This document shows positions 1-64,000 of a stretch of 64,000 bases of DNA, piece by piece. Source of the stretch: Siphonodentalium dalli (taxonomy: Eukaryota; Mollusca; Scaphopoda; Gadilida; Siphonodentaliidae); NCBI GenBank assembly GCA_032622095.1, contig CP136065.1, positions 19,954,134 through 20,018,133 of the forward strand, written 5' to 3'. A program made the translations under genes and the position numbers. A model generated the notes under the pieces. The model was given only the letters and a program-made list of their open reading frames with translations, did no database searches and was not told where the DNA came from. The number at the start of each line of letters is the position of its first letter. Within the stretch, counting starts at the first letter, position 1.

Positions 1-387
1 CCTTCTGAGACACAGTTTCAAATGGTGATGAATTATAGTATTTTAATCATATTTTGTGGCATATATTGTTAGGCCTATTAAAACCGTATATCAAGGCACT
101 ATAAAACAAAATCGGGTGACTCGAAAATTAAGCGGGCCTCTAAAGTCAATACAAAGTCACATTTGTAGTCAGGTTCATCTCATACCCGTCTATTCAGCGA
201 TATTCTGCAACGTGTTGGCTGCGTGTCGTGAATATGTATCTCAAGGAATCCCCGGCCGCGAAAACAAAAACAAATCACATTTATTGTTTTGATGTTTTAA
301 GTTATTTCCTTCATAAGAAGAGTCCTCGTGATAAAGAACCCTCTCAATACTTTAGAATATAGAATGAATCTTTAAACTAACAAAAAC

Positions 388-482
388 CTTCGGAATAGCG
401 AACCTTCGGAATAGAGAACATTCGGAATAGCGAACATTCGGAATAGTGAACATTCGGAATAGAGAACCTTCGGAATAGAGAC
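388..482 (+). repeat. 16-bp tandem array, left copy
   Basis: About six units of GAACCTTCGGAATAGC-like sequence stand in tandem. The same unit occurs in inverted orientation at 5446-5575. Confidence 0.85.
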
Positions 483-1592
483 ATGTCCCCGTATATATAT
501 GCTGCATCATAGATTGACTTTCACTCGGACACTCTCAGTTGAATTGATGATGGTTCATAGTATAGTGAAAGCTACTTGACTCTAAAATTTAGCACATTTT
601 ATGTGGTTTGAAAACAATGACATATATATTCCACGAAATGACAGAGGATGAGCCATGCATGTTCTCGCCTCCATTTCACGAAATATAAATGTTGATCAAC
701 GGACTACAAAAAAAACTTTCCAACGTCATAGCAATTTTCATTTTTGTTTTCAAATTATCGCACAGAGGAATGCGCTTTATGTTTTACCATATCATGGGAT
801 GGAGTAATACTGAACGCTTATTATTATTCATGCTGAAGAAAAGTCGAGTCTCGGGACCTGGTATTCCTAAATTGTGTTACTTGAATAAGTATAGTTGTGG
901 CATATGCAGTTTGTATATGGGTATTTAACGTAGTTAGCAATATAGTTTGAACATCGCAATGCGACCGCGATGTAATACAAACGAGCATAGTCTAGGCATC
1001 AAAGTGGCATTCCCTATCGGGTTCTCTCTCAATGCAGAATTGGTGACTTCACAAAGTGAGATTAGACTATATCACACGAAACCCCTATAATATCATTGAA
1101 AAATCCATTACATATTTTCTTATCTGTCACTAGTGGCTAATAACTAATAGTCCAAGCGGTATCACTTTCATTGTATATACCTGCACATGTGAGGTAATTT
1201 TGATTCCGTACCATTATCTGAATTACTATTGAAAACTGATTATTTGTTTTGATTAAATTATATTATTGACACATGTTACCAATAAATAACCCAATAGACG
1301 TCAAATAAAGATGAAACTACAAGGGAATATATTTCGTTGCGCGTGTAGCGCAGTACTGACCTATAGTGGTGAAGCGTCTGAGCCAACACAAGACTTGTAT
1401 CAAGTTTACGACTAGTTGTGAATCAAATTTATCAAACTCGTTTCGTAAAATCTTATATCCCAACATAACTCGTTGGAGCTCCTCTATATCTTCGAACCAA
1501 AGCGTTGCTAAGTACAGTTAAATCTGAGTAATTTCGCACTAGTATCATTAACTGCACACATTTGCTGAAGTAATATCGTAAATATCCATATC
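483..1592. other. No gene recognised
   Basis: This is AT-rich sequence with short ORFs only. I looked here for the transmembrane exon of gene C and found no hydrophobic exon with phase-1 splice sites. Confidence 0.6.
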
Positions 1593-1596
1593 TTAA

Positions 1597-2121
1597 AGGC
1601 ACGGGAGGCGTTCGTTGTAGAAATATTCATATTTGTTCAAATCGCCAATTTACGGAAGGAATATTAAAATATATAAAGTTTTGTTCATATGCCAAACATA
1701 ATCAGCGCGTAAATAGTATGTTGTCGTCAAGACGTACGATGGTGTACGTAAATAATAACCTGTTCGTGTTACAGAAGTTTTGCTTCTCTTTACATAACAC
1801 AGCGCAATTCTATTAGTTAATAACACACAAATGATACAAACGCTCTTTATTATTTCCATATCAGGAAAACAGTAACAGATAACGCTCTTTATGTTTACCA
1901 TATCCGGATCTAAACAAACGCCAGGTTATGTAACGTTTTTTTTTGCTTTTGTTTAAATAACACAGGAAAACATTTGACAATAACATACTGTTTATGCCAT
2001 ATTTCTGTTTGGTATAAGAACAAGGTCTGTCTATAATTTACTATTCTTTCTGTTTATGGCGGTTTTTGTGACGGAGCTGAATATTTTAACAGCACACCCA
2101 CCGCCAACGCCGCCCGTGTCT
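1597..2121 (+). mobile_element. TTAA-flanked MITE (piggyBac-like), copy 1
   Basis: Terminal inverted repeats AGGCACGGGAGGCG and CGCCGCCCGTGTCT are flanked on both sides by TTAA (1593-1596, 2122-2125). The interior contains repeated AAAGAGCGTT words and no coding capacity. The same element lies at 45006-45479, also between TTAA, and a degraded inverted copy lies at 6266-6757. TTAA target duplication is typical of the piggyBac superfamily. Confidence 0.75.
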
Positions 2122-2552
2122 TTAATAATACCACGGGGTATTGATTAGACTGAAGTACATCAAAATATATCACTTGGGCTGGAATTTTGTTTAAATCGAT
2201 AACTTTGTGACATAAAAGCTGCGTTAAATAGCAGCCTTTGTTTTGTATTACATTGGGCATATATGTATGAATACCGAGTATTATATAATTAAAAGCCTGC
2301 TAGTTACCATCAGGGTGTGCATCCTGGGTATACCACTTGGAAATGACCTGATCGAATGCCGCGTATATGAAAACGGGGGTGGGGTGAGATCCCACAGAAA
2401 TATGCATGCATAGGGCCTATATATGGGACGGCATGTCGACTTTACATGTATTCAGTTATTTGGTACAACCTCAAAGAGTGGCGTTCCAAAATATAACAGC
2501 TCATAGTGTGTTCAAATTAACATAATATTTCTGTGTTTGTTTTTTTCGACAG

Positions 2553-2923
2553 TATTAGCTGCAAGATGTGCAAATGCAAGTGTTCAGACTGAACAAGGAA
2601 GTGATCCTATACAAGTCATCAATGGTCGGCCGAATGGCCGGCAGTGTGCTGAGACCTTCATCAACAATGAGACAAGCAGTGGAGCCGCTGGTCGCTCGGA
2701 ATATGCTGGGCTTGGAAACCACGGCCCTAAATTACACCATGGCTTCCCCCGTGATAAACCAGTTTGTGTGCAAATTGAACAGAATGAGATGGACACTTAT
2801 GGACAGCCGGAGGACACTGAGCAGAAGCGGACAATGGTGGATTCAGTAGACACTGGAGTTGGCACCATGGGTAGCTTGACTGTTGACGTAAGAAGAGGAG
2901 GACCATTCGAGCCATTACATTGA
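2553..2923 (+). CDS. Terminal exon of receptor-like gene C (cytoplasmic tail)
   Basis: This is the last coding exon of a gene whose earlier exons I cannot find in the window. A pyrimidine-rich tract ending in TTCGACAG forms the acceptor at 2551-2552. The exon opens in phase 1 and encodes 123 residues up to TGA at 2921-2923. It is hydrophilic, with no signal peptide or membrane segment. It aligns by eye with gene A exon 4 (minus strand, 39408-39005): shared elements include PR-x-KP-x-CV, EQNE and the terminal DTGVGTM. Its RQC-x-ETF and [A/R]-[T/S]-E-[F/Y] segments also match the gene B tail. The intron just upstream matches gene A's intron 3 in inverted orientation. By analogy with gene A it should be the cytoplasmic tail of a type I membrane protein. 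The transmembrane exon would be expected roughly 1-2 kb upstream but was not recognised, so this may be an exon with a longer intron or a gene fragment. Confidence 0.7.
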
Positions 2924-4719
2924 TGATATCCGATCATAGGCACCATGTTATCAGATCTCGACCATAGACACCATGTTATCAGATCTCGACTATAGACACC
3001 ATGTTATCAGATCTCGACCATATACACAATGTTATCATATCTCGACCATTGACACCATGTTATCAGATCTCGACCATAGACACCATGTTATCAGATCTCG
3101 GCCATAGACACCATGTTATCAGATCTCGACCATAGACACCATGTTATCAGATATCGACCATAGACACCATGTTATCATATCTCGACCATAGACACCATGT
3201 TATCAGATCTCGACCATAGGCACCATGTTATAAGATCTCGACCATAGACACCATGCTATCAGATCTCGACCATAGACACCATGTTATCAGATCTCGACCA
3301 TAGACACCATGTTATCAGATCTCGACCATTGACACCATGTTATCAGATCTCGACCATAGACACCATGTTATCAGATCTCGGCCATAGACACCATGTTATC
3401 AGATCTCGACCATAGACACCATGTTATCAGATATCGACCATAGACACCATGTTATCATATCTCGACCATAGACACCATGTTATCAGATCTCGACCATAGA
3501 CACCATGCTATCAGATCTCGACCATAGACACCATGTTATCAGATCTCGACCATAGACACCATGTTATCAGATCTCGACCATAGACACCATGCTATCAGAT
3601 ATCGACCATATACACCATGTTATCAGATCTCGACCATAGACACCATGTTATCAGATCTCGACCATAGACACCATGTTATCAGATCTCGACCATAGACACC
3701 ATGCTATCAGATCTCGACCATAGACACCATGTTATCATATCTCGACCATAGACACCATGTTATCAGATCTCGACCATAGACACCATGTTATCAGATCTCG
3801 ACCATTGACACCATGTTATCAGATCTCGACCATAGACACCATGTTATCAGATCTCGACCATATACACCATGTTATCAGATCTCGACCATATACACCATGT
3901 TATCAGATCTCGACCATATACACCATGTTATCAGATCTCGACCATAGACACCATGCTATCAGATATCGACCATATACACCATGCTATCAGATCTCGACCA
4001 TATACACCATGCTATCAGATCTCGACCATAGACACCATGTTATCAGATCTCGACCATATACACCATGTTATCAGATATCGACCATATACACCATGTTATC
4101 AGATCTCGACCATAGACACCATGTTATCAGATCTCGACCATAGACACCATGTTATCAGATATCGACCATAGACACCATGTTATCAGATCTCGACCATAGA
4201 CACCATGTTAGCAGATCTCTACCATAGACATCATGCTATCAGATCTCGACAATAGACACCATGTTATCAGATCTCGACCATAGACACCATGTTATCAGAT
4301 CTCGACCATAGACACCATGTTATCAGATCTCGACCATAGACACCATGTTATCATATCTCGACCATAGACACCATGTTATCAGATCTCGACCATAGACACC
4401 ATGTTATCAGATCTCGACCATTGACACCATGTTATCAGATCTCGACCATAGACACAATGTTATCAGATCTCGGCCATAGACACCATGTTATCAGATCTCG
4501 ACCATAGACACCATGTTATCAGATATCGACCATAGACACCATGTTATCAGATCTCGACCATAGACACTATGTTATCAGATCTCGACCATAGACACCATGT
4601 TATCAGATCTCGACCATAGACATCATGTTATCAGATCTCGACCATAGACACCATGTTATCAGATCTCGACCATAGACACCATGTTATCAGATCTCGACCA
4701 TAGACACCATGTTATCAGA
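2924..4719 (+). repeat. 28-bp satellite, about 64 units
   Basis: Head-to-tail units of AGATCTCGACCATAGACACC plus ATGTTATC (28 bp) start directly after the gene C stop codon, with units differing by one to three substitutions. Recurring runs of the same variants suggest block duplication. The 28-nt period gives apparent ORFs with 28-residue periodicity, which are artefacts. A single diverged unit lies at the equivalent place after gene A's stop (about 38965-39005). Confidence 0.97.
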
Positions 4720-5203
4720 TCATGCCATGAATCTCTACTCCAGCTACGCCCATATAGATCATATTCCACCAGTACAAAAACTGAACACTTTTTGTTGTTC
4801 TGACAGGGAACTTTATAACATTGAACAAACACAGCAGGGAATATATTTCTTTGTTAACATTTGTTCCTCAATAATCTACTTCACAGTAGAGATTTGAGAT
4901 TGCATGCTTTTTGTGACTTATGTGAGCTGATATTGCAATAAACATTGCATTGAATACCAGGGAGATATTCCATGATTATAAGAAACACAAAAGTCACTTA
5001 AATCGTACAATTTTGAGTTGGTACCTTCACGTACAGTGAAATACATTATTAAGGAACAGGTATAAACTAAGAAATGTATTACTTGCACTGTTTTTTCCTC
5101 AATATTCTGAACTTCCCTGTTACAACATCAACAAGTTCCCAGATTTTGTACTAGTGGAATACGATCTCTACGGGCTTAGCCATAGTAGAGATTCATGGCA
5201 TGA
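4720..5203 (+). mobile_element. MITE inserted in the end of the 28-bp satellite
   Basis: This 484-bp element has perfect 20-bp inverted ends (TCATGCCATGAATCTCTACT) continuing imperfectly for about 20 bp more. A satellite-like unit resumes just beyond it (about 5206-5232), so it interrupts the array. It has no coding capacity and its superfamily is unknown. Confidence 0.7.
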
Positions 5204-5445
5204 CCTACCATGTTATCATATCTGGACCATACGATATGCAACTATTATAGTTATATTCAACTGTTATAGTTGAATTTGACTATACCTAATCAACATTTTC
5301 TGTTTTAAAACAGACTGTCAGCAACATTGGAATGTGGACAATAATCAAAATATATACACACTTCAGATGCATACTAACATATTTATGTCATTTTGAATTG
5401 TCGCTACGGATGTTCTCAGATAAATGATAGAAGACTCAATGTCGG

Positions 5446-5575
5446 GTAGGGTTCTCTATTCGAAGGTTCTCTATTCGAAGGTTCTCTATTCGAAGGTTCA
5501 TTATCCCGAAGGTTCGCTATTCTAAAGGTTCACTATTCTAAAGGATCACTGTTCCGAATGTTCGCTATTCCAAAG
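5446..5575 (-). repeat. 16-bp tandem array, right copy (inverted)
   Basis: Eight degenerate units (GGTTCTCTATTCGAA type) are the reverse complement of the array at 388-482. The two arrays bracket gene C's terminal exon and the satellite. Confidence 0.8.
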
Positions 5576-6150
5576 GGTTTCAATTCTGGGCGTATTAATT
5601 TAGCCAGAAAATAATCAAAGTTTTTACATGCCGATATTTCAAAACATGTGCCAAGGCTGTACAAAATAACATACTGTGTACCCTTCAGCACATTTTCAGA
5701 ACCTGTGTACCTTCAGCACAGGTGATACACTATCGGTATAACCGTTTTCAAACAACCTTCATAATATGTTTTGGGTTATTCTATGTCATCAAATGCATGT
5801 ATTAGCATTATAGTAATTTAAAATATAATAGTTTAGTATAACTATAATATTTGAATCCAGTATGTGCCAGATCGTTTTATTGTTCAGCTGTTAGCATCAA
5901 ATGCATCGAACAAATATTATGCACATGGATGTATCAATGCTTATAATCACGTTTGAGTTCAAGTGGCGTGCATTCTCTAACTAAATATATAGCAATTTTT
6001 TCAGATTCGATGGATAAATGATGACCCCCCCCCCCCCCTACCACCACCACCGACTTGACAATAAAACAAACAGAGGTTTTGGTGGTCAGATATCGACTTT
6101 CAAAAGAGAAAGTTTTAACACTTTTTGAATCTTGAAATACATTAATATGG
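5576..6150. repeat. Gene C 3' flank, inverted duplicate of 38220-38560
   Basis: Segments around 5840-5940 and 6050-6140 match the reverse complement of 38430-38530 and 38220-38310. Shared words include CCAGTATGTGCCAGA and CAGAGGTTTTGG. A C-run interrupts at about 6025. Confidence 0.6.
6060..6065 (+). promoter_or_regulatory. Candidate poly(A) signal downstream of gene C
   Basis: AATAAA lies in a segment (6050-6140) that aligns in inverted orientation with 38220-38310 downstream of gene A, where an AATAAA is also preserved. If used, the gene C 3' UTR would be about 3.1 kb and include the 28-bp satellite. Another AATAAA exists near 4938 inside a MITE. Confidence 0.3.
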
Positions 6151-6265
6151 GAACTACAGTTATAGACTAAAGTTATATATGTGAGAAAGCGTTATATAGT
6201 TCTCTTCACTCGTGCACTTATAACGATTGTTATGTAAAGATGTATACATATATCACACTAATTAA

Positions 6266-6757
6266 AGGTACGGTTGGCCTTGGCGGTGGGTATCCTGTTA
6301 AAATATTTCCCACCGTCAAAAACCGCCACAAACAGAAAGAATATCAAAATGTAGAAAGACTTTGTCCGTATACAAATAAGAAATATCGCATAAACAGTAT
6401 GTTATTGTCATATGGTTGACCATTGTTATGTAAACAAAAGCATAAAAAGTTACTTTTCTGGTGTTTGTTTATATTATGATGGTAAACATAAAGAGCGTTC
6501 TTTGTGGGTGAATTCCTGATATGGAACTAATAAAGAGCGTTTTATGCCATTTGTGTGTGATTAGCCGTAGCATTGTGTTGTCTTCTGTAACACAATCAGG
6601 CTCTTGCTTAGGTAAAATATAGTAGGTCTTTATGATAACATGCTGTTTACGCGATGGTCATGGTATATATGAACGAAACTGTATGCGTTTTACTGTTTTT
6701 TCTGTTTACGGTGATTGGAACAAATGTGAATATTTTCGACAACTAAGGCCTCACGTG
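6266..6757 (-). mobile_element. TTAA-type MITE, degraded inverted copy
   Basis: TTAA at 6262-6265 precedes AGGTACGGTTGGCCTTGGCG, the inverted right end of the family at 1597-2121. The interior matches that family in reverse, and the far end near 6757 (GCCTCACGTGTCAT) has lost its TTAA. Confidence 0.6.
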
Positions 6758-6815
6758 TCATATATATATATATGCCCAGTCATATATATTGTCAAATTTG
6801 AAATATACGTTATAA

Positions 6816-6888
6816 GTCCGATTTATAAGTGAAATAAAGACCCCACTCGGAGAGCGTGCGTGGTGTTTATTTCACTTATAAATCGGAC
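6816..6888. repeat. Hairpin
   Basis: Arms GTCCGATTTATAAGTGAAAT and its reverse complement are separated by a spacer of about 25 bp. It is probably a solo MITE end or a cruciform-forming palindrome. Confidence 0.8.
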
Positions 6889-7259
6889 GCCGTGCTTATA
6901 ACATATTTATGACACCCAATCAGCCCGATAAACTTGCAATCAGTAATTAAATATGTGGTCAGTTTTACAAACATGTTCCTGTGAATACCAATCAATACCC
7001 CATGGTCGATATTTCACCCAGATTGTACAACGAATTGCATTTATGTCGAATCATGACATTTCAATTTACGTTTGTGTTAATCGTGGATTAAGATAGCACA
7101 CTACACTTCTAATCTATTGTACATTATTCCTACATATCGGATTTATTTATTCCATATATTCCAAGCCGGATTTATAATATCACAAACAGCACTTTCGACA
7201 AATGTAAGTTATTCATTGGGGTCCGGTTAATAACCTTCAGTTACTGTAAATATCGATGA

Positions 7260-7900
7260 GTTGTTGTCTGCGCTGCAAAACGGTCTGTCGTTGATTACAT
7301 TTGTTCATTGTGTTGGTGATGGGGGTGGGGTACTAAATTTGCCACTGTTCAGAATAGTAACTGCAGGCGTTTGCCGACAAAGCAAATGCCCATGTAACTT
7401 GTCCGAATACCCCCCCCCCCCCCCCACCCGATCTGAAATTTCAGTATGGCGTATACTCGGTATTACTTTAATTAATTATATAATTATTAATGTTTATAAA
7501 TTTGGCATGACGTATCGCCCATGGCTTCCAGTCGCTACGTCCCTGCATCTGCTCGGTGTGACTAAACATGGTATCACAGTCCATATTAGTAATGCTGATC
7601 TCGGTGGAAAAATAACTTGTTTGAATGAATGGGAATGCATAATTGGTCAATCAATGTGTGCGCCTCGAATACGATGCATAAAGCTTGTTGTAATCACAGG
7701 TATTAGGCACAAAAAATATTTTTTTTAATTTAATAAAAATCTTGCTATTTATTTTTATATTTTTTTTTGGCCAAATATACCCGTGGTTTTAATCACGACA
7801 GCACGATTGATAGAACAGGCGACGACTTAAAGATCTTTACAGTAAATGAAGGTCGGTCACCGGACCTCATTAGATAACTTAAGTGGAGGGCTGATTGGCG
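7260..7900. other. No gene recognised
   Basis: An open frame of 155 codons (7261-7728) crosses a C-run and shows no family features, so I treat it as chance. The rest is AT-rich. Confidence 0.5.
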
Positions 7901-7934
7901 TGTTATAATTCGATATCGCACCATTATCATCCTC

Positions 7935-8130
7935 ATCACCAGCATGTATGATCTGTTTGTGTGTATCATCTCGCACCATCGCAGTCACACCAGCACAAAG
8001 TGCCTTCATTTAACCTTATATAATTTTCATATTTGGATGATGTATTACTCGCATGATGTATATTATTATGATCAATCGCCCGCTATCTACTTGTCACTGA
8101 AACGCGCCCTCAGTTTATTTGAATAATATG
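7935..8130 (+). repeat. Inverted-duplication segment paired with 35265-35450
   Basis: The sequence beginning GTATGATCTGTTTGTGTGTA matches the reverse complement of 35265-35450 over about 190 bp. Confidence 0.75.
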
Positions 8131-8269
8131 TTTACTGACCCAGATTGTCTTGCATATCAAATAACTGCATATACAATTAAATAAATAAGTTTTGAGGACA
8201 ATTTGTGTATTTAAGAAATCTTATATGACATTGTTATGATCAAAATATAATGTTGTATTGAGGCTCGAT

Positions 8270-8500
8270 AAATTATTTTCTATTCTATTCTATTTTATTA
8301 TTTTAGATTCCATTCTATCCTATTCTATTATTTGATATGCTATCCGATTCTATTCAAATTTGATATTGTTCAAATAGGAACCGGTGATTATAAAGCCTCA
8401 AATTATTATACTTCACAATCTCAACGTTATCACATTCCGAACCGATTCCGTAATCAAAATACGTCGATAAATATATGAAATTTATACCTACTTTATATGA
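8270..8500 (+). repeat. Inverted-duplication segment paired with 34350-34620
   Basis: A TTCTATTCTATT-rich stretch followed by GGAACCGGTG matches the reverse complement of 34460-34590, including CCACCGGTTCCCATTTTGA. Collinear order with neighbouring pairs supports one large inverted duplication. Confidence 0.55.
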
Positions 8501-8590
8501 CGTGGAAATATTACTCCGGTCATATAATCTATATCGCTGCAGAAACAATTCAGCATGAAACAACAATCAGCGTTCGTGCATGTGGTCAGG

Positions 8591-9452
8591 CAGGGGTGGC
8601 ACCAGAAAATCCCCGACAGGGGAGCTGTGCTCCCCGACAAGGGGGCTACACTAAATTACACCATATTGCCTGTTGGTACGTGAAATGAGCGCACATAGTG
8701 TGTGTGGCGAACCAATGAACAAAACCATATTGAAGTAATTGTAGTTCCTTAGCTGGAGCCTGGAGAATTCTAATAGATCTGCAGTTGCTTATGATTGATG
8801 AACATTATCACATATGTAAATAATAACACATATATTATGGTGGTGTCAATTAAACTTGAATTAAGGCTTCGCCACACTAATATTTGAACAATACATCAGC
8901 CATAATTAGCAGATGAGATAACTCGAAGATTAAAACCCATGAATTGTTGTGAAAATTCCTATATTCTAGGTAGGCCACTTGTCTTCTGTGTCAGTTCTAA
9001 TTTGTAATTTCATTAGTTGCAAGTGCCAGCATGGTGTTTCACTGTCGGGGATATAGCTAACATGTGGCCATACTGTAGGTACTCAATGGTTCTATAGACC
9101 AATGTGGCCATTGTAACAAATGCAGAGTAGCCAGCAATGATAAAGCACACATGTTTCAATAGATGTTCATTACCACTAAAACGCTGATGGTGTAACAATA
9201 CAGGGGAATACCCCCGGATGTAATGGGAACATGTGCCATGAATATTTTGTGTGGGATATATTCCGCTGTATGTTCTCTCGCTGACACTTTCCCACACTGA
9301 CGGTCTGTACATGATTACTTCATCTTATACGCACAACCGACTTACATATAAAAAATCCCCGACAAGTCCTCCCCGACGAGGGGGCTAGAGCTCCCCGACA
9401 TGGGGGCTGTAGCCCCCCCCCCACCCCGTGCCCCCCACTGGCGCCACCCCTG
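8591..9452. mobile_element. hAT-like non-autonomous element
   Basis: The ends CAGGGGTGGCACCAG and CTGGCGCCACCCCTG form terminal inverted repeats, flanked by a perfect 8-bp target duplication TGGTCAGG (8583-8590 and 9453-9460). CAGGGG-type ends and an 8-bp duplication are diagnostic of hAT elements. Near each end there are repeated CCCCGACA(A/G)GGGGGCT words. No transposase is encoded. Confidence 0.9.
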
Positions 9453-9699
9453 TGGTCAGGTCGGTACGATAAGGTAATAACACAAGAGTGTTTGTCTCAA
9501 TTATGTGCGGAAAATTGAAATTAGCTGAAGAATATCTATGACTCCGGTAATTTGTTTGTTTTTCGTTCCTGACGGGGTAGGCCTATATAAAGTAAGTGTT
9601 TTGCATGGTATTTCGCGTATTTATCGACCTATATAATCCCGCCTGCCCAATTATATTTATGCATATTTTCAAATCATTTTGGAATCTGGAAGTTCAAAT

Positions 9700-9900
9700 G
9701 AGCCATGTCAGTTTAATAACTCGTGAGGTAAAAACATTGTTTTCTCAACAAAATCTATTTCAAGCAGTAAACCACGTAACGGAGTGGACCAGATTACACT
9801 GCCATTTGCATCTAATTGTTTTAAAATATTCGAAATTGTTCTAACAGAATCTTTTTTATAAAATAAACCAATATTTGCACTGATTTGAGTTTTCCAACAT
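9700..9900 (+). repeat. Inverted-duplication segment paired with 33600-34330
   Basis: ACTCGTGAGGTAAAAACATTG and the following bases match the reverse complement of 34250-34320. CCAATATTTGCACTGATTTG matches the reverse complement near 33640-33660. The right copy is split by an insertion of the GTCGAGG repeat family. Confidence 0.65.
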
Positions 9901-10129
9901 ATACTCAACATATATAGTTGGAAAACATATCTCCATTTAATTTTAATTTAATTATATATTTATATGTTGACTCTGTTTTTTAAAGTGATTTGAAACACTC
10001 CGCGGGGGATGGGGTGCACAGCGAATAAACTTGTTCCACTCAGGTATTTAATTAATGTTGTATAAAAATTGCATTGTTGTTGAATGTTTTGACAATAATA
10101 TTTTATTGATACATTATACATGCTTCAAA

Positions 10130-10480
10130 TGGGTGTAGTGGCAGAGTCGTTAAATATCAGTTTTAAAGGCTCACTTAATTTTCGAACCCCAGATCACATA
10201 TATAACATATATGCCATATTATATATCATTTGAAAGAGGAAGCTCCAAAACATTGTATTTATCAACTTATCCGGTGTAATTGACAGTGAATATGTGTTTT
10301 TTTGTTGAGTTACCGACGAGTGTTTGTGTTTAAGTTTCATCTGGTTTTGGTGTGAAAAGTGTATTATTTTCAATGGAGGGGGAATAACTCAATATTTTAA
10401 AGATAGACTTATTCCCCTTTCATTAAAAATACATTTTTAGTTTGAATCTGTTGCATTCTGGGAGCCACAACGGGGGTAAT
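10130..10480 (+). repeat. Dispersed repeat with a single 48-bp-like unit
   Basis: The sequence from TTAAAGGCTCACTTAATTTT through TTGTTGAGTTACCGACG to GGAGGGGGAATAACTC is shared in direct orientation with the borders of the satellite at 29150-31490. Where that locus has 45 units this one has one (about 10183-10230). An upstream stretch TGGCAGAGTCGTTAA resembles a tRNA A box, weakly suggesting a SINE head. Confidence 0.8.
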
Positions 10481-10519
10481 CTTATTTGACTTTTAAATTA
10501 GGCAACCTGGTAACACTAC

Positions 10520-10960
10520 CCTTTTTAAGTAGATATCTGAGCATACGAAGACACCACTTGAAGGCTTCGTGTGTTCATTAGATTATGCATGGTGTATACA
10601 CAACGTACAACTATGCTAGTTTTGCGGTGTTCAGTCGATGGGGCATCTTTAACAAATGTGTGCTAATATCGAAAAAAAATAACTAAATTAATATCGTAAC
10701 TTACGGATGGGTGTCCAGTCTAAGTTAATCCGTAATGAATTATCTACCACACTACCCATGATGGCGTGTGTAACTATTAGTAACCAATTTAAACTTAACG
10801 TGTCATGTTATTCACCGACTATAGAGTTTCTGAGAAATATACTCTGGGACGCGACTTGTATTAATTCCTCGAACTCAACAAGGAAGTATGTCAAGTTTAT
10901 TATTCCCCAGTGTGCAAGGGTGTCCATTAGTGCCTAACAATTATTATAGTTGGCTGCTGA
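10520..10960 (+). repeat. Inverted-duplication segment paired with 32330-32790
   Basis: About 440 bp match the reverse complement of 32330-32790, including GTGTTCAGTCGATGGGGCAT and GGATGGGTGTCCAGTCTAAG. Confidence 0.85.
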
Positions 10961-11759
10961 AGTTAAATTTATCATAATACCCACGGACATACACTCTATC
11001 CTACCGGAACGCGGCCTATCAGTGAAAAAACGGATCAGTGTCCCCACATATAAAGGCAAATCACTGTTTTGTATATAGATTTTTAAAAAGCCGACCGATA
11101 AAGCTGACCGATAAACCTGACTTCAAAACGTCACATAATAATGGTATATATCTATTTCCTCCGTGGTGGAGTCATCGGGCGATGCACGGTTCGACTCCGG
11201 GCAAGGGCTTATGTTTAAAAGGTTTGCCATGCATATATCGCTATTCTATAGTGCGTTTTATGCAATTCCTGAGCATAACCAGAATGTTTGATAAAATCCC
11301 GGCGGTGGAATATATCAGCAATACAATCATGCGCATCAAAATCCCATTTGGTTGGAAAACCCGACGGTCTAAACCACAGGACCCTGGGAATTACCAGATA
11401 TACCAATATATTATACTACTAGTTGAAAAGGTCTCCCTTCGAGAGCCTTTATTCCGCGTCGGGGGAGCCTTCGGCCCCTGCACAAAAGGGCCTTCGGTCA
11501 TGTATGTGCTTTGTCCACAATTTGATCAAAAGGACAAAGGCGGCACATTTGATGTGTTCAGTGGTATATAGTATATAATGGTATATCGCCCTGTTATATC
11601 ATTAAATGAAAGTGTCAATGACACTGTAGCTCAACTTGGGAAGGAGTTTATTTTTTGCTGAGCATTGGATATAATGATAAAAAAAAGAAGGAAAGAAAAA
11701 AAAAGTTGCAGTAAAGGTATTGTAATGTGTATATGAAATTATTTTCATTTGAAACATTT
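10961..11759. other. No gene recognised
   Basis: A 177-codon open frame (11038-11571) has no recognisable family. It contains a tRNA-like B box (GGTTCGACTCC at 11188-11198) without a correctly spaced A box. Confidence 0.45.
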
Positions 11760-11779
11760 CACCAATAAATGTGGACTGC

Positions 11780-12470
11780 AGAGTGCATGTGCGGATGGAT
11801 TAAAAATTTATAACGAATTTCGGAAATAATCGATGGCTCCAGTCTAGAGGACGTCACGAAGATATGAAGTTTGGTGACGATTGGATGAGGGATGTGGCCT
11901 GTATAGGGTGTGCCGACGGATTTAGTCAGGCAAAGAGTAAAATCAACTATGGCCACTGACAGCCATGTTATTTAACGAATTTCGAGAATAATCGATGGCT
12001 CCCATTTAGAGATCACCAAAGATCCATATGAAGTTTGGTGACGATCGAATGAGGGATGTGATATGTAGGGTGTGCCAAAGGATTTAGTCATGCAAAGAGT
12101 AAAATCCCAAATATCCACTGGCATCCATGTTTTTCTACGAATTTCGAAAAACAAATCGATGCCTCCCATCTAGAAGTCGCCATGAAGATCCATATAAAGT
12201 TTGGTGATGATCGAATGAGGGATGTGTTTGTGGGGTGTGTCAAAGTATTTATTCACCCAAAGAGTAAAATCCAAGAAGGCTGCCAGTGCCCATATTTTTC
12301 ATCGAAACTTGTTCAAATTCGATGGCTCTCATCTATAGAGGTGATCCTAAACATGCCTGCAAATTTTCAAAACAATTCTCCAATAAATGCGGGCTGTGGG
12401 CTGAGTCAATGGATTCAAATTTGAAATCCAAGATGGCTGCTGGCGGCCACGTTTCTTTAGGAATTTTTGA
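11780..12470 (+). repeat. Tandem repeat, about 155-bp units, 3-4 copies
   Basis: Units carry CGAATTTCG, AATCGATGGCTCC, GAAGTTTGGTGACGAT and GAGGGATGTG in the same order, each ending in a GGCCACTG/CAGCCATGTT-type segment. The last unit is degenerate. The same AAGATGGCTGC words recur in the MITEs at 39738 and 50906. Confidence 0.85.
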
Positions 12471-12479
12471 CAAAACAGT

Positions 12480-13060
12480 TTCACTCATTCCCCTATCACA
12501 TCCACTCAGAAATATATCATATCCATGCATTCACCAATCAATATATTCGTTGACCAGTCCACCCATCGATATATAAACACGCATTCGTCCTCTCGCCCAC
12601 CCATCCTTGTATAAACTCAAATTCATGCAGACTATATAACTAATTGGTTATTCGATAAACCAACTCACCCAGTGATGACATTACACGGATCCTTCTAATA
12701 ACATACACGCATCTATACATGTACATATGTACATACTGTACCGCCTTATAATCAACAGATAACAAATAACTAGGGCCCTTGTATATGGGTCAAATCATAT
12801 GCATGCCCCGATATTGTTTGATTTCTCTAATTTTGGGAACACCACCCCCCCCCCCCCCACATATAACATTTGCTGAAATAATTAAAGACACCACAACATT
12901 AGAATGAGACAAATCTTGAGAAATTATGTACACGACCATGAAATGGGCCAGGAGAAATGTCAGACGTATTTTTAGATGTAGAAAATTAATTTGCATCCAA
13001 TTGACATGAAACTGACTCTGATTCAAAAGAAATGTGTACTAATGACATGTCAACTAAATT
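12480..13060. other. No gene recognised
   Basis: CCACCCATC-like degenerate words lie at 12480-12760, then a C-run at about 12845. Nothing coding was seen. Confidence 0.5.
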
Positions 13061-13084
13061 GGTACGTTAAGTTCCACAAACATT

Positions 13085-13497
13085 GAGTATCGTCGTACTT
13101 AAATTTTCGAAATATTTGATTCGAGTCGAGGAACCGACCTATCAAAATTCATAGTGATCAAATATCGATTTTCTAAATCTATTATTTTTCACCACCGAAA
13201 ATTTTCAGGGGCCCAGTAAAAGGTCGACGAGAAGACGGTCTCTGATCAAATTTCGGATGAGGATGGATAACTCTAAAATCAAGTGACTTTTTGCGTCAAA
13301 TAATTGACAAACCGGCAAAATTTTGTTGAACAAAATGTTGATAAATAACAGGTTTTGGGCAATTTTATACTATAGTTGACTGGTTAGCATTATTTTTGGG
13401 CAATTTATCGATTCTGATAACTGGAGCAGCGTTGTTGGAATCTGATGATATGGGGACCGGGATCGAATCGGATTTAGTACCTTTAAGTTCAATTATT
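13085..13497 (+). repeat. GTCGAGG dispersed repeat, copy 1
   Basis: About 410 bp from GATTCGAGTCGAGGAACC to GAATCGGATTTAGTACCTTT. Related copies are at 23690-23880 (3' half), 33760-34180 (same strand) and 36440-36885 (inverted). No ORF; family unknown. Confidence 0.85.
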
Positions 13498-14394
13498 TAT
13501 TAAATGTCAATTTGTCTTCCCATATACATGTACCTGTATGTTTGGTACCTCAAGATATTATAGGAAAATAAAAACAAAACATCGCATCAAGATCAACACC
13601 AGTGACGTTGTAGTAGAGGATACTAAATTGTTGTACTTAATTAATCATTATAGAACAATTTACAGTCATGTAGAACGGCCGTGGAGCCAGCAAAATGAAG
13701 CAATTAATTGGATTACAGCAAACATTTATCCATGTCAGGAATCGGAACGCTGAAAATGTGCGTGTCGTGAATCGGAACACTCCGGAAGCAGAATCGGAAC
13801 CTATGGTAGTGTTACTTTTAAGGCATTATGTCAAGCTCAAATCGCGTATTTTGTTCAACTGTATTTTTAAAGTGACGATGGGTTGTTTGTGGATACACGT
13901 AAGCAATTTGTTCTACAAAACATTATCTTTTTCGCTTCGAAATTCACATTTGTACACCATACTTTTCTTCTGTGTGTGTGTGGATTTGAGTGAGCAACTC
14001 TTGTAATTTAGTTCAGCGTGTTATATAATTATGGGACTAAAGAATAAGTAAGTGAAGAGTAAACTACCTTAGAAACAAATCCTATAATTTGAGTGTGTCA
14101 TCACACGAGTTTCTCCCTCGATAAACACCATGCAACTAGTAAACATGGTCGTGGGAAATCGAGCAAAACGTTCGCGGAATCGGATCTTCTACTGCTCGGA
14201 ATGGGGATTTTGCTCGGGCGGAATTTCGAGGAGCATATCCTTCACAGTGACACCAGCAGCGTAACCAGTAATTAGGAACGAGAGAAGGTGGCCGGAAATA
14301 TGAGGTAAGCCAAAAAGCTTGTATTTCCGAACAACGCATCCCTGATGTACCAACGACACGGCACACCCGCCGATAGCAGACGACAGGCCGATGT

Positions 14395-14640
14395 ACTCAA
14401 CTAGATATCAACCCATGAAGTCACAGGAGATCCCCGATTCACGCAGACGACAGGAAGACACACTCAACATGAAGACACGAGAAGCCACCAGTTCAGGCAG
14501 ACGACAGGAAGAAGCACTCAACACGAAGACACGAGAAGCCCCCAGTTCACACAGACGACAGGAAGACGGCCTGAACCTATGAAGACACGAGAAGACCCCG
14601 ATTCACGCATACGACAGGAAGCCGAACCCAACTAGGAGAA
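14395..14640 (+). repeat. Short tandem repeat around GACGACAGGAAGA
   Basis: About five units of 55-60 bp contain CAGACGACAGGAAGA and GAAGACACGAGAAG. It is in an open frame in places, but the frame starts and ends arbitrarily. Confidence 0.75.
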
Positions 14641-14869
14641 GCCATACCGACGACCCGAAGATATACTATTGAACTTTTGTAAATAAATTATCAAATCATT
14701 TTAATGTCTGAATGTTATATGTCCCCGTCTTGGCATACGTGTAGGGGAGGGGTGTTTCATTCCCGGTAACTGAAAGAATTGTGCACATGCGCACGGCTAC
14801 TAGAATCGACGTATAATATATGTATGTGGTCCCTTTTTACTATTTTTTGCCTATTTTGTTCTGTCAATA

Positions 14870-15570
14870 ATTCCTTTTGTTATATCACAAAAATGAATAT
14901 ATGATATAAGTGTGAGCATTTAGTGATATCACATATGCGATTTTATGATATCATATATTATTATCACTAAATGAAGTATATTTTTTTCTTCATAAAATGA
15001 ATTTATGATATCATAAAATCTAATTATTTTATCATCACTAAATGCTTTCTATTTTGTGATATCTTATATTCGATTTTATGATATCGTAAATTCATTTTAT
15101 GATATCACTAATTCGATTTAGTATATATTAATTTTGTGATATCAATAAATACTAGTTGTTTTATGATAACACATAGTCGATGTTATAATATCACTAATTC
15201 ACAGACTCACGGGCGACGTTCTTCTATTTATTACATATTTAGTTATATAGAAAAATAATTTTATGATAACATTAAATTAATATATGGTATCACATAATCG
15301 AATATATGATATCATTAAATATTTTATGATATCACAAAATGATTTTAAGATATCATAAATTCATTTTTGGATACCACAAAATCGAATTATTGATATCACA
15401 AAATAGTATGTATTTAATTATATCAATAATTGGATTTTGTGATATCAAAAATGTTGGGGAATTAGTGATATCACAAAACGATTGTAAGATATCACAAAAT
15501 GGAATTAGTGATATCATAAATTCATTTGTGGTATCATAAAATGGTTTAATGATATCACAAAGTAATGAAG
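14870..15570. repeat. GATATC-rich palindromic array
   Basis: Some 35 occurrences of TGATATCA-like palindromes are spaced about 20 bp apart and joined by TTTATG, CACAAAAT or AAATTCATT. Units occur in both orientations, so it is an array of alternating palindromes rather than a simple head-to-tail satellite. Confidence 0.85.
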
Positions 15571-15681
15571 GAATAGTAGTTCAGCTACGCCGTATATACG
15601 CCGATAGTCGGCGTAATATCGGCGTATAGTCGGAGAAGGCGAAAAAAATGGTGAACCTAGAAGAAATTGGTAGAGAAGCGG

Positions 15682-16265
15682 TTTTTATGTCATTGGACGC
15701 GGGAATATCTCCAGAATAATATATCCAAAATCCGCTAAAATCCGCTTTGAGCAATTTTTTCTACATCACTTTAAAATAGGGGTCCTCTTTCAAATATGTG
15801 TGCTGATTTTCTAATGAGCGATTCGTTGGCAAACATTGGGTACCAAGATAAAATTGATATATTATTGTAACTGTGATATATATTACATCCAGTATGTATT
15901 TAACTTTGTAAATAAGTCAATATTGGCCAAAGTTTCCGCGAAATTTTAATTTTTTTAACGAAAATATCATTCAGTTTCGCAAAAATGTGTCGCGTTTTCA
16001 AAAATAGATCCGAGTAAATTGTATATTGTTTGGAGATTTGTTCATGGAATGTGTCGTAAATGATATTTAAATGTGCACAAGCATGTCCTGAATACGGCGT
16101 TATGAAACTTGGATAATTTAATTAAACATAGAGTACAAATATCTGAAAAATATTAACCATACCCCCAAACCATGAAATTTCAGGTAAAAAAAAATGGAAA
16201 AAATAAAATACTTAAAACTATAACACTACCTATTTATTGATCAACTATGGGGTATTTGTAATTTT
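15682..16265 (+). repeat. Left inverted repeat of the 5.2-kb transposon
   Basis: This is the reverse complement of 20340-20920 with many substitutions and small indels. The outermost similarity is at GTCATTG-x-ACGCGG. Confidence 0.75.
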
Positions 16266-16269
16266 GTAA

Positions 16270-17030
16270 TTCTTTTAAATCATTTTGGTAGCATGTTTAT
16301 AGAAAATTAGTGGGTATTTTATTAATATAACAGAGAACACCCGTATAGTATAATTACATTGTCCCAATAAAAGGCGAGCAATTGTTAACTCAGCTGCTGA
16401 ACTTGATATAAATATTTTCAGAACCGAGTTTGGGGCAGGTATGTGGTGGATATCTCATGACTATTCCAAAATCCGACTGGGAAATAATGAACCTGAGAAC
16501 TGTGCAAGGGGGTCACATTTAACCCATTTTGTTTTGATTCTCCCATGCAATCACAATGAATGGCTATTACACATGTAGTTAGTAAAGAGCGTCAAATATG
16601 ATCTTCATGCGTCATATAGTATATTAATGCCACACCAAACAATGTAGCATTACATGTGTACTGAACTATGTGTATCCAAATGCCCTTTGTTAATTTGCCA
16701 GGCATCCGCCACCCACAAAGCATCGACACATTTTGTCACTTGTATGCAAGTCAAACTCTCGCTCACATCTCATAGCTACTTCGCAGCACAATTATCATAT
16801 CGATACACGTGTATTAATATTTCTATATTAAATTGGTTTGTCAAACTTCGTCTCCTGCTGAAACCTAACGGTGTCAACGTACGCTAGAGACAATTTGATT
16901 GTAATTATCACTGGTGAGGCTATCTTGGTGAGGGTGTTGTAATTAATTGTTTTATTAGAATCACATTTTCTATCATTTGAGTTTAATCATAGTTTATTTG
17001 AGTGTCATATTAATAGGTGTATTATTATAG
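16270..17030. other. Transposon interior upstream of the broken gene
   Basis: This is non-coding AT-rich sequence. A 77-codon open frame at 16654-16887 shows no family features. Confidence 0.5.
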
Positions 17031-17032
17031 AT

Positions 17033-20000
17033 ATGTCTGAGGAATTGGCATCAGGGGACACTAGTCATTTATTGGCTGACTTATGTGTTATATGTAGTAT
17101 TGGGTTTGATGAAGAGCAATCAGTTGCTGTTTTGGAGAAAGGCATATTAACCCTCATTAGTTTCGGCGAGAAATGTGGTCGGCTAGACCTCGTGCGTTAC
17201 TTAAATAGTCACATTAGTGCAAGTCCTATAAGAAATGTGTTGGTACATAGAAAATGCAGACGTGATTTTACAGATTCTAAGAGAGGGTTGTGCAGTGCTA
17301 GTGGCAATGTTGAGATGTAATCGACAAAAAAACTCAGATCTAGCCTGTTACCTTTCAATTACAAAGATGACTGCTTGATATGTGGACAACATGCCCATTT
17401 CGATAAAAGCAATCCTCTTAGAACACAAGTTCGAAGTGTCACCACACTTCCACTGCGCAACAAGTTATTATAGTGTTGCTCGAAAAGGGGGGATTCGTTT
17501 ATTTTTTTGTCCAAACAAAACATCATGGTTGTATTGATCTGGTTGCGGTTGTCTCAATCGTTTCATGTTGAAAAAATATATCACAGTACCAATGGATCGA
17601 AGCCACAGTCCGGTCGGAAAATAGACTATGAAATGCAGCAATGGTTTCAAATTGTCTGTGAGTGGATTGAGTCTGAATCTGGTGCCGAATTATACACTCT
17701 CTATGAACTTCATAGTAAGATGGTAGAATTCTCTGGTGGGTCCGAAGTATATTCCATAAAATGGCTAAAGGAGAAGTTACTTGACCACTATGGGACCTTC
17801 ATAGTTTTTGCTGATATGGATGGTCGAATCAACGTTATTTGTTTAAGAAATATGGCCAATTTCATAATCAATGATAAGTGGTACGCCGAGAAAAAAATGA
17901 CATTGAGGAAGAAGCCGAGAGGATAGTAATGGCAGCTGCCAAGATTATCAGAGCTCAATTGAGTGAGATGGAGTACAGTGTACATCCTTACCCTAGCATG
18001 GATGACATTTCTGATGTTGAGCGAGGTAAACGCTTGATTACAGCCCATCTGCTAACTCTGTTGAAAGTTCTGGTTCCTTTAGAATTGAAGCAAATCAGTA
18101 TTGGTCAGTCTATTATTCAAGCAGCACGACCACGATCAGTGGTATTACCGATTTTAATCGGCCTTGGTGTCGAGCTGGACCATATATTTGGGTCAAATTG
18201 GCTTGTAACGGAACTATCACGATTAGGCTTCTCGATTAATTACTATGAAGTTGAGTTGTACAAGCAGTCAGTAATCCAGGCCGAAGATGACGACAGTGTT
18301 CCTGCTTCATATTTCCCAGGGACGTTTACACAGTGAGTTGCAGATAACGTGGACCATAATGTTGCAACACTAGATGGTCACGGGACATTTCATGGAATGG
18401 AAATAATTGCTGTATGTACTCCGCGCGATTATTCCCCACTACAACCAAGACAACAGTTAGTCATAAGACAACAGAGATCCAAGGTTGATGATATTGTGAA
18501 AGGCAAAGGAGTGCCTTATATTCACCAATACATGAGTTGTCCCGAAAAGTGACTTTCAATAGTCACACACAAGCCTCTGCTCCAACTACAGTTCGTACAC
18601 ACATTGCCCCACATATATCAATTCAGATATGCTCTTGCATGCAGGGCGGCTTTCCAGTAAGCGAGCACACCTATACCCAATTGGTCGGGTTTATATGGAA
18701 CATATATTCTCCGAGTGCCCAAATGGCCCGTCCAATAAATCAGAAGTGTTTTTGCCTATCATTGACTTGAATCCGTCTGACGAGTCCTGTTGCTTTTCAT
18801 ACAGAATCAGACTATCAAACAAAGCATTTCAACCCCATGCTTGGCATTTGATCAGCTACTGTGGTTAAAGGCAGTAGAATGTCGTTTATCGACCCGGGGG
18901 ATTCAACGTCATGATGTGCTGTCTTGGGAGCATTTGTTCCACGATGAAGGGATCTGGTTTGGAAGAGGCAATGGAAACAATATATGGTCCTAATGCAGTA
19001 CAACATATGATAAGTGGAAATGCAATCTCAACATCTATTCGTGGCCACATACTAGTAGCGGTAGCTCTTTATAACAAGTTAACATCGGCTGTCGTCGAAT
19101 AACCCTGACATAACGGATAGAGAATCAGCGGGCGAAATTGTCAACGCTGTAGATAACGAAACTGGTCTTCTGTCTGACACTGACAACGTTTCGGAAACAC
19201 TTGATCCACATGTTGGACAGATATCAAAACTGACAATATCAGACACCAGATGGGAAAGAGGTAATTGTGGCGGCAGATGGCACTGATTTGTTAGTCCTGC
19301 TCGTGTACCATTGGAATGACGACATGGCAGATATATACTTCCTTTCAAATGCAGGGAAGACAGTGAAGGGTGGTGGAGCTATCTGGAAAATCCAAGATAT
19401 TGTGCAGAAGGACAACCAACATTCTCTTTATTCATACCTGGACTGGATGCGGCACAACATCAGCGACATACGGGCAAGGTAAAACAAGCATGCTAAAGAA
19501 AATAGAGTCGCCCGAAATACAACAAATGGCGAGTGTCATAAGCAACATACATCTGACGAAAAACTCGTTGGCGATGTTGGTGTGAAATTGTTCAAGATGA
19601 TTTATGCTGGCAAAAAGGATGATACTTGGAATGGTTTGAGGAAAATCTTGGAAATGATTTCCTTGGCCAGAGGATTATTGGATCCGCAGAAATTACCACC
19701 GACGGAACTGGCAGCATATTTCCATAGCATATTAAAGAGTTCACATGCAGGTTATGATATGGAAATCTCTGTGGGACACACATATGGACCCAGCAGAGTG
19801 GGGGTGGAAAACCCAAGGGACACAATTAGTTCCAGTCATGACAGACCTAGAAGCTGCACCCGATTCATTGCTAAAATTTGTCCGTTGCCAGTGCAGGCTA
19901 GTGCACGAGTAGGACATCTTGTGGTAATAACTCATGTGCATGTAGAAAAAGTGGACTCCATTGTGTTGTAGCCTGCGGTGACTGTCGTGGTGATGGCTGA

Positions 20001-20060
20001 AAAAATTCGGAGGACATTCTCATTGATGAAGGCGAGACTGAGAGCTGAAAGTGGAACACC
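17033..20060 (+). pseudogene. Broken transposase-like gene of a repeat-encoded metazoan family
   Basis: The sequence reads as one ancestral protein of about 950 residues broken into many frames. In order: a Cys pair region CVICSIGFDEE, then VLVHRKCRRDFTD (17033-17320); after a shift FNYKDDCLICGQH (about 17350); an alpha-helical region to 18336 ending in FTQ, then a TGA where Trp is expected; ADNVDHNVATLDGHGTFHGM (18337-18400); after shifts a GSGLEEAMETIYGPN and ISTSIRGHILV stretch (18960-19070); ADGTDLLVLLVYHW (about 19275); then TWTGCGTTSATYGQGKTS (about 19455), where family members usually have GCDTTSA; PPTELAAYFHS (about 19699); EWGWK and LVPVMTDLEAAPDSLLKF; and a Cys-rich end CACRKSGLHC/CGDCRG in another frame. 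I recognise these motifs from unclassified proteins encoded by repeats in many marine animals. The superfamily is not certain. At least seven frameshifts or stops make it non-functional. Confidence 0.8.
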
Positions 20061-20339
20061 AATATGACAAAACATTACTTTCTTAAAATTTTGGTCCCTA
20101 TTATGACACCCATCTTGGAGTAAGAAGATCACGTTGTAACACATATGTGTGTATGAACTGTTGTTCTTTTTAGCAAAATATATCAGATATTATTCTATGA
20201 GTAGTTATACCAGGTTCAATTGTCGAGTTGATAATGTTTTGTATTTTCCGACTATATACATTGTATATATTATAATATCGGGGTTTCTGTCATATACACA
20301 ACATAACCAATACTTTTCTATAAACATGTAACTATAATG

Positions 20340-20920
20340 ACTTAAAAGTATTACGCGTACCTCATAGTTAATCAATACATAGTTAGTGTTATATTTTAAG
20401 TGTTTTTATATTTTCCATTTTTTTTACCTGAAATTTCATTTTTTGGGGGTAGGGTTAATATTTTTCAGATATTCTTGCTCTATTATTATTTAAATTAATA
20501 CAACAGTATGAAACATGTATAAGGATATGTATGTGCACATTTTAATACCATTTGCGATACATTCGATTATCCAATTTCCAAAAAATATGCAAATTACTCG
20601 GAGATAATTTTGAAAAAGTAACACTTTTTTGCGCAAGTGAATGATATTTTCGTAAAAAAAATAAAAATAGGGCCGAAATTTTCGTCTATATTGACTAATA
20701 TATAAAGGGTAATATAGACTGGAGGTAATACTAGTAACAATTATAGTTATCTGTCAATGTCATCTTGGTACCCACTGTTTTACAATTTATTGCTAATTTG
20801 AAAATCAACACAAAGGTGACAATATTTCAAAGTGATGTAGAAAAAATTGCTCAAAGCGGATTTTAGCGGATTTTGGATATGTTGTTCTGGAGATGTTTCC
20901 GCGTACAATGACGTTATAAA
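20340..20920 (-). repeat. Right inverted repeat of the 5.2-kb transposon
   Basis: This is the counterpart of 15682-16265. TTGCTCAAAGCGGATTTTAG near 20847 is the reverse complement of the left-end word near 15739. Confidence 0.75.
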
Positions 20921-20924
20921 ACTA

Positions 20925-21090
20925 ATAGACCTTATTGTCATTCTTACATTTAAAAGATATAAATTATCACCAATGCAAAATTAATGACGTTCTTTCAATT
21001 CAATATCTAAATGCGCAATCTACTATTTCCGATCAAACCAATGATTAGGAATTCGAAATCAATGATTAAAACGTGAAATAACGCTAGGGG
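20925..21090 (-). repeat. Dispersed repeat interrupted by the 5.2-kb transposon
   Basis: It matches the reverse complement of 25990-26250, for example AATAGACCTTATTGTCATTC and AATTATCACCAATGCA. A CGCTAGGGG end lies near 21083. Confidence 0.75.
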
Positions 21091-21849
21091 TCTCTGATGG
21101 CGATGTTTGAAGAACTTTGTTCATGTGACGTCAGAAATATATAAATAAACATGGGAATTCCCAATGTCATGTCGGTGTGACGATTTGCAGTAGTTCACTC
21201 GGTGCAAATCAAACGACGATAAATATTCAATATGGTCCACTATAACACAGTGGAGTAGATTAAATAAACATTTCAAGACAATTATTAAAATTGTCTGACT
21301 AAAGCATGAAACTTTGCACATATGTACATATTTACATACGTATTGGTATTAGATATGGAGCCACGCTGGAATTTCACTTTAACCCCTCTTTTAAGGGGTT
21401 TTCCAAATTTAAAGAGTGTTTCGTGGTTATATAATTTACTAAATGTCGCAAGTAATCTTACCATGAAATATACGATTTAAAATTAGGCATATTTAGTACG
21501 TATGACTCTGAGAGATATAATGCCACATTTTTAGGGTAAAATTGGAACTCCCCGCCCAAGATAATCGTCAAAATGACAGCTGAAAGAGGGAATTTGACGT
21601 TTTTTCTTCTAGATCAGGTTCTGCTGCATGGAACTGGTTCGGAAATGTGACTTCATTTTGTATTGCTCATGTTAAGAGATAATTGGAGCAATGAATATAT
21701 GTCATTCGTATGATCCAAGTCCCTCCCGATATCTCAATAATTCGATTATACATAACTCGGTATGAAATTTAACCAAATATCACCGTTATGAATCTAGTCA
21801 TATTTTAACAAGAATTTGACAGAACTTTGCAAATTATGACATACAATTA

Positions 21850-21960
21850 CTTATGAATTTTAAGTGCAAATAATTTACGTTTAATCACAAATCATTTGCG
21901 CTTAAGTGCAAATAGAAATTAATGCATTGATCTCCCTGAATTAATTTGAAATGGCACAGG
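21850..21960. repeat. Degenerate TTTGCGCTTAAGCGCAAA palindromes
   Basis: Four degenerate units related to the larger array at 22980-23155 flank the palindromic element in between. Confidence 0.6.
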
Positions 21961-21970
21961 CCTAACACAT

Positions 21971-22441
21971 CACTCAAGCAAGCCTGCAAATAGCGTGTCT
22001 GTCATTTGCAGAATGAGGTCACCAGAGGGTGAATTTAGTGATGCTACCCAGCTTACCCTGCATAGCGGGCTAGCATAACTAAATTCACCCTCTGGGGACC
22101 TCATTCTGCTTAGGCCTCATCTTCTGGGAAGTAACTATGGTATCAAATTAACATTGTTTTTAGTTACGTTTCCCCATCTGGGAAGTTTCTATAATCCCCT
22201 AATTTGCAGAAGATAAAATCCATAATCGAGGCTCCAAATGGGTGAACATCACCAACTTCAACTGGGGAACTTCAATCTGATCCTAGGACTGCCATAGCAG
22301 TTGATGGCCTAAGCATAATGAGGTCCCAGATGGTAAATTTAGTGATGCTAGCCCACTATGCGGTGTAGCGTCACTAAATTCACCCTCTGGGGACCTCATT
22401 CTGCAAATGACAGACACGCTATTTGTAGGCTTGCACTCAAG
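21971..22441. mobile_element. Nested palindromic element (about 470 bp)
   Basis: The outer arms CTCAAGCAAGCCTGCAAATA and their reverse complement at 22420-22441 enclose two smaller hairpins (22013-22108 and 22316-22402), each made of inverted GAATGAGGTC...AAATTTAGTG arms. It is probably a MITE with internal duplication. Confidence 0.8.
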
Positions 22442-22670
22442 TCTATATAGGCCCATCATATGAGGGGAGCAATCCCCAGTGATCCCTAGATTCCTTTTAT
22501 GACCATGGAAATGGTATAGATCTGTACAGTATATGTCTCTTTTATAAAATGTACTAGATCTCTGGGATGGAGACACAAATTCTTAGGGACAGGGATGCTG
22601 ATAATATGAAAATATGTTTTTCCCCTATTTCTATTCAATAAGTACACCACGAGGGAAGCAACTGCACAAA

Positions 22671-22782
22671 TATATACCATTTCCATGGTTATAGAAGGGG
22701 AATTAGGGGTTACTGGGGGCTTGCTTGAAGCAGCCCCCAGTAACCCCTAATTCCCCTTCTATGACCATGGAAATGGTATATA
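22671..22782. repeat. Long near-perfect hairpin, stem about 50 bp
   Basis: The left arm TATATACCATTTCCATGG... continues through GGGGAATTAGGGGTTACTGG to a loop of about 10 bp, and the right arm mirrors it with one or two mismatches. Its right flank (22755-22870) is a diverged direct repeat of 22490-22600. Confidence 0.9.
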
Positions 22783-22979
22783 TTTTTGCAGGAGATGTCC
22801 CTTTAATAAAATATACCAGAGCTCTGGGAGTGAGGCACCAATTTTTGGGACACCAGAGACAGAGATGCTTTTGACTTTTCAACTTTCGAGTATGTATGGG
22901 CTACTACTATGGGCCCTTAATAATATACTATCAGATGGACTCCATCATTCACAATCAGGGAAGTAAAGGAGTGTTAGGT

Positions 22980-23155
22980 ATTTGCGCTTAAGCGCAAATC
23001 ATTTACACTTAAGCGCAAATGATTTTCGCTTAAGCGTAAACAAATTGATAGACACATATTTGTGCTTAAGCGCAAATGACATTCGCTTAAGCCCAAATGA
23101 TTTATGCTTAAGCGCAAATATTTGCGCTTAATATTTGTGCTTGAGCGCAAATAAA
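22980..23155. repeat. Palindrome array, CTTAAG core
   Basis: Eight or nine copies of TTTGCGCTTAAGCGCAAAT-like perfect palindromes are spaced about 20-25 bp apart. Each unit is its own reverse complement. Confidence 0.9.
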
Positions 23156-23159
23156 TAAT

Positions 23160-23690
23160 AAATGTGAAAAGGGCCTCCCATAGTAAGAGGGGACTCTAAA
23201 TTTCTTGAACATTGAAATTCCCTTTGTTTGAGAATTTGTACATGTTTATATTGAATATTCTCAGTAAATAATTATTCTGTGTGTTTCAAAAGAAATCAGA
23301 ATGAATTGTTATTGTTTTTAAGTATTGGTTATAGATAACAGTTAATTAGATTGACTCCCCTCTTCCCAGATGCATCCTTACTGTGGAAGACCGATCGCCC
23401 GGCGATTCACCCAGGTCTGTTGGATGGCTCAAACGACTTTCCTACTATGGCCAGTTTGTACCCTTGATTTGATTGACACATTTAATTGTTTCGTACCATG
23501 TTTTTGGTCATTTCACACCATATATTGGTATGTTTCGTTGATTCCCAAAAATGATGATTGGTCATTCGTATGTGAAAAATTATTTTAATCGCGTTAACTT
23601 AATGAAAGCGAACATGTTCATGATTTAACGTTCGTGATGATGACAACCCGACATTTACATGTTAACATATTTCTTTCTTTTTTTTGCGAA
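23160..23690. other. No gene recognised
   Basis: Short chance ORFs only. Confidence 0.5.
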
Positions 23691-23885
23691 ACAAAATTTC
23701 ATTGAACAAAATGTTGATATAAATAACAGGTTTTGGGCAATTGTATACTATATTTGACTGGTTTAGCATTATTTTTGGCGCATTAATCGATTCTGGTAAA
23801 CGAAGTGGCATTTCAAAAAATGGTGTTGTTGTTGAAATCTGATGATATGGGAACCATCGAATCGGACCGAGTATCTTTAATGTCA
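23690..23885 (+). repeat. GTCGAGG dispersed repeat, truncated copy 2
   Basis: It carries only the 3' half of the family, from AATTTCATTGAACAAAATGT to TCGGACCGAGTATCTTTAA. Confidence 0.8.
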
Positions 23886-23889
23886 TTTA

Positions 23890-24715
23890 AAAAAAATAAT
23901 ACCGGTATACTCAAAGGTACGAATTGTCGAACTGATACAGGAACTGGTATGAAATGTCCAGAACCCTGGTGCGAAACATCTCTATGTCAAACTTCCATGG
24001 TATGAAATGCCAGCAACCTACTGGCTATTCATCCATTGCACATTATAATTTATTTCCAATGGGCATGGATAAGAGTCTCCCATTGGGGAGGGGGTCCACC
24101 TTGATACATGTATGTTCCGACAGCACCCCATTGGAAGGAAGTTTCCTACAGATGGCTACAGGGTACATGTATATCGGTCCAAAATTTGTTCGAAAATTAT
24201 TAATTAGATATGACATTTTTGCACGGTATGGCTTGATATCAAACTCCATTTGTACTTAGGTGAATATCACTTCAATTTGCCCTAAATCGAGTAATATCAT
24301 TTTCGACATCACTAATTAAGAGTAATACATGTATGAGTTTATGACATCACGATCTGAGTAATACACGGTATGGCTTTATGACATGGTGTAATTCTATTTC
24401 ACTGTTAGATAAGGCATAGATACCAATTTTTTGTGATGTAACTAATTTGAAAGAGTTGTCAATATTACACTGTTACTAAGAGGCGAACTACCGTAATTAA
24501 TAGATAGGGTATTACTTGGTTGGTTTGGTATTATAGGCCTGATTTCAGCCCTCAGTAGCCTCGTATCAGCCTTCGACGTCAGGCTGATTGTGATATGAGG
24601 TTACCTCAGGGTGATATAGGGCCTAATATCAAACCAATGATGTTGGCGCTGCTAGTCTACAGGGTCACTGTCTGTTTGTTCCCCTCGCCGAGGAGATATA
24701 AATGGGTACAGGACG
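23890..24715. other. No gene recognised
   Basis: GAGTAATA/TGACATCAC words recur at 24290-24390 as a weak tandem repeat. Nothing coding was seen. Confidence 0.45.
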
Positions 24716-24734
24716 TTTTGTATCGTCTTAAGTC

Positions 24735-24860
24735 ATTTCGTACCACATTTTTGGTAGTTTCGTACCATATTTTTGGTAGTTTCGTACCTTATTGTTTGGT
24801 CGTTTCGTACCATGTAGGAAACCAATTGGTCATTTCGTACCATGTTACTACATGTATGTC
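24735..24860 (+). repeat. TTTCGTACCATATTTTTGGT tandem repeat
   Basis: Five degenerate units of about 22 bp, with inverted partial units at 24930-24980 and single units at 23490-23540. Confidence 0.8.
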
Positions 24861-25373
24861 ACACCATATGGAAACAAATAAATGATTTTCTACAAAGTAC
24901 GAAATAAAAAAAAGTAACCAAACAATCCGGTACCGGTATGTAAAACCAAAAAATATGGTATGGAACGACCATGGTTATGGTATCGAATACTGATATAATG
25001 AAGAAGTCACTGCAGTTGTATATATCATTTATGTGGTCACAATATATGCATGTATAATGCAACCTGTAAGTTGACATGACCTCTGTTCTAGTTGGCTTAT
25101 GATTGAGTTATGAAGTGCTCTCGCACTGTCAGGTTTACTTGATCAATACTCCAGCAATGTTCAGAATCCTATCCCACGACACTCATATGAAACGTCTAGA
25201 AAATAGAATCCATATTTAATAAATCCTTCAGACATTCAGTATTATCGATCGCCTGAATCAACATATGACTGTTCGAAGCGGTTCGACTCAATGATTGTTT
25301 TTAAGAAGAAGTCGTCGCAATGTACAGTGCTAGTACGCAGTAGATCGAACGATTATCTTACAGTGTTAGAGAT

Positions 25374-25399
25374 GTTGTTGTTGTTGTTGTTGTTGTTGA
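25374..25399 (+). repeat. (GTT)n microsatellite
   Basis: Eight uninterrupted TTG triplets. Confidence 0.95.
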
Positions 25400-25989
25400 C
25401 ATAAATCATATTGATACTGCTGTTGTTAGTACTTGTCACACACATCCTAAGTTCTCCACCGGATTTTGACAGACAATCCCTGCAACACTGCGAACAGTGA
25501 CAATCACAGTAATACTGACAGTGAATGAGTTATAGATACTGACAGTGATACATCAACATCATACAGTCCTCAAATTCGGTTGCTTAATTTTCCTTAGGTT
25601 TTCTTAGAATATTTTTTTAGAATTATATATAAATTCTTCATTTGTAGAATAAGTTGAATAACAATCACTTATTATGACAATCGTCGTCAACAACATGATA
25701 AAAATTGATAGTTGTCTGGTTGTATAATTTGATCGATTCAATGATTGCTGGCACTGCATTTCTGTCTCGCTGGCCTCGCGACTATCTTCTTCAGATCTTC
25801 GTCGGCATTCTGGGTCAAATGCATCTTCGGTATCTGCTACATGTACAGGATATAGTCCGTATATCATCGCAGTTTTCATGTTCAGGGTCATTTTCTGACG
25901 CGAAAATGTTCGAGAACATGTATTTTTTCTCTCTCGCGGGATATCCCATGTTGACGTCACGGATTTTGCGATTAGGTGACTCCAGCAAG

Positions 25990-26250
25990 ATTGGTGACCA
26001 GCGCCCCTAGCGTTAATTCGAAAATTAACTAGTAATTCAAGAATTGTTCATTGGTTTTTAAACGGAATCTATTAATTATGTAGACTCGTCCATTAATTCT
26101 GCATTTTTAGTCATTGGTTTCACCGGAAATAGTTGATTCCGCTATTAGATATTGATTCGAATACGAACGTTAATTGTGCATTGGTGATAATTTATATCTA
26201 TTAAATATAAGAATGACAATAAGGTCTATTAGTTTTATAACTATAATCAT
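25990..26250 (+). repeat. Dispersed repeat, uninterrupted relative of 20925-21090
   Basis: It starts CGCCCCTAGCGTTAATTCG and ends at AAGGTCTATTAGTTTTATAAC. Beyond that, the sequence continues to 26560 as loosely repeated TATTG(A/G)-containing words. Confidence 0.7.
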
Positions 26251-26699
26251 TGATCGTGGGAAATCGTCTATTGGTTTGAAATATCTTTATTGATTAAGAA
26301 AATATGGCTATTGAAACGGAATGTACGTTTATTGAATATGCGCGAATCTTACTAATTGTGTGTTATTAGATATTAGTTGAACAATGAATACTATTAAATT
26401 AAAATAGAACATTCATTTTGCATCGGTCAACATTGATTACGAATCTATATCTATTAAAACGGAACTGTCTCTTATTGAATCCAAGAACGATTATTGGTTT
26501 GAAAATAGAGAATATTGGTTTGAAAATAGAGACTATTGTTTTCACAAACCACCATTAACTTTTATTTCATGTAATTTCCGACCGAATGGCCGCCCATATT
26601 AATGGCTTGAAATTTCCGAACTGGCTTCTCCCAGCATTGATTTTAGTTTATTTTAATATTTAATCTTTGACTTACTTCTGAGGAGGGAAGAAGAGTCAT

Positions 26700-27250
26700 T
26701 TAGAGGACCATGGTTCTGCACAGTGGAAGAAATATTTGAAATCTGAACCTGAAAACTGCAAAATCTTTGCATTTATAGAAGTCAACTTCAGGCAATTTCA
26801 GGTCTCGATTTTTAAATCGATTAGCAGTGTCTAACTGGCCACTGGGGAGGGGCCATGCAGGATCAATCGGCTGCAATGGAAGAACAATTTGAAATCTGAT
26901 CCTGAAAACTGCAAAATCCTATAGCATCTAGAGGTCTAATGCCTGGCAAATTGAGGCGTTGGTTTTGGAAAAATCGATTAGCAGTGTTTAATTGGCCACG
27001 GGAGAGGGGCCACGAACCCTCGGCCGCAATGTGATAAAATTTTGAAATCTGAAATTGAAAACTGCATGCAAACAATCATATAGCTTCTATAGAGGTCGAA
27101 CTCCAGGCAAATTAACTGAAGGCGTCCTTTTTTTTTGGTATTTATTAGCAGTTTGTGACTGGCCACCGGGGAGGGATCAGAACCCATCATAACAAGTGGA
27201 AAAAGAATTTGAAATCTGAACCTGAAAACTGCAAAATCCTAGCATATAGC
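26700..27250 (+). repeat. Tandem repeat, about 155-bp units, four copies
   Basis: Each unit has TTTGAAATCTGAACCTGAAA, ACTGCAAAATC, GAGGTC, GGCAAATT, ATTAGCAGTG and GGCCAC(T/C)GGGGAGGG in that order. Confidence 0.9.
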
Positions 27251-27269
27251 ATAGACTGGCATCAAGTTA

Positions 27270-27500
27270 TCCAAGTGTTGGAAATTTCCGACCTAACACC
27301 GCCCTAAGGTTGGAAAATTTCAAATTGATGGCCATTTCAATACAAGATTTTGACCAAAAGCAAAAATATATCACTGTTGGTATCCAAACAACAAATTCCC
27401 CACTAATAATTCGTTATAAATAAATCAAACTACGAGAACACTTTCAACCTATTGTTGGTGTGAAATTTCCAACTACTGTTGTGTCAGTTATGAAATTTCC
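27270..27500 (+). repeat. Dispersed repeat shared with 41440-41650
   Basis: Both loci carry ATCACTGTTGG(T) and GTGAAATTTCCAAC words in the same order and orientation, about 200 bp in length. Confidence 0.65.
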
Positions 27501-28004
27501 ATCAAGGAAATCTTGCATTGTTGATGGAAGCAAGCCATTCCAATCATAGCTATAGATGATCCAGTGTCGAAGTACGCAAAATGTATAAATATTTCAGTTT
27601 AAGTACTTCACTCTTGCTGAATAACGGGTCAGTTTGGAAATTATTTCTAGCCATATTTATCATTCGAATACCTTTTTCTGTGTTTTGAAAAGTTGATCAG
27701 AATGGACCGAATTCCCACAAATTTCAATTCCATAGACCAAATGGCTCTGGATAAGTGTGAAGTATATTTTGTTCAAGGCTGATTGGGGTAAGAATATGTT
27801 AACCATATTCACGCTGTATAAAGTTTTTCTTAATTTGTTGCAAAGGTAACTTATGTGGCCTTGTCTGTGAGCGATTCGTTTAGTACTATTCCTAGAAATT
27901 TAAAAGTGGGGATCTCAGTTGTATTTGTTGCTCGGTCGATGGAATGTTCGTTTATAATTATTTGTTTATCTTGAGCATTTCGATAAATCATTGCATTGAG
28001 AACC

Positions 28005-28975
28005 GTATATTTGTCCCCCGTAAAATTTATTTTCGGGGGACTATTGTAATCAGCTCCGTCCGTATGTCCGTGCGTGCGTCCGTGTGTCCGTCCGTCCGGA
28101 ATATAACTCCAGTAATGATCATCCGATTTTATTGAAACTTGGTATGTAGTTGTCTCAACCAAGCACACATGTGCTCTGCAATTATGGTTTGATCCGATGT
28201 TCTTTTATGGAGTTATTCACCTTTTTCAACTTTTGTTTTACTTAGAAAATTTCCGGATGATATCTCAAGTTTGGATCCTTTAATTGCAAATATTTTATGT
28301 GGATCAGTCATATCGAGATACAGGTTGAGTTCGAATTTGAGTTTGATCCGATGATTTTTCCTAGAGTTATGGACTTTATTCGACTTAGAAAATTCAATTT
28401 TCCTTCTTTTTTCTTTGGTTTCCGGATGATAACTCAAGATTGGACTGTTCAATTGAAAATTCCGTTTTAATGTGAGTCATTGATATCAAAATACAGGCCA
28501 AGTTCGAATTTGAGTTTGATCTGATGATTCTTCTCAGAGTTATGGGCTTTTCAACTTAGAAAATTCAATTTTTCTTGTTTTTTCTTTGGTTTCTGGATGA
28601 TAACTCGAGTTTGGTTCGTTTAAATGGAAATTCTGTTTTTTTGGTCGGTCGTTCATATCAACATACAGGTCAAGTTCGAATTTTAGTTTGATCCAATGAT
28701 TTTTCCCAGAGTTATGGGTCTTTCGACTTTGAAAAACATTTTTTTATAATTTTCTGTATGAGGGTACCTTCATGGTGTAATCAACTCCTCCTACAGTTTT
28801 GATCGTAGATATTTGAAACTTCAGAGTATTGTTATCCACATATTGCAGATGTGCAACATGAATATAGATGACGGAAAATAAAAAAAATGTACGGAATTAT
28901 TAACCCTTTCGACTTAGAACATTTCAACATTTTTTTTAATTTCTTTAACGAAGCGGCATCGACTTGCCACGTTGT
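28005..28975 (+). repeat. GGGGGACTA...GGGGGACAC dispersed element, copy 1
   Basis: It starts TTTTCGGGGGACTATTGTAA followed by a GTCCGTCCGT-rich tract, contains three internal units of about 115 bp (CAGGTCAAGTTCGAATTT...GAGTTATGG) and ends GCATCGACTTGCCACGTTGT then CGGGGGACACTGTGGTC. The same boundaries occur at 43410-44510. It is non-coding. Confidence 0.8.
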
Positions 28976-29171
28976 CGGGGGACACTGTGGTCGGCCGACC
29001 TTTTATTAGTTTTACTATCAATTATTATTAGTTTGTTGACTGCGCACTATTGTAGTATTGATTTCAGCTCCACATTCGCTATTTCAAATATGTTGTCCAT
29101 GTTTTATCTGATAGATACAGCGTTGTGTCATTTTCAAAGGATAGAACGTTTAAAGGCCCACTAAATTTTCG

Positions 29172-31331
29172 AACCCCCAGATTACATTATATAAAATATA
29201 TGCCATATTATATACCATGAACCCCCAGATTACATTATATAAAATATATGCCATATTATATACCATGAACCCCCAGATTACATTATATAAAATATATTCC
29301 ATATTATATACCATGAACCCCCAGATTACATTATATAAAATATATGCCATATTATATACCATGAACCCCCAGATTACATTATATAAAATATATGCCATAT
29401 TATATACCATGAACACCCAGATTACATTATATAAAATATATGCCATATTATATACCATGAACCCCCAGATTACATTATATAAAATATATGCCATATTATA
29501 TACCATGAATCCCCAGATTACATTATATAAAATATATGCCATATTATATACCATGAACCCTCAGATCACATTATATAAAATATATGCCATATTATATACC
29601 ATGAACCCCCAGATTACATTATATAAAATATATGCCATATTATATACCATGAACCCCCAGATTACATTATATAAAATATATGCCATATTATATACCATGA
29701 ACCCTCAGATCACATTATATAAAATATATGCCATATTATATACCATGAACCCCCAGATTACATTATATAAAATATATGCCATATTATATACCATGAACCC
29801 CCAGATCATATTATATAAAATATATGCCATATTATATACCATGAACCCCCAGATTACATTATATAAAATATATGCCATATTATATACCATGAACCCCCAG
29901 ATTACATTATATAAAATATATGCCATATTATATACCATGAACCCCCAGATTACATTATATAAAATATATGCCATATTATATACCATAAACCCCCAGATTA
30001 CATTATATAAAATATATGCCATATTATATACCATGAACCCCCAGATTACATTATATAAAATATATGCCATATTATATACCATAAACCCCCAGCTTACATT
30101 ATATAAAATATATGCCATATTATATACCATGAACCCCCAGATTACATTATATAAAATATATGCCATATTATATACCATGAACCCCCAGATTACATTATAT
30201 AAAATATATGCCATATTATATACCATGAACCCCCAGATTACATTATATAAAATATATGCCATATTATATACCATGAACCCCCAGATCACATTATATAAAA
30301 TATATGCCATATTATATACCATGAACCCCCAGATTACATTATATAAAATATATGCCATATTATATACCATGAACCCCCAGATTACATTATATAAAATATA
30401 TGCCATATTATATACCATGAACCCCCAGATTACATTATATAAAATATATGCCATATTATATACCATAAACCCCCAGATTACATTATATAAAATATATGCC
30501 ATATTATATACCATGAACCCCCAGATTACATTATATAAGATATATGCCATATTATATACCATGAACCCCCAGATTACATTATATAAAATATATGCCATAT
30601 TATATACCATGAACCCCCAGATTACATTATATAAAATATATGCCATATTATATACCATGAACCCCCAGATTACATTATATAAAATATATGCCATATTATA
30701 TACCATAAACCCCCAGATTACATAATATAAAATATATGCCATATTATATACCATGAACCTCCCAGATTACATTATATAAAATATATGCCATATTATATAC
30801 CATGAACCCCCAGATTACATTATATAAAATATATGCCATATTATATACCATAAACCCCCAGATTACATTATATAAAATATATGCCATATTATATACCATG
30901 AACCCCCAGATTACATTATATAAAATATATGCCATATTATATACCATGAACCCCCAGATTACATTATATAAAATATATGCCATATTATATACCATGAACC
31001 CCCAGATTACATTATGTAAAATATATGCCATATTATATACCATGAACCCCCAGATTACATTATATAAAAAATATGCCATATTATATACCATGAACCCCCA
31101 GATTACATTATATAAAATATATGCCATATTATAAACCATGAACCCCCAGATTACATTATGTAAAATATATGCCATATTATATACCATGAACCCCCAGATT
31201 ACATTATATAAAATATATGCCATATTATATACCATGAACCCCCAGATTATATTATATAAAATATATGCTATATTATATACCATGAACCCCCAGATTACAT
31301 TATATAAAATATATGCCATATTATATACCAT
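29172..31331 (+). repeat. 48-bp satellite, 45 units
   Basis: Uniform units of AACCCCCAGATTACATTATA + TAAAATATATGCCATATTAT + ATACCATG (48 bp) show low divergence. The total span equals 45 x 48. Because 48 is a multiple of three, both strands show long open frames (up to 502 codons) with a 16-residue period. I consider these non-genic. Both borders continue into a dispersed repeat also found at 10130-10480 with one unit. Confidence 0.97.
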
Positions 31332-31490
31332 TTGAAAGAAGAAGCTCAAAAACACGGTATTATCAATTTATCCAGTGTAATAAACTGTGGACATGTTTTT
31401 TTGTTGAGTTACCGACGTGTTTTTGTCCTTAAGTTTTATGTCTTTTGTAGTGCAAACTGTATTATTTTCAATGGAGGGGGGATAACTCTA
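31332..31490 (+). repeat. Right border of the repeat carrying the 48-bp satellite
   Basis: TTTGAAAGAAGAAGCTCAAA through GTTGAGTTACCGACGTGTTT to GGAGGGGGGATAACTC matches 10228-10390. Confidence 0.8.
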
Positions 31491-32330
31491 CACCTGAAAT
31501 TTAGCAGGATAATGGTTCAAATAAATCTTATGTATAGAACTGTCACAGCCATGATTGGCTTGAAATAGAACCGTAACACACACGTGCTGATTACGAGGCT
31601 ACTGTTCCAAATTATCAACCGCTATCGGGATATTTTCTCAGCTATTTTACAGAAGAATAACACGTGTGTACTTTACACTCAGTGTTCGTGTTCAGAAAGC
31701 GTTTCATATTTTATACGCCACCAAAATCAAAGGAATTGCGTTTACGTGGCTTGATTTTCATTGATAACATGTTGATATTTACGCGTTAACTCGCTAATTC
31801 CAAGTAAATTGTGATTTAGAGTTCAGGTTTCGATAATACGGCACTTCTGCAGCCTCTGTTCATTCAGGATAGTATAATACATTCAATATATCTATAATTA
31901 TGTGTATTTTGTCGCGAAAATGATTATTTTAAATCATAAGGAACCGTAACAAATCAGTCAAGAACTATCACAATACCGGTGACAGAACGACTTCCGATGT
32001 AACAGTTCCTACACAGTGATGATTATCGTATTGTTGGACATGAAACGACAAGTGAAGGTTAAAGGGACTGTATTCCAAAAAAACGCGCTTTGAGTTGTAA
32101 AATTGGTACGAAATAATGATGGTGTGTTTTCGTCAAAACTCCAATCCGTAGTAGTTTTGCGAAAGGACTTTTTGGCCATAACGATAGATTTAAGACTACC
32201 AATAGCTATCCGTATTCGTAATCGTAATTGTAAGAATGCGAAAGGTCTCTATTATCATAAATTTAACTTCAACAGAGAACTATCGTTAGGCATGCACTAA
32301 TGGACATCTATACTCGGGAATCATATACTT
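31491..32330. other. No gene recognised
   Basis: Short chance ORFs only. Confidence 0.5.
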
Positions 32331-32790
32331 GACATACTTCCTTGTTGATTTCTAGGAAGTAATACAAATGGCTGCCCTTATTTAAACTTATCGTCATGCT
32401 ATCATTCACCGACTAGAATTTCTGAGAAATATATTTATCAGAAATTCTAGTCGGTGAATGATAGCACGATATGTTAAGTTTAAATTGGTTTCTAATAGTT
32501 AAACACGCCATCGTGGTAATTGTGGTAGTTATTTCATTACGGATTAACTTAGACTGGACACCCATCCGTAAGTTACGATATTAATTTAGTTTAATTAGCA
32601 CACATTTGTTAAAGATGCCCCATCGACTGAACACCACAAAACAATTATAGGTGTACGTTGTGTATACACCATGTATAATCTAATGAAATCGAACACACGA
32701 AGCCATCAAGTGGTGTCTTCGTATACTCAGATATCTACTTTAAATGGGTAGTGTTACCATGCAGGTTCCCTAAAAGTCAAACGATAACAT
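32330..32790 (-). repeat. Inverted-duplication segment paired with 10520-10960
   Basis: This is the reverse complement of the left copy. It differs by a perfect hairpin at 32398-32465 where the left copy has only one arm. Confidence 0.85.
32398..32465. repeat. Perfect 28-bp-arm hairpin
   Basis: Arms GCTATCATTCACCGACTAGA + ATTTCTGA and their exact reverse complement surround a spacer of about 12 bp. The equivalent left-copy locus near 10805-10850 has the sequence only once, so the hairpin arose by local inverted duplication. Confidence 0.85.
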
Positions 32791-32799
32791 ACTATAAAG

Positions 32800-33590
32800 A
32801 TCGTTTATAGTGCTGTACATTTAACGACGAGTAGTAAAGAGCGTTCTTAGAGATATGCTCTTATATTCCAATCTCGATGCATTATTTTTGGACGTACTCA
32901 TGTGGTTCATGTGATGCACGTGTTATGAATGGCATTGGACGCATGCATACAATATCCATAGTTGTTTGCGCCTATAGCTATAGGATATACTTTACTCGTA
33001 TTAAATTCGCGCATTACTATTTCAGCTCAGTTTTAAATTAACACACTTTGAATTCGTGCACCACCATGTGCTAATTAAACACTGACTTTTATGTATATAT
33101 ATGACGGTTGATAAATTCCAACATAACACCGATTGTGCACTGTTACGAACATATATCGGCATCATTTAATACTGACTATATGATGGCATGTGATATAGTG
33201 TAGCATAAAGTGTGGTAATGCATGCCTCAATATAGCTATAGCTGTGGTGCTTATATATAATAGTTTCCCACCGCGGGCAAAGATTGGTAATGTCTGTGGG
33301 TGCATGGTTTTCGATTTTCGCCTCTTCGCTATCTTTGCACAAATTTAGACCGTCGGTTTCCCAACCAAAATGGGCGGCAATTGAGTGAGTTACGGGTGCG
33401 ATAACATCATGTCTCTACGACAGTCAAATTTCCGAATAGCTTGTATATTTCATTCAGAACTCTTTGCCAAAATTTGCTTTCTGGAGCAATGGATCATATG
33501 TTGCGATTCGTTATTTAAAGACATATTACGCGCCTTTTTCACTTCTTCATCACGGCCACTACACCCATTTGAATAATGTATAATGTATCA
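32800..33590. other. No gene recognised
   Basis: AT-rich sequence with short ORFs. Confidence 0.5.
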
Positions 33591-33759
33591 ATAAATTATT
33601 ATTTGTCAAAAAAATTCAACAACAATGCAATTTTGATACTCAAATCAGTGCAAATATTGGTTTATGTCACAAAAACGATACTGCTAGATCAATTTTGGAT
33701 ATTTTAAAACAATTACAGATGCATAATCCGAATTAACGCTCCTAAATTACTATTTCTTT

Positions 33760-34180
33760 GGCTTCGGGGGTCAAAAATATTTTATTCGAGTCGAGGAACC
33801 CACACAGCAAAGTTCAGAGTGATCGGATATCGATTGTTGTATTCTATTATTTTTCACCACCGATAATTTTCTGTGACCCAGTAAATGGTCGACGAGAAGA
33901 CGGTCTCGGACAAAATTGCGGATGAAGATGGGTAACTCTAAAATCAAGTGGCTTTTTTATTTGTGTCAGCTATTTGACAAACCGGCAAAATTTCGTTGAA
34001 CAAAATGTTGATAAATAACTGGTTTTGGTAAATTGTATACAATAGTGGACTGTGGTTAGCATTTTATTTGGGCAATTAATCGATACTGGTAACTGGAGCG
34101 GCATTTAAAACAACGTTGTTGTTGTTATTGTTGAAATCTGATGATATGGGGACAATCGAATCGGATTGAGCACCTTTAAT
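33760..34180 (+). repeat. GTCGAGG dispersed repeat, copy 3
   Basis: It carries TTCGAGTCGAGGAACC, GGTCGACGAGAAGACGGTCT and GAATCGGATTGAGCACCTTT in the family order. It splits the inverted-duplication segment matching 9700-9900, so it inserted after the duplication or was lost from the left copy. Confidence 0.85.
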
Positions 34181-34249
34181 TGCAAATGGCGATTTGAAGT
34201 CTCAAGTTACATGCAGGTAAAGCTGATAGTGTAATCTGGTTCACTCGTT

Positions 34250-34620
34250 AAATGGTTTATTACTTGAAATAGATTTTGTTGGGAAAACAATGTTTTACCT
34301 CACGAGTTACTAAACTGACATGGATTATTTGAACATCCAAATTCCAAATTTTTTAAAATATGTATACTATAATTAACGACGTATTGGATCACCGGAATCG
34401 TGTCATAATGTGACAAAGTTGAGCATTGTGAAGTACAATAATTTAAGTCTTCAAACCACCGGTTCCCATTTTGAACGATATCAAATTTGAATAGAATCGA
34501 ATAGCATATAAAAGAATATAATAGAAAATAATGGAATATAAAATAATAGAATATAATAGAAAAGAATTTATTGAGCCTCATTACAACATCATAGTTTGAT
34601 CACAAGACTATAAAATAATA
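34250..34620 (-). repeat. Inverted-duplication segment paired with 8270-8500 and 9700-9780
   Basis: It contains the reverse complement of the 9720-9790 segment and the AATAGAATATAATAG-type stretch matching 8280-8350. Confidence 0.55.
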
Positions 34621-35264
34621 AACAAGAAATATGATAATTGCAGAGACTAGATGAAGTAGTGCGGCTGAAGTTTAGAAGTGAAAAAGTGAGTGATATCTTT
34701 GCAAAGTTGATCTAGACCATTTAAGATAGAATGAAGAGCAGTCTCATTGTATGATAGAAATTAGAAACATATGTATTTAACATCGCAAAATGAAAATGCA
34801 ACTTTATAACAGTATGCTAATGAAGAATTCAAGTAAAATTAGTCATATCAGATTTCATGAATACACAAATTGTCATGAAAATTTATTTATTTAATTGTAT
34901 AGATAGATATTTATTGCGATACACCAATTTATGGCAGTTGCACAATTAAACATAACGAACATATATATCATAAACAACATAGTAACAAACATAATATAAC
35001 TAATTTCTAATATTGATAATGACACATTTACAATTGTGAACTACTAATGAGCTGTTTTCTCCAAATGAAGAATAACCGGATCATGTTGCACACATATATG
35101 CCATCAACGTCGTTTTTCGGTTGATCTATGAGCCTATAGATCGACCAGTAGACGAATAACATACTCTATAATTCCATGCTTGTTTTTCATGATATTTAAA
35201 AAATTTAAATTTATATGCTGTTATCTGATATACAAGACATTGCATCTGGGTCAGTAGACAGATT

Positions 35265-35450
35265 ATTCAAATAAACTGAGGACGCGTTTCACTGTTCGTG
35301 CAATAGCAGGCAATTGAGCATAATAATACACCATGCGAGTAATACATCGTCCAATATGAACATTGCACAAGGTTAAATGAAGGCACTTTGTGCTGGTGTG
35401 ACTGTGATGATGCAAGATGATACACACAAACAGATCATACATACATGGTG
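35265..35450 (-). repeat. Inverted-duplication segment paired with 7935-8130
   Basis: GGCACTTTGTGCTGGTGTGA and neighbours are the reverse complement of the left copy. Confidence 0.75.
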
Positions 35451-35667
35451 ATGATATAAATATCATATACGCAGCAAAATTCTCAATGGAAAACGATTTC
35501 AGATGTAGCATTAAATTTTAGTTAGTATCAACTTATATTTACATAACCAGTATTTTACACTAAATCCTCTCTGTTGGTTGGTCGACTGCCCATTTGGCCA
35601 TGCGTGTTATACCTCAATAAAACAACACATGCAGCCATATATACTAATTAATGAGAATTGAGATAGG

Positions 35668-36376
35668 CTGTGGACACACGTACCACAGGTGCGATGGCAT
35701 AGTAGGTGTGCCCATTTATTATGGTGCAATTTTGGTGACAAGTGGTCGTCATATTTCTGTGCCATATCTAGCGTGTCGCCCGCTGAGTTTCCGTGCAATG
35801 AGTTGACTCGTCCAATTAACCCATGGCGTTTCACCAAGGTTGATCTCTTCTCATTACGTTTTGCTATATATTGTATTCACTATACGATACATATAATTGC
35901 ACGATCGATCATCCAGCATTTTGGTTGACCGTGGCCATCCCTCATTCACTCACATATCATGCATGTAGTACGCGTCGTTGATATGATCTCAATTCATGTT
36001 TATCCACTTATATTAATTTCATGCGTATTAAGACAGTTCCCCAATTGCGTTTTTTATTTTCCGACATTTAGTTCTCCGCATAATTCCGCTAATATTATCA
36101 CGTGGGCCAATGAAATGTCGGAACTGTTGGAGGATATGCAGCTGCGAGAAAGTATCTGGCATAAACAAAGCGAACTATACAAGGACTAAAAACAAGAACA
36201 AGACTGATTATAACGAATTCTGGATGACTCATTGTGCGAATATGCATCGGGTGACATGGCTAGCTATGGCATACTAATTATGACAACCAATTGTTACCAA
36301 ACTCCACCATAATAAATTGTCACACCTATTATGCCATCGCTACTGTGGTACGTACACGTCCACAGCCATTATTAGG
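35668..36376. mobile_element. TIR element with a MADF-like coding remnant
   Basis: The ends GGCTGTGGACACACGTACCA and the reverse complement of 36300-36376 form about 75-bp inverted repeats (shared GATGGCATA(G/A)TAGGTGTG). The interior open frame (see next entry) may be a captured or original fragment. No target duplication was identified with confidence. Confidence 0.6.
36082..36189 (+). pseudogene. Possible MADF-domain fragment
   Basis: After a good acceptor-like tract (36054-36071, ending TTTAG), the frame encodes NEMSELLEDMQLRESIWHK followed by QSELYKD and a stop. The pattern of a leading acidic/hydrophobic helix, an invariant-like Trp and Y-K-D resembles the start of MADF (Myb/SANT-like) domains, which occur as the accessory DNA-binding protein of PIF/Harbinger transposons. 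It stops after about 35 residues, so at best it is a remnant. The match is by eye and weak. Confidence 0.3.
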
Positions 36377-36439
36377 TTAACGTACTGTGATGCGAGGTAT
36401 AATCTCCATATACGTTATGCAGATTCAGATACAAAATTA

Positions 36440-36885
36440 AAGAAACGTTAAAGGTACTCAATCCGATCAGACGGTCCCCATACATTAAGATACGATAACA
36501 ACAACATTTCTTCAAAATACGCTTTAGTTATCAGAATCGATTTATTGCAACAAAATAATGGTGACCACTGTCAACTATGGTATCAAATTTCCCAAAATAT
36601 GGCCGTATTACCACTAAAGTATCACGAAATTTGACCGTATTACCACTTGATTTTAGAGTGATACATCTTCATCCGCAATTTTGTCCGAGACCATTCGTTT
36701 GACCACGTGTTTCTGGGTCATATATAATTACACATTTCGAGAAATACCGAACTTCAAAAATCGATACCTGATCACTCTGAGCTTTGATGGGTGGCTTCCT
36801 CGACTCGAATCAGATATTTTTTACCCCCGAAGCCAAATAAATAGTAATGTAGGAGAGTTTAATCGGACTGAGTACCGTTAAGCTC
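36440..36885 (-). repeat. GTCGAGG dispersed repeat, copy 4 (inverted)
   Basis: It begins with the reverse complement of the family end (AAAGGTACTCAATCCGAT) and runs to TTCCTCGACTCGAATCAGAT. Confidence 0.85.
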
Positions 36886-36930
36886 GCGGAAATATACATA
36901 AGGAAACAGCTATATGAATATAATAAATTA

Positions 36931-37075
36931 ATGAAGTTTGGTGTGTTTTATTGAGGGATAATACGCTGTGCATGGTAAGCGGAGCACATTTAGTGTAAAC
37001 AGCTACGCAGTTCACGCATTGTGTCCAAACGGACACAGCGCAGTATCACTCAATAAAACACACCAAACTCTTCAT
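36931..37075. mobile_element. 145-bp hairpin MITE
   Basis: Arms ATGAAGTTTGGTGTGTTTTA + TTGAG and their inverted copy (one extra base pair in the right arm) enclose a GC-richer centre. Confidence 0.8.
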
Positions 37076-37079
37076 TATT

Positions 37080-38200
37080 TGTTTCAATACGTAACGGAAA
37101 TTAATATTCACACGGCTGTTCTAGTTTTGCGAAGAGAAAGATAATGATAATCTATAAATTAACACTCAAGATGTTCTATCTCTTCACCGCAACAACAGAC
37201 ATTTCTGTCATATTTATTTATGTCATACATGTTGATCAATGAAACATTGGGCTGCTGAAATGAGTTCTGGGTCATGGGTTCATAACCAAGTTAAAGTTGA
37301 CCACCATAACTCCATAATAATAAACTCCATAATGTGGGCTAATTCAAGTTGATTGCTCCCTGCTTGGGGGTATGATGTTATGCAATTAAAAATTTAACTC
37401 AACATTATGATAGCACTGAAGCCTCAGAGTGTTGTGTGAAATTATAAACTATTCTAGCAGTTCTTGGTCCCGAAAGGGACAAAAAGAAATAAATAGCTTC
37501 AACCTCTCAAATGTATTAAAATCCATTGGTTTTTTTTGTCGTTTCTTAATAATGGCTCAGATTCTATATACAAGATGATATGTGAAATTCAAGATTTTTC
37601 CCCCGATAGAATCAGAGGTATATTTTGTTGAAAATCTCTTGCCATTTTTGACTGGATTTATGCAAAACATGCACCCCTTAAGTCACAGCCACATACATGT
37701 ATTGCATAACTCCAGACCAAGGTTACAAGGAAGAAGTTTCGTAAGATGTGAGATTTTCTGGGATTTGCGGAAGGTTAAGATAAGGCTTTAATGGACGGAA
37801 TTTCGCTAAACCTTTGACTATTAATTCAGATACCGAGTCTCAGAATTGAACATTGTCGTCAAGCAGCAATCCTATGGTCGTTTGTTTAACTTATCATCTG
37901 AACATTTCCCAAAAGGAACTACTCGTCAATGAGTATATTTAGTGTAGAAATTGTTAAATTGGAATTGCATTTGTATAAGAACAAAACTCACATACCACCA
38001 CTTTGATTTGAATATATTTTCCTACTCATGATGATATACTTAAGAGAACGACGAACTGGGTGGGTGCAATATCGAATTGGAATTTGAATATGACTGCAAT
38101 GGGTCTCTTCGTGTGATATAGCGTCGTATATATATATATCTTTCTGTAACAATCGTTTTATAAAGTGAATGAGTGAAGAGAAGTAACGGTTTCTCACATA
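37080..38200. other. No gene recognised
   Basis: This holds chance ORFs only and continues into the gene A 3' flank. Confidence 0.5.
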
Positions 38201-38298
38201 TATAAATGGAAGTCCCTTTAAGTATTTAAAGATTCAAAATATGTTAAAACTTCCTCTTTTGAAAGTAGATGCGCGGCCATCAAAACCTCTATGTCAGT

Positions 38299-38304
38299 TT
38301 TATT
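38299..38304 (-). promoter_or_regulatory. Candidate poly(A) signal of gene A
   Basis: AATAAA is present on the minus strand about 0.7 kb downstream of gene A's stop, in a segment homologous to the one around 6060 downstream of gene C. Retention in both paralogous flanks is suggestive only. Confidence 0.35.
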
Positions 38305-39004
38305 GTGTCAAGTCGGATGGGGGTCATTTTTATCCATAGAATGTGACAATTGCTAGATCTAGTTTGAGACTGCACACCGCTTGAACGCACACGTGATGCT
38401 ATATAAGCATTGATACATTTATATATTATTTGTTCGATGTATTTGATTCTTAATATATAGCTCAACAATAAAACGGTCTGGCACATACATACTGGATTCA
38501 ACTACTATAGTTCAAAATGACGATAATGTTTATACATGCATTTGGTGAAAGAGGTATTACCCAAAATATATCATGAAGACTGTTGGAAACGGGATTACCT
38601 GACGTATCAGTACCACATTCGTGGCAAGAAAAGTAAATGTATCCATGCGAATATTTAAAAAAAGACACGACTATAGCCTGTATATATAAGAGTCTTCTAT
38701 CATTTAGCAGCGTAAAATTTTGCTATGAAAAAAACGTCCTTAGTTAATGTCATTCAAAATAACATAAATGTGCATGTTATTATGTATCAAAACGGACTTG
38801 CGCAAGTTGTTGCATAACAAACTTGATCTGAAGTAGGTATATTTTTGGACCGTGTGCACATTCCAACGTGGCTATGCATGGAGACACGCCATCCTAATGT
38901 TTTGGCGAACACAGCGAACATTTTGATTTAGTATAGTCACATAGTTCAATCTAGTATGATTGTGCCAGATATGCATGATAAAATGGTTTCTATGATCGAG
39001 ATCA

Positions 39005-39408
39005 CTAATGTAATGTCCGAACTAACGGTACTCCTTCTGATACGTCAATATTTATGGTATCCATGGTGCCCACTCCAGTGTCACGTGCACATGAATCCCC
39101 CATTCCCTGCTTGTGCAGTGTCTCATCCTGTCCACAATGCACTATTTCGTTCTGTTCAGTTGCCACACATAATGGCTTGCCACGAGGGATGTCACCTTGG
39201 CCTGAAGGCGCGGGGTTTCCAATCCTGCTAATGGGAACCCCGCTAACAACATATTCTGTTGGACCAGCAGATCCAGTATTCGTGTCGTGGATGTGGTACT
39301 TCTCAATAGGATTGCGGGGGTTCGACCCACCATGGCTGATTTGTGTGCTGTCATTTGCTTGGTCAGTCTCATCAGCTGTTGGTACAAGTTCATACAAACT
39401 TCGTCCAT
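39005..39408 (-). CDS. Gene A exon 4: cytoplasmic tail and stop
   Basis: This is the terminal exon, residues 167-300, entered in phase 1 after an acceptor ending ATTTTAG. The tail is hydrophilic, shows no death domain or kinase-like features, and contains a Tyr-bearing start (SLYELV), a PTEYVV segment and the C-terminal motif DTGVGTMDT. It is homologous by eye to the gene C exon at 2553-2923 and more distantly to the gene B tail. An AATAAA on the minus strand (38304-38299) is placed equivalently to an AATAAA downstream of gene C and may mark the transcript end. No known family could be assigned to the tail. Confidence 0.75.
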
Positions 39409-39737
39409 CTAAAATTGTCGAAAAACAGATGTATTGTGTTAATTTGAAAACATTAACAGCTGTTATATTTTGGAACGTCATTCTTCAAAGATGTACTGTA
39501 CTGAATAACTGACTATACATGTAGACATACATGTACAATATACTCTTTAAATAGAACTGACCCGTCTAGTAGTCTACACACAGGTAATTGTATGCATTCG
39601 CGTACCTGCATACAAATGTATATCTACATTGTATTTATTTTATAATTGCTTTCACTTCCTGGAGTCACGAACATCTATATAGATATAAATTTCTGTGAGA
39701 ATTGATGAGTGGTATGACCAACATTAACCGGTTTTCA

Positions 39738-40295
39738 CAGGGGGGGGGGGGGGGGGGGGTCGGAAAAAAAATTCAGGCACGTATGGCATTTTTTCCCTTT
39801 CGATAATTTTTTGCACCCACCCACCCTCAGCGCCAAATCTTTTTACGTTTTCGGCAGTTTTTTCCGACCATTTTTTGACACCCACCCCCCCTTTTAACAC
39901 TAAAACATAGATTTGCGGGGGGGGGGGGGGGAAATTCACTGTAAACAGCTGTATATGAATTTATGTGCATACTATTTATCATGGATGTTAACATGGACAT
40001 GTAAATAGGAATGAGTCATTTTGAGGTCATTCGGCCAAAAAAACATGGCTGCCATCTTGGATTTCAAAATTTGCAACAAAATACAACACGATAACTGCCT
40101 GCAGTCAGTTTACAGTTAGAATTACATTATTTCTCTCATTCAAAGTGGGTTTGAAGCCGAACTCATTGCCAAAACACTAAAAAACAAGCAGGAAATATTT
40201 TTTTTAGGTGCGGAAAAAATTGCTTATTGGTGGCTTTGACCACCCACCCACCCCGGCATAGGTGCCGGATTTTTTTTTTTTCACCCCCCCCCCTG
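39738..40295. mobile_element. hAT-like MITE with poly-G ends, copy in gene A intron 3
   Basis: The ends CAGGGG... and ...CCCCCTG are flanked by a 7-8 bp duplication, GTTTTCA (39731-39737 and 40296-40302). Internal words include AAGATGG-type CATGGCTGCCATCTTGG and CCGACCATTTTTTGACACCC. An inverted relative lies at 50906-51466. It sits in the intron between gene A exons 3 and 4. Confidence 0.88.
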
Positions 40296-40502
40296 GTTTT
40301 CATGCCAAATTTACAAACCGCTTGTGTTCCACGAAGTCTTATTTATCTTCAAAAAGAATGCCTGACGCGCTCAAATCGTTACATAACCAATTAACACCGC
40401 TCGCTCTGGCGGTCAGCGCACAAGGCCTGGATTTGTGTAATATGTGTATGTTCATAATAAATGAACACAGACTAGGCCTTTAACATTGACTGATAGTGAT
40501 AC

Positions 40503-40703
40503 CTTGCGTCTTAGTTTGGACGTCGGGCGTCTGAGCTATCGATGTTGGTGGTTTATTAAGAGAGTTAGCAGAGACCGGTGCTCCCATGCTTTCCCAATCT
40601 GACGGTGTTCTCCGAGTCCGTTGACGCAATGTCATCAGAAGCCACATAAGGAACATAGCCACAGCAGCAGAGACCACAGCCGCGATCACAACCGTCTGTA
40701 TGC
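40503..40703 (-). CDS. Gene A exon 3: transmembrane segment and juxtamembrane tail
   Basis: This is a 201-nt symmetric phase-1 exon encoding residues 100-166. Its acceptor is GTATGTACAG and its donor GTATCA. Residues about 103-125 form one uninterrupted hydrophobic helix (core VVIAAVVSAAVAMFLMW) followed immediately by RQRTRR, a classical stop-transfer signal that places the C terminus in the cytoplasm. The rest is polar (S/T/P-rich). Gene B has an exon with the same organisation and phases at 63241-63426. Confidence 0.75.
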
Positions 40704-41439
40704 CTGTACATACAAACAAGAAAACCAATGTCAGAAATGGTAACGCGCTCAAGATCATTATATATATATATATATTATATACCCATGATTGTAATTATAG
40801 AATATACAATATATTGGTTTTGCGAACCACCAACTAAGAATTTCGTTAAAATAACAATAACAACCAGCACCTAATTAACGAACCGGCGGCCGACCACAAC
40901 CCCCAGTAGGCTGCAGAACGAAACATGTCTATAAAAGTTGAAATATAAGACTTGCAAATTATCTTTTTCATTTCTTTTATTTGTAATTGACATAGCTTGT
41001 CACAAACCAAAAATCAACATTATATTGACATAATAATGTAAAGGACAATAAACGACAATGAAATTACAAACTACACCTTTTACCGGACTCGGCCTCCGGG
41101 TCGCGCAGTTCGACTTTTAAATCCGTCCCAAAAATTCCCATTTCTATAAATAAAACCCCCAGCGCCCAGGCGAAACAAGAATTTGTACATTAGTATACAC
41201 GCGGCGCGCGTAATAATTAATAATAATTAACGAAGCAGATTACAAAATTGGTCTATATTACTGTGTATATATGTAACATTTATGTGATAATCAGTACCAA
41301 GGTACCAATGCGAGAAGATCGTATATACCGCGACATAATACCACCTTAAAGGACTACAGAATATTTCTGTCATCTCAAAGGACCTAATAATGTTTCTTCA
41401 GCCTTATAAAGGACATCATACTGTTACATCCATCTTAAC

Positions 41440-41650
41440 ATTTCTAACTTATGGCGATATACCAGTCCAAAAATTTGACCGAAAGTAGGAAAACGTGTCA
41501 CTGTTGGTCTAAAAGCAACAAACTCGCCGGCATTTTACTGGCTGGAAAATCAAACTTTAGGGGAACGATTTCAACCTAATTTTGGTGTGAAATTTCCAAC
41601 CAATGCCATGACGGGCATGACATTTCGAACAGGTGAACATTGTTTACCAA
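41440..41650 (+). repeat. Dispersed repeat shared with 27270-27500
   Basis: It lies in gene A intron 2 and shares TCACTGTTGGT and TTTGGTGTGAAATTTCCAAC with the other copy. Confidence 0.65.
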
Positions 41651-41976
41651 AGTTGGATGTGATCCACCCCCTGTCGCCACGTCGCCGACCGAAAATGATA
41701 GAACCACCTTCACTTCCGCTTTGAACATGTCCTCTTTCTACCCAAAATGTTGAGCATGACACAGTAACGTGAAGAGGTTCCTTGATATATGTGCATTTTA
41801 TAGTAACTTTATCGTTGACGAAATTTGCCGTTTTGTAAATTACACGCATTATATACGTATATCATTTGTATATAGAACTGATTCCTTCTAGCGGAAACCA
41901 TATATACGCTGCATTTCGGATTAACATAATTATATGCGGCAATGCTATATAAAGATATGAAATATGATAAACATAC

Positions 41977-42066
41977 CTATCGATGGTTTAGTTTCATCCA
42001 CCGAGGATGGCGTGTCGGTCAGTTCCTTATCAGATGCCGTTGTGGTCGAAGGTGTGCTGCTCTGCA
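41977..42066 (-). CDS. Gene A exon 2: S/T-rich stalk
   Basis: This is a 90-nt symmetric exon (phase 1 in, phase 1 out) with acceptor TTGTTTGCAG and donor GTATGT. It encodes residues 70-99, rich in Ser, Thr, Pro and acidic residues (begins VQSSTPSTTT). Such a segment is expected of an extracellular stalk, possibly O-glycosylated, between the Cys-rich module and the membrane. The strong splice sites and matching phase on both sides are the main evidence. Confidence 0.7.
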
Positions 42067-43409
42067 CTGCAAACAATTGTAATTCTAAATATTAAATTAA
42101 ATTCAATATGTATGGCACGTTCACATATATATAGCTGCAAGAAAATGTCAGGTATATCCATATGACTTACTTGTCCAATGAACAAAATAATACAGGAATA
42201 TATCCGAGGGAGACAGTGCACTGCCATTTTGTCGCTAGTTTACACAGTTCCTGATATATGTGTTCACCTTGATTGGTGGTCATTGGTATCCGTTAAATTA
42301 TTTCCAGGGGATAGGCTGCATCCATGGTAACCGTTCACGCACTCGAGTTATGATCCATCAATATTATCGTCTGTTTCAACAACACTGACTTCGTAATTCC
42401 ATTTAGATGGGTTGACAGAATCCCGGAAGTATCGTGTAGGGACATAGCTAGAGGGTTTCCGTTGACGAAGGATGTCCATGTGCATGGAATTTCCAATTGC
42501 AAACTCCCAAGATCATATAATTCAATTTGCACCCCACCACTGGCTTTGAATTTCCTACCTGGTACCTCACATGTTTAATTTGTTTTACTTAAATTTTGAC
42601 TGGATATATACCGGGAGAGAGGGACCTAGCAGAAATTTCAAAGTTGTTGAAACAAGACAAAGCTATTGATGGATCACAACCCGAGTGCAATAGCGGTTAC
42701 GAACATATCCCTTAGAGATTATATAACGGATACCGATTACCACCAATCAATGTGGACACATATAGCCGACGATAACACATAGCAGTGCACTGTCTCCGGC
42801 GGGTATGTTCTTGTATTATGCATGTCATTGGTCAAGTAAGTCATATGGGGCATACCTGACATTTTTTGCTTGGTCATGTGAACGTGCCATTAGTGTGAGA
42901 TAAACCATAAAAAATATGCATTGTGACGTCAGAGAAAGAAAGAAAACAATTCCCCATTCTCCACCTCAAGTCAGAGAGTGAAATAAGGATCAATTTGTTG
43001 TAGCTGTCTTTTAGCATACAATAGCTCTTATTTATCGTGGATATATACGTGTTCACACACGAATTGCCCTCTCCAGTTTGAACATAGTATATTGTTAGTT
43101 AATCATTGCCTAATTTGCCAACGTTAAACATCCTTCACCAACAGGCTCAACACGCTAAATAACCTTGGATCTATGAATTTAGAACATCAACTTATCCACC
43201 GAGACACATGGATATACACGTATACGAGCATTTTAAACAGACATGGCCCATTCGAACCCCAAAATATGCATATTTGGTTTATGCCGGTTCAATTTGTTTA
43301 ATCAGCGGTCGCGTAACAATTGCACCAGTGGACCACGGGAAGAAAATTTACAGCTATCGTCGATCTGCAACGTTTTTGTTACTACACATGTACATAATTT
43401 TTGTCCTAC

Positions 43410-44510
43410 GAAAAATTTATTTTTGGGGGACTATAGAAGCGGGGTCAGTCCGTTCGTCCGTCCGTGCGTCCGTCCGTCCGTCACACTTTTGAGTACCTTC
43501 ATGGTGTAATCATCTCCTCCTACAGATTTCATCCCAGAGATTTGAAACTTCAGAATATTGTTGCCCATATATTGAAGATGTGCAACATGTATATAGATGA
43601 CGGAAAAATTATTTTTTGACGGAGTTATTAACCCTTTTCGACTTAGAAAATTTCAACATTTTTTTATACTTTTCTGTATGAGGGTACCTTCATGGTGTAA
43701 TCAACTCCTCCTACAGTTTTCATCCTAGAGATTTGAAACTTCAGAATATTGTTGCCCATATATTGATTATGTGCAACATGTATATAGATGATGGAAAAAT
43801 TATTTTTTGACGGAGTTATTAACCCTTTTCGACTTAGAAAATTTCAACATTTTTTTATAATTTTCTGTATGAGGTACCTTCGTGGTGTAATCAACTCCTC
43901 CTACAGTTTTCATCCTAGAGATTTGTAACTTCAGAGTATTGTTACCCACATATTGGAGATGTGCAACATGTATATAGATAACGGAAATTTTATTTGTTTT
44001 ACGGAGTTATTAACGCTGAATAGGTCACTCTCACCGGTTTTCTGTGATAAAGTTACCCAGGTTCCTAATTTTGTGATAAAGTTACCCAGGTTGGTGAGAA
44101 TTGTGATAAAGTTACCCAGGTTACGAAAATCTCACAATATCAACTCGATTTAAAAGTGACAGAGGGAAATATTGTTCAGTTTTGGCAAGTAATAGCCCTT
44201 ATCAAGCATAAATTAAGACATATTAGTACTGTAGTTCGTCATTTTGATCACAAAAATCAATAATTTGTTGCTAAACATGAACTATTATTAACCTGGGTAA
44301 CTTTATCACATTCTTCTCCAACCTGGGTAACTTTATCACAATTTCAGGAACCTGGGTAACTTTATCACAGAAAACCGGTGAGAGTGACCTATTCAGCGTT
44401 ATTAACCCTCTTCAACTTAAAATAATTCAACATTTATTTTTAATTTCTTCAACAAAGCGGCATCGACTCGCCACATTTTCGGGGGACACTGTGGTCTTCT
44501 GACCTTTTAT
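43410..44510 (+). repeat. GGGGGACTA...GGGGGACAC dispersed element, copy 2
   Basis: Same boundaries as 28005-28975. It holds three tandem units of about 190 bp (GTACCTTCATGGTGTAATCA...) where the other copy has one. It is interrupted by a MITE at 44014-44398 and lies in gene A intron 1. Confidence 0.85.
44014..44398. mobile_element. 385-bp MITE nested in another repeat, TSD TTATTAA
   Basis: The terminal inverted repeats start CGCTGAATAGGTCACTCTCA and are perfect for about 48 bp. Each arm then carries three tandem copies of TGTGATAAAGTTACCCAGGT. The flanks are TTATTAA on both sides (44007-44013 and 44399-44405), and removing the element restores the host repeat sequence GAGTTATTAACCC. It is non-coding, and the superfamily is uncertain. 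Confidence 0.93.
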
Positions 44511-45005
44511 TATGATTAAAATGAAGATAAGGCAGCGCGTGAAAGTTTTTAATAGTTCAATGTTAAATATACTTCTACTTTGCTCAGACCACCACCCCTC
44601 TCATCACCCGGGCCGATAAATGATAAGTGAACGTATTATATACCAGACCATACATATATAGTACACATGTTATTGTTGTTGTTTTTGTTAGAGGCGTTGT
44701 CGTGAATATATAGAGTATTTTAACAATTTAAAGAGCGTCCACGCTTTTCTTGATCGAAATCGGGAGATATAGTAACAATAAAGAGCGTTCTCAAGTAAGA
44801 TCGTTTGCACTCGATTTTCATCGTAAAACTAATGGATACTTTTTATGGATTTTCGCGATTCATGCGCCATATAAATGATGGTGATAGTGATTGTAAGTAT
44901 TTTCCAATTTTATTTTGAGTCAGTTTGACTGCAAGTTGAAATTTGGCTAAGGAATTTTTTGTTTGACTAATTTGATGTCAAATCGGACCGTGGATCTGTA
45001 ATTAA

Positions 45006-45479
45006 AGCACGGGTGGCGTTCGTTGCAGAAATATTCATATTTGTTCAAATCGCCATCAACAGAAGGAATATTAAAACATATATAGTTTTGTTCATTTGCC
45101 AAACATATATACGTAAACAAGAGCCTGTTCGTGTTACAGGAGTTTTGCTTCTGTTTACATAACACAGCGCAATTATATTGGTTAATCACACCAAATAATA
45201 TAAACGCTCTTTATTATTTCCATATCAGGGAAACAGTAACAAATAACGCTCTTTATGTTTACGATATCCGGATCTAAACAAAAGCCTGAAACGTAACGTT
45301 TTTTACTTTTGTTTACATAACAAAGGAAAACATTTGACAATAACATACTGTTTACGCCATATTTTTGATTGGTATACGAACACAGTCTGTATATATTTTA
45401 CTATTCTTTCTGTTTATGGCGGTTTTTGACGGAGTTGAATGTTTTAACAGCACACCCACCGCCAACGCCGCCCGTATCT
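45006..45479 (+). mobile_element. TTAA-flanked MITE (piggyBac-like), copy 2
   Basis: It starts AGCACGGGTGGCGTTCGTTG and ends CGCCAACGCCGCCCGTATCT, with TTAA at 45002-45005 and 45480-45483. It is collinear with 1597-2121 and lies in gene A intron 1. Confidence 0.85.
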
Positions 45480-45631
45480 TTAAAGAGCCTCTCTCTGATA
45501 TATATTGGTACAAACAATATTAAATTTGAACAAAGTGGCAACAATATTGTCTATATAGTAACATATTTACGTCTGTGACGAATGTGGATGAATGGTTATG
45601 AGATGATGGCGTGAATTCATAGAATATTCAC

Positions 45632-45839
45632 CGGCGCAGTAGGGTGACAATTCTCCACACATTGAGATTTCACAGTCATCTCTGTCGCAAACGCGACAAT
45701 GCTGAATTTCAATTCTATCATCGCACAACTGGAGCAGTTTGGTGTTGCACACATCTTCATAACATGGGTATGTAAATCCTTCACAAAGTGGACTAAACAG
45801 AACTACAACACAGATAATTGTTGAAATGAATGGCTGCAT
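45632..45839 (-). CDS. Gene A exon 1: signal peptide and Cys-rich ectodomain (TNFR-like)
   Basis: This is the first coding exon of a four-exon gene (exons 45839-45632, 42066-41977, 40703-40503, 39408-39005) that sums to 903 nt with no internal stop, giving 300 residues. The chosen Met at 45839 starts a clear signal peptide (about residues 1-21, core CVVVLF). An in-frame Met 32 codons upstream would bury it. The mature part has eight cysteines at about residues 26, 31, 39, 48, 51, 56, 61 and 68. The spacing C-x8-C-x2-C-x4-C followed by two more Cys recalls short TNF-receptor modules such as BCMA and TACI, but this is a by-eye resemblance and other small disulfide folds remain possible. The exon ends in phase 1 at a GTGAAT donor. 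The product is inferred to be a small type I cell-surface receptor. The ligand is unknown. Confidence 0.68.
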
Positions 45840-46079
45840 CCGGATGATCCTTCTGAATTCAAAATAGTCGTTGTCCATTGTCCAAACAGGATGTAATAGT
45901 ACTAAATAATGTTGCCGATTTCGTTGCAGCGCCATGATAGAAGCTAATTATAGACTCGTAAATTGGAAATTACGCGCGTCATAATATTTCATTTCAAATT
46001 AGTGTGTTAATATAATTCTTCTAAAATCCTGTTAAGTATAGTTGTAGATGGTGTTCCCATTTGTAAATTATCTACAGTA

Positions 46080-46340
46080 AAAGTTTAAATGTGGAATCCT
46101 ATACGAATCTAACACTGAGAAATACGCATAATGTCAGGATCTTCTGACCGTCTTGTTGTAAAGGGCACAATTTAGAACGCACTATAGAAATAATGGGTTT
46201 TCCCCATAGCCGGGGAATTCCCAATCATACCGCAAAAAATGTTAGATTTGTGCCATGTCATTTTGTTATTGTATATTATCAAGGTGTGCCCCCCGCACCT
46301 CTATTGCGTTAAATTGAAGCGTATTAGTGTCACCTAACAG
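46080..46340 (+). repeat. About 260-bp direct repeat, copy 1
   Basis: GAGAAATACGCATAATGTCA through GGAATTCCCAATCATACCGC to CACCTCTATTGCGTTA is repeated at 46590-46860. The two copies border the first block of 21-bp units. Confidence 0.9.
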
Positions 46341-46589
46341 AAAATACTATCTCCTAATTATCTCCTGATTAGCAGATAGTATCCATAATTAGGACTTAGT
46401 ATCTCCTAATTAGGACTTAGTATCTCCTAATTGGGACTTACTATCTCTTAATAATTCGGACTTAGTTTCTCTATAATTAGGAGATATTATTTCCTAATTA
46501 GGACTTATCATCTCCTAATTAGGAGATAATATCTCCCAATTAGGACTTAGTATCTCCTAATTAGGACTTAAGATCTCCTAATTAGTTAA

Positions 46590-46860
46590 AGTTTAAATGT
46601 CGAATTTCCTAATCTAATACTGAGAAATACGCATAATGTCAGGATCTTCTGATCGTCTTGTTGTAAAGGACACAATTTAGAACGCAAAATAGATATAATG
46701 GCGTTTCCCCATGACCTGGGAATTCCCAATCATACCAGATCATACCGCAAAAATGTTAGATTTTTGCCATGTCATGATCATTTGGGTATCTTAGATTATC
46801 TATAGGTGTGCACCGCACCTCTATTGCGTTACATTTATATGAGCCATTCATTATTTATAG
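46590..46860 (+). repeat. About 260-bp direct repeat, copy 2
   Basis: This is the partner of 46080-46340 with about 10% differences and an extra ATCATACCAG insertion. Confidence 0.9.
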
Positions 46861-47100
46861 ATATTTATAGGAGATTATTATGGAAGCGTATTATTTAGGA
46901 GATAGTATCTCCTAATTAGGAGATAGTATACCTAATTAGGACTTTGTATCTTTTAATTAGGAGATATTATCTCCCAATTAGGACTTAGTATCTCCTAATT
47001 AGGTATCTCCTAATTATGAGATATTATCTCCTAATTAGGACTTAGTGTCTTCTAATTAGGAAATATTATCTCCTAATTAGGAGACAACATAGATGTAAAG

Positions 47101-47215
47101 AACTCAACACCAGTTCGCCGTCATATTCATATCGTATCCGATCGCTCGGTGGACTCAACTCCAGTTCGCCGTCATATTCATATCGTATCCGATCGCTCGG
47201 TGGACGGTCGCAACG
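47101..47215 (+). repeat. 54-bp direct duplication in the foldback centre
   Basis: AACTCAAC(A/T)CCAGTTCGCC through CGATCGCTCGGTGGAC occurs twice in tandem, and a diverged inverted copy lies near 47705-47765. Confidence 0.85.
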
Positions 47216-48669
47216 CTGCGTTCGTTCTCACGTTGTTTCCCCTCTCTAAATTAAATGCTATATGAGGGGTTAGGGAAAGGGCCCATGAGCCTATGGCCCT
47301 TTCGAGAATCCTTAGCCACCCCAAACAACAATCCGTCGCCGTCATTTTATTATATATTTGAGGTTCTGTTACGGGGCCAGGTATGTGTACCATATAGTTA
47401 ATCCACAGCATATAGTATATGTATATACCAGTGGCCATGCAAACATTATGGTAATTATAACGAAAATTAATAAATGGCTGGAGTCATAAATAAATTTTCA
47501 TTATAATTTCCATGTTGTTAAATTCGTTCATAGAGCACACGAGTGTATTTTGCACTAATCCATGGCTCAAATTCATTCATTTGTTGCATACACTCTGTTG
47601 AGTATAAAAGGAGACGGTCCCACAAATGGTCGGATTTCGTGTACAGTCCCCCTTTAATATATCCATGTCCAGCCAAGCCACACAAAGGGGGAACATCCTT
47701 CCTCTGAGCGACTGGAGCGATGAATGGGAACGAAAATGACCGCGAACTGGTGTTGAGTTCTTTATATCTATATTATCTCCTAATAAGGAGATACAAAGTC
47801 CTAATTAGGAGGTAATAACTCCTAATTAGGAGATACTAAGTCATAATTAGGAGATAATAAGTCCTAATTAGGATATACTAAGTCATAATTAGGAGATACT
47901 AAGTCATAATTAGGATATACTAAGTCATACTTAGGAGATACTAAGTCCTAATTAGGAGATACTAAGTCCTAATGAGGAGATAATTTCTCCCAATTAGGAT
48001 ATATTAAGTCATAATTAGGAGATACTAAGTCCTAATGAGGAGATACTAAGTCATAATTAGGAGATGATTTCCCCCAATTAGGATATATTAAGTCCTAATT
48101 AGGAGATACTAAGTCCTAATTAGGAGATAATAAGTCCTAATGAGGAGATACTAAGTCATAATGAGGAGATACTAAGTCATAATGAGGAGATAATAAGTCC
48201 TAATTAGGAGATACTAAGTCCTAATTAGGAGATAATAAGTCCTAATGAGGAGATACTAAGTCATAATTAGGAGATAATTTCTCCCAGTTAGGAGATATTA
48301 AGTCATAATTAGGATATACTAAGTCCCAATTAGGAGATAATTTCTCCCAATTAGGAGATATTAAGTGCTAATTAGGAGATACTAAGTCCTAATTAGGAGA
48401 TAATAAGTCCTAATTAGGAGATACTAAGTCCTATTTAGGAGATACTAAGTCATAATTAGGAGATAATATGTCCTGATTAGGAGATACTAAGTCCTAATTA
48501 GGAGATACTAAGTCCTAGTGAGGAGATACTAAGTCGTAATTAGGAGATAATTTCTCCCAATTAGGAGATATTAAGTCATAATTAGGATATACTAAGTCCT
48601 AATCAGTAGATAATGTCTCCTAATTAGGAGATGCTAAGTCCTAATTAGGAAATAATATCTCATAATTGC

Positions 48670-50900
48670 GTGCGCGACGTTCACATACAGAATGATTGCA
48701 TGAATTTTGCAAATCCAACACTCCACATAACGTGGCAAAAACTACCATGGAATCCTATGTATTCCGATTGCATGACATTTGCAAATAAAACTCTTCCACA
48801 TCACGTGGTAACCAAATGGAATCTGATGTATTCCGTATACACATGTAATGCATGTAAACGGACATAAAAAATGTCGACTTATCTAAATTACACGCTCTGA
48901 CCCTGATGAGTTGTCAGCGCAAAAATAGACACGAAACGCTAGCTTAACATTAAAGTGACTATCCAAGTAAAGCAGTGTCGGGCATCACAAAGAACAAATG
49001 TTACCTCTTGTCAATGGCGGATGGTTGGGTATAAGTACATAATACTTAGTGTAATTTGCGGCTCACTGGGCTTTTATAAAATATTTGTGGCAACATAAGC
49101 TTTTGTTGAATTGCGTCTCCGGCTCAGAATGATTATTTTAACGCAGCTATTTGAGGTTTTGTGGCTGTGTGTTTGGGCCATTTTCCGTATCTTATTTTTA
49201 GTAATGGTATACCGTATAGCAGATAGTGCATAACTGTCTTGCAGTGGTGTTCTTGTTGAACATAAATGGTGGTTTCTGAAACATTGGTGCATAAGTATGG
49301 TCATTTTGGGCAATATTTTTAGAACAAACCAGGACCAATTTCAAATTCATTGGTCACAGATAGCTATTTATGACAATGGAAGTACAGCTGTTTAGAAATA
49401 AGCACGAAACTAGATTTCAATTGACTATAGTTCTACAAACATAAATAATCAATATATTGTCTGTGAATTTATGATTCAGAGTCACATGCAGCAGCAGATA
49501 ATGGGGGCGATATTAATCACTAAACGCTCTCTAAATTAGAATATTTTTTTCAACTCAAGGCTAAGTTATCCTTATTAATCTTTGTTTAATATCAAATAAG
49601 ATATATTGTGCCACAATGACCCATTGAATTAGTAAACACTCTTTATGTGACGGGTTTGCTTAAAAACCAGCCTTTAAGTTGTACAATAGCTAGCTAAATC
49701 GCAGTTGATAACAGAAGAACAATTTTGGAGTGAAATTGTGTTTGTTTCTGAGAAAAATAAAATTAGAAGGGAGAAAATTACATTCTTTTATTTTCCGTTA
49801 AAAGTTCATAATTTAGAATTTCCATGCCTTTTCGTACCAATATTCAAGAATTCCTATTACATGTGTGATATGGTGTGAATAATGTTGTAAGTAGAAAGCT
49901 CAATACCAACACAAATGGCAAACTAAAACATTCGAAAGCTATAATGTTAGTGAATACTCCAAGAGACGAAAGTTGGTTACCTCTCTTCAAAAAGAGCAAA
50001 AATACACAACAACGCAACCATTTCAAGACGGCAAACAACCAGAATTTAAAGGGTATAGATAGCCCTATCCAAATATCATAACAACCAACATTCCGAATGG
50101 GGGGGGGGGGGGCGTCTAGAGGTGACTGAAGGTCTAGAAATGAAATCGAATTTCGTTTATGGGCGTTTATGGACGGAAACTATACAGACTGAGTTCGAAT
50201 CCTGTTTTGGGAGGACTTGTTAATTTTTGGGAACTCCACAATTGAAAATTGTAATTATCAACGCAGTGATGTAAATTCCAAATATGTCGAACAACATATC
50301 TGAGAACTAGTTGTGCCTTTAAACAGATCCTGCCCTGGACAAAGATTCATTACTAAACACACGTTACTAAAAACATTTAATCGGTAACATTCCATTCCAC
50401 AGCTATCAATCACAAACATATTCATGCATGCAATATATATATACTTTTATCACATTCATGCAATATATATACATTTATCACAAAAGTCGATATTTATTCC
50501 ACATCCATGTACGTGCATTCAACGGAATACCAGCCATTGCATACAGTGTTGTATACCACAAGTCGAATACAAGCCGGGGCGAATTCGAGTTGATGTTGTC
50601 GCCATGAGCGATGCTAGAGCGTGCATAATTATATAACGTCAACGATATGCTTCGGTGGTGCACCTATAATTACCGACTGTTCATCAGGTTTTAAATCATT
50701 AAAGGTATTTATAGTATCAAAGGTACACAGTCCTCGCATGTATTATAAACTTATCCGACTGAATGGTGTGGAATAAATCAGAACACAACAGTCACTTGCA
50801 GCATGCATAATCAAGAATATGTTATCGAACTCGCTCGGACGGCGCATATATAGTCATATTCACATAAGGTCCGCGTTCGTGAAATATAATTATCCCTGCG
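48670..50900. other. No gene recognised
   Basis: AT-rich sequence with a G-run at 50100. A short duplicated stretch (GATTGCATGA-TTTGCAAA) lies at 48690-48830. No exon with supportive splice phase was seen. Confidence 0.5.
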
Positions 50901-50905
50901 TCGCC

Positions 50906-51466
50906 CAGGGGGGGGGGGGGGGGGGTGAAAAAAAAATTCCGGCACCTATGCCGGGGTGGGTGGGTGGTCAAAGCCACCAACAAGCAATTTTTTCCGCAAC
51001 TAAAAAAAAACATTCCTGCTTGTTTTTTTAGTGTTTTGGCAATGAGTTGGGCTTCAAAACCACTTTGAATGAGAGAAATAATGTAATTCTAACTGGTAAA
51101 CTGACTGCAGGCAGTTATCGTGTTGTATTTTGTTGCAAATTTTGAAATCCAAGATGGCCGCTGGCAGCCATGTTTTTTTGGCCGAATGACCTCAAAATGA
51201 CTCATTCCTATTTATATGTCCATGTTAACATCCATGATAAATAGTATGCACAGAAATTCATATACAGCTGTTTACAGTGAATTTTCCCCCGCAAATCTCT
51301 GTTTTAGTGTTAAAAGGGGGGTGGGTGTCAAAAAATGGTCGGAAAAAACTGCCGAAAACGGAAAAAAATTTGGCGGTGGGGGTGGGTGGGTACAAAAAAT
51401 GATCGAAAGGGAAAAAATGCCATACGTGCCTGAATTGTTTTTCCTACCACCCCCCCCCCACCCCTG
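50906..51466. mobile_element. hAT-like MITE with poly-G ends, inverted copy
   Basis: The ends CAGGGG and CACCCCTG are flanked by CGTCGCC (50899-50905 and 51467-51473). Over its length it is the reverse complement of 39738-40295, with few differences apart from homopolymer length, so both are young. Confidence 0.9.
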
Positions 51467-52098
51467 CGTCGCCCGAAACTTATTCGATAAATGATTCTCG
51501 ATAAGATGCGCGTTATGTTCTGTCTGTGTATATCGAATCACAGTCATGCATCACAGGCATATTCATACAATACAGTTATAATTTCATAAAAGTCGATACC
51601 TTCATTCATAACCAGCAACAACATAGTTGTTAAACAAGAATTCTCGTCAGAGGTGCGGTATATCTGGCTATATATAATACACAAAACTGTTGAGGAAGTC
51701 TGACGCACTGAACATTCCTCCCGCGAACCGCCCACGCTAAAGTTATTGTGCTATCGTGATAAAAAATCGTAACAAGGTGTTGTGTGCTATTGCGATCAAA
51801 ATTCACAAAAATATTAATATGTTTGAACTCGTTCTAGATATTGTTGAACAAGTCTCACATACCGCATCAACAAATCAAGTTATTGCACTAACACCATTTG
51901 CAGACGTCAGCCGAACGCCCACCCGCGAACCAACCTCGCATAACTCGACCAAAAGTATAGTTTTGGAATGTTATGATGACACTTGTCTACTAGTGTCCCC
52001 TTCAAGAAATGAGAACTGGTTAAAGACTTATTGTCAGTGAACCAAACCGATAAGTGAAATATCATGCACCTATCCTATACTGAAAGAATGTAGTCTAT

Positions 52099-52333
52099 GC
52101 CCTGTCACTAACTCGCGGCCATATTGGATCCACCAGGTCCGGTTCCTTGGTTTCATAGATTCATCCAGCCCCGGTTCCGTGGTTTTAGTGGTACGGGTCA
52201 AAGCCCAATTTTGGAGTAGCATTTCCATATATGGAGCTTTTGAATTATTCATGACTTCCATATATGGAAAGCTAAGTAAAACCCCGGAACCGGATCTGGT
52301 GGATCCAATATGGCCACGAGTTAGTGACAGGGC
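52099..52333. mobile_element. 235-bp palindromic MITE
   Basis: The arms start GCCCTGTCACTAACTCG and continue through GGCCATATTGGATCCACCAG for about 55 bp, mirrored at the right end. A CCATATATGGA palindrome sits in the centre. Confidence 0.85.
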
Positions 52334-52436
52334 GTATTGAACTAGTATTGCAGAAAATTTCAGCCACGTCGATCGCACCAGTTAAAAAAACACACCGTCT
52401 GAACTCAGCACATATATGTTAATATTTACTTCCTAA

Positions 52437-52849
52437 GGGTACGTTCATACACTGGCAAGTTTGCACGGTATGGTTTGCAGGCATTTCGTCGTAGAAAACG
52501 ATATGGTGCCAGAATATGGACGGAAACAAGCATATAAAATGCATCTGTACCACACCTAATTACGAGCTAAGTAAAATATCTCTAGTGCCACCTGTAGCGA
52601 TGCTACCATAATTTGCCTGTAAATAACATGCAATTATCTGCAAGAATAAATCATACAGGTATTCGAATGCAAATGTCAGTAGCACTGTTACATGTGGAAC
52701 TATAGAAATATTACAATTCATGTCGTTCGCTTTGGTAAAGATGCATGTTATATGCACGTTTCCGTTCATACTATGGCACAATGTGAGTTTCTATGACGAA
52801 ATGCCTGCAAAACCATACCGTGCAAACTTGCCAGCGTATGAACGTACCC
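52437..52849. mobile_element. Harbinger-like MITE 1 of 3
   Basis: The ends GGGTACGTTCATACACTGGC and GCGTATGAACGTACCC are flanked by TAA on both sides. The whole element is a large imperfect palindrome centred on GTAAATAACATGCAATTATC. GGG ends with a 3-bp TAA duplication suggest PIF/Harbinger. Confidence 0.85.
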
Positions 52850-52870
52850 TAAGGGTTTCATCTACCCTAA

Positions 52871-53280
52871 GGGTACGTTCACACACTCGCAAATTTACCA
52901 GGCATTCATGTGCAGGCATTTCGGTAATAGTAAGTTACAATGAGTTAGAACCGAATGTAAAAAAGTCTTCTAAAATGCATCTGTACCACAGCTGACTACA
53001 GGAGAATTAAAACCCATGTAGTTCCATCAATAGCGATGATGTCGAAATTTGCCAGAAAATAACATGCCATTATCTCGCAAGAATTAACCATACCGGTATG
53101 TTAAGGTGATGTGCTAGTAGCACCGTTACAAGTTCAACTACCGAAATGTTCATTTCATTAGCTTAGTTAAATATGCATTTTATATGCGTGTTGCCGTTCA
53201 TATTCTGGGACCATACGGATTACTATGAGAAAATGCCTGCACAAAAATGCCGCGCAAACTTGCCAGTGTATGAACGACCC
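52871..53280. mobile_element. Harbinger-like MITE 2 of 3
   Basis: It has the same family ends (GGGTACGTTCACACACTCGC; GTATGAACG-ACCC with one base lost) and TAA on both sides. It is separated from element 1 by an 18-bp segment plus TAA. Confidence 0.82.
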
Positions 53281-53283
53281 TAA

Positions 53284-53727
53284 GGGTACGTTCATACGCT
53301 GGCAAGTTTGCACTGTATGTTTTTGCGGGCATTTTGTCATAGAAAACCACATGGTGCCAGACTATGAACAGAAAGATGCAAATAACATGCATCTTTACCA
53401 AAGCAAACGACATGAGAAGTAAACATTTATGTAGTTCCACTTGTAACGGTGCTACTGTAATTTGCCTTCAATTACCTGTGTGATTTATTCTTGCGAGATA
53501 ATTGCATGCTATTTACAGGCAAATTCCGCTAGCATCGCTACAGGTGGAACTACAGAGATTTTACTTCGCACGTAGTTAGCTGTGGCACAGTTGCATCCTA
53601 TATGCTTGTTTCCGTTCATATTCTGGCACCATATCGTTTTCCATGACAAAATGCCTGCAAACCATACCGTGCAAACCATACCGTGCAAACCATACCATGC
53701 ACACTTGCCAGTGTTATGATCGTACCC
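53284..53727. mobile_element. Harbinger-like MITE 3 of 3
   Basis: It starts directly after the TAA at 53281-53283, which it shares with element 2, and ends GATCGTACCC followed by TAA. A CATACCGTGCAAAC unit near its right end is triplicated. Confidence 0.85.
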
Positions 53728-53734
53728 TAATTCG

Positions 53735-55245
53735 GGACGAACTTTCGCCGGTAAACAATTGGAAATTATTCTGCCAAATAGAGTCGGTGCATAAAATTCA
53801 CAAATAAGAATGACTTTGCGTGGGTATAACATTTTATGAAAATAACTGCTTTATTCCGCAACTCAAACGAAGCGTTCCACCCACATCACTTTTAAGTTTA
53901 AAACAGTGATTAATAAAGAAATGTTCACTTTAAAAACACATAGACCACTATATACCGATCACTTTATAATTAAATAGCACCATTTGCCAGTCGTAGTGCA
54001 CGGAAAACTGAAAAAAAAAGAAGGATGAATTCTGGCAACATAAGTTCTTGTTGGCCTGTGTCTCCGACTCAGAGTATATACACTGAGCTTCATCTCAGTT
54101 GGGACGTCTCAATATTCCACTCGATACATGGCCATTTCGATAAGAAATGAGAATGTGTTCACTCTCCCTGAAGCAAGGTCATTTGAAGGATGCGCTACGA
54201 AATATTTTGTTTCCGAATTTGTCAATATTTTTAGTACACTTTTAATTAAAAAAAATATCTAACACAAGATGTTTCCCTTGTGTTTTGGGACATACAAAAA
54301 TGCGAACACACATTCAAACAAGAGTACCATAACGGTGGTATAATACATGTACGTATATTATATACGCGCATATTAGCTTAATTGTATTTCATATATATTC
54401 CGCAAATGGAGTTATCAGCCGAAAACCAGTAAAATAAAAAAGTATTAAGTCGAAAATGGCCCTTAAGTCTGGTGAGAATCCTTGGACAAATCCCCCATTC
54501 AGACTCATCTTGGAGAAAATTCTGCGACGTAATAACATTTGGTGGTGATCAACCAATATAGTTACAGTTATCAACATGAAACCAAGAAAGCACGGATTAA
54601 AAAGTTCATAAAGGCCCGTAACTCTGATAAAATGGACGGACGGAACCAAATATCAGTATCGACCTGTATACTTTATAAATTTAAAACTGCATACCGAATT
54701 TCATTTTCTATTCTGTCAACAATAACGGAAGTTATCTCTGGATACCAAGAAAGCCCTATTTTCAAAGTCGAACCCAAAATCGAACTTGACCCGTATTTTA
54801 TGGTTGTAAATCAGCATACCACATTTCATTCCATTAACACAAGGACATATAACTTATTTAGAATTAAAAACAATAATATTAAAAAATAAACGAAATGAAT
54901 GAAATAAAATAAAAGTGAGTGAATTAAAGATATATACAGGGTTCCAGGTTAATGTTTACAAAACCCAATATACTTTTTATATAAAGTTAGTTTATTTCTT
55001 CTGGGCCACAATTACAACACCCTATTGTTTATAAAACCCGAATTCAAGACTACAAATCACTTTTATAAAACCCGAATTCAAGACTACAAATAATTTTTCT
55101 GTGAATAAAACACTGATAAACTGAATATTTAAACGATGTTAAATCATAGAAATTTATGTTGTTGTACATGGTTTTGTAACTGGATGTCTGGAACCCTAGA
55201 TATATATTTAATGCCAGGAAGCTACGTATTCATAGCACGAGATAT
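53735..55245. other. No gene recognised (downstream of gene B)
   Basis: A 116-codon frame at 54539-54889 resembles the GAGTTATGG/AAGTTCGAATTT-type repeat of 28300-28700 in inverted sense and is not treated as a gene. TTTATAAAACCCGAATTCAA is duplicated at 55030-55090. Confidence 0.5.
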
Positions 55246-55249
55246 TTAT

Positions 55250-55557
55250 CTATTGAGCAAGTGAAGAGGAAGAATTGAGAATCGATGATATGCCGGAATC
55301 GGTGGGAGAGTCTGCCATGACTAGCTGCTTCTCGTGCGTTTGCTGCCATTCTGGTTGAGCCTCGGTTACTTCAGGTTGAACCGCTTCTGAGATCTTGGTA
55401 GGTTTGAGCGGAGGGTGCCACGATCTCTCGCAATTGACTACGAATTCTGTTGCGCCCAAAAGTCCGTCGTTCGACTCAGTGGTCTTGAATGTTTCGATGC
55501 ATTGTCGCTGAGGGCGCAATGGGTCGATGCCACCATTTGCTGGATTGCGAATTTCAG
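55250..55557 (-). CDS. Gene B terminal exon: cytoplasmic tail
   Basis: This is the terminal exon, 102 residues, entered in phase 1 after acceptor CTTTGTTTTCAG and ending with TAG at 55252-55250. It is hydrophilic and rich in Pro, Gln, Glu and Ser. RQCIETF followed by a GATEFVV segment aligns with RQCAETF and GRSEYAG of gene C, and PTEYVV of gene A. The C terminus carries DSGISS followed by a Ser run, matching the consensus DSG-phi-x-S of beta-TrCP phosphodegrons. Combined with the two upstream exons it gives 183 residues of a transmembrane protein lacking its ectodomain in this window. The function is not known. Confidence 0.65.
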
Positions 55558-55935
55558 CTGAAAACAAAGTCGATACATAATGTATACTATAAGGTTTATA
55601 TCAGATACAAAGACGTAACGTAGCGACATTGGAAGCTATTATATACAGTTAGTGAAACGTACAAACGTGCAAATCATAATAGTCTGCAAAACAATTATTA
55701 GCAAGAAATAAACGGGGGGAAATAGATCGACTTTTCTAGTTCAGATTATTGATAATTAATGAAATGTCACACGATGAAGCCATTGTTATGTAAACGTTAC
55801 TGTTGCATGCAGCGACAGTCATTTTATAAACAGTCCAACCAAATCATGAGAGTATACACTAAATAACACTCTGAAAAGGTTAAAGAATGAACATTCTCAA
55901 CAAAAGACAGATTTTAAATTGAAAGATATGAATTA
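55558..55935 (-). repeat. Duplicated intron segment, copy next to gene B terminal exon
   Basis: It matches 61930-62430 in the same orientation: GTCACACGATGAAGCCATTG and the next 120 bp are almost identical, and both copies abut the splice acceptor of a gene B exon. Confidence 0.9.
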
Positions 55936-56729
55936 TAATCGTCATCTTTTTCTTACGCTCTTCCCCTGGCCACACAAGGCTCAAATTTACATCCCGGCTC
56001 GACGGACGGACGGAGCCTATATTTGTCCCGAATCTTATACGGGGATAGGGGGCATAATTATACGCATTATATATATATATATGTTATAAACATCGCGTTC
56101 GTTTTATGCACGAAATAAAGATCACAACCACCTCACCACCAATAATATTCAAGTCATGCTTCTTGATCAATGTACAATTTGTATTAGATGAGTTCTATAT
56201 TTGAGACGTGCTTTCATGAAAATTGACCTTTAATGGCATTTGTGCGGAAAAGTGGTAACCATAGTGATTTTAGATAATTTAGGTATACTAGACAAAATTA
56301 GCCACGGTGTCAGACTGATTTTTGTGTCCTTGACCTTAACATTCGAGAAACAAAATGGCTGCCAGATTGTTCCAAAATTTCGAACAGTGTACGGATTACC
56401 ACTGACTAGAATCAAATGAACGATATGCAAGCGACATTATTCACCACTAAATCATACACAAATGGTCATCATGTAATAAAAATGGTAATCGTCAATACAC
56501 TATTCGAAATGATCGCAATACGAATGTCAAGATCGCACCATAGTGTGAATTTACTATCACCCAACCGAATGTAGTTATATCCACCTGGAGGTCGCTGCGA
56601 GCAACCAACAAGACAATAAGATATGAGTTACAGTGAGCTTGTTCCACGACCTTAAGAACACCGCCCCATGTAATGGGATGGTAGCCAAAACGGCGACAAC
56701 TGATGTGCGATGAATACGATATCTGCTCA

Positions 56730-57660
56730 ATTGCCGAAGATCGGCCCCCAGATGAGGGTAGTGTCACACGAAAGGGTAGAAATTTTGACGCTATCTCCAA
56801 TTATCCTTGCCTAAAATTTCGATTATTTTTAAGTGAAATATTTCTGAAAAATTCCCATGACTTTGGCAGTTTTATGGATACAGCTGCACAACAAGCACCA
56901 CAATACACATAACTGCATCCCCAATATCAGACATGAAATGCTATAATCATGTACCAGACCAGAATTAAGAAATAAAGTAAAACTTTCCCCAAGATAGTGT
57001 TCTCAATGCTTTCAAATTTATGCTATAATAAACTCGAAAGGTCGTTCATACTAGTTGATAGAATTCATATCATAAATTGCAATAGTTCTGCCCACGGATT
57101 ATGTAATCTCATCTTCACTGTCACTGTCAATTTCATCAAATGTGAAGGTATCAGTCAATATAATTTCCATGCAACATCTTACGGGAAGGATGGTTCAAAC
57201 AACACAGACTGCCTATCTGCCGTCCACCCATGAGTGCTGCAGCGGGAGTGGTTGATTTAGCAACGGTTGCAAGTCTGCACTATTTTGCTATTATGTTGGC
57301 TCAATTTGAGTGTAGAATTAAAGATTCCTCACATGATGGATCAAGCACCTTCTGCTCTGCTGATTCTCGAACTTCTGCTGGAACATTATTCGCCTAGCTT
57401 GATTCACTTTTCTCGAACGTTGAACATATAAGGCACATGCTAACTCCTCGGTGTAGTAAGCGTGTCACTGTCCAAAACGCAATTCGTTCCGAAATAAGCC
57501 ATGACTTCCATATATTTTGATCGTTTTTCCAGCAACTTCCAAACAAGTTGTTTTCCTTTTTGGAAGGTAATCATTACCCGTGAAGGAATGGAACCCAATA
57601 AGTGCATTCTTCTGTAAATTTGACATCTCGATATCACTGACTTGAATCACCTGCCCATTA
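56730..57660 (-). pseudogene. Transposase-family relic, minus-strand copy
   Basis: On the minus strand, 57647-57465 reads ALIGFHSFTGNDYLP then KRKTTCLEVAGK, the same FTG-x-D motif family as the broken gene at 17033-20060. Downstream (57260-57080) is a stretch ending in FDEIDSDSEDEIT, a plausible C terminus. Frames are broken. An inverted, more damaged copy is at 60050-61390. Confidence 0.6.
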
Positions 57661-57779
57661 GCATCAAAATTGATTAACTATTATCAGGGGGAAATCATTT
57701 AACGTTTCCTCCATCGTGCATAAACGCCATCAAGATGGATAACTCTCTGACATGACATCTCTATCGATTAATATATCCT

Positions 57780-59390
57780 TGAGTTATTGTGGAAAGCAAT
57801 AGCAACCCATGGTACACATGTACAACCAACCCAGTAATATACTCCATATATACAAATAAACACCACACAAATGACAAGATAGTCACTCACTATATACACA
57901 TACACCTGACCCATGACCATATAGTCACTCCCTGTATACCTATTCACCACTTTCACAATCATAAGTCAATCTTTTCATATCTATTCATCTCACCATTGGC
58001 CACACGGTCACTCCCTGTATACCTATTCAAAATAGCCATTCAAGATAAACATATACACCCCATCCATGAACATAGAGTCACTCCATGTATACATATGCAT
58101 CTCACCATTGGCCATATAGCCACTCGCTTTATATACGTACCCCTCACCCATGACCATATATATCCACACTCTTGTATACATGTACACATGCCCATGCAGC
58201 CATGAGTCACAATGCAGGCACACTAGGTATACTCATATACCTGACCAATGACCATATACTATAGTCACCCCTGGTGTACCTATTCAACACATTGATGATC
58301 ACACAGTCAATCATTGTATAGCTATTCACATCACCATTGGTCATACGTCACTCGCTGTATACATATTCACCAAACCCATGGCAAAAAATAGCCATGCAAG
58401 ATATACATATACCACCAACAATGACCATAGAATCACTCCAGGTAAACATGTAATCATATGCACCTCACTAATGGCGATATAGCCACTAACTTTATACACA
58501 TACCTCTCCATAACCATACAGCCACACTTGTGTATACCCGTATACCATACACATGGCCATACAGCCATGCAGGCACACCAGGTATACTCCTACACCTGAC
58601 ACATGACCATATAGTAATTCCATGTATACATATTCACCACATTCATGACCGTACAGTCACTCCTTGTATACCTGTTAACCTCGCCATTAGCCATACAGTC
58701 ACTCCCTGAAAACATATTCACCTTACTATTGGCCATAGAGTCACTCACTGTATACATACATGTATTTGCCACATCAATAGTCATATAACCACTCGATATA
58801 TACATATACATCCACACATGACCATCCGCGCGCTCGTCAGTGACCATTCAGCATACACCAGGTACACGTATACACAGTATGACTACTGCCATTCCATGTA
58901 CACCTATACGCATTACACATAGCTGCACATCTATGTATCCATTCACCCCACACATTATCATACAGACAACACATGTATACATATACACCCACATGTGACA
59001 ATACAGCCACACAAGGTACACCTGTACATCACACCTATGCCCATACAGTCACTCCATATATACATAAACACACATATGACCATGTAGGTACATGTACTCT
59101 CGTTATTTACATAAACCACAACAATGCCCATTGAGCCACATTGTGTACACATGTACTGGGTAGTCATAACCATACAAACATACAGTCACTCCCTGTATAC
59201 CTATTCACCTCACACATGGCCATACACTCACTCCTTGCATACCTATACATCTCACCATGGCCACCCCGTCCATGACCATATAGCTAATCATGTACACCTA
59301 TTCACATCATTCATGACCATACAATAACTCCCTTTATACATATTTACCTCACCTATGACCACACGGCCACAAAGTAACTCCCTGGTTGCC
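57780..59390 (+). repeat. Degenerate tandem array, about 45-bp units with higher-order structure
   Basis: Units of the type CCATATAGTCACTCCCTGTA + TACCTATTCACCTCACC + ATTGG repeat about 35 times with heavy divergence. Marker units (AATAGCCAT-CAAGATA near 58028 and 58385; GCAGGCACAC-AGGTATACTC near 58214 and 58572) recur about 355-360 bp apart, which suggests an amplified block of about eight units. Short ORFs here are artefacts. Confidence 0.85.
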
Positions 59391-60050
59391 ATCTTGGCCT
59401 CCACCCTGTATCATGTTGATCGTTTTTTATCCTACTAGGGCAGAATAGCCACAGATTATGATTAATTTCAGTTCCATTTCAAAGTTCTGCCCATTTATTA
59501 AAAAAAATATAGCCAGTATCCAAAAAGAGGCCGTTCTCGGAAAAAGATAATTAATTTGTCATGCCCCATAAGGAAATGGGACAACCAGAATATAACATTT
59601 AGTTGTCAGTTAATTAGCTAACATGTAAAATAACCAAGTGAGTCACAATTTGCTACATTTTGGGAAATACAGAGAATAATGTTCGGGATATATGTAAAAA
59701 AAAAAGGTTGCCGTTTTGGAAGCCATTTTGAGTAATTTTGTTTAAAAACACATTAGTGTGACACATTTAAGGTAGATCAAAACAATAAACACCTTTCACA
59801 CCAAACATAGTTACATTTTACTTCAACATTTTTGTGTCGTTATTTATGTCAAGTTTGTGTGAGAGAAAACTCCAATATTTCTGGTAATGTCAGTGGTGTC
59901 AATGTAAAAATTAACTAAGGTGCATCAGATATGTTAGTGTTTAATAAATAGAAGGCAGAATAGCCCATTTTATACATCAACCACAACTTGTAAGCGATTG
60001 CGGGGAACGCTGGATCAATATCTACCATTTCCACATTGTGGCAGCCAAAT
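59391..60050. other. No gene recognised
   Basis: AT-rich intron sequence of gene B. Confidence 0.5.
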
Positions 60051-61390
60051 ATACAGAATAATGCAGTTGTTGGGTTCCATAATATTCGTTCACAGGTAAT
60101 AATTACCTTTCACCATTGTTCCGAAAAGGAAAATAAAACACTTCTGGAAGTTGCTGGAAAGACCATCAAGATATATGGAAGTCATGGCTTATTTAGGAAC
60201 TAATTGAAATTTGGACAGTGACACGCATAATACCGATAGGCCGATATGCAGCCTGAGTTGTTTGAACCATTCATTCCCGTAAGATGTTGCACATCAATTC
60301 TATTGACTGATAACATCACATTTGATGAAATTGACAGTGACAGTGAAGATGAGATTACATCATCCGTGGGCAGAACTATTGCAATTTATGATATGAATTC
60401 TATCAACTAGTATGACGACCTTTCGAGTTTATTATAGCATAAAATTGAAAGCATTGAGAACACTATCTTGGGGTAGGGTTAAGTTTTACTTTATTTCTTA
60501 ATTCTGGTCTGGTACATGATTATAGCATTTCATGTCTGATATTGGGGAAGAATTTATGCTTACTGTGGTGCATGTTGTGCAGCTGTATCCATAACACTGA
60601 CAAAGTCATGGGAATTTTTCAAACATTTTTCACTTAAAAACAATCAATTTTTTTTAGCCAATTTACCCCCAAAAAATCCAATATTTAAACAATATAGACT
60701 CTACCATATCATAAACCTCCTCAGATACATGCTAATTCCATGATATATGATAAGACTCTGAATTTGATATAAAAACGGAATGAAAACGGGCTATTCTGAC
60801 TTAATCTGACTTAATAGGTATTTTCAGATAGAAAATCAGTTTGGGGGGGGGGGGGGGGGTGGGATAAGTTTTTGGAAATATCTCGGCTTGTTGGATATCA
60901 TTGCTTGTGAAGTTGATATTAATAAATCAGGTATATAATGCTGAAATTTTTGATGCACCAATGAGAGATTTATACCAAATAATGAAATTTGATAGGAAAT
61001 ATTCTGGAAAACGTTTTTGAAAAAGCACTGCAATTTATGCATTTTTTTTTGCATTTTCGTGAACTTTAAAAAAAAATTGTTGGATAATATAACTTTTTGC
61101 ACATCATAAATGTTAAGCAACCCAGATAGAATAAGTATCTGACATTCAAGTATATTTTATTCAACATTTGTATTATTTTATTGGTTTTCCTGATTATACT
61201 GAAATTTACAGGTCAAAAACACCAGAAAGGTCAACAAAATATATTGTCCACCTGCTCCGCCCTGGATACCTCAGTGTTTTGGAACCCCCCATGGGGCAAG
61301 GATAATTGGAGATAGGGTCAAAATTATTACCCTTTCGTGTGACACTACCCTCATCTGGGGGCCGGTCTATCTGGCCCACACAGCCAACAT
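60050..61390 (+). pseudogene. Transposase-family relic, plus-strand copy
   Basis: Segments 60060-60250, 60290-60480, 60530-60650 and 61285-61370 are the reverse complement of 57640-57450, 57180-56990, 56940-56840 and 56815-56745. TTGCTGGAAAGACCATCAAG encodes the same VAGKTIK as the other copy. A G-run and an unrelated insert lie at 60660-61280. No intact frame remains. Confidence 0.6.
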
Positions 61391-61868
61391 GACGTGAATG
61401 GCGTCATGAACTGTGTCATGACGTCTTCTCTAGTTTTCATTAAGCTAACTACATGTAACGAAATTGGTCTAAAAGACACTAATCACATGGGAATTCTTCG
61501 GAAGTTGTGAAGTTGACAATTTTATTTTCATCGCGTTGCTCCACTGCCGATTCTGCAATTTTACAAATTCTAGACAATTGCTAACCGGAATTCACGTGTC
61601 AATTTCACGAAATTACGTACACGCCACCGGCTCATCGCGATAGAAAAGATAGAACAAATTATATAGCGTCATCATTCACCTGCGCCTAAGGTATAAACAC
61701 CAACGCGCCCTTTGTGCGCTTGTGGTTGCTACCGCATATGGTCCGTAACGTCAAAGCTACAATGAAAGTATAATTTCTATATCTTCACTGCTAGCGGTGG
61801 ATAACGATTATTATCTGTCAGCTATTTCTTCTATAATCTATTGTTGAGCGTATAATTAATATACCTAC

Positions 61869-61928
61869 CTGCTTTTTGTTCTATGCCGGTGCCAACATTT
61901 TCTGGCGTGAGATCCACGATTGTTTCAC
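61869..61928 (-). CDS. Gene B small cytoplasmic exon
   Basis: This is a 60-nt symmetric phase-1 exon with acceptor TATTTTGTTTCCAG and donor GTAGGT. It encodes about 20 polar, acidic residues (ETIVDLTPENVGTGIEQKA). The intron sequence upstream of it (61930-62430) is a near copy of that upstream of the terminal exon (55558-55935), so this exon may have arisen when the start of the terminal exon and its acceptor were duplicated. It has no counterpart in gene A. Confidence 0.55.
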
Positions 61929-61929
61929 C

Positions 61930-62430
61930 TGGAAACAAAATAGATGCATAATCGATACTAAGGTTAATTATGAGAGGGAGAGAGAGTGATGGAGAGAGAG
62001 AGAGCGATACAGCGAGAGAGAGAGAGAGAGAGGGAGAGGAGAGGAGAGGAGATGAGAGAGAGATGGCGAGAGAGAGGCGTACCATATTGGAAGCTATATA
62101 TACAGTTAGTGATACGTACACAAATGGACACAAATCATTTGCGTTGGGTAGTTGTGAAAACCATAACAAAAACCCATAAAAAAAAATCATTATTAGCAAC
62201 ATATAAACGTGGAAAAATAGACTTTTCTCGTTTAGATTATTAATAATTAATGAAATGTCACACGATGAAGCCATTGTCATGTAAATGTTACTGTTGCATG
62301 CAGCGACAGTCATTTTATAAACAGTCCAACCAAATCATGAGAGTATACACTAAATAACACTCTGAAAAGTTTAAAGAAAGAACATTCAGAACAAAACAGA
62401 TTTTAAATTGAAAGATATGAAGTATAATCG
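61930..62430 (-). repeat. Duplicated intron segment, copy next to gene B small exon
   Basis: This is the partner of 55558-55935. It carries an added (GA)n-rich tract at 61974-62080. Confidence 0.9.
61974..62080 (+). repeat. (GA)n-rich tract
   Basis: An imperfect GAGAGAGA microsatellite with GGAGAGGA interruptions. Confidence 0.95.
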
Positions 62431-62490
62431 ACATTGATGAAATGTGTGCCCTTGTAACAGTTATTGATTTACCTATATATACCCACATTC

Positions 62491-62492
<2 letters not shown>

Positions 62493-62582
<90 letters not shown>

Positions 62583-62606
62583 CACACACACGCGCGCGCA
62601 CACACC

Positions 62607-62640
<34 letters not shown>

Positions 62641-62650
62641 ACACACGCAC
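62493..62650 (+). repeat. (CA)n microsatellite
   Basis: About 75 CA dinucleotides with a CGCGCGCG interruption near 62590. It produces artefactual ORFs on both strands. It lies in the intron after gene B's transmembrane exon. Confidence 0.98.
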
Positions 62651-62659
62651 GCGCGTGCT

Positions 62660-63235
62660 ATGGTAGATATTAATTTCACTAATAAAAGAAGTGAACATAA
62701 AATGCACTGACTCAAGGAACACACATATACAAAAAACTTGCCCATACAATAACGTATTATTCGTTAATCTCCCTCTGCATGTGTACGGAACGCCTGTCCC
62801 GGCTTTTAACATTACGTTCCATACGCATCCCAATAACGCCACACGACGCAAATGACGTTCCATTCAAACATAAAACAGGGACTATAAAATAAAAGCATCA
62901 TCACACATGACAAAACAATGTGCCTAAATAAACAGTGGCTCTATATATAGGCTCTAGGACGGGTGGCGAGTAATACACACAAAACGACACGTGTGTTCAT
63001 GTGTTTGTCGATACGGCACTTGTGCCACCGCGGAAGGATAAGAACTCGGGGATGTGCCACTCGATCTATCCTTCCGCGCCATATCAACAAACCCATTAAC
63101 ATGTATATATTATTGGTGTAATCGCTTGGTCATGTTGGTTGCTCATGACGGTTTGGTGTGTCATGTACCTCATAAACACATATACAGTGAGACTAAGCCA
63201 CGTCCCTACATACATATTAGATAAATCTCCACTAT
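62660..63235. other. No gene recognised (gene B intron)
   Basis: A short inverted repeat around CTTGTGCCACCGCGGAAGGA and TATCCTTCCGCG lies at 63017-63080. Otherwise nothing was seen. Confidence 0.5.
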
Positions 63236-63240
63236 CTTAC

Positions 63241-63426
63241 CTATTTCTGGAGCAGTCGGTCGTAATAGCCTTTTATCTTCCCCTTGGTCTGTCACATCTT
63301 GGATGTATCGGTTGTCGCGATCATCTGTTGATGTTTTGTTCGAATGGTTTCTCTTCTTGAACCACACCGCGAAGACGACACCAACAATTAATAGGACTAC
63401 GGCACATGGTATCACTATAGGTGGCC
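63241..63426 (-). CDS. Gene B transmembrane exon (5' exons not seen)
   Basis: This is a 186-nt symmetric phase-1 exon with acceptor TTTGTCTGCAG and donor GTAAGA. It encodes a hydrophobic helix (IVIPCAVVLLIVGVVFAVWF) followed by KKRNH, a stop-transfer signature, then a polar, charged juxtamembrane region rich in Asp and Arg. Phase, order and downstream exons match gene A, so I infer a paralogous type I membrane protein. The ectodomain exon would lie upstream on the minus strand. Nothing convincing was seen in 63430-64000, so it is probably beyond the window. Confidence 0.68.
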
Positions 63427-63860
63427 CTGCAGACAAATAAAGGGAAATGTTGGCAGGGACGTGCCTGGATTATCTCATTTTGTGGGAGGGTGGTCCACAT
63501 TGAACATTCCAATTGACTAACGACTATTACGAAGATGACTCGATGATTCAAAGTCCGATATATAGTGATATATACAAAGCTCAGGATACCCACCTTATGA
63601 AAATTATCCACGAAAATAACAAAAAATCCGACATTGGCACTTTCCACCCCATCACTTACTTTTAATACATTGTGACAATATACATAAATGTTACACTATA
63701 TATTAGTAAAAGTTTTTTCTATTTTGTGAAATTCTGCATGGAATGATTGTAAATCGGGAGAGGGACTATGCAAGTGTTTTAAACTTTTAAAAATCCATTT
63801 TGTAATCTGCTTATTTAAAAATATAGGCCTATATAAATTAAAAGAAATCATGAAGATGAT

Positions 63861-64000
63861 TATTGATGAAATGATGATGATGACGACGACAACGATGATG
63901 ATGCGATGATGATGACGCGATGCTGGCAGTGACGTCGATGGCCACATATAGTCTGTCGCAATGATGATGATGATGATGATGATGATGATACATGATGATG
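63861..64000 (+). repeat. (GAT)n-rich microsatellite
   Basis: Imperfect GATGATGAC triplets run to the window edge. Confidence 0.9.

Follow-up and report, generated by a model that had tools for sequence, protein, structure and literature searches.

A tandem array of 28-bp units begins directly after the last exon of a gene, C, and a single unit of the same kind stands at the corresponding position after the last exon of its paralog, A, 36 kb away. We consider it probable, at roughly 75%, that a 28-bp stretch was inherited from the common ancestor of the two copies, was amplified in C after the duplication, and remained single in A. The features are given below in coordinates of the window, i.e., the whole 64-kb stretch of DNA that was analyzed.

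2559..2923, forward strand: last coding exon of gene C (stop codon TGA at 2921-2923; open reading frame 2507-2923; splice acceptor judged by eye)
2925..2953, forward strand: unit 1 of the array, irregular, 29 nt, with 7 ungapped mismatches
2954..4717, forward strand: units 2-64 of the array, consensus GATCTCGACCATAGACACCATGTTATCA
4720..5203, no strand assigned: fold-back (inverted-repeat) element of 484 bp between unit 64 and the right-edge unit, with an AATAAA at 4937
about 5203..5230, forward strand: right-edge unit, 5/28 mismatches, running into the flank
5746..6260, forward strand: downstream flank homologous to A 38589-38119 (BLASTN), holding the shared AATAAA
38976..39003, reverse strand: single unexpanded unit in A, 25/28 matches to the array consensus
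39005..39408, reverse strand: last coding exon of paralog A (stop codon 39007-39005; splice acceptor judged by eye)

The array is about 1.8 kb long and its onset lies one base past the stop codon of exon C. An earlier note, made from the sequence, had reported 64 units of 28 bp directly after this stop, and that count is borne out by 64 units in phase at 2926-4717 and by TRF (2931-4721, period 28, 64.0 copies, 95% matches). Units 2-64 differ from the consensus by 0.75 mismatches on average, with 26 of the 63 identical to it, and their mean pairwise distance is 0.049. Minisatellites consist of head-to-tail units of roughly 10-100 bp, and the term satellite DNA applies to a unit that is abundant across many loci or in large blocks. 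The array, with 28 bp repeated head to tail 64 times, is of minisatellite size, and the unit occurs within the 64-kb window as one array, the edge unit of that array and one single unit. The word "satellite" in the earlier note was thus an overstatement: within the window, this is one local minisatellite. Exact matches of the unit numbered zero in viral and genome contig collections, both of which are without animal genomes, may lack this genome as well, and are hence uninformative on a genome-wide satellite. A higher-order structure was also considered, in which units 6-10 equal units 16-20 (three non-consensus units, a number attained in 4 of 300 permutations); it was dropped, because lag 10 taken alone gives p 0.011 but the permutation p for the best lag overall is 0.26.

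The single unit in A and unit 1 in C have the same spacing from the stop codon, each starting one base past it. The number of sites with up to 3 mismatches that is expected by chance in 64 kb, counting both strands and all 28 phases, is 1.1e-5, and in 20/20 simulated windows the best match had 6-9 mismatches. Outside the array, A's unit and the right-edge unit of C are the only sites in the window with 6 or fewer mismatches; the next-nearest site, at about 34126, has 7 mismatches, which is approximately the chance level (0.29 expected). With gapped scoring, the same two sites still rank first, at 45 and 44 compared to 36 for the next. A single diverged unit at the same position after A's stop, as had been claimed, is therefore present (39003-38976, 25/28), but the accompanying description of an "ancestor still visible" has to be corrected: A's unit is a diverged, unexpanded sister copy, not the ancestor.

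The flank alignment proposed in the earlier note was carried out with BLASTN and is significant: C 2443-2953, array unit included, matches A 39523-38976 with E 7e-36. Farther downstream, C 5746-6260 matches A 38589-38119 with E 5e-70 and an ungapped identity of 0.840, and C 5230-5746 contains two short aligning blocks only (E 0.004 each). When the C side (1-15000) was compared with the reverse strand of 31000-46000, leaving out rows inside the 28-bp array, 17 blocks were listed. Eleven of these are collinear and inverted, with C 2443 / A 39523 at one end and C 10979 / A 32250 at the other; their ungapped identities are 0.735 for the exon, 0.84-0.94 for eight blocks, and 0.79 and 0.91 for the two short ones with E 0.004. 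The six off-order blocks comprise three that match the MITE-like copy near 45000-45483 (C 1639-1730, 2000-2065 and 6262-6757), one that matches a repeat at 36819-36448 (C 13110-13486), and two very short ones (C 11343-11373 and 12417-12440). Upstream of C 2443, the matches to the side of A are a MITE-like copy. Judging from these alignments, the exon and its downstream flank were certainly duplicated in inverted orientation. The duplication likely extends to C 10979, which is unproved, since a separate repeat could account for the seven blocks that begin at C 7933 or beyond. A lenient global aligner assigned an ungapped identity of 0.69 to unrelated windows (60 pairs), so that its figures are not proof of homology and the BLAST blocks are relied on; the global alignment serves as illustration only. 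It was made with C stripped of the fold-back element, of the interior of the array and of most of the 16-bp repeats at 5450-5570, and it leads from the exon by way of unit 1 and the right edge to the flank of A. Homologous flanks on both sides, together with the single unit of A at the corresponding position, indicate that the array arose out of inherited sequence at this site rather than out of a foreign repeat inserted there.

These sequences are most simply explained by growth in C. The common ancestor of A and C would have carried one 28-bp stretch in the non-coding sequence directly past the stop codon; after the duplication, slippage or unequal exchange would have duplicated the stretch in the C copy and then amplified it to 64 units, whereas the A copy would have kept its single stretch. 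The fold-back element would later have cut the last edge unit off from the array. Growth in C is favored because the array units are more alike (0.049) than the flanks of A and C (about 0.16 in the 5746-6260 block), with the caveat that concerted turnover of an older array could yield the same low diversity. It should be noted that we infer the direction of growth, its molecular mechanism (slippage or unequal exchange), its neutrality and the location of the array within C's 3' UTR. A seed of about 1.5 ancestral units (ATCTCG... and ATCTGG..., approximately 28-32 bp apart) was considered and rejected, as the match in A is not significant: the score of the candidate direct repeat in A is equalled by 26% of 18,270 control positions and by 14% of 5,000 shuffles. 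The control positions include the arrays of the window, so that 26% is somewhat too high, whereas the 14% from the shuffles is unaffected.

The right edge of the array, which was missing from the earlier note, and the fold-back element next to it bear on the history of the locus. The right-edge unit has TATCTGG in common with the sequence after A's unit; past the start of the right-edge unit, similarity fades about 13 nt into the next unit (judged by eye), and the fold-back element intervenes. A few states at the two edges are those of A. T at unit position 9 is found in unit 1 and A, and G at position 6 in the right-edge unit and A, each in 0/63 of units 2-64; T at position 1 is found in the right-edge unit and A, and in 5/63 of units 2-64. 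Of the 3 differences between A's unit and the consensus, 1 is common to unit 1 and the other two are not. The fold-back element has perfect 20-nt inverted ends (4720-4739 and 5184-5203) and arms that are 80% complementary over 113 nt; along its length, it is about 70% identical to its reverse complement. No second copy of it was found in the window. With array repeats to either side, no target-site duplication could be made out by eye. If the arms started out identical, at least two units, including the separated edge unit, are old.

The leading alternative holds that a multi-unit array already stood after the ancestral stop, collapsed to one unit in A, and was kept and re-homogenized in C. 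Exchange between the first and the last unit would leave one unit with the same edges, as seen, and the age of the array could be erased by concerted turnover; an old pair of units would also be implied if the fold-back arms diverged after insertion. The A-like edge states are predicted by expansion inside inherited sequence and equally by collapse through exchange of edge units, and thus do not discriminate between the two. Collapse, however, requires an array that persisted for long and then left one unit in A, and among the best 40 of the 62 hits listed there is no second full unit beside A's unit with 9 or fewer ungapped mismatches; we therefore consider it rather unlikely. The earlier note's claim that the array grew in one paralog from a sequence both inherited accordingly stands as to the local inherited origin, which the flank homology supports, and is plausible as to the direction, with the caveat that collapse would leave the same unit.

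The gene context is as follows. The tails of C and A share 39% amino acid identity over 117 aligned columns (tblastn E 1e-17). Between the tail exons, dN is 0.46 and dS 0.45 (120 codons), values higher than the difference of about 0.16 in the downstream flank; unless the alignment misleads, the excess divergence would point to relaxed, diversifying or separately inherited exon sequence. The last exon is the only recognizable part of gene C in the window, and the transmembrane exon of A (40704-40483) has no match at E 1; C may be a fragment, or its remaining exons may lie to the left of the window. The exon at 55250-55558 is weakly related at the protein level (best tblastn hit to C, E 6e-4), and its flank matched neither A nor C as DNA at E 1e-8, in a comparison that covered rows of length 60 or more outside the 28-bp and 48-bp arrays, mirror rows removed. 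Pfam searches of 10 + 4 open reading frames gave hits for A's transmembrane exon alone, all of them under the curated cut-offs. Upstream of that exon, an open reading frame on the minus strand (45567-45947) resembles, by eye, a signal peptide with a cysteine-rich domain; it has no Pfam match, and its segment 45651-45860 has 0 matches among PDB sequences.

AATAAA is present at corresponding places in the two flanks, at C 6060 (3,137 nt past the stop codon) and at A 38304 (701 nt past the stop codon), and a nearer AATAAA in C, at 4937, is within the fold-back element. If the shared AATAAA is used, the array would be part of C's 3' UTR, which would be about 4.5 times the length of A's. The array lies between the stop codon and the AATAAA common to A, and so could be transcribed, which would be compatible with selection for a regulatory role of the array in the 3' UTR of gene C. 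Such a role appears very unlikely, because RNA structure is not in excess in five array units (z of +1.26 and +0.06 on the two strands) and because C, whose last exon alone is recognizable in the window, may be a fragment. Searches of the window found 0 Rfam matches at gathering scores and 0 tRNAs.

Delivery of a ready-made array by a transposable element, with A's unit as a chance match or a separate insertion, would suit a C flank that holds other insertions (the fold-back element at 4720-5203, the MITE-like element at 6261-6757 and the 16-bp array at 5450-5570), but it is extremely improbable given that A's unit is far above chance (expectation of 1.1e-5) and, like unit 1, starts one base past the stop codon with homologous sequence on both sides.

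The window has a eukaryotic look, with coding exons that are split as judged by eye, and is rich in inverted and tandem repeats. The MITE-like element, of about 500 bp, is present in three copies (1593-2126, 6261-6757 and 45002-45483), two of which are inverted around exon C. Arrays of 16-bp units at 385-481 and 5450-5570, about 5 kb apart, are mutually inverted around exon C as well; no BLAST block places the array at 5450-5570 in A's flank. Arrays of 21-bp units at 46359-46585 (about 11 copies) and 47778-48654 (about 42 copies) are also mutually inverted. Two further arrays have relatives with one unit or little more. The 48-bp array at 29171-31331, with 45 units, has a one-unit relative at about 10182-10229, and the homology continues for about 20 bp to the left and about 160 bp to the right. 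The 191-bp array at 43493-44014, with 2.7 units, has a relative at 28721-28942 with little over one unit; the right flank is in common (28897-29008 with 44399-44512), and the left flank is broken there by another array. The 48-bp and 191-bp arrays and their relatives seem to belong to repeat families rather than being copies of genes. The 28-bp, 48-bp and 191-bp cases amount to three in a 64-kb window, the 28-bp case being without an above-chance flanking repeat, and we raise, tentatively and with considerable doubt, the possibility that arrays are often born from single-copy sequence here. If true, this genome would be a natural laboratory for the rate of array birth and for the smallest seed required.

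Growth in C can be compared with published models of minisatellite birth. In the model of Haber and Louis (1998), as outlined in PMC6947457 and PMC3389668, a minisatellite is born from a motif between short (5-10 bp) direct repeats. The array described here resembles this outline in that slippage or unequal crossing-over would have turned one motif of minisatellite size into a tandem array, and differs from it in that flanking direct repeats of 5-10 bp could not be distinguished from chance (26% of controls, 14% of shuffles). The model of Taylor and Breden, in the outline given by the same two sources (PMC6947457, PMC3389668), involves noncontiguous repeats and an incomplete end unit. C's array likewise ends in a diverged, apparently incomplete unit; unlike in that outline, the end unit is now cut off by the fold-back element, and its original state is uncertain. 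In the human genome, tandem repeats have been described that grew inside copies of transposable elements (PMC3389668). There, as here, related copies have a sequence in common that one of them has expanded and its counterparts repeat only in part (PMC3389668); the comparison in that source is between primate genomes, whereas this one sets two copies of a gene end within a single genome side by side.

The array beside exon C is a clear example of an already described process, for which birth models are published. The start of a tandem array is harder to study than its growth, as the founding state is usually gone. At this locus, a one-unit copy is kept beside a 64-unit copy, which makes the register and the edges of the founding stretch legible. 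If outgroup copies were added, the locus could serve to test whether an array needs flanking repeats as its seed.
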